Positions 1 through 28,511 of a stretch of 28,511 nucleotides of DNA are shown here, in pieces. How positions within the stretch are numbered: position 1 is the first letter of the stretch; each line of letters opens with the position of its first letter. The stretch comes from a virus: IMG/VR virus record IMGVR_UViG_3300037245_000662, positions 1-28,511 of that record; one strand, written 5' to 3'. Below the pieces are notes generated by a model. The model did no database searches, was not told the origin of the DNA, and saw only the letters and a program-made list of their open reading frames with translations. A program made the translations under genes and the position numbers.

Positions 1-169
1 TAGGTCCATAATTCTCCATCTCCTTATAAGCTTTTGATTTTTTGTAGTTACCGGTTTTCACCAGTTTGTTCGTTTGAACCAATCCAATGCTCTGACACTC
101 GGGACACCTTCTGATCATAAGGCAATCCTCGATCCTTTTTCTACACTTCGGGCATTTGAACTCGTACAC
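1..169 (-). CDS. Zinc-ribbon protein, GTG start, truncated by window edge
   Basis: About 56 residues are visible and the frame is still open at base 1. The translation starts MYEFKCPKCRKRIEDC and continues to RRCPECQS, so two CxxC pairs (KCPKC and RCPEC) spaced about 18 residues apart make a small zinc ribbon. A basic Lys-rich stretch (NKLVKTGNYKKSKAYK) follows. The GTG at 169 is the first start codon after the TAA of the upstream FmdB-like gene, and an AAGG lies about 7 nt before it. The frame is the same as the upstream gene with only three sense codons between, so translational coupling or readthrough is possible. The function is unknown; a nucleic-acid-binding or regulatory role is a guess based on the ribbon. 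An out-of-frame ATG ORF over the same bases lacks the cysteine pattern. Confidence 0.6.
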   Translation of the reverse strand, partial: MYEFKCPKCRKRIEDCLMIRRCPECQSIGLVQTNKLVKTGNYKKSKAYKEMENYGP

Positions 170-178
170 ATCGGAGCC

Positions 179-454
179 TTATTCCTTCGGTGGCTTGACG
201 TGTTCGTTTGTACCACCTTTGTTTGAGGTGAATGAATAGCCATGGGACAGCTCGCCTTCAATCCTGCCAGGCGTGTCGATGTACTTAAGGCCATACCCAT
301 TGGCGGCTCTGAGTCCAACAATCTTAAAGCAGGGGTGTCCTACTCCCTTGATGGTCTGCGCTCCACACTTCTCGCAGGGGATATCCTCTTCATACTTATG
401 GAGTCCCTCGAATGTGTGCTTGCAGGCCGGACAGTTGTAATCATACAATGGCAT
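179..454 (-). CDS. FmdB-like zinc-ribbon protein
   Basis: A 91-aa protein with the N-terminus MPLYDYNCPACKHTFE, typical of the FmdB/CxxC_CXXC_SSSS regulatory family (normally MPxYxYxCxxCgxxFE). A second pair, CEKCG, lies near residue 27-31, and together the two CxxC knuckles should bind one zinc. The remainder is Gly-rich and polar with no recognisable domain. A strong AAAGGAGAG site precedes the ATG. It is the first gene after the promoter copy at 581-608 and its hairpin leader, so it likely begins a transcript of its own behind the terminase gene. FmdB-type ribbons occur in many phages with no proven role; transcriptional regulation is the usual proposal. Confidence 0.8.
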   Translation of the reverse strand: MPLYDYNCPACKHTFEGLHKYEEDIPCEKCGAQTIKGVGHPCFKIVGLRAANGYGLKYIDTPGRIEGELSHGYSFTSNKGGTNEHVKPPKE

Positions 455-497
455 TTGCTCTCTCCTTTCTTGGTTTGGTGAAATCGGCCGGTACAGT

Positions 498-571
498 ATA
501 CTAAAGGAAACTTTTAGTATGATAAAGTGTTATTAAGGTAATTAACTAAGAGTATACTTATAGTATATACT
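498..571 (-). promoter_or_regulatory. AT-rich hairpin leader upstream of the FmdB-like gene
   Basis: The 167-nt gap between terminase and the FmdB-like gene holds no ORF. Besides the promoter-like repeat it contains two inverted repeats. One is an 8-bp stem, ATACTAAA/TTTAGTAT (498-505 with 513-520, 7-nt loop). The other is an AT-only element with arms AGTATA/TATACT (551-556 with 566-571). Both lie in the predicted transcribed leader between the promoter and the ribosome-binding site. They could be RNA processing or stability elements. No U-tract follows either stem, so they do not look like terminators. Confidence 0.4.
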
Positions 572-580
572 TTCGGCTTG

Positions 581-608
581 CTTATACTGAACCCCAGGCC
601 CGATAGAA
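581..608 (-). promoter_or_regulatory. Putative phage RNA polymerase promoter, copy 2
   Basis: These 28 bp are identical to 25603-25630, and similarity continues downstream (an AAGCC then AAAGTAT in both). On the minus strand the core reads GCCTGGGGTTCAGTATA followed by AG. The TCAGTATA end resembles the CTCACTATA end of T7-class promoters, so the 17-nt core could span about -17 to -1. It lies between the terminase stop and the FmdB-like gene, with no ORF across it, pointing left with the genes. The repeat is seen directly; the promoter role is inferred from position, orientation and partial similarity. The cognate polymerase is not in this window. Confidence 0.6.
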
Positions 609-620
609 CTACTAATGATA

Positions 621-2291
621 TCAACGGTTTAGCATACGATTGCTCCCTCGCTGAGTTTGAGCATCAGCACCAAACACATGATTTCTGAATACTTCCAGTT
701 CCTTATCGACTTCTCGCTTCTCCCAATCCTTCTTGCTCCGGATAGCATCCTGTTCTAATGCATCCAACCAGTACCTGACTAAAATAGCCAAGGCATCCAA
801 TCTATCATCATGTTTGAGCGCACCTTTCTCTTTGGTCAAACGTGTCATTTGATAGAACAAAGAACGGTTAAGGGACTCTTCGAGAAGCTCGATGTCATCG
901 TCGATCACCTTGCGGTCAAATATTAACCTATGTTGGTTAAGCGGCGGTTCGAGCGTGTCGATTATTCGGAGTTCCTTTTGGGTGTTATGCCGTATCTCTT
1001 CGACCTCACACTTGTGGTCTCTGAATAATACGGGTGTGAACAGCTTTTCAAACATCCCATCACCAAAGTTGGATTCAATGGTGATGTGATTTACCTTGAA
1101 TTTCTTAGCGATTAAGGCAAGTTGCTTCAGAGTATCATCATCGTAGCCGCCGGTGAACCCACCGACTTCCGGAATCCAGATGTTACCATGGAGCATGTAG
1201 CCGACAGCATAGGACGTCTCATCTGTCCCACGGCCGGATGGATCGATTGCCATTGCGCTTCCGGTGTACGGTAGCCAATTCTCCTTATCATAATACATTG
1301 GGGCATACCAACGGTCTCCGGCGAAACCAACATTACGGGCGTCGAGCTGTTGTTCTTTACTTGAGCCGTATGTGATTGCCACAGGAGCCTTGTCCGGATT
1401 AATAGAAGTCACAATGATATCAGCAGTCTTGAGGGGATACCTTTCAGCATCACTTAAAGAAGTATCGAGCATAAACTGCAGGGCAAACCCTGAGCGGCCA
1501 TAAGCGGCTTCTCTTTCAGATAGATCAACATTATCAAATCGCTTGGGGTCTGTGGCTTCGCCAACGCTCGCAGGATCGTCGATCACCCTTTGGGCTATAC
1601 TCGGGGATAGCTGACCATGATATATGCCAACCTCGTCGTGCTTGGGGTATCTGGCCGGCCAAATGCGCCTGGCGTATCCCTTCTCTGCGAGCTTGTTATA
1701 AACTGACTCTTCAGTCTGAGGTGTGCCAAGGTAAGTTATCTTTCCGGTCTCGGGCATGATAATGGCTTCGAACTCCATTACCGTCTTCATGAGCTTATCT
1801 CTGAGGTCCTGAGTTGCAGAGTTATTCGGGATTTCGATATCATCAGGAATAACCTCGTCAGCTCGGGAACCTGTCATCATGCCAAAGACACCCACCGATT
1901 TACAAGATGGAGCATGGGCGGCTCTGGCGGGTCCTAATTCAAATGCCACCTTAGATTCTCGATCATCTCGACCAGGAATCAGGTGACGTAGGGCCGGAAA
2001 CTCTTTGATAATCCTTAAAGTAAAGGTTGAGAAATCGTCTGCACGTTGCTTAGATGCTGAGACAACCAGGATTTTATAATCCGGATTCTTCAGCCAGGCC
2101 CATGTGCAATAGGCACTTGTGATCCAACTCTTTCCTACCCCTCGGAACGCTTGGATAATTTTCCGTCGGGGTCCATTCTGGAGATATTCGGCTATCTCAT
2201 ATTGAACGGGAGTCGGTTCAGGTAGTCCGAGCTGATCCCATGCATAATAGAGATAGTTCCGAAAATCCCTCTTCATTTCAGATACATGCAT
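621..2291 (-). CDS. terL: Terminase large subunit (T7 gp19-like)
   Basis: A 556-aa DNA-packaging motor ATPase and nuclease that pumps concatemeric DNA through the portal. Walker A is FRGVGKSWIT (about residues 49-58), a Walker B-like EVIPDD lies near 146-151, and the coupling motif YLGTPQT near 187-193. The C-terminal nuclease shows IDPSGRGTDE (Asp350), ESNFGDGMF (Glu406) and HDDRLDAL (Asp495, 496 and 499), the acidic residues of the RNase H-like metal site. Length and motifs match T7 gp19 closely along the whole protein (for example SRADEVIPDD, LQFML, EKGALKHDDRLDAL). The start at 2291 has AAGGA six bases upstream; Met6 is a weaker alternative. It follows the candidate small subunit by 3 bases. 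Confidence 0.97.
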   Translation of the reverse strand: MHVSEMKRDFRNYLYYAWDQLGLPEPTPVQYEIAEYLQNGPRRKIIQAFRGVGKSWITSAYCTWAWLKNPDYKILVVSASKQRADDFSTFTLRIIKEFPALRHLIPGRDDRESKVAFELGPARAAHAPSCKSVGVFGMMTGSRADEVIPDDIEIPNNSATQDLRDKLMKTVMEFEAIIMPETGKITYLGTPQTEESVYNKLAEKGYARRIWPARYPKHDEVGIYHGQLSPSIAQRVIDDPASVGEATDPKRFDNVDLSEREAAYGRSGFALQFMLDTSLSDAERYPLKTADIIVTSINPDKAPVAITYGSSKEQQLDARNVGFAGDRWYAPMYYDKENWLPYTGSAMAIDPSGRGTDETSYAVGYMLHGNIWIPEVGGFTGGYDDDTLKQLALIAKKFKVNHITIESNFGDGMFEKLFTPVLFRDHKCEVEEIRHNTQKELRIIDTLEPPLNQHRLIFDRKVIDDDIELLEESLNRSLFYQMTRLTKEKGALKHDDRLDALAILVRYWLDALEQDAIRSKKDWEKREVDKELEVFRNHVFGADAQTQRGSNRMLNR

Positions 2292-2294
2292 GTA

Positions 2295-2516
2295 TTATCC
2301 TTTCGATGGGAATGGCACAACTGAAGACTCTTCTTCGGTCATATCCCCAAGATCATTTGATTTGCCAGGCTTGATAAGAACAATGAGCCTGCCGTTGTCG
2401 AGCAGAATCTTACGCATTTCCGCGACGATCGCGGCCGGTGTCTCTTCGTCAATTCGCTTTAGACAGTCGATGTATTTCTTTTCAATGGTGTCGATGTCTT
2501 TATTTGTCAGCATCAT
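2295..2516 (-). CDS. Candidate terminase small subunit (T7 gp18-like)
   Basis: A 73-aa acidic-to-neutral protein immediately before the large terminase. It has an N-terminal helical part (TNKDIDTIEKKYIDCL), then PAAIVAEMRKILLDNG, and ends in an acidic linker and VPFPSKG. Small T7/cyanopodovirus-type terminase subunits have this size and the pattern of a helical hairpin, an ARKxLxDNG-like segment and a PF-containing tail. The start at 2516 (MMLTNK) has AGGAG at ideal distance; a longer upstream reading lacks a site. It overlaps the preceding gene by 17 nt. Known role of the family: recognising viral DNA and starting packaging. Assignment rests on position and pattern only, so it could be another small packaging-region protein. 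Confidence 0.6.
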   Translation of the reverse strand: MMLTNKDIDTIEKKYIDCLKRIDEETPAAIVAEMRKILLDNGRLIVLIKPGKSNDLGDMTEEESSVVPFPSKG

Positions 2517-2790
2517 AATCGCTCCTGTCTTCCGGATCACTATTCGCATAGTCACCCTGTTTTCTGATTATATCCCAGGTCTTAGGATGTCGGTTTGCCA
2601 TGAGTACACTTATATTGATTTCTCTTCCGAACGGCAGATTGGCCCCATGAATTTTCTCCTTCACCCAATCAGGGTAATCATCAATTAAATTAGATAGTTT
2701 CTTAAGGTTTTTCCAGAAGGATCGATCAGGCCACCTTCGGATAACCTTGTGCCATGCGGTCTTAAATTCAGGCCAGGTTTTTATTGGCAT
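2500..2790 (-). CDS. Hypothetical 96-aa protein in the packaging region
   Basis: The start is taken at MPIKTWPEF (2790), overlapping the end of the preceding 40-aa membrane ORF by 10 nt. The upstream ribosome site is weak (GGTGG), consistent with translational coupling. An alternative GTG at 2871 would give 123 aa but would overlap most of the membrane ORF. The protein is rich in Trp and in Lys/Arg (HKVIRRWPDRSFWKNLKKL), then ends in an acidic tail (NSDPEDRSDYDADK). It has no membrane segment and no motif I recognise. Its place next to the terminase genes suggests packaging or lysis support, but nothing in the sequence proves it. Confidence 0.65.
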   Translation of the reverse strand: MPIKTWPEFKTAWHKVIRRWPDRSFWKNLKKLSNLIDDYPDWVKEKIHGANLPFGREINISVLMANRHPKTWDIIRKQGDYANSDPEDRSDYDADK

Positions 2791-2903
2791 GACACCACCA
2801 TCACTATCGCCGTTGCGATAAGCATTAAGGATGCGGATATGCCGATCGTCCAGAAACTCCGGATGATCCACTTGGCAATCAGTTCTAAAATAGAGTCTTC
2901 CAT
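2781..2903 (-). CDS. 40-aa single-span membrane protein
   Basis: This ORF starts with ATG at 2903, overlapping the preceding TAA by one base (TAATG), with AAGGGG eight bases upstream. The translation is a short charged N-terminus (MEDSILELIAKW) followed by one long hydrophobic segment, about residues 17-38 (FWTIGISASLMLIATAIVMV), and ends VSCQ. It lies where T7 carries its small holin (after the fibers, before gp18), so a holin, antiholin or lysis accessory role is plausible, but no family signature is visible. It overlaps out of frame with the longer GTG reading of the next gene. Confidence 0.55.
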   Translation of the reverse strand: MEDSILELIAKWIIRSFWTIGISASLMLIATAIVMVVSCQ

Positions 2904-3118
2904 TATGACAACCCCTTGTATGCCGCCACGGCCGCCGCTATGAAAGCCGGAACTCCAATGCCTAAGCGTTTAAACCAGGACACATTTGTTTCCAGTTTGG
3001 TAATACGGGATGGAAAGTCGTTGTCCTCTTCCTTTTCAATATGAGAGTCCAAGGCTTGCTTGATGTGCTTGGTGCGCTCATCCAATCGTGCTAAAATCAC
3101 TTCCGCTGAATCTGACAT
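2903..3118 (-). CDS. Coiled-coil plus C-terminal membrane anchor protein, XhlA/holin-like
   Basis: A 71-aa protein. Residues 1-45 are highly charged and helical (ERTKHIKQALDSHIEKEEDND), and residues about 48-68 form one hydrophobic helix (WFKRLGIGVPAFIAAAVAAY), with a short KGLS tail. This layout resembles haemolysin XhlA-type phage proteins that work with holins. Its position directly after the fiber genes matches the T7 gp17.5 holin slot. AAGGAG lies at normal distance before the ATG. A separate 3TM holin is encoded at 27294-27725, so this may be a second holin, an accessory, or a membrane-tethered virion or lysis factor. The fold call is by pattern only. Confidence 0.7.
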   Translation of the reverse strand: MSDSAEVILARLDERTKHIKQALDSHIEKEEDNDFPSRITKLETNVSWFKRLGIGVPAFIAAAVAAYKGLS

Positions 3119-3137
3119 GATAAGCTCCTTAAAGTAT

Positions 3138-3176
3138 ATTATAGTGAGCCTTATTTTACTTTAGGCCCACTATAAT
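3138..3176 (-). promoter_or_regulatory. 13-bp hairpin with T7-promoter-like arm
   Basis: In the 153-nt gap between the SPRY/lectin-like gene and the XhlA-like gene, 3138-3150 pairs with 3164-3176 around a 13-nt loop. As minus-strand RNA all 13 pairs form (one is G-U); as plus-strand RNA that position is an A-C mismatch, so the structure favours the minus transcript. The distal arm on the minus strand (3140-3156) reads AAATAAGGCTCACTATA, 14 of 17 matches to the T7 promoter core, but the next base is A rather than G. It could be a terminator without a U-tract, a processing hairpin, or a promoter relic. The rest of the gap is AT-rich with nothing recognisable. Confidence 0.45.
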
Positions 3177-3271
3177 GCACATTTGGTTAATTCGTTAATA
3201 AGTGATTTACTACATATATGATGTACCAAATCGTATTTTTACAACCTATTCGTAGTAAAACGTGTTTCTTT

Positions 3272-4612
3272 TTAGCCGACATTCACGGAGTTCAACGCTT
3301 TGTATCCCGCCGGTATGGCGTAGGCGAATCCACGTTGACCGAAATCCCACAAGAAATACTCAGGCGCACTATCACTTGCTGAATGGCCCCCGAAACGCCA
3401 CGTCTCGCTACCAAAGTTTAAGCCCGAGAAGGCGGTCCCAAGATTGGAATTATTCTTGTAGAAGGTTAGCGTTCCCGCATCAGCATTAGCTAAAACGCCA
3501 ATAATGGTATTGATACCAAAGCCGGAAGTATAACCCGCATTAGGCCAATAAATGTTGCCATTCATGGTATAGAGCATCTTGTCACCAGTAGATGACCCCC
3601 ATATCCCAACCATTTCCCTATAATTATTAGTCAGAATCTTGCACTCAGCATACCACTTGCCGGACGAAGGGATTGCCATAGTTGTGCTATGTCTACCTTC
3701 ATTGCCACTCGACGTCTGAACGTACAAATTACCTTCTGAGTAGGTCCAGGCCGGTTGGTAGTCACGGGATGCTGTGTTATAATTATTGGTTGGTGAGTCA
3801 AGCATCTGATGATCGGTTCCAAATTGATATTCGCCAAAGTCATTGCTTTTGCCCGACTCATCATCACCTAAACTTGAAGCATTAGCGAAATCTAAATAGA
3901 ACGCTTGGTCCCTATCGTAACTTCCTGAATATCGCTTTGGGACCCAATCAGGACCGTCAAATTTTCCAAATCTATCAAGCGTTTCCAATTGTTGGGGGAG
4001 ATAATGGAAGTCGGCCATATAACCGTCTATCCATTGCGCATTGCCCCACCCAATATACTTAACAAAAGATGCATGCCCTAAATTCACGCCGGCCCAACCT
4101 GAAGTATAGGTTTGGCTTGCGCCCCATGCAGTTACCCGCACACCATCAATCCAAAGCTGTTGTCTGTCTTCTGCAACTGCTTCATTGGTATTGATGTATA
4201 TATAATAATGATGCCACTCTTCCAGGTCTGTGTAAGTTGCTGAGGTTACTTTATTCATATAATAACCACCAGTATACTTTTGCGCGAACTGAATCACATT
4301 GTTATCATTCATCCGGCAAAACCAGAAGTTGTCGACGTCGTAGTAACTAAGCAACCAGGTCCGATAAAGATTAAGCTTCGACATTTTATGCCAAAATGAA
4401 ATTGAACCACTAACACCGTAACCGTCAGCACCGTGGGCGCCTTTAGACATATAGGTTCCTGACACGCTACTAAACATTGCGCTTTGACTGATCTCATAAG
4501 GCACAAGCTCAACATCCAAACCGTTTATCTTCGCCAAGGAAGTGGTATCGACTCCACTAAACGTAGCCATATCGGCGATATCAATCCCGTTCCATTTTGA
4601 TATGGTAGCCAT
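3272..4612 (-). CDS. Lectin/LamG plus SPRY-like tail protein, receptor-binding candidate
   Basis: A 446-aa protein. After a short N-terminus, residues about 40-220 look like a concanavalin A/LamG jelly roll (GSISFWHKMSK, LEEWHHYYIYI, QQLWIDGVRV, IDGYMADFHYL). Residues about 290-446 look like an SPRY-type sandwich common in phage adhesins (SSGKWYAECKI, GVLANADAGTLTFYKN, and the end WDFGQRGFAYAIPAGYKALN). The gene starts one base inside the stop of the long fiber (TAATG), so the two are coupled and probably act in one adsorption apparatus. No T7 anchor domain is present, so it would have to attach through another fiber protein. Glycan binding is inferred from fold type; the ligand is unknown. 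Confidence 0.75.
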   Translation of the reverse strand: MATISKWNGIDIADMATFSGVDTTSLAKINGLDVELVPYEISQSAMFSSVSGTYMSKGAHGADGYGVSGSISFWHKMSKLNLYRTWLLSYYDVDNFWFCRMNDNNVIQFAQKYTGGYYMNKVTSATYTDLEEWHHYYIYINTNEAVAEDRQQLWIDGVRVTAWGASQTYTSGWAGVNLGHASFVKYIGWGNAQWIDGYMADFHYLPQQLETLDRFGKFDGPDWVPKRYSGSYDRDQAFYLDFANASSLGDDESGKSNDFGEYQFGTDHQMLDSPTNNYNTASRDYQPAWTYSEGNLYVQTSSGNEGRHSTTMAIPSSGKWYAECKILTNNYREMVGIWGSSTGDKMLYTMNGNIYWPNAGYTSGFGINTIIGVLANADAGTLTFYKNNSNLGTAFSGLNFGSETWRFGGHSASDSAPEYFLWDFGQRGFAYAIPAGYKALNSVNVG

Positions 4613-7600
4613 TATAATACCTCCGCGAAGTCAGGTGAAGGATCGACGTATATTATTTTTGCATGTATTGCGTAGCCAATCACCTTAACAATATCACCAC
4701 TTCCAGACGGCGCGGTTGACCCAATGCCACCTGGGGTGACGTGATTGTACACAATATCACCGGCCGTAAATCCCCATAAGTCATTACGAACAAACCCTTT
4801 AAGCAGAATCTTCTTCGCCCCAGTTCCCGTTGCAAGGCTTATTCCTACCATACGAGAGGTTGCAAGGGCGTCAGCATCGGCTAAATCCCAATGACCGTCT
4901 GCGGCTAAGCACATCAAAGAGCCAACCCAACCGGCGGTATCTACCGTAACGGGAATAATAAGCCCCGATCCTGTTACATCCGCAAGAGTAAGTCCATCTT
5001 CCAGTTCAATACTTCCGGCCATAACGAGAGAGTCCAGTTCCAAGTCACCACCAGTATGGGAGTCAATGTCATGAGACGCCGCATGTCGCGCGGCACTATT
5101 CTCGGAGATACCGGCATGATCATGAAGCGTGGTATCACCACCACCTGTAAGGGTTTCAAGGTTTGCACCCGTCGCGTCCGAAACATCTGAATGGGAAGCA
5201 ATGTTATGGCTCTGGGCATGTCGCGCGGCTGAGTTCTCCGATATACCGGCATGGTCATGGAGAGTTGTGTCTCCACCACCCGTCAGGGTATTCAACTCTG
5301 TGCCGGTTGCTTCGGTATCATGGTCTACAATATCATGACTCTCAGCATGTCGAGCGGCTGAGTTCTCCGATATTCCATCATGGTCATGAAGCGTGGTGTC
5401 TCCACCATCAATCAGGTCGGTAAGACTATATAGTTCGAACCGGCTATTTGCTTCACTCCATTTCAGGATTTCATTGTCATCCGGATCAGCATCAAATAAG
5501 ACATCTTCATTCTCCATCACTTTAAGCGCAGGCTCGGTATGTACCAAAATCATTCCAGTATCAGCATGTTTAACAATACAATGCCCAAGCATTACTATAA
5601 AGTCCGGCGCGGTAGGCCGTGTGTCAGTCATCGTGCCAGGAGTTGCGGGATCAAGCCAAACGTCAGCACCTTCTGTAAGATGGTCTGTATCAATACCCCG
5701 CACAAGGCCATGGAAGGTGACGTAGCCATTTGAGTTATCAGCAATGTCTTCTGTGGTCATACCTTCAACATGATGCTTTGCTTCCTCTGTTGCATCTGCT
5801 TTAGCAATCAACGGTCGATTAGCTGAAGAGCCGGCAAAATAAATCGGCGTACCATCCGGAATTAGTGAACCCGTAATGTTACGAACTTTGACTACATGCT
5901 CTTGACCAACCTGAAGATTAACACTTCCACCAGGTAGACCATATTCAAGGGTTCCATCTTCGGCGTTCCATTGCAGTTTACCTTCAGCTTGACCGTCTGA
6001 ATACTCAGTATTAAACTGAACAAAGTCGGCGTCACCAAAGGCGGCGGCTACAATACCGGCGGCTTTAGCGGAGTGATGAAGCGCGGAGTATTCCCCTGTT
6101 TCAACTTCAACATCCTCGGCTTCCTGCGCCCAATCTTCTGCTTTAGCCTGAGCAGTTTCAGCGGATGCTTGTGCAGATTCTGCTAAACCTTGAGCTGTCT
6201 CAGCATCATCTTCTGAAGACTGAGCATTGGTTTCGGCAGTTTCGGCATCTCCCTGAGCGGTCACAGCAAGGTCTTTCGCTACAACTGATGCGTCTCGAGC
6301 GTCTTCTGATAAGCCCTGAGCAGTCTCAGCACCGGCCACAGCGGCTTCGGATAGGTCTCGAGCGTCTTCTGATAAGCCCTGAGCTGTCTCGGCGTTTGTC
6401 TCAGCGGTCTCCGCGCCTGTCCTCGCGGTTTCTGCAAGGATACGATCGGCATCAGCATCGGCGGCATCTACACCGGTCAATACAACATCGGCCGCCGTAT
6501 CGATTGCATCCTGATTGGTGATTGCAACATCATCGCCGGTCAGCCCCACGTCTATACCGGTCAATACAACATCGGCATGTGTGGTCACCACGTCAGCATT
6601 GGTTAACGCCACGTCATCTTCGGCTCCTTGCTCGGCAGTCTCAGCGGCGGCCTGAGCGGCTTCGGCTAATCCCTGTGCAGTTTCAGCATCATCTTCTGAA
6701 GACTGAGCGTTGGTCTCTGCGGTCTCGGCGTTTGTCTTTGCAGTTTCGGCCAGGACCCTTTGGGCATTGGCTTTGGCACTATGATGGAGCGCGGAATACT
6801 GTCCGGCTTCCACTTCGGTGTCTTCAATTTCCTGCGCCCAATCTTCTGCTTTAGCCTGAGCTGTCTCTGCATTGGTCTCGGCAGTTTCAGCGGCTGTTTG
6901 GGCTGTCTCGGCATTGGTCTCGGCAGTTTCAGCGGCTGTTTGGGCTGTCTCGGCCAGGCCCTGCGCTGTCTCAGCATTAGTTTCAGCAGTCTCGGCGTTG
7001 GTCTGAGCTGTCTCTGCGGCGGTCTGTGCAGTTTCAGCTAAGCCTTGAGCGGTCTCGGAAGCGGCTTGTGCATCTTCAGATAATCCCTGTGCAATCTCAG
7101 AAGCCACGGCGGCGGCAACGGCTTGATTCTTAGCAGTCACGGCATTAGCTTCTGCCACCTCAGCGCCACTTTCGGCACTTTCAGCGGATGCTTGTGCAGA
7201 TTCTGCTAAACCTTGAGCGGTCTCTGCCAAACCCTGAGCCGTCTGAGCATCTTGCTCTGAGGACAGCGCGTTGGTTTCAGCGTTTTCAGCGGCGGCCTGA
7301 GCATCTTCTGCTAAGCCTTGGGCTATGACTGATGCGTCTTTGGCGTCTTCCGATAAACCTTGTGCGGTCTCAGAAGCGGCCTGAGCAGTTTCGGATAGGC
7401 CCTGAGCAGTTTCAGCTAAACCTTGAGCTGTCTCTGCGGCGGCCTGAGCGGCTTCGGCGGCGGTTTGTGCCGTTTCACATGCGTCCACAAACGGGGATAC
7501 TGTCCCTACCAAAGATTGCAAATTGACTGCATCGGTAGCATCTATCGCATCAGCAAGGTTTATGATTCGTTTGCTGTTGGCGTCGTATGCGCCTTCATCA

Positions 7601-7935
7601 AAATCATAATTCAAAGAATTTAACACAACATCAAAGGCTTCCTGACTGATAAAGAACATCTGATTTGAATCTTTGTCGAGAGTAGCTTCGTCCAATAATG
7701 CGGCGTTGGTAAAGTCAACCACTCTCGCGTCCCTGGCGGTTGTACGCCGGACAATAATTGCGTCTCCATTATCCGGAACCGCATCCAATAGGACCGTAGC
7801 GTCGGTCGGCCAGGTAAAGGTAACCTCTTCGCCTTCGACAGTTACGGTCACATCGTCCTTTTTAATGTAAAGAAAGGGAACAGAATAAACATCTGTACTG
7901 CCGTCCCCCTCGTACTCTGTAAATGAATACGCCAT
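4612..7935 (-). CDS. Long tail fiber with T7 gp17-type anchor and giant heptad coiled coil
   Basis: A 1107-aa protein. Residues 1-115 match the T7 gp17 N-terminal anchor that docks on the tail (YSFTEYEGDGSTDVYSVPF, VVDFTNAALLDEATLDKDSNQ). Residues about 155-620 are dozens of seven-residue repeats of the AETAQGL type, a long parallel coiled coil, interrupted twice by a WAQExED...YSALHHSAKA segment. A beta-rich domain follows (about 680-800), then three His-rich repeats (about 840-960), and a C-terminal beta domain ending GDIVKVIGYAIHAKIIYVDPS. T7 gp17 has 553 residues, so this is about twice as long. The leader AAAAGGAGAATAAATA is the same as that of the preceding short fiber. The role is host recognition, as a trimer by family precedent. 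Confidence 0.93.
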   Translation of the reverse strand: MAYSFTEYEGDGSTDVYSVPFLYIKKDDVTVTVEGEEVTFTWPTDATVLLDAVPDNGDAIIVRRTTARDARVVDFTNAALLDEATLDKDSNQMFFISQEAFDVVLNSLNYDFDEGAYDANSKRIINLADAIDATDAVNLQSLVGTVSPFVDACETAQTAAEAAQAAAETAQGLAETAQGLSETAQAASETAQGLSEDAKDASVIAQGLAEDAQAAAENAETNALSSEQDAQTAQGLAETAQGLAESAQASAESAESGAEVAEANAVTAKNQAVAAAVASEIAQGLSEDAQAASETAQGLAETAQTAAETAQTNAETAETNAETAQGLAETAQTAAETAETNAETAQTAAETAETNAETAQAKAEDWAQEIEDTEVEAGQYSALHHSAKANAQRVLAETAKTNAETAETNAQSSEDDAETAQGLAEAAQAAAETAEQGAEDDVALTNADVVTTHADVVLTGIDVGLTGDDVAITNQDAIDTAADVVLTGVDAADADADRILAETARTGAETAETNAETAQGLSEDARDLSEAAVAGAETAQGLSEDARDASVVAKDLAVTAQGDAETAETNAQSSEDDAETAQGLAESAQASAETAQAKAEDWAQEAEDVEVETGEYSALHHSAKAAGIVAAAFGDADFVQFNTEYSDGQAEGKLQWNAEDGTLEYGLPGGSVNLQVGQEHVVKVRNITGSLIPDGTPIYFAGSSANRPLIAKADATEEAKHHVEGMTTEDIADNSNGYVTFHGLVRGIDTDHLTEGADVWLDPATPGTMTDTRPTAPDFIVMLGHCIVKHADTGMILVHTEPALKVMENEDVLFDADPDDNEILKWSEANSRFELYSLTDLIDGGDTTLHDHDGISENSAARHAESHDIVDHDTEATGTELNTLTGGGDTTLHDHAGISENSAARHAQSHNIASHSDVSDATGANLETLTGGGDTTLHDHAGISENSAARHAASHDIDSHTGGDLELDSLVMAGSIELEDGLTLADVTGSGLIIPVTVDTAGWVGSLMCLAADGHWDLADADALATSRMVGISLATGTGAKKILLKGFVRNDLWGFTAGDIVYNHVTPGGIGSTAPSGSGDIVKVIGYAIHAKIIYVDPSPDFAEVL
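5050..5412 (-). repeat. Three in-frame His-rich repeats in the long fiber
   Basis: Three copies of a 43-45-residue unit containing GGDTTLHDHxGISENSAARHA followed by SH(D/N)I, with diverged linkers. The DNA copies are strongly similar as well, for example the TCCACCACC and GCGGC(T/A)GAGTTCTC segments. HxH and H-x2-3-SH patterns recur at a fixed spacing, so a trimer would place rings of histidines along its axis. Metal binding is inferred by analogy with HxH motifs in other phage fibers and is not shown here. Confidence 0.85.
6869..6952 (-). repeat. Perfect 42-bp tandem duplication in coiled-coil region
   Basis: Bases 6869-6910 and 6911-6952 are identical. The unit encodes 14 residues, exactly two heptads of the AET-rich coiled coil, so the duplication lengthens the rod without changing its register. 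Perfect identity suggests a recent slippage or recombination event. The wider region 6110-7470 is made of degenerate versions of the same 21-bp heptad unit. Confidence 0.9.
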
Positions 7936-7949
7936 TATTTATTCTCCTT

Positions 7950-9080
7950 TTAATCAGTCATCCAAACTTTAAAGTATCGACAGTACGCGTTTCCTGCATC
8001 ACCATCATTCTTACGATGTTGCAAGTCAAATTCGTAAATAACACCAATCGTCAAACCCAAAGCGACAATACTTTCTGACCCGTTGAAGGCAGTATAGCTA
8101 TTATTGGCTGTGGTTTGGACAGCATATTGAGTCCCGTTTATCATGATTCTGGTAGCGGATGCCGTATCGTTTGTGCGATGCTGTTGGTTAGACCAGTTAA
8201 GAGTATCCTGCCCGTTGTATTGGAAGTGCATTCTATCTCCAATAGAAATCCAGGCTTCTGTACCTTCAATGTGTTCTATTAAATGTGCATCCCAATGATT
8301 AGCAATCCGAACCTCGTCCGTTGGTATTCCGGAGTCTTCAAGGTCCCCATTCTCATCCATCTGAAGCAAGTTACCGTCAACCGGAGTGACAACCAGATTG
8401 GCTTTATCGGACAAATCTGCCTGGGCTTTAGCACTATGATGAAGCGCTGAGTACTGACCTGGGTGGCCGGTGATTGCATCGTCCTCAGGATTCTCGGCCC
8501 ACTCTTCGGCCAATGATTCCCATCCCTCGGCGTTTCCTTCGGCGGTCTCGGCGTTTCCCTGAGCTGTTTCGGCTAAGCCTTGTGCATCTTCTGCTAAACC
8601 CTGAGCTGTCTCGGCGGCGGTTTGTGCAGTCTGAGCATCGGTCAGGTATGTACTGATCTGATCAATGCGTACTGCATCATCAGCATCCACACCAGGCGCA
8701 AGGCCGATGATCCGAGAACCATCAACATCATAAGCAATTTCGCCGGCGTCATAAGGGATACCGGCAATTGACAAGTCGAACGCTTCCTGAGCCAGAAAGA
8801 ATATCTGATTGGAATCCTTATCCAAAGTCTCTTCGTCCAAAAGTGAAGCTGAAGTGAAGTCAACCTCACGGGTTTCTCTGTCAGTCGTTCTCACAACTAT
8901 GACAACCGTCCCATTACCAGGTGCGACATCAGCTTCGACGGTGGCCGTGGTGGGCCAACTGAAGTCAACTGATTCACCATCGACGGTTAAGTCTACATCG
9001 GCTTTCTTGATATACGGGAAGGTGACAGTAAATATGACTGTTGAACCATCACCTTCATATTCATCCCATGAGTACGGCAT
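7950..9080 (-). CDS. Second, shorter tail fiber with T7 gp17-type anchor
   Basis: A 376-aa protein. Residues 1-115 are a clear paralog of the anchor in the next gene (MPYSWDEYEGDGST, REVDFTSASLLDEETLDKDSNQ). Residues about 147-190 hold a few AETAQGL heptads, followed by WAENPEDD and a YSALHHSAKA junction segment. A unique C-terminal domain runs from about 270 to the end (HIEGTEAWISIGDRMHFQYN to YCRYFKVWMTD), probably a small beta head that binds a receptor or caps the rod. The start has a strong AAAAGGAG site identical to that of the next fiber. The two fibers would compete for, or share, the tail attachment sites. Confidence 0.9.
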   Translation of the reverse strand: MPYSWDEYEGDGSTVIFTVTFPYIKKADVDLTVDGESVDFSWPTTATVEADVAPGNGTVVIVVRTTDRETREVDFTSASLLDEETLDKDSNQIFFLAQEAFDLSIAGIPYDAGEIAYDVDGSRIIGLAPGVDADDAVRIDQISTYLTDAQTAQTAAETAQGLAEDAQGLAETAQGNAETAEGNAEGWESLAEEWAENPEDDAITGHPGQYSALHHSAKAQADLSDKANLVVTPVDGNLLQMDENGDLEDSGIPTDEVRIANHWDAHLIEHIEGTEAWISIGDRMHFQYNGQDTLNWSNQQHRTNDTASATRIMINGTQYAVQTTANNSYTAFNGSESIVALGLTIGVIYEFDLQHRKNDGDAGNAYCRYFKVWMTD

Positions 9081-9083
9081 TAT

Positions 9084-12000
9084 TTATTCTCCTTTTATAT
9101 TGAACTGATGATAGAGTGCTTTGACTGCGTTGTTCTCGGCCGTCGCAAACACAATGTTGTAGGCATCTCGCTTTGCCCTTTCGATGATATCTTCTTGGAC
9201 TTCCGTACTGCCTGAGATGTAAATACCCCTGGCGGCTCCCCGCATATTATTCACAATGCCTTTCAGCATTTCAGCTTTGAGGGGATGCGATTGAATACTC
9301 TGATATTCCTGGGAGTTAATTACTTCTGCCAGGATTTCCCTTATGGGCATCTGAGCAACGATGTCATTCAGCTTGGCGTACTCTTCCGGCTCCAGTTGTA
9401 CACCACCAACCTTGTCAGAGATTTTCTTCATGTTCGCCTGTACGTTAGCCATTTCTACCATGACATCATCGTCCATCGATCGAACCTTAACCACATAACC
9501 AAGTCTCGGGTCACGTTGAATTTCATGACCATAAACATTATGACGCTTGGCTATCAGTCTTTTTGGATCAATCTTTTTCCAAAGGATATCTGATACCTTA
9601 TTCAACTCGCGGATGTGAGTGTCATTGAAGTTCTGCTGAAACCACTCGAAGCCGGTAGTCCCTGGAAAGAACTTCTCCAGTTGTTTGATCGCCTGCTTAG
9701 AAGGATTTGTCCGGTCTGCCTGCAGGATAAGGTTAAGTATATCGCCTACTCCTGTCATCCAGGTTTTGTTAAGCACCGGCTCAGACATCGTCAGTATTAG
9801 GTTTGTGAGCAAGTCCAGTTCCATATCCTTGGGTACATTTTCGTTATACTTATAGATGTCTTGCAGAAGCCCTATGTCAGCGGCCGCTCCTAAGAGCATG
9901 CCAAAAGGATCGAAGCGATCATACGAGTACCATTTGTCACCGTACCTGAAAGAATACGGTTGAATATCGGCTTGATTCCAGGCATCCTGCTGTCCTGGGG
10001 GAACTCTACCAACAATCAACTGCGCGTCATAGAGTTGCGCCGCGCCTAACATTATGGCACTTCCGGTTGTAATTCGACCAATGGCTTCGTATCTTTTGAC
10101 TCCACCGGCCGCCCAATCAGCCCAGAACTTATTACCTAAAAGACCCAAAGCGCTATGCTGTCCGGCGTACTTGGTGATGTTGACTGCAATCTTAAAGAAC
10201 GGGATTGCGCCAATCTTAACCACCATACCGTAATTGGTATTCAAAGCTTCGTTCATCTTTTTGGTGATAGTGCCAGTTCCAAAATCATCTTGGAAGGTTA
10301 GGTATCTCGCGCGGTTAAGTGCTTCATAATGAAGATCAGCAGGGACGTCTTCCATAACTGTTTTCGCCCACAGCTTAAAATCGTCACCCTTCTTACCAAG
10401 CTTGCGACCTTCTCTAAAAACAAGAGAGTTTAGCTCAGAGAAATATCCGATGTTCTTGAATATCTCATCGCCGGCGGTCAGGGCATGGAACGGTAACTGA
10501 ATGGTCCTGATAATAGGCATCGAAAGAATCTTAGGCAAATGAAGTGCTTCTGCCATTGCTTCCATACCACCACCAAGCTGACCTTCCAACTTAACCATCT
10601 GATCTAATTGACCTTCGCCAGTTGAAAAGGCTTTGAATACTCGGCCAAACTCCACGTTCTTCCAGTTGGCTTTAGTGGTGTCACTCGCCCATTTTGCTAA
10701 ACCTTTAATTTTAAAACACGTTGAAATGCCTGTGCCTATTCCTTTATAGAACTCCACCAGTTCAAGCATACGGCCCATGTCACCGCTAATGATTGCATCG
10801 GCGGTCACGGCGAAATGCCTAAGCATCCCATCATAGAGCTGAGTGGACATGTTGCCAATTAAATTGACAAGCTGAGTACCAGGATTCCAAAGTAAATTCG
10901 ACTGCATAAATTCAAGAGTGCCGGCCAACCATTTGTTTCTTCCGGTGTACCGAGCAATCTTAAGTTTGTCTCCATGTTTCTTGGCCTTGGCAAATGAGTT
11001 GACAATGTTCCGGACTTCATGCGCGCGGTCAGCCGCGATATCTGAGATAGCTTCTGTGGGAAGACTATCAAAATCAAAGCGAGTTGCCATCCAATCCAGA
11101 TTATACTGACCAAGTGTCCTGCCGATATCGGAACGAATCCCGAGAACGTGGGACTGCATCTCTTGGAGAACTTTGAGATGCTCGAGGACTTTAAGCTCAT
11201 CTGTGAAAGATGTGGCCGTCTTCGGGTCCACGATTTGCTTAGCCATAGCCCCGACTTCATCGGCGTACTGAACAAAGTACTGGTCGAAGGCTCGGACAAC
11301 TTCATCCATCTTACCAGTTGCGACGCCGAACTTCTCCATCTCGCTAAGCATCTGAATCTGCATGGTTTTCTCAGTCTTCTGAGCGGCTCTTGCAAATCCT
11401 TTTAGGACATTTTCGGAGCCTTTCTGAGTTTCTTTGCGAGATTTCCGGAAGGGTTTGCCCTGTTTGTCGTACCTAACTGGACCCCCTCTGGCGATATCGA
11501 TCATATCTTCGGAGTTTTGATAGACGTGTTTTGCCACCATAGCGGTATTTCCACCCGCTTCTTCCATTAATCGGGCTATTGAACCGGCCTGACTACCGAC
11601 TTCTACTGCTTCACCGGCAATATCGGCCTTGATATCTTTGAGTGCATCGAAGGCAGACGTGATATTTTTCAAGGTAACTTCCGGTCGGATAGCTTCTTCA
11701 GGGACAGCTCGGCCGGCTTCGATGGTTTCGTCCGGCACTCCGGCTTCTTGAAAGCGCTCGACGGTGGTTTTAACTTTCTTAGGCTTGGCTCTCTGTTCTT
11801 TGAGACTCATGAATAGTCCAAACTTTTCAGTCACTTCGTCAGCAACCTTCATGCTATCCATCATGCTCTTTTCCCAGATAAACTTCTTTAACAATTTGGA
11901 GCCAAACAGGATGCCGTCGATCGCCAGGCCAAGTCCTGCACCTTCCAGTACGTTCTTGAACCTTTCGATGTATTCCGGATTGTCAGGATTAGTCTGAAGG

Positions 12001-12785
12001 AACTCAAGAAATTCGGGCATGATTCCATGCTCTATAAAAAGGTCAGACGCTCGCCCACCATAAGGGTCAAACGTGGCGTCAGCGGCCGCTCCTGCGATCG
12101 TATCGCCCATGGTATACTCAATGAACTTCGCGGCCTTTGGGAACTGTCCTGCTATCCTGGGGAACTTACTGATAAGACCAGGAACCAACTTCATTACCTG
12201 GATCGTTTTGCGCGCAACACCAAAAGGTATTAAAAACTCCACACCCACCTCGACAATCTTTCCAACGGTGGATTCCGGATCATCAAACTTGGGCAACGTC
12301 TCGGGACCCCTGAGCTTGGTTTCCAGATACTTATGGGCTTTGGTTTTCAAGGCTTCGGGTAACCCTTCGCCCCGCAAGATACCTTCGAAGCTCATTGCGT
12401 GAGCGGCATCTCCCATGAACTGTCCAAAATTAATGACACCATTGATAGCCGCCTTTCCAATATCCTTAGCGGTCCACCATTTTGGTGATTTATTATAATC
12501 GATAAAAGTTTCAGTTTGATCTTCAGAGAACAGCCCCATATTGAGAAGAGTCTTTACACTCGAAGCTTTCATGGCCCTCGGGCCGTTCTTCTTCATATCC
12601 TTATATGCCACATACTGCTCGACCTGATCGGCCGTGACTGTGCCATAGTGGAGCATCTCTTTCACTTCCATGGGATCGTATGCGAGCAAGTTGTCGGGGC
12701 GGGTAGTTTCCTGGCTTTCTTCAAGGTCTACCTGTTCGTCCTCGACAAACCCCGCAGGGTTTTCTTGATCGAAGTCTTCTGCCAT
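9084..12785 (-). CDS. Large internal core/ejection protein (T7 gp16 position)
   Basis: A 1233-aa protein, close to T7 gp16 (about 1318 aa), and the last of the internal core genes. It is mostly helical. An acidic N-terminus leads to a segment NPGTQLVNLIGNMSTQ (near residue 640), typical of large phage ejection proteins. Weakly hydrophobic stretches occur around ITTGSAIMLGAAQLYDA. The lytic transglycosylase domain that begins T7 gp16 is not visible: no early Glu-Ser catalytic motif or SLT signature is present. Expected role: leaving the head early in infection and helping DNA cross the cell envelope. The final codons AAA GGA GAA double as the ribosome site of the next gene. It starts 3 bases after the gp15-like stop. 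Confidence 0.85.
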   Translation of the reverse strand: MAEDFDQENPAGFVEDEQVDLEESQETTRPDNLLAYDPMEVKEMLHYGTVTADQVEQYVAYKDMKKNGPRAMKASSVKTLLNMGLFSEDQTETFIDYNKSPKWWTAKDIGKAAINGVINFGQFMGDAAHAMSFEGILRGEGLPEALKTKAHKYLETKLRGPETLPKFDDPESTVGKIVEVGVEFLIPFGVARKTIQVMKLVPGLISKFPRIAGQFPKAAKFIEYTMGDTIAGAAADATFDPYGGRASDLFIEHGIMPEFLEFLQTNPDNPEYIERFKNVLEGAGLGLAIDGILFGSKLLKKFIWEKSMMDSMKVADEVTEKFGLFMSLKEQRAKPKKVKTTVERFQEAGVPDETIEAGRAVPEEAIRPEVTLKNITSAFDALKDIKADIAGEAVEVGSQAGSIARLMEEAGGNTAMVAKHVYQNSEDMIDIARGGPVRYDKQGKPFRKSRKETQKGSENVLKGFARAAQKTEKTMQIQMLSEMEKFGVATGKMDEVVRAFDQYFVQYADEVGAMAKQIVDPKTATSFTDELKVLEHLKVLQEMQSHVLGIRSDIGRTLGQYNLDWMATRFDFDSLPTEAISDIAADRAHEVRNIVNSFAKAKKHGDKLKIARYTGRNKWLAGTLEFMQSNLLWNPGTQLVNLIGNMSTQLYDGMLRHFAVTADAIISGDMGRMLELVEFYKGIGTGISTCFKIKGLAKWASDTTKANWKNVEFGRVFKAFSTGEGQLDQMVKLEGQLGGGMEAMAEALHLPKILSMPIIRTIQLPFHALTAGDEIFKNIGYFSELNSLVFREGRKLGKKGDDFKLWAKTVMEDVPADLHYEALNRARYLTFQDDFGTGTITKKMNEALNTNYGMVVKIGAIPFFKIAVNITKYAGQHSALGLLGNKFWADWAAGGVKRYEAIGRITTGSAIMLGAAQLYDAQLIVGRVPPGQQDAWNQADIQPYSFRYGDKWYSYDRFDPFGMLLGAAADIGLLQDIYKYNENVPKDMELDLLTNLILTMSEPVLNKTWMTGVGDILNLILQADRTNPSKQAIKQLEKFFPGTTGFEWFQQNFNDTHIRELNKVSDILWKKIDPKRLIAKRHNVYGHEIQRDPRLGYVVKVRSMDDDVMVEMANVQANMKKISDKVGGVQLEPEEYAKLNDIVAQMPIREILAEVINSQEYQSIQSHPLKAEMLKGIVNNMRGAARGIYISGSTEVQEDIIERAKRDAYNIVFATAENNAVKALYHQFNIKGE

Positions 12786-12788
12786 TTT

Positions 12789-14528
12789 TTAGTCTCCTGA
12801 TTCTTTTGCATCCTGTAAGATGGTTGTGTCCTCTTCGACATCGACAAGCCCATCCAACTGTGAGTTAAGGTTTTCAATGCGTTTCTCCTGAGGTTCAACT
12901 TTGGGAGCGCCAGGCATCCTTACACCATTGCCGGACTCCGCGACTACCTTAGGAACTCCGGCGGTCAGCGACTGTGGTACTATCTTAAAAGCCGCTTCAA
13001 CGGCCACCGCCATAATCTCGTCCACCTGGTCCTCATCCGGATACTTGCCTTTGTTCTGGGCCAACCATCCGCGCATGGCTTTAATCACTTGGGTATTGAA
13101 GGCTCGTTCCCGTTCATCGCCCTTGTCAAACATAGCCATATTGGTGTATGGATTTTTCTTGTTCACTATATTCTGTGACACCTTTCTCTGCTCGTCAAAG
13201 TGAAGCTCTCTCGGGCCTTTCTTATGTGCCTGAGTTTGTCTGCGCTTTTCAGTAGCGGCCATTGCCTTAAACACTTCTTCGTATGAAGAGCGAGTGAGGT
13301 CGAGCTTAAGTTCTGACAAATACTTATCGGTCAGCTTCTCGGGGTCCTGAATGGCAAAGGTTAGGGCCTGAATTTTGCGGTCTACATTATCTCGCTCAGC
13401 CCATATACCGTCAACTCCGTGTACATCCGCGAGTTCATCACGATGATGTGAGGACTCTGCGCGGGTAAACATTCCGGCGTCTTCGCCTTCATTGAGCATC
13501 TGGTAGGCCCCTTTAATCAATTCAACTCGCTGTGCTTCGGTAGCCTGAGGGTTACCAATGGCATCAATAATTTCAGTCATCTTCACATTAATAGCAACCT
13601 TGGCATCCTTTTTAGCTTTTTCTGCCTTACCCTCATTAGCTTTCTCGCGCCGGTTTAGCTCGGCTCTGGCAGACTCTCTGAACTGTCGGACCTTATTCGC
13701 GGCTACTGCGTTGTCAATCACTCGCAGACCGCCTGGACCTTTCAAGTCGGCAAAGTCCATCAGGTCTTCATTGGCACTATCAACCGCTCGGTTACCCATT
13801 AAGGTGACCATCTGCATGGTTGAAACTGATCTGTGGTGTCCCATTAGCGGGTCCTTGCCCATCTCTTGCTGTACGCTGAGGACTCCGCGGAGTGCCACAT
13901 CAAGTTGTTCAGGCTCCTCTTTAATGGTCTGAGTAATGGCAGACTCCATAAGGGACCTGGTCTTTGAAAGCTTGTCCATTTCGAACTCAGCGTTCTGCTT
14001 CTCAATGTGGCCCCTGCGGTATTCTTTCTGTAAACTGATTGCACCTGGGAGCGCTCCTCGAATGAAGGCGTCTGACCGACCACCAAAGAACTGCTTGATA
14101 GCCTGATCCTGCTGAGTGTCAAACTGCTGAAGAGTTGAGCCGGCGTTCTTCTGCGCGACTTCATTGAGTATCCCTTGCAACTGGAGATACCCTTCGCCTG
14201 CGCCGGTAATCTCTTCGTATCCTTCGATGAAAGCTTCGGTGGCATCTTCATTTAATTTGTCACCACGGCCGGCCGCTGTCTTACCCTCAGCCTTATGTCT
14301 CTTTTCATCAGCGGCTTTGGCTCGTTGCCATAGAGGGATAGTGTCTTCAATTAGACTGAGACCTTCGGCTAAAGCGTTAAGTGCGCCGCCTGCCTGGCTC
14401 TGCGGTCGGACGTCTGTTCTTACTTTTACCGGCCGAGCCTTGGGCTGAACCTGAGGACCGTATTCGAATACGTCCTGTTGCCTAATGGCCGACCGTTTGC
14501 TTGCTTTAATTCGTGCTTGTCGTGGCAT
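12789..14528 (-). CDS. Internal virion protein C (T7 gp15-like)
   Basis: A 579-aa protein between the gp14-like and gp16-like genes. It has a basic N-terminus (MPRQARIKASKRSAIRQQ), then ALNALAEGLSLIEDTIPLWQRAKAADEKR, helical throughout and rich in Glu, Lys and Ala. T7 gp15 is about 747 aa, so this is shorter, but the N-terminal arrangement and gene order agree. Known role: part of the inner core stack ejected with DNA to form the channel across the envelope. GAGGAG lies at ideal distance before the ATG. The assignment rests on context plus general resemblance. Confidence 0.8.
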   Translation of the reverse strand: MPRQARIKASKRSAIRQQDVFEYGPQVQPKARPVKVRTDVRPQSQAGGALNALAEGLSLIEDTIPLWQRAKAADEKRHKAEGKTAAGRGDKLNEDATEAFIEGYEEITGAGEGYLQLQGILNEVAQKNAGSTLQQFDTQQDQAIKQFFGGRSDAFIRGALPGAISLQKEYRRGHIEKQNAEFEMDKLSKTRSLMESAITQTIKEEPEQLDVALRGVLSVQQEMGKDPLMGHHRSVSTMQMVTLMGNRAVDSANEDLMDFADLKGPGGLRVIDNAVAANKVRQFRESARAELNRREKANEGKAEKAKKDAKVAINVKMTEIIDAIGNPQATEAQRVELIKGAYQMLNEGEDAGMFTRAESSHHRDELADVHGVDGIWAERDNVDRKIQALTFAIQDPEKLTDKYLSELKLDLTRSSYEEVFKAMAATEKRRQTQAHKKGPRELHFDEQRKVSQNIVNKKNPYTNMAMFDKGDERERAFNTQVIKAMRGWLAQNKGKYPDEDQVDEIMAVAVEAAFKIVPQSLTAGVPKVVAESGNGVRMPGAPKVEPQEKRIENLNSQLDGLVDVEEDTTILQDAKESGD

Positions 14529-14546
14529 TATATTCTCCTCGGAGTT

Positions 14547-15140
14547 TTATAGTGCGGGTATATGGGGTCTTGGGGTTGCAGTACTTGTGGTGGTTCCTGC
14601 CCCACTTCCACCGGCTCCACCACCGGCAAAGTAACCCTTAGCCCCTGCTAATCCAATGTTTAGACCCTGCATCCAGGTTGGAGTTGACAACGGGATACCG
14701 GCTTTCTGACTTGCGATGTCTCGTTTCGTAGTCGTTCTAACGCCCCTTTGCTGACGGGCAATTTGATCAGCGGTTGCGCGTAGGTTGTAATCAAGGATTC
14801 CCCTATCATACCCTTCGCCAATATGAGCGGCTGAGAGTTCTTTAATGGTGACATTGCCAAAGGCTCCTGATTCAGAAGCGGCAACTCGTATCTTCGCGCG
14901 CTCCCTGAGGGCCTGGCGAGTCCTTTCGAGTTTTGCTACTTCAGTCTTATCAGTTTCCTGGGCCAACTGCTCATCCAAAGCCGCCAACTGATTCTCTTCC
15001 GCTTCTCGAGCAAGCTTAGACTGTTCGTCTGCGGCATCTTGAGCGGCATCTCTTGCTTTTCCTTTCTGATGTTGATCGATAGCGGCTCCTGCGGCCATTA
15101 TAACCATCATCGCTATCGCGGGTGCAGCGGGTCCACACAT
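14547..15140 (-). CDS. Internal virion protein B (T7 gp14-like)
   Basis: A 197-aa protein; T7 gp14 has 196. It begins MCGPAAPAIAMMVIMAAGAAI, a hydrophobic N-terminal helix after MC as in T7 gp14. A long charged coiled-coil region follows (about residues 30-110), then a Gly/Ala-rich C-terminus (GLAGAKGYFAGGGAGGSGAG). Start 15140 has AAGGAG seven bases upstream; the longer upstream reading adds 18 residues with no ribosome site. Known role: an ejected protein that inserts in the outer membrane at the start of DNA delivery. It lies 1 base after the gp13-like stop. Confidence 0.88.
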   Translation of the reverse strand: MCGPAAPAIAMMVIMAAGAAIDQHQKGKARDAAQDAADEQSKLAREAEENQLAALDEQLAQETDKTEVAKLERTRQALRERAKIRVAASESGAFGNVTIKELSAAHIGEGYDRGILDYNLRATADQIARQQRGVRTTTKRDIASQKAGIPLSTPTWMQGLNIGLAGAKGYFAGGGAGGSGAGTTTSTATPRPHIPAL

Positions 15141-15141
15141 A

Positions 15142-15621
15142 TTAATTCTCCTTTTTCTCTTTATGAAATAGCTGAAAGAGTACCTGATTAACAATGATAC
15201 CCTTAAATTCGAAAGTGAAACCTAAATATTCAAGCCACCTCACATGAGATTTATTTCGCACATCAATGTAATTGCTGAGGACACCATACTTATCAAGCCA
15301 ATGATCCAGAATGATTTTGCTCAGCTTGTTAAACTCGTCCAGGCAGTTCATGAAGTCGGGTGTAAGCACCGCCCAGATAACCCCACCTTTCACTATTTGC
15401 GATTCGTGAACACCGAATACAGCAATGAGTCCCTGTGACTTGTCAAAGATAAGCCAGGAACGTCCTTCGCTTTCAACAGCTTCACACAAAGCTTCACCGG
15501 CAGACAACCCTGAGTAGGCCGTGAGTTCTGCGCGGTCTTCCTCTCGGATAAGGTTTTCTGCTATTGCATCTATCTGCCAATCAGGAAATAACTTGGCATC
15601 CATTGTTCTCCACATACCCAT
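15142..15621 (-). CDS. GNAT-like protein in internal virion protein A slot (T7 gp13-like)
   Basis: A 159-aa protein between tail tube B and the gp14-like gene, the position of T7 gp13. The C-terminal half (SNYIDVRNKSHVRWLEYLGFTF) is the typical end of a GNAT acetyltransferase fold and matches T7 gp13 (WNYVWVGNTSHIRFLKTIGA) in pattern. An acetyl-CoA loop of the Q/RxxGxG/A type is not clear, so enzymatic activity is doubtful. The family role in virion assembly is poorly defined. The start at 15621 has GGAGAG at good distance. A small hairpin (AACATT/AATGTT, 15639-15653) sits in the 42-nt gap before it. Confidence 0.8.
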   Translation of the reverse strand: MGMWRTMDAKLFPDWQIDAIAENLIREEDRAELTAYSGLSAGEALCEAVESEGRSWLIFDKSQGLIAVFGVHESQIVKGGVIWAVLTPDFMNCLDEFNKLSKIILDHWLDKYGVLSNYIDVRNKSHVRWLEYLGFTFEFKGIIVNQVLFQLFHKEKKEN

Positions 15622-15663
15622 TGGTCTCTCCTCTCGATAACATTTAGAATGTTAGTGTGCAGT

Positions 15664-18108
15664 TTATTCTTTACCTCGTGGATAATACACGCCTTCCCAC
15701 GATCCTGTCTGAAAGGCCGCCGGTAAATATGAGTCAGTTACGATGTCAACTTGAACCTCGGTATTCCGGCTCAGGATTAAATGGCGTTGTTCACCTGAAT
15801 GTAGGGTTGCATCTCCTAAAACAGAAGAACCAATGATCGCGCCTGTGAACTCATGGGTCATCGTCTCTCGATATGATCCACCGGCCGGCGTAACTTCGAG
15901 CCTGAAATATCCGGTGTCTTCAAAATTGAGCGTGAGAGTTCGTACCTGAAGGCGTCCCACCAGTTTGGCCTGGCCCTGGTTGTCCCTAAGATACCAAGCA
16001 GACAGCCGGTAGCGAAACGTATACCCCAAACCAATATGGTAAGTGAGAGCTGAATAATCCCCGCTAATGGTTAAGGATGTGGCATCTTCAACGTCAAACC
16101 CAATCAGCGGTCGGCCGGTTGCCGGCGCAACGATCGTCATTCTCTCTTCGTCGGTGTCAATTTCATAAGGCAACGTGAACGTGGTAATTTCAGTTTCCTC
16201 ATCGTATGACCCCTGGATATCTACAAGCCTATCCAAGTACACCCGAAAGTCCAAAGCTCCGGTATTGACGTTCTCAACCTCCATCTTCTCCAGGCATATC
16301 TCGGTGTCATACTTAACCACAAGGTAAGCGATCGTATTAATAACGCCTATGCCTAAGATTTCCCCATCAAATATCCACTTCGACCAGGCTGATTGAGCTT
16401 TCTCTTCGCCGGTCCAGAAGTATTTATAGACGTAAATGCAACATGGGTCAGAGTCCGAATGAACCATTAAGGTATCCAGAGAATTACATGCGGCCAACTG
16501 GATGTGACCCATAGGAATATAGTTAGGAACATGGGCAGTCACATCGGCGGCATCATTCAGAAGTGAGTCAGGCTGAATGAAGTACTCCCTGACGGTTGCG
16601 AAGTCAGTCTTCGGGCAAATGAAATAAACATTCGGGCCTGCTGTGATAGGTTCGCAGAGCTGACAAATGTTAAATCTTGTGGTTGGAGTGATCGCTACTG
16701 AGGTCGGCGTTAAGCCCTGGTCTCCTGAACTGAAGTCAAACTGCTGTTGATCCGCAAGCAGGATGAGAGACTTATCAAATATAGCCACCGATCGTAAAAT
16801 TTCGATCTGCTTAGAGGTCGCTGACACGTCGATCGGATCAGAGTCCAGTACATCTAAGGCGGTATCAGAGTACATGTTAAAGTAATCACCGGTCTTGCTC
16901 ATGACCACATTGTCCTCGGAAAGAAAGCCCAGGCGATTCTTGAAAAAGAACACATTGCTTACTGTCTGATTAACGAGTGACGGCGTCGGTGCGGAATTTT
17001 CATCGCCAATGGTTCTCTGTTGCCACACACATGGAGCAAAAGTGAAGGTTGCGTCACTCATACGGACCAATCTGTATGGCATTGAGTAGTCCACAAACTC
17101 GCCCAGAGATACTCCAGGCTTAAGCGTCTCGTCCCAAACATCATCCGCATCATCATATTTAACCCACCAATCGTCAAACCCTGTAACGTCATCGCCTGTA
17201 ATCTCGACAACATCATTGTCTGCGGGAGCGCCAGGAAGTTCAGCAAAGGTTTGAACCCGACTATCAACCGTGTCCTCATTGACGGCAGATGTTAATAGTG
17301 TGGTGACTCGGTTGTTAACTATAAAGGTATTGTCGGCAACCGTAACTGCCTTGAATACCTCAGAAGGATTGGCATCGAGATCAAGTTCTTGACAGACTAT
17401 GTTGTCAATTTTACCATCAAAAGTCGAGTTTGCTTTCATGTAAAAGACGGTATTGCCTTCGGCTACTACCATTTCCTGATAAGTGCCGACGGCCGACCTT
17501 GCCGTTCCTACACCAGTACCCGTATTTCCACATTGAGGGGTGACTTCTCCGGCGGTGTACTCCGTTATAGAGAAGGTTATTAAATAAGTTTTACCAACCG
17601 TTACGGCTACTTGATTTAAGAAAGTGTCCCCACCCTGAGCGCCACTACAATCAGCCGCACCGGAAGCGATCGTCCATCCTTCGCCCTTATTCCAAGAAGC
17701 ATCGGCGTCAAAGGTTCCATTGGTGAGTACGGTGGGAGTCCATGGCACAGCATAGGCTTTGTGTGCGTTGTCCACGGAGAAAACATTGTCTTCGTCCAGG
17801 GTCCCGAACTGAACAGTCTTCTTTGCGCCGGCCAGGTCATATATTTCGATAGGCTCAGCGACAACTCCGGTTAAGATAATGATATATCTTTCATCCACGT
17901 CTCGATTGATCATGTGGACAAAAGCACCGCCTACCGCATTAGAAGTGAGGACGGCTAAATGTTCGGTTCCAGGTCTCTGCATCAGGCCGTCCACAAGAGT
18001 ACCCAGGCCGTTTTCCTGCAGTTCACCCTGGTTGGGCCTGCGGTTGGCCGGAGCCTGCTGACTGATACCGTTATGAAATCCAGGTATGGCGTCTGATCGC
18101 AAAGTCAT
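15664..18108 (-). CDS. Tail tubular protein B / nozzle (T7 gp12-like)
   Basis: An 814-aa protein (T7 gp12 is 794), directly after tail tube A with a one-base TAATG overlap. Features typical of the nozzle family: the N-terminus with FHNGISQQAPANRRPNQGELQ..GLV.G...RPGTE, where the start of the tail channel protein recognises its own incoming parts; the central WQQRTIGDENSAPTPS and FFKNRLGFLSEDNVVMS; and LADQQQFDFSSGD. A LamG/CBM-like insertion appears near residues 140-230 (DASWNKGEGWTIASGAADCS to FDGKIDNIVCQ). It forms the lower tail through which DNA exits and to which fibers attach. Confidence 0.95.
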   Translation of the reverse strand: MTLRSDAIPGFHNGISQQAPANRRPNQGELQENGLGTLVDGLMQRPGTEHLAVLTSNAVGGAFVHMINRDVDERYIIILTGVVAEPIEIYDLAGAKKTVQFGTLDEDNVFSVDNAHKAYAVPWTPTVLTNGTFDADASWNKGEGWTIASGAADCSGAQGGDTFLNQVAVTVGKTYLITFSITEYTAGEVTPQCGNTGTGVGTARSAVGTYQEMVVAEGNTVFYMKANSTFDGKIDNIVCQELDLDANPSEVFKAVTVADNTFIVNNRVTTLLTSAVNEDTVDSRVQTFAELPGAPADNDVVEITGDDVTGFDDWWVKYDDADDVWDETLKPGVSLGEFVDYSMPYRLVRMSDATFTFAPCVWQQRTIGDENSAPTPSLVNQTVSNVFFFKNRLGFLSEDNVVMSKTGDYFNMYSDTALDVLDSDPIDVSATSKQIEILRSVAIFDKSLILLADQQQFDFSSGDQGLTPTSVAITPTTRFNICQLCEPITAGPNVYFICPKTDFATVREYFIQPDSLLNDAADVTAHVPNYIPMGHIQLAACNSLDTLMVHSDSDPCCIYVYKYFWTGEEKAQSAWSKWIFDGEILGIGVINTIAYLVVKYDTEICLEKMEVENVNTGALDFRVYLDRLVDIQGSYDEETEITTFTLPYEIDTDEERMTIVAPATGRPLIGFDVEDATSLTISGDYSALTYHIGLGYTFRYRLSAWYLRDNQGQAKLVGRLQVRTLTLNFEDTGYFRLEVTPAGGSYRETMTHEFTGAIIGSSVLGDATLHSGEQRHLILSRNTEVQVDIVTDSYLPAAFQTGSWEGVYYPRGKE

Positions 18109-18689
18109 TATGCTCTCCTACTTACAATGTTTCGGATAAAGGGTGAGTCCAGAAGTGAGTCATCAGATTTGTTCAGTTCCCACCGGATCATCTCTGCTTT
18201 TGCTTCGAACATCTCTTGCTCAGAGAACTGGAATAGGATAGGTGAACTGACGGTTTCTGCTTGAAACTTTCTGGAAGATTTAATGACGATATAATTCTTG
18301 ACATGCTCGGGTAATTCCAGGTAGGTCAGGAAGAAAACGATATCGACATAAACTTTCTGAGTGAAAATCAGGGTTTGTTTCTTACGATCATAGAGCTTGC
18401 GCCCCCTGACTGCATAGTCATTATATCGGTAATATGATTCAACCCTGAGCGCATTAGAAGGTATGTTGATATAACCATCCACGTCCGGACTGATAGCATA
18501 TTCATAATCAGAGTTACACTTCAGGCCCATGCCTTGAACCTGGCGGCTTGTTCTATGGAGCATATCCTGAGCTATTGAAGCATCTGATACGCCGGCGGCC
18601 GGTACAGCATTGACCGGCATCTCTCCGATACCCTGAAGCATCACATTGACAGCTTCTAATTCGGTGATTGGAGTGAAGTTAAGTGCCAT
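18108..18689 (-). CDS. Tail tubular protein A / adaptor (T7 gp11-like)
   Basis: A 193-aa protein (T7 gp11 is 196). The N-terminus ITELEAVNVMLQGIGEMPVNAV is characteristic: T7-class adaptors begin with an E-A-x-N-x-x-L-x-x-I/L-G-E-x-P-V segment. It continues with RQVQGMGLKCNSDYEY, where the family usually has a similar VQxxGWxFN. The protein joins the portal to the nozzle. AAAGGAG precedes the ATG. It sits just behind a strong terminator, so its expression depends on readthrough or on an undetected promoter. Confidence 0.94.
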   Translation of the reverse strand: MALNFTPITELEAVNVMLQGIGEMPVNAVPAAGVSDASIAQDMLHRTSRQVQGMGLKCNSDYEYAISPDVDGYINIPSNALRVESYYRYNDYAVRGRKLYDRKKQTLIFTQKVYVDIVFFLTYLELPEHVKNYIVIKSSRKFQAETVSSPILFQFSEQEMFEAKAEMIRWELNKSDDSLLDSPFIRNIVSRRA

Positions 18690-18705
18690 TTTAGTCTCCT
18701 TTGTG

Positions 18706-18751
18706 AAAAAAAGGGGAACGCAAGTTCCCGATTGGGTCTTTGCGTTCCCCT
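18706..18751 (-). terminator. Intrinsic terminator before the tail genes
   Basis: A perfect 12-bp stem, AGGGGAACGCAA/TTGCGTTCCCCT (18740-18751 with 18712-18723), with an inner CCC/GGG stem in the loop, followed on the minus strand by seven T residues (18712-18706). It lies between the second decoration-like gene and tail tube A. This is a textbook rho-independent terminator for the leftward transcript. Confidence 0.93.
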
Positions 18752-18763
18752 GTGAGGTAAAGA

Positions 18764-19615
18764 TTATGCAGAAAGATCATAGTCGGTGATCGGTCGAAAC
18801 ATCAGCTCGGTCGGACTGAGCGAATAACCAATAACCTGAACCATATCATTCGTGGTTGCAGGGATAGAAGCGACACATGCGGGTTTCCCCACATCACCGG
18901 CGTACACAATTCCGGCGTCAGTTCCACCAAGCAAGGTAGCTGAAGTGAATGCACCATTGGTGAACGTCTCTTCCATCGGAAACGAGTTCGGACCTATACC
19001 GGCATTGACAGCAATGAAGGCCAGAATGTCGGTGGCCCAATCAGTCTCAATTCGCACCATCGGATCAACGGTAAGCGCCGCAAGTTCGGCGTTCACTATT
19101 GCTTTGGTGAAGGCGGCTTTAAAATGCGCCAGAGACGTACTCGCAGGAACCAGAACAAAGTCTGAGCCTGCCACGATACCATCATCAGCAATATCGTTGC
19201 CATAAACGGCGGTGTTCATGGTAATGGTCTGAGCGTCCACGGTAACATCGCCCACGTCCAAGTCCATTCGGGCTTTAGAAGCCATATACTCGGTGGTCAA
19301 CCATGCATCATACTTCATGTAACCTTCGAAAAGGGCCAGAGAGAACTCGCCGTTTACGCCTGGTTCCAGAAGGATTGCATTTGCAGGCCCTTTGATTGCG
19401 GCCTGGGTCGGATCAGCAAGCATGAACTCCTGCTCGGTGCTATTCGGATAGACAAGGTCACCAACTACGGCGGTCTCGCCCATTTTGATTTGGCCTACCA
19501 TGCCGGAGTACAGCAAGTCAGGCTTAAGGATTCCGACTTCACCAATACCATTGGTCTTGGCGGTGCGGATTTGTCCGTTGGCTTTAAAATACATTCCACC
19601 ATTAATCATACTCAT
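18764..19615 (-). CDS. Candidate head decoration protein, paralog 2
   Basis: A 283-aa beta-rich protein, clearly related to its upstream neighbour. Shared landmarks are GMYFKANGQIR against DLYFVANGQLR, LLYSGMV, LALFEGYMKYDAW, and the end NDMVQVIGYSL...F.PITDYDL. Between these ends an inserted domain (about residues 115-235) ends LLGGTDAG, resembling the DG-type beta/alpha insertion seen in many phage surface proteins. It is placed between two terminators right after the capsid gene. A capsid-stabilising or head-surface role is likely; T7 itself has no gene here. The C-terminal segment also resembles the C-terminus of the long fiber, so a virion fiber or spike is the alternative. The function is not proven. 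Confidence 0.7.
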   Translation of the reverse strand: MSMINGGMYFKANGQIRTAKTNGIGEVGILKPDLLYSGMVGQIKMGETAVVGDLVYPNSTEQEFMLADPTQAAIKGPANAILLEPGVNGEFSLALFEGYMKYDAWLTTEYMASKARMDLDVGDVTVDAQTITMNTAVYGNDIADDGIVAGSDFVLVPASTSLAHFKAAFTKAIVNAELAALTVDPMVRIETDWATDILAFIAVNAGIGPNSFPMEETFTNGAFTSATLLGGTDAGIVYAGDVGKPACVASIPATTNDMVQVIGYSLSPTELMFRPITDYDLSA

Positions 19616-19642
19616 AATTAAATCTCCTTTACTTTCACTCGT

Positions 19643-20479
19643 TTAAGGCACAAGGTCGTAATCTGTGACAGGGTTAAAGAAAATGGATCGCGGCGTGAGA
19701 GCCTGACCCAGTACCTGAACCACATCATTTTGCGTGTCAGGTGCGGTTAAGCTGAAGAGACCGGCGGTCGCGCCTTCTTCAAGATAGATGTTTCCGGTTC
19801 CTGCACCACTCGCAAAGACACTTCCGGTAAACGCTATGTTAGCGCCGGTGGTCTTCGTGGTGAGATAACCATTGGCTAATGCGCCTGCTTCAACGGCTGA
19901 GATAACCAGATCATCAGAGTTCCAGGCAGTCGTGATTTCAATCTCAGGATTTGCTATGGCAAGGATAGGATCAAAGGCAGACTGAAAGTCAGCTTTGGCA
20001 ACGCTATCACAATCAACCACAACAAGATTGTGAAGGGCATCAGCAACCAACATGGTGGCCGATTTGGTAATAGCCGCACCATCGATAGTGACGGCATAGA
20101 CTTTACCATTGATATTGAACTCATCGTCCTGGGCCACATTACCGTCAACCGTTAAGGTCGTGGTGGCTTTGACAGCGCCCAAGATAGGTGCGGTTGCCCA
20201 TGGTTTGTAATCAACGTGGCCTTTGAACAGGGCCAGAGCATACTGAGTATCCAATTTCGCTTCCAGAAGCATTGCGATTCCAGGGGCAATGACTCCACCC
20301 ACGGTCGCAAGGCACATCATAAAAGCTGAGTCAGTATTGGAAGGTCGGACGATCGCTCCAAGAGTGGAGTCTTCGCCAAGCAGAACCTTTGCAACCATAC
20401 CGGAGTATCTCAGGGGATGTCCACCTGACTTCCGGAGCTGACCATTGGCAACAAAATAAAGATCATTTGCATATAACAT
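19643..20479 (-). CDS. Candidate head decoration protein, paralog 1
   Basis: A 278-aa protein from the ATG at 20479 (MLYANDLYF), which has GGGAG eight bases upstream; a longer reading of 17 more residues lies inside the terminator and lacks a site. It has a beta-sheet core split into an N-terminal part (YFVANGQLR, RYSGMVAK, LALFKGHVDYKPW, residues 1-90) and a C-terminal part (NDVVQVLGQALTPRSIFFNPVTDYDL). An insertion of about 125 residues between them starts TTTLTVDGNVAQDDEFNINGKVY. It is the paralog of the next gene. It is downstream of the capsid terminator, so it is probably made at a lower level than the capsid protein. Binding to the head shell is inferred from context. Confidence 0.7.
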   Translation of the reverse strand: MLYANDLYFVANGQLRKSGGHPLRYSGMVAKVLLGEDSTLGAIVRPSNTDSAFMMCLATVGGVIAPGIAMLLEAKLDTQYALALFKGHVDYKPWATAPILGAVKATTTLTVDGNVAQDDEFNINGKVYAVTIDGAAITKSATMLVADALHNLVVVDCDSVAKADFQSAFDPILAIANPEIEITTAWNSDDLVISAVEAGALANGYLTTKTTGANIAFTGSVFASGAGTGNIYLEEGATAGLFSLTAPDTQNDVVQVLGQALTPRSIFFNPVTDYDLVP

Positions 20480-20505
20480 AATTAGTCTCCCGTTTTCACT
20501 CATTG

Positions 20506-20556
20506 AAAAAAAGGGGCAAGCAAGTGGCAAACTGCGTCAACACTTACCTACCCCTT
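20506..20556 (-). terminator. Intrinsic terminator after the major capsid gene
   Basis: On the minus strand 20541-20556 pairs with 20511-20526 in a 16-bp stem (three G-U pairs; AAGGGG closing CCCCTT), 14-nt loop, followed by TTTTTTT (20512-20506). On the plus strand three of the pairs would be mismatches, so it is specific for the leftward RNA. The position matches T7's late terminator, which lies just after gene 10 and lets part of the polymerase through to the tail genes. Confidence 0.92.
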
Positions 20557-20594
20557 GGGTTAACCTTCAGATTCTAAGGTTTTAACCGCTATCT

Positions 20595-21566
20595 TTATGC
20601 GGTGTCTTTAAAGGTCGCACAGGACTCGGGACGCAGATAGGCGTGACCCATGGCGTAACGTGCTACCATAAGCGTACCCTGGCGTCTGATGTCCCATTGG
20701 CTCTGCAAGCTCAGGTCCAGAAGTTTCACGGTCGCAACAGCATCTTTGGCGAAGCAAAGGCCACGCACCAGAAGCGTATTGATTGCATGAAAGTCCTCGC
20801 CGGAGTAATCAGCAACCGGAAGCATCGGACTCTTGATCAGGTCGATGCCTGCGATACGGATGATGCTACCGTCAGCGTAAGAACCTTCACCACGATAGTC
20901 CCGATTAATCGCCGAGAAACCGGCGCTCGAAACGTAACGCAGAAGGAAGTTATAATTTGCCGGTTTCAGAATACAGTATCTTTCGGCCGGTACGAACTTG
21001 TTGTCAAAGTTTTCGGCGGTCTCAAAGATGGCATCTTCCCAGGCGATAAACTTGGTCGCGGCAGTACCATGATCGAAATTGGCATCAGTCGTGATAAGTC
21101 CACCGTCTAAACCGGTGACGGTTGCGGAAGCGGCGGCTCCGAGCATTGCTTCTCTCATGACATGATTGTCAAAAGTTTCGGCAAGCTTCTGGCCTTGCAT
21201 GCTTGAGTACTGACCACGCACTTCGAAATGACTCATGGCATCCTGCAAGTCATCGATGAAGATGTGGGAGATCAGAAGACGATCGATCGAAATGACTCTT
21301 TCGCCGTGGAGAATGTCCTGGCCGAGAATTTCAGCGCCAGGCACATGATAAGCGGCGTCAGGCATCCGGCCAATAACCGGAAACTGCGCGCTCTTGCCGT
21401 TTTTGATGGTTCGAACATTGTGCTTGTCGAGCATCAGGGTGTGTTTTTCGAAGGCGGTGACCACTTCACCCGAGTACATTTTCAGGAACAGAGCGCGCTC
21501 TTCTGCGTCTCCGGTCGGGGTGGAGTCATTGTCAGAGCCTAACCAAGTCGGATTTCCTGCAGACAT
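20595..21566 (-). CDS. Major capsid protein (T7 gp10-like)
   Basis: A 323-aa HK97-fold shell protein of the T7 type. Landmarks shared with T7 gp10: ALFLKMYSGEVVTAFEK, NGKSAQFPVIGR, GERVISIDRLL, DDLQDAMSHFEVRGQYSSMQGQ, the C-terminal AVATVKLLDLSLQ, and VARYAMGHAYLRPE. Start 21566 (MSAGNPTW) is set by AAAGGAGATATACCTATG, almost the T7 gene 10 initiation region. A 34-codon in-frame extension exists to an ATG at 21668 but has a poor site. It is preceded by a long structured leader and followed by a terminator, consistent with very high, separately tuned expression. It is assembled on the scaffold encoded just upstream. Confidence 0.96.
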   Translation of the reverse strand: MSAGNPTWLGSDNDSTPTGDAEERALFLKMYSGEVVTAFEKHTLMLDKHNVRTIKNGKSAQFPVIGRMPDAAYHVPGAEILGQDILHGERVISIDRLLISHIFIDDLQDAMSHFEVRGQYSSMQGQKLAETFDNHVMREAMLGAAASATVTGLDGGLITTDANFDHGTAATKFIAWEDAIFETAENFDNKFVPAERYCILKPANYNFLLRYVSSAGFSAINRDYRGEGSYADGSIIRIAGIDLIKSPMLPVADYSGEDFHAINTLLVRGLCFAKDAVATVKLLDLSLQSQWDIRRQGTLMVARYAMGHAYLRPESCATFKDTA

Positions 21567-21585
21567 AGGTATATCTCCTTTAAGT
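21564..21585 (-). promoter_or_regulatory. T7 gene 10-like ribosome-binding region of the capsid gene
   Basis: AAAGGAGATATACCTATG matches the initiation region of T7 gene 10 (AAGGAGATATACATATG) at nearly every base. The AAAGG part is also one arm of an 11-bp inverted repeat (21577-21587 with 21643-21653), so the Shine-Dalgarno could be masked by long-range pairing. Confidence 0.85.
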
Positions 21586-21922
21586 GAGTTTGTAATGTTA
21601 GAGGTTAATATTGATGTGACGTCCTCTTGATAATCTCTGCCTTCACTTAAAGGTGTCCATCCTGTCATGACCCTCGGGTCAATAGGTAGGGCTTTTCATT
21701 TAGTTAGAGAGGTGGGGGATAAGCGAGTTCCGGAGTTGAATCCAGAACTGTACACCTATCCCCCGTTTAGAGAGGAGAGGACAGTACAAGATTTGCACCG
21801 TCCGGATGGATAAGTTTAGAGGGTCTGCAAGTTAATTCCTGGGTAGCAACCCAAGCCATGCCTGGCCCTCTCATTTTAATCAAGGTGGGGTTGGTCAAGG
21901 AGTTGCCCCCTTGCCGTCCCAC
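21577..21922 (-). promoter_or_regulatory. Structured RNA leader between scaffold and capsid genes
   Basis: About 360 nt separate scaffold and capsid, by far the largest gap in the late operon, and no independent ORF is convincing. The minus-strand RNA can form: a two-tier stem at 885-889/918-922 with inner CAAGG/CCTTG; a stem AGAGGG/CCCTCT (818-823/866-871) enclosing a GGGT-TGCT-ACCC hairpin; a 9-bp stem at 779-787/795-803 complete only with two G-U pairs; a two-tier stem with GGGGGATA/TATCCCCC (714-721/757-764) around AGTTCTGG/CCGGAACT; and the long 577-587/643-653 pairing (all offset from 21000). Pairs kept by G-U only on the minus strand support an RNA role. No terminator U-tract follows these stems. 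Confidence 0.7.
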
Positions 21923-21927
21923 TTCAT

Positions 21928-22926
21928 TTAAATTGAACCGCGTTTTAGTTTGTCTTTAACTTGCGCCCGAAATTCTGAGGACGTTTGATAAAGAGGATTC
22001 GCTTGATCTTTCTTGAACTGATCCGGATGCGTATAACCCGCGACACCAGTATTGATTTCGCCGCCTTCCGGACTTAAACGAGTTTTGGGAGCAAAGCCAC
22101 CTTCTTTGGCAACGAATAGGTTACGCATCGTCTCGACTGCGCGGTGCATCTTGGCCTTATTCCCTGAGTTCATATCATCATTGAACAATTCGATTTGATC
22201 CTTCGAAGCATTTTCAGAAGCCCACTCAGCCATTTGACCAAAGTTGTCCTGGCCGCCGACCTTGTCGTAGATTTCTTTTTGCTGAGCTTGGATACCCGTG
22301 AGATAAGTATCCACGGTAGCTCGATCGTAACCGGCCTTTTCGAGCAGGCCGTAACTCTCGGTTGACAGCGCTCCATCATCGGTCCATTCGGTGACGAACT
22401 TTTCCATGTGGGGATTGATATCTGAGAACCGATCGTCCAGGGGCTTGTCAGCCTTTGCCGCTTCGGCTTCCTTGTCAGCAACTTCTTTAGCTGAATCAGC
22501 GGCCTTCTGAGCGTCAGTCCTGGTATCATCATTGTCAACCTTTTTCTCAATAGGATCAGGGTCTTTCGCGTTTGGATCAATATTTTTGTCACCGGAAAGG
22601 TCACCTGAAAGTTTGCCGTAAGCATCCTCAGCATCGTCCCCATGTTTCTTATGGAACGCCGCAACAATACCTTTATCAAACTCTTCCTTGGTTTTGTACT
22701 TACCCGCGAATAGCTTGTTGACGTCGAGACCATCTTCAGATTTTTTCACCATTTTGTTACCATTCTTATCCACGGTTTCGGTCACCGGAACATTAATGGT
22801 CATGGAGCTTTTACCTTCTGGATCGTCACCGCCAACCTGGTGGCTTGCAAAGTTATTTCCTTCGCTTATGTCAAGCTTCGCCAGGTCACCTTCGCTAAGT
22901 TTTTGTGTTATAACTTCGTCTCCCAT
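21928..22926 (-). CDS. Scaffolding / capsid assembly protein (T7 gp9-like)
   Basis: A 332-aa strongly acidic, Lys/Glu/Asp-rich helical protein between portal and capsid genes, the standard place and composition of a T7-class scaffold (T7 gp9 is 307 aa). The middle is a low-complexity Ala/Lys/Glu/Asp helix (DAQKAADSAKEVADKEAEAAKADK). The C-terminus is basic (FRAQVKDKLKRGSI), as expected for a scaffold tail that binds the inner capsid surface. It is removed from the mature head in this family. The start has GAGGAGAG upstream of ATG 22926. Confidence 0.88.
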   Translation of the reverse strand: MGDEVITQKLSEGDLAKLDISEGNNFASHQVGGDDPEGKSSMTINVPVTETVDKNGNKMVKKSEDGLDVNKLFAGKYKTKEEFDKGIVAAFHKKHGDDAEDAYGKLSGDLSGDKNIDPNAKDPDPIEKKVDNDDTRTDAQKAADSAKEVADKEAEAAKADKPLDDRFSDINPHMEKFVTEWTDDGALSTESYGLLEKAGYDRATVDTYLTGIQAQQKEIYDKVGGQDNFGQMAEWASENASKDQIELFNDDMNSGNKAKMHRAVETMRNLFVAKEGGFAPKTRLSPEGGEINTGVAGYTHPDQFKKDQANPLYQTSSEFRAQVKDKLKRGSI

Positions 22927-22950
22927 AGTAATACTTCTCTCCTCTCTCGA

Positions 22951-23136
22951 TTATTTGTTTGCTTCTTCGATTGCTTTCTGTTGTCTCTTCCGACGATCAG
23001 CTTCAGCCTTGATGTGATCTGTATTGACTGCGCCTTTCTTCTTCGGAGTTTTCTTTTTCTTCTTTATGGCAAGCTTCGCCATAATTCTTTTGCCAATGGC
23101 CTTCAGTCCATCAAGCCAATTTATTGATTTAGCCAT
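22951..23136 (-). CDS. Small Lys-rich protein between portal and scaffold
   Basis: A 61-aa protein starting one base inside the portal stop (TAATG). It is extremely basic, with a KKKKKTPKKKG run near residues 25-36 and RRKRQQKAIEEANK at the end. No known domain. Such composition suggests nucleic-acid contact or RNA binding, perhaps in the head, but this is speculation from charge alone. The coupling to portal makes it a real gene candidate. Confidence 0.7.
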   Translation of the reverse strand: MAKSINWLDGLKAIGKRIMAKLAIKKKKKTPKKKGAVNTDHIKAEADRRKRQQKAIEEANK

Positions 23137-24671
23137 TATTGTCCTCCCGTTTGATCGCCGCCGGCGGCTTGATCAGCTACCGAGCCTGCTAATTGAGGAG
23201 CTATCTTTTCCATCATAGCCGCCTTCTGTTGGGCCTGAGCGGCCGCTTCTACTTCTTCTCTTGAAGTAATAAGACCGGACTTGTCGATACCTAAAGCAAC
23301 ACAGACTCTGGCAATGTAGTCATCCACCTGGAGCCACGTCTGAAGCGCTTGTTCGCCAATCGGTTTAATGTGTTCTATCAATGACTCAAGTTTCTGCAAG
23401 TCATGTCCACGTCCTAATGCTTCGAAGCCGGTCACGATCGTCGGTGCAACCTTGGCAGGAAGTTTAGGAAGCATGGTGAGAATACGAACTGCTAAAGGAT
23501 ACTGCAGTTCCTGACTTAGCACAGAGTAGACACCACCTAAGGCGTCTTCTAATTCCTGAGCCATTAAACGAATTTCAGTTGCAGTCACTCGCTCGGCCTG
23601 CCTTTGTACTGAGTCATTCAGCAGAAAGGAATTAGCTAAGCGTCTTTCAATTCGGAGTGATTCATCATGGGCAACTTTAAAGTCTGCATACTTCTCAGCC
23701 TGCAGAACCGTAACGTCTTCCTTGCGGCCATTCGCAAAGCCACCATTGGGAGTCTTCATCAAGTCCTTCTGATTAGTAGTCCCATTAGTTGAAATAAGGA
23801 ATATGACCTTAGCCATTGCCGCCGCGCCTTCAAGTAAAGCCTGAGATAAACCATCCAGAGACATGAAGTCTCCCAGATGCTCTTCAACGTGACCTCTACC
23901 ATAATTCTCTCCTTCTGCTAAAGTCCAGGTTAAAGGAAGCAATGGAAAGTTATCTTCTTTGTAGACACCCATGGTATCGGGAACTTCTTGGCCTAAGATT
24001 TCCTGGTGAACGTGCCACCTATCTCCGGAGCGCTTGGCATGAGTGAAGAGTTCAATCTCTTCGTCTTCTGAATCTTTCTTTTCGTCCTTGGTGTAGTCAA
24101 TCCCTTCAGGTATTTCTTCGGGACTAAGTACTTCTCGAATGATTATCTCAAGCGGTGAACCTTCGGGACCCCTGCGGATAATATATTTATCCAACCGGTG
24201 AACCTTGAGTCTACCCTCAGCAGGCTTGCCGCTTTTGGTTGGCATTTCTATGAGTGCATTGCCGGTGGATATGAGTAAGCGCAGGACCCTGAACATCTGG
24301 ACCCTGTATGCATTTCTCTCTACCAATTTAACACCCATCTTCTCATGAGTTGCTAAGGCTTCTTCAATTTTCGTTTTGAAAGCCTGGTCACCCATCTGTT
24401 CTTTAAGCTCGAGCAACACTTCCGGATCAACATCCAGGCGATAGAACGCGCTATTGGGTGGCATCAAAGTAAGCAGGAGTTTAGCACTCAGATTATTAAC
24501 CGCTCTTGCACCTAAGCCCTGATATGGGGTCTTAAGTTGATCAGTCTCTTTAAGGTCTCGCGGTGGCAACAGATGAGGAATGGTCAGGGACGTACACACC
24601 CGACAGCGGTCCAACAGAGTGGACCTTTTTGAATCCAGTTTTTCCCATCTACTTTTTGCGATGCCTTCCAT
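23136..24671 (-). CDS. Portal / head-tail connector (T7 gp8-like)
   Basis: A 511-aa protein; T7 gp8 has 536. Landmarks follow T7 gp8 closely: CTSLTIPHLLPP, TPYQGLGARAVNNLSAKLLLTLMPP, ERNAYRVQMFRVLRLLISTGNAL, EGENYGRGHVEEHLGDFMSL, DFKVAHDESLRIERRLANSF, and NDSVQRQAERVTATEIR followed by LGGVYSVLSQELQYPL. The C-terminus is Gln/Ala/Gly-rich, as in other T7-class portals. It forms the dodecameric ring through which terminase pumps DNA and to which the adaptor binds. The start has AAGGAT upstream of 24671. Gene order portal, scaffold, capsid matches the family. Confidence 0.96.
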   Translation of the reverse strand: MEGIAKSRWEKLDSKRSTLLDRCRVCTSLTIPHLLPPRDLKETDQLKTPYQGLGARAVNNLSAKLLLTLMPPNSAFYRLDVDPEVLLELKEQMGDQAFKTKIEEALATHEKMGVKLVERNAYRVQMFRVLRLLISTGNALIEMPTKSGKPAEGRLKVHRLDKYIIRRGPEGSPLEIIIREVLSPEEIPEGIDYTKDEKKDSEDEEIELFTHAKRSGDRWHVHQEILGQEVPDTMGVYKEDNFPLLPLTWTLAEGENYGRGHVEEHLGDFMSLDGLSQALLEGAAAMAKVIFLISTNGTTNQKDLMKTPNGGFANGRKEDVTVLQAEKYADFKVAHDESLRIERRLANSFLLNDSVQRQAERVTATEIRLMAQELEDALGGVYSVLSQELQYPLAVRILTMLPKLPAKVAPTIVTGFEALGRGHDLQKLESLIEHIKPIGEQALQTWLQVDDYIARVCVALGIDKSGLITSREEVEAAAQAQQKAAMMEKIAPQLAGSVADQAAGGDQTGGQ

Positions 24672-24697
24672 AATTTATGATCCTTTTTCCATCATGA

Positions 24698-25372
24698 TTA
24701 GATGTTTAAGCCGGAGCCAGATAGGTTCATGACAAGACTTGATATGCCGGCCTTCAGCTTAGCTCGTCCACCACGTTCTTCTCTCTCCTGACTTTGAACT
24801 TTCATCTGAGCGAAGCGCTCACGATGTACCATCCTGCGCTGTGATTGAGTGGTGCGTTCTCCGATGTTAGCCATTTTGTTGTAGGCTCCAATCCATTTAG
24901 CCATGCTCGACCGCCGTTGGTGGCCCCTAATGGCCTGGATATCTGACTGATACTTCTCGGTAGCGGCGGCAAAATCGGACTGCTGAACCTTAGTCGAATA
25001 GGGGACGTATCCACCACCACTCGGCTTAACGCCGGAAGTGGTTGTGGTTTGCAGAACAGGAGCCTTAAGGTTGGCCTTCCGGACAGCCCTATCGCCGGCC
25101 TTGGTCGAACCAAAGGTCGCATCCCAAAGGTATTTATCGGTTTTGTGCATACCCTTGACGTTAAAATCGCCCCTCGGAGCATAGTTTTTCTTGAGTTGCT
25201 TGAGGTTTGTCTGAATGGTACGGTCCCAATCTTCACCTGAGGTGTCTCCGGAAGCCAGGATCGTTTGGTAATCCTCTTCCCGCCGTCCTTCCTTGGCAGT
25301 TCTCTGAGGGCCGGCGCTGAATTTTTCCGCAACCCATGCGCCATATCTATTTGATAATGTTCCGTATCCCAT
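24698..25372 (-). CDS. Hypothetical virion-associated protein upstream of portal
   Basis: A 224-aa basic protein starting one base inside the preceding stop (TAATG). The N-terminus is MGYGTLSNRYGAWVAEKFSAG. The middle is Thr/Ser/Gly-rich (VLQTTTTSGVKPSGGGYVPYS) and the C-terminal half helical and Arg/Gln-rich (TTQSQRRMVHRERFAQMKVQ). No enzyme motif or membrane segment is visible. Its place just before portal corresponds to T7 gp6.7/gp7.3, which are minor virion or tail-assembly proteins, though it is over twice their length. A minor structural or ejected role is therefore reasonable but unproven. Confidence 0.75.
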   Translation of the reverse strand: MGYGTLSNRYGAWVAEKFSAGPQRTAKEGRREEDYQTILASGDTSGEDWDRTIQTNLKQLKKNYAPRGDFNVKGMHKTDKYLWDATFGSTKAGDRAVRKANLKAPVLQTTTTSGVKPSGGGYVPYSTKVQQSDFAAATEKYQSDIQAIRGHQRRSSMAKWIGAYNKMANIGERTTQSQRRMVHRERFAQMKVQSQEREERGGRAKLKAGISSLVMNLSGSGLNI

Positions 25373-25566
25373 TATTGTTCTCCCTTTAAATTCATGTCTT
25401 CGGTAGCCGTTAGCTTGGCAATTAATGTATTGACCACTCGCCGCTCACCGGCTTTCATCCATACTTCCCTCTCGCTGTCTTCAGGATTCGGACATCGATC
25501 AGGATACATCACGTCGAGCCACTTAATTAGCTCGTTGGTTTCGTTAGGTATGGTTGTGTAATCCAT
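25372..25566 (-). CDS. Hypothetical 64-aa protein, first gene of the late operon
   Basis: The start at 25566 has AGAGGAGAA upstream. The protein is MDYTTIPNETNELIKWLDVMYPDRCPNP and onward, soluble, mixed charge, with no motif recognised. It is the first ORF after the promoter-like repeat at 25603-25630, and is coupled to the next gene by a TAATG overlap. Position resembles the small T7 gp6.5-6.7 ORFs. Confidence 0.75.
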   Translation of the reverse strand: MDYTTIPNETNELIKWLDVMYPDRCPNPEDSEREVWMKAGERRVVNTLIAKLTATEDMNLKGEQ

Positions 25567-25602
25567 AGGTTTCTCCTCTCTTAAGGTAATACTTTATGGC
25601 TT

Positions 25603-25630
25603 CTTATACTGAACCCCAGGCCCGATAGAA
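25603..25630 (-). promoter_or_regulatory. Putative phage RNA polymerase promoter, copy 1
   Basis: Identical over 28 bp to 581-608, on the minus strand, core GCCTGGGGTTCAGTATA followed by AG. It lies immediately after an intrinsic terminator (25634-25669) and 37 bases before the first late gene. This terminator-then-promoter order is what a switch between transcription units should look like. The T7-class interpretation comes from the TCAGTATA end and the T7-like gene set; the assignment is inferred. Confidence 0.65.
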
Positions 25631-25633
25631 TAT

Positions 25634-25669
25634 CGAAAAAATAGAGAGGGTTACGAGTCCTCTCTATTT
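25634..25669 (-). terminator. Intrinsic terminator ending the pre-structural block
   Basis: An 11-bp perfect stem AAATAGAGAGG/CCTCTCTATTT (25659-25669 with 25639-25649), 9-nt loop. On the minus strand the stem end runs into TTTTTT, then CGATA. It starts 3 bases after the stop of the 42-aa membrane gene. A convincing rho-independent terminator for the leftward transcript. Confidence 0.93.
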
Positions 25670-25672
25670 GTG

Positions 25673-25801
25673 TTACTTTGGGAAAATATTGGTGGTTTGG
25701 CGGGTCCATTTCTCAGGAGCCAGGTATAAAACAAGGAAAGCCAGGGCCAATAAGGATAGACCCACGGCGAATCCGGTAACCATTTTTATATGTGACCACA
25801 T
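25673..25801 (-). CDS. 42-aa single-span membrane protein
   Basis: The start at 25801 has an excellent TAGGAGAATAAT site. The translation begins MWSHIKMVTGF, then a hydrophobic span (about residues 7-28, MVTGFAVGLSLLALAFLVLYL), then a short polar tail APEKWTRQTTNIFPK. It is the last gene before the terminator. It has one transmembrane helix with no lipobox and no known family signature. It may be a lysis accessory or a membrane factor of the takeover phase. Confidence 0.7.
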   Translation of the reverse strand: MWSHIKMVTGFAVGLSLLALAFLVLYLAPEKWTRQTTNIFPK

Positions 25802-25816
25802 ATTATTCTCCTAACC

Positions 25817-25972
25817 TCATTCATCACACTCAGGCTCAACATTGGCACTCTTTGTAATCAGGCCATGCTCAGCCTTAATGTGGTTCATGATCAGGTGGGC
25901 TTGCTGAAGTCTCTGCATCCCTTCCAGTATCAGTTGTTCAATCGCTCCCCATCTTGCTAAGTCTAAATCCAT
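25817..25972 (-). CDS. Hypothetical 51-aa protein
   Basis: The start at 25972 is preceded by AGGGGGT. The protein is MDLDLARWGAIEQLILEGMQ and onward, a predicted amphipathic helical hairpin with many Gln/His/Leu, ending ANVEPECDE. No motif is recognised. It lies 15 bases upstream of the 42-aa membrane gene and downstream of a 9-bp hairpin. Confidence 0.6.
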   Translation of the reverse strand: MDLDLARWGAIEQLILEGMQRLQQAHLIMNHIKAEHGLITKSANVEPECDE

Positions 25973-25991
25973 ACATCAGTACCCCCTGCCA

Positions 25992-26015
25992 GGGATCGAG
26001 TGGACGCTCGATCCC
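25992..26015 (-). promoter_or_regulatory. 9-bp perfect hairpin before the 51-aa gene
   Basis: GGGATCGAG (25992-26000) and CTCGATCCC (26007-26015) form a perfect stem with a 6-nt loop in the 79-nt gap after the zinc-ribbon gene. No U-tract follows on either strand, so it is not a standard terminator. An RNA processing or stability site is possible. Confidence 0.5.
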
Positions 26016-26051
26016 CATGTTCACGTTATTGGTACGCCAAAAAAGTGTACA

Positions 26052-26393
26052 TTATTTCTTGCTGAATGGACTCTTCTTTGACGGCTTCTCATCAGTTTTC
26101 CCCATCGCGGCGGCTATCTGTTTGGCAACCTCAGCTTTAACGGCGGCATCAAACGTGGCCTTCTCATCGGCCTTGGCCTGCGCCGCAGTCTCGGCGTCAG
26201 CCTTCCGGTTGTCAGCAATTTCCTTAATGCCTGCTTCGGTTTCACATTTGGGACAGCCTTTGTTACCCTCTTCTTCCCAATAGCCATACCGGCGGCCACA
26301 TGTGGGGCAATCGGTCTTGATCAGGTTGTTCCCCTTGCCAGGCGGTAGGGTTGAAGGTACTGACATTCCTTTCGTTGGTTTAGCATCTGCCAT
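26052..26393 (-). CDS. Zinc-ribbon protein with Ala/Lys-rich tail
   Basis: A 113-aa protein. After a flexible N-terminus it has CPTCGRRYGYW (near residue 29) and CPKC (near 47), a two-knuckle zinc ribbon with about 14 residues between the pairs. A helical Ala/Lys/Glu stretch follows (residues about 60-100), then a basic end PSKKSPFSKK. The start overlaps the exonuclease stop by one base. A nucleic-acid-binding partner of the exonuclease is a reasonable guess; T7 has no obvious counterpart. Confidence 0.75.
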   Translation of the reverse strand: MADAKPTKGMSVPSTLPPGKGNNLIKTDCPTCGRRYGYWEEEGNKGCPKCETEAGIKEIADNRKADAETAAQAKADEKATFDAAVKAEVAKQIAAAMGKTDEKPSKKSPFSKK

Positions 26394-27130
26394 TAATTCA
26401 CTCCTTTAGGAGTCCAAAGAATTGGCTCCTCGGTTTCAAGATTAAAGTCTTCGGCTCTTAAAATGCGAGCCACTCTTGCCATTTGCAAAGCATACTCTTC
26501 GGTCAAGTTCTTTGCTTCATACTCAGCGACGATCGCGGTCCACCAATCTTTCTTATCGTTTTCTTTCAGTACCTTAGCGGCCTTCACAGGGCCTATCCCT
26601 GGTACGCCAAAGTAATTGTCGGTGGTATCGCCGGTAAGTATTTGAATATAAAAGAAATGATCAGCGTCCTTCTTGCTAATCGTCTGCCTTTTATTGCTGT
26701 TCCAGTTGTAATGACGCCCAGGAATCTGCAATAAATCCTTATCGATTGTGGCTATGACGTACTCAGCGTCTCCTGAGGTAGCTCGGACACCCATAGCATC
26801 GTCTGCTTCCAACATAGGGATGCACAGAGAGTTGAAGCTGTCCTCAATCCATTGCCGCAAGGGCTTAATCATTTCGAAATTCTGACTGACCCTGTTGGCT
26901 TTGTAATCCGGATACACATTGTACCTGAAATTCTTACGGCCGGTCAAACACATAGTTAACTCTTCGCAATGGCAGAACTTCGCCATTTTTCTAACCATGC
27001 TCCTTATGCGTTTCTGAGCGGTGTCGATGTCAGCCGTATTTGAGGTAACACCATCACCCCAATCGATAACTTTTTCATGAGCAAAGCACATACGATAGAG
27101 TAGAATATCAGCATCAACTAAAAGTATCAT
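26393..27130 (-). CDS. 5'-3' exonuclease, FEN-like (T7 gp6 position)
   Basis: A 245-aa metal-dependent nuclease of the FEN/PIN superfamily. It begins MILLVDADIL (Asp6, Asp8), then YKANR (near 76-80), LEADDAMG (Glu108, Asp110, Asp111), TIDKDL (Asp130, Asp132) and GDTTDN (Asp168, Asp171), giving the full set of acidic metal ligands. GVPGIGPVKAAKVL (175-188) is the helix-three-turn-helix that grips DNA. Known family role: removing RNA primers and degrading host DNA; in T7 gp6 also recombination and concatemer processing. It overlaps the previous stop by ATGA and lies upstream of the structural genes as in T7. Confidence 0.93.
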   Translation of the reverse strand: MILLVDADILLYRMCFAHEKVIDWGDGVTSNTADIDTAQKRIRSMVRKMAKFCHCEELTMCLTGRKNFRYNVYPDYKANRVSQNFEMIKPLRQWIEDSFNSLCIPMLEADDAMGVRATSGDAEYVIATIDKDLLQIPGRHYNWNSNKRQTISKKDADHFFYIQILTGDTTDNYFGVPGIGPVKAAKVLKENDKKDWWTAIVAEYEAKNLTEEYALQMARVARILRAEDFNLETEEPILWTPKGVN

Positions 27131-27285
27131 TCTGCTCCTTTCACCATGCGATCAACGAGTGATTTTCTGAACATCCATGCGGTGTAAAATGGATGAGACG
27201 AGGACATCAAAGGCACTAAGACTTGCCCTTTTGGAATCGGTGACTCGCCTTCAGCAATAAATGCCATGAACTCGTTGAACCCCAT
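27127..27285 (-). CDS. Hypothetical 52-aa protein
   Basis: The likely start is MGFNEFMAF at 27285, nine bases after the holin stop; an in-frame ATG at 27312 would give 61 aa overlapping the holin end. Neither start has a strong ribosome site, so coupling to the holin is likely. The protein contains IPKGQVLVPLMSSSHPFYTAW and a basic C-terminus (RKSLVDRMVKGAE). No family is recognised. Its end overlaps the exonuclease start by 4 nt. Confidence 0.6.
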   Translation of the reverse strand: MGFNEFMAFIAEGESPIPKGQVLVPLMSSSHPFYTAWMFRKSLVDRMVKGAE

Positions 27286-27293
27286 AGTTGTGG

Positions 27294-27725
27294 TTAACTC
27301 TTGGCTTTCCATAGCTTCGTAATGGTTTCGCCTGAGCGTCCGACAACGTATCCACCGACTCCAATCTTGAGGAGCGCCCACATATTCTCAGGTATCTTGA
27401 GAGCGACTGAATGTTCGCCGCCTGTGAACAGCGAGACGTAGGGGTGGATTATAAAATTGTTTGCGATGATAACCATGAAGATCAGCATCAACAGCGGTCT
27501 CCAATTACGTTGTAGCCATGAGTGACCATTCGCTTCTGCCATGACAATGCCGGCCTGGGCCTTGATCAAGGATGTAAACTTCTCAAGGTCAGCGTTCTGA
27601 AACACCGCGATCATTTGCGATTTCAGTTTGGCGGCTTCGTCTTTATCTTCGACGGTCTTATCAATAAGGCCAATGACCCCATCAATTATGTTACCCACTA
27701 TGGGTATCGCGCTGAACCATCCCAT
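27294..27725 (-). CDS. Holin, 3TM GTA-type
   Basis: A 143-aa protein. The N-terminus WFSAIPIVGNIIDGVIGLID is an amphipathic/hydrophobic helix. It is followed by a charged helical part (EDKDEAAKLKSQM), then HSWLQRNWRPLLMLIFMVIIANNF with a clear membrane span (about residues 71-95), and a third hydrophobic segment ALLKIGVGGYVVGRSGE. The order of segments and the WRP...GGYVVGRSGE pairing are characteristic of the 'holin of 3TMs, for gene-transfer release' family. It probably makes the membrane lesion that lets out the endolysin encoded two genes upstream. It overlaps the end of the preceding coiled-coil gene by 35 nt. Confidence 0.88.
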   Translation of the reverse strand: MGWFSAIPIVGNIIDGVIGLIDKTVEDKDEAAKLKSQMIAVFQNADLEKFTSLIKAQAGIVMAEANGHSWLQRNWRPLLMLIFMVIIANNFIIHPYVSLFTGGEHSVALKIPENMWALLKIGVGGYVVGRSGETITKLWKAKS

Positions 27726-27945
27726 CGGCTTTCTCCTTTTCCTTTATGGCATCCACCTTCTCGGTGTACTTGATGGTTGCCGTTAGCGTCTGAACTCTCT
27801 CGCTGATACGAGCGGCCTTCTTGGCTATTCTATCACAGTCATTCTTCCGGCCGTCTTCCTGGGCAAACTTATATTTAAGCTCAAGGATAGCGAACTCTCT
27901 TACCAAGCGTTTCACCGCTGAATACATGTTGGTGCTTCGTTTCAT
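27691..27945 (-). CDS. Small coiled-coil protein between endolysin and holin
   Basis: The start is taken at 27945 (MKRSTNMYSAVKRL), which has GGAGAG four bases upstream; a longer reading to 27981 lacks a site. The 84-aa product is charged and helical (RIAKKAARISERVQTLTATIKY) with no membrane segment or lipobox, so it does not fit a spanin. Its place between lysis genes suggests a lysis-linked role, but nothing specific is visible. Confidence 0.7.
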   Translation of the reverse strand: MKRSTNMYSAVKRLVREFAILELKYKFAQEDGRKNDCDRIAKKAARISERVQTLTATIKYTEKVDAIKEKEKADGMVQRDTHSG

Positions 27946-27956
27946 TGGTCTCTCCT

Positions 27957-28322
27957 TTAATACATCCAAATGACATCGCACGTCTTAGTTCCATCCATAT
28001 CTGCATGGATGAAAGTCTTTGAGACGCCAATGCGATTAAATCCGGCGGTGATTAAAGCCTGAATAATCTTAAAGCGACGGTCGCTTCGAGTACAGGCAAT
28101 GTCAACTGCCAACCCAAATAGGTGGGACGATGTTTCCTTGCCGCCCACAGCTTCATTATGTGTGTAGCACCGCCAGGCTGAGTTAATTTCGAAGGGAACT
28201 CCTGCGAGTCCTCTGGCTTGATCAAGCCGAGCCATTAGAACTCTCGACATCCTATGCTCTCCGCAACAGGGACACACCATTTCATCTTCAACAAAGTATC
28301 TCGCGTTTAAGTTTGGGTTCAT
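27957..28322 (-). CDS. M15-family peptidase, endolysin candidate
   Basis: A 121-aa zinc peptidase of the M15_3 type (D-Ala-D-Ala carboxypeptidase/L-Ala-D-Glu endopeptidase class), which cleaves peptide cross-links of peptidoglycan. A CPCCG motif (17-21) is followed by INSAWRCYTHNEAVGG and then the metal site SSHLFGLAVD (His67, Asp74) and IHAD (His106, Asp108). The length is typical of the single-domain form; there is no cell-wall binding domain or signal peptide, so export depends on the holin. It overlaps the previous gene by ATGA. T7's own endolysin is an amidase at a different position. Confidence 0.9.
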   Translation of the reverse strand: MNPNLNARYFVEDEMVCPCCGEHRMSRVLMARLDQARGLAGVPFEINSAWRCYTHNEAVGGKETSSHLFGLAVDIACTRSDRRFKIIQALITAGFNRIGVSKTFIHADMDGTKTCDVIWMY

Positions 28323-28474
28323 GTCTTCACCTCTTCTCCCATGATTTTCTCGAGGTCAAGCATGACGCCGTGAAGTGCGGCCAACTTGAAATAGGCTTTG
28401 GTCTTCAGCGCGCAGTCAACCTCTTCACCATATAAAACCTTTCGCGCAACTGCAAGTGCTTCTTGAAGTTTCAT
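28319..28474 (-). CDS. Hypothetical 51-aa protein
   Basis: The start at 28474 has AGGAGA seven bases upstream. The product is MKLQEALAVARKVLYGEEVD and onward, ending DLEKIMGEEVKT, a probable helical hairpin without membrane span. It overlaps the endolysin start by 4 nt (ATGA). No family recognised. Confidence 0.65.
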   Translation of the reverse strand: MKLQEALAVARKVLYGEEVDCALKTKAYFKLAALHGVMLDLEKIMGEEVKT

Positions 28475-28511
28475 TTTCTTTCTCCTGCGGCGCTCGCTTT
28501 CTTCCGCGCCT
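28471..28511 (-). CDS. Possible C-terminal tail of an upstream gene
   Basis: The frame ending in TGA at 28471-28473 is open to the window edge and reads ARKKASAAGERK. It overlaps the next start as ATGA, a coupling seen twice more within this block. A basic tail of this kind is plausible, but 12 residues are too few to confirm a gene. Confidence 0.35.
   Translation of the reverse strand, partial: ARKKASAAGERK

Follow-up and report, generated by a model that had tools for sequence, protein, structure and literature searches.

Two perfect intergenic repeats in an uncultured T7-like phage fragment are very probably its late promoters

The DNA analysed here (the window) is an entire IMG/VR record of 28,511 bases, classed as linear. 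Comparison with PHROG families gave matches for the large terminase subunit (terL), internal virion proteins, tail fibres, tail tubular proteins, capsid, scaffold, portal, exonuclease, holin and endolysin. The virion genes and the terminase follow a T7-like order on a single strand. All convincing genes lie on the minus strand, like every window feature given below. A search for RNA polymerase (RNAP) gave no match in the window, nor in any control genome, and the window is probably a fragment of an autographivirus (T7-like) without its left, RNA-polymerase arm. The terL gene (621-2291; PHROG 38, E = 1.2e-119) is the last of its operon, while the exonuclease, which resembles T7 gp6 (26393-27130; PHROG 107, E = 2.7e-69), and the portal or head-tail connector (23136-24671; PHROG 449, E = 1.8e-159) border a second region of interest. 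On the portal side of that region, an ORF supported by tblastn encodes a 64-aa protein (25372-25566), homologues of which sit just upstream of portal in two relatives, G001 and G003, according to the same type of search. A pattern scan found a strong intrinsic terminator, AAATAGAGAGG...CCTCTCTATTTTTT, at 25639-25669 (hairpin of -13.3 kcal/mol, z -3.6), which sets the late operon apart from the genes upstream. Upstream of it are two short unannotated ORFs, 25673-25801 and 25817-25972, encoding, respectively, 42 aa with a single probable membrane span and 51 aa. Past terL, ORF translation gives a 91-aa cysteine-rich, zinc-ribbon-like protein (179-454). Within the tail genes, a 1107-aa tail-fibre-like protein contains a long array of imperfect 21-nt repeats (6133-7485), read as heptads of the AETAQ/GLAETAQ type.

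A 28-mer, TTCTATCGGGCCTGGGGTTCAGTATAAG, whose upstream part is TTCTATCGG, occurs in two mismatch-free copies on the minus strand, at 581-608 (copy 1) and 25603-25630 (copy 2). An earlier note on this DNA had reported the 28-bp identity, and its coordinates and strand proved exact; the motif search that it had proposed as a check, run here on the window, returned these two copies on the same strand and nothing else with 11 mismatches or fewer, the next-closest site having 12. Among 100 shuffles, none contained even one match to the 28-mer at three or fewer mismatches. Both copies are intergenic and point in the coding direction. Copy 1 starts 12 bp past the terL stop codon (621), inside a 166-bp gap, and the first gene behind it is that of the 91-aa protein; copy 2 lies in the exonuclease-portal gap, beginning a few bases after the hairpin terminator and ending 36 bp short of the ATG that opens the 64-aa gene, the first one behind it. 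This agrees with the earlier description of one copy as lying behind a terminator and the other behind terminase. The additional statement that both gaps are free of genes is right for the promoter's own stretch, which holds no convincing gene, but not for the wider gap 25567-26051, where the two short ORFs are plausible. Similarity was also said to run on downstream of the copies, and it does so if one-base gaps are allowed (AAGCAAGCCG-AAAGTAT versus AAG-AAGCCATAAAGTAT); the probable initially transcribed stretches, as read from the sequence, are CAAGCCGAAAGTATATAC after copy 1 (563-580) and AAGCCATAAAGTATTACC after copy 2 (25585-25602). Between copy 1 and the next gene, at 500-566, there are short AT-rich palindromic stretches, GTATATAC, AGTATACT and TACTAAAAG...CTTTAGTA.

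No close relative with the same repeat sequence was found in the collections searched. An exact 16-mer of the repeat had no match in IMG/VR, and neither megablast of window positions 1-12000 nor blastn of a 33-mer matched any cultured phage. The 14-mer GGGTTCAGTATAAG matched in more than 100 contigs, but these hits look like chance, the best of them extending to just 21 of 28 positions, and we discarded them. Through terL we reached 20 related records, 38-57% identical; a prophage scan of GTDB genomes yielded just two relatives, in Marinobacter similis and in a Binatota MAG, neither of them closer. Since an ungapped core search in the relatives gave background scores only, the promoter sequence itself is not common to them.

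The two slots are conserved as promoter positions in LUZ100, in T7 and in about ten relatives. LUZ100, whose terL and portal are 53% and 47% identical to those of the window, has had its start sites mapped by ONT-cappable-seq, and its mapped phage promoters include phi6 in the exonuclease-portal gap and phi8 immediately behind terL (PMC10134795). In T7, phi6.5 and phiOR occupy the matching slots, behind exonuclease gene 6 and behind gene 19. To compare the slots within each phage we scored the best ungapped 22-mer common to the 150 nt that directly follow terL and the gap from exonuclease to portal, and also ran a 600-nt version with shuffles. The window scored 22, as did G007 and G010, and LUZ100, RHEph21, TRX32-1 and BB8 each scored 20, with lower values for YIMV22061 and CRP-227 (19), CRP-125 and G004 (18) and G020 (16); background averages were 14.5-17.4 in late-module controls and 13-16 in antisense. 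G007 had no late-module control, and 0 of 40 shuffles reached its score. Because some late-module controls reach the observed score in CRP-125 (3/60), YIMV22061 (2/60) and CRP-227 (2/60), these three rest also on whole-genome scans; G020 is weak by score, yet a motif scan places the same family in each of its two slots. Ten phages besides LUZ100 and T7 (CRP-125, CRP-227, RHEph21, TRX32-1, YIMV22061, BB8, G004, G007, G010 and, by motif scan, G020) thus carry a phage-specific repeat common to both slots, on the coding strand, with promoter sequences that differ from phage to phage. Whole-genome motif scans of the slot-repeat phages gave 3-8 copies each, on the coding strand only and often beside the RNAP gene. 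Eight relatives (G001, G003, G005, G006, G008, G009, G011 and G019) give no distinct signal in the slot test; one of them, G005, is circularly permuted, so that its portal slot is cut, and inspection shows AAGCTCAGTTATCGGA behind its terL and AAAGCTCAGTTATCGGA before its portal.

Two further observations concern the promoters of the relatives. In RHEph21 (L171), TRX32-1 (L174), CRP-125 (L170) and CRP-227 (L175), nearly all early and middle copies have C at +2 (AAGCA, TAGCA, AAGCT), and both late copies, before portal and behind terL, have A or G there; the +2 base is possibly a mark of early or late class in the initial transcribed sequence, comparable to T7 class II/III. In the RNAP-containing region of G001 (oriented coordinates 35919-41374), GTTTACAGGAGTAAACC or a close variant of it occurs six or more times, and this motif has TTACAGGAGTA in common with the promoter of Klebsiella phage KP34, TAATGTTACAGGAGTA (PMC6834552). 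The shared letters suggest that G001, whose terL is 55% identical to that of the window, has a KP34-type promoter set.

The repeat could in principle be a functionless duplication, arisen by chance or by recombination, and the fragment shows just two copies, which fits that idea. The shuffles exclude chance for a perfect 28-mer, and one would not expect a neutral duplication to fall exactly in these two slots, with matching pairs in many relatives and with flanks that differ; we consider this explanation extremely improbable. In all likelihood the repeat is instead a pair of late promoters for the own single-subunit RNAP of a T7-like (autographivirus) phage. The earlier note had already proposed phage-RNAP promoters, and the agreement with LUZ100, with its mapped start sites, and with T7 in position, strand, number of copies and synteny of the two slots makes this very probable. 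We accept it mainly on the synteny with relatives; a cognate RNAP, the site of initiation and promoter activity are inferred.

Promoter slots may also hold other cis-acting elements. In T7, processing and replication functions are found near some promoters, and the conserved block of the window exceeds the minimal T7 promoter in length, both of which would suit a site of RNase III processing, a secondary origin of replication or a signal for packaging or concatemer processing. The 28-mer, however, forms no stable hairpin, and its folding, no better than that of shuffles (z -0.07), rules out an RNase III hairpin; there is no reason for a packaging signal between exonuclease and portal, and both slots hold mapped promoters in LUZ100. 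An element of this kind is therefore very unlikely. More unlikely still is a promoter for a host sigma factor or an operator for a phage regulator such as the MarR-type repressors of related temperate phages. Genes for a MarR-like regulator and an integrase do occur in close relatives, and the TATAAG of the repeat is like a -10 box, but on the coding strand neither copy is overlapped by a pair of sigma-70-like hexamers, a -35 box would have to lie at the repeat's upstream end or past it, the repeat is not palindromic, and phage-RNAP promoters fill these slots in the relatives.

Within the phage-promoter reading, the start site can be placed in more than one register. With +1 at the A, the repeat has CAGTATA where the T7 core has CACTATA, a match of 6 in 7. 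The earlier note had observed that the core ends like a T7-class promoter, and this much stands, but the same 6/7 match occurs in 1.5% of random coding-strand 28-mers. A class matrix built from the relatives plus T7, T3 and SP6 ranks the two sites only between 1497 and 6210 of 56,984 positions. That matrix likewise fails for the G010 sites and for one YIMV22061 site. With +1 at the G one base later, GGGGTT aligns with an identical block at equal distance from the G in BB8, and GGTT does so in CRP-125 and CRP-227. The A and this G are the +1 candidates, and other frames have partial precedent. In one (+1 within the GGGG run), TCGGGCCT is shared with the G004 promoter, but the melting region would be GC-rich, with 1/4 AT; in another (TTCTATC|GGG), -17 to -8 is unconserved between the copies, and we rejected both. 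The GGGTT block does differ from T7, T3 and SP6, as had been claimed; its assignment to -12 to -8 is an assumption, because +1 could be the A or the next G.

The unwinding region at -4 to -1 is AT-rich (4/4) in either the A or the G register. At -17 to -13 the repeat is GC-rich (1/5 AT in the natural register), where most relatives are AT-rich and BB8 and G007 have just 2/5 AT; this element is typical rather than universal, and we did not treat it as defining. Perfect conservation extends upstream from the presumed start for about 27 bp, farther than in the relatives. Both points count against the late-promoter reading, as do the low matrix ranks, the absence of the RNAP from the fragment and the failure to find a close relative with this sequence. 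Taken together, the GC-rich stretch and the long block could be read as a T7-class promoter of unusual architecture, with a recognition block reaching to about -27, no AT-rich -17 to -13 element and an RNAP with an altered N-terminal recognition loop, which we regard as unlikely.

On the reading as late promoters, the missing left arm, some 12-15 kb long, would encode the cognate single-subunit RNAP, which would bind the conserved block and then melt the AT-rich GTATAA, with RNA starting at the next A/G or at most one base away. Shielded by the terminator just upstream, copy 2 would start the virion-morphogenesis transcript and serve portal, and copy 1, behind terL, would drive the right-end genes, like T7 phiOR. 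An RNAP with the PF00940 domain is encoded by 19 of the 20 relatives, the exception being a 13.6-kb fragment. In the alignment of these polymerases, Asp at T7 position 748 goes with CC-containing promoters (LUZ100, RHEph21, TRX32-1, YIMV22061) and Lys748/Tyr758 with GGTT promoters (CRP-125, CRP-227, BB8); G001, G003 and G020 also have Lys748, with promoters that are other or unassigned, and the sample behind the correlation is small and phylogenetically clumped. For the missing polymerase the correlation offers a prediction that can be tested, not a result: Lys748 and Tyr758, if GGTT is the block recognised. The earlier note had taken the block to imply, if correctly read, a distinct recognition loop; judged by these sequences, a GG(T)T block is not unprecedented, as BB8, CRP-125 and CRP-227 have it together with specificity loops of the Lys748/Tyr758 type.

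The window therefore very probably contains the late-promoter pair of an uncultured autographivirus, with a sequence absent from the collections searched. The kind of promoter is already known and diverse in sequence, and the relatives examined carry their own versions. The pair adds one more orthogonal-looking promoter sequence to the diverse autographivirus set, and may supply synthetic biology with a further RNAP-promoter pair. It also gives a rule for fragments that lack the RNAP gene, in which a comparison of the terL-downstream and exonuclease-portal gaps can point to the phage's own promoter.

Among known systems, LUZ100 phi6/phi8, AATTACCACACAGTTCTGGA, with start sites mapped (PMC10134795), resembles the window pair in its slots and strand, in its two copies flanking the virion module and in being a perfect or near-perfect repeat within the phage, and, with +1 at the A, the two share CAGT at -7 to -4. 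LUZ100 differs in having ACCACA in place of GGGGTT and an AT-rich -17 to -13, and in an extra promoter, phi7, before the capsid gene, for which we found no counterpart in the window. T7 phi6.5/phiOR (core TAATACGACTCACTATAG) share the slots and the near-match to CACTATA, but T7 has four more late promoters in between (phi9, phi10, phi13 and phi17), a different upstream recognition sequence and an AT-rich -17 to -13. The promoter of the Marinobacter similis prophage (L168, which matches G004 behind terL), AATAAAGTCGGGCCTAAGGGG, lies in the same slots and has the 8-mer TCGGGCCT in common with the 28-mer, although in a different frame; it differs in its CTAAGG start region and in several more early copies. 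That of Limnohabitans phage YIMV22061, AATAACCCCCACTATTAGA, again in the same slots, has the same extra A before the G (CACTATTAG, with CACTAT-T-A-G spacing, against CAGTATAAG in the window) but CCCCC where the window has GGGGTT. Finally, the promoters of Bordetella phage BB8 and Roseobacter phages CRP-125/CRP-227, TGTGGGGTTGCACAATAGGA and AATTAGGTTGCACCATAGGG, occur in 4-5 copies and are known from complete genomes; their core is GCACAATA/GCACCATA against CAGTATAA in the window, BB8 is, like the window, AT-poor at -17 to -13, and all share with it the same slots and a GG(G)GTT block followed by a G eight bases later.
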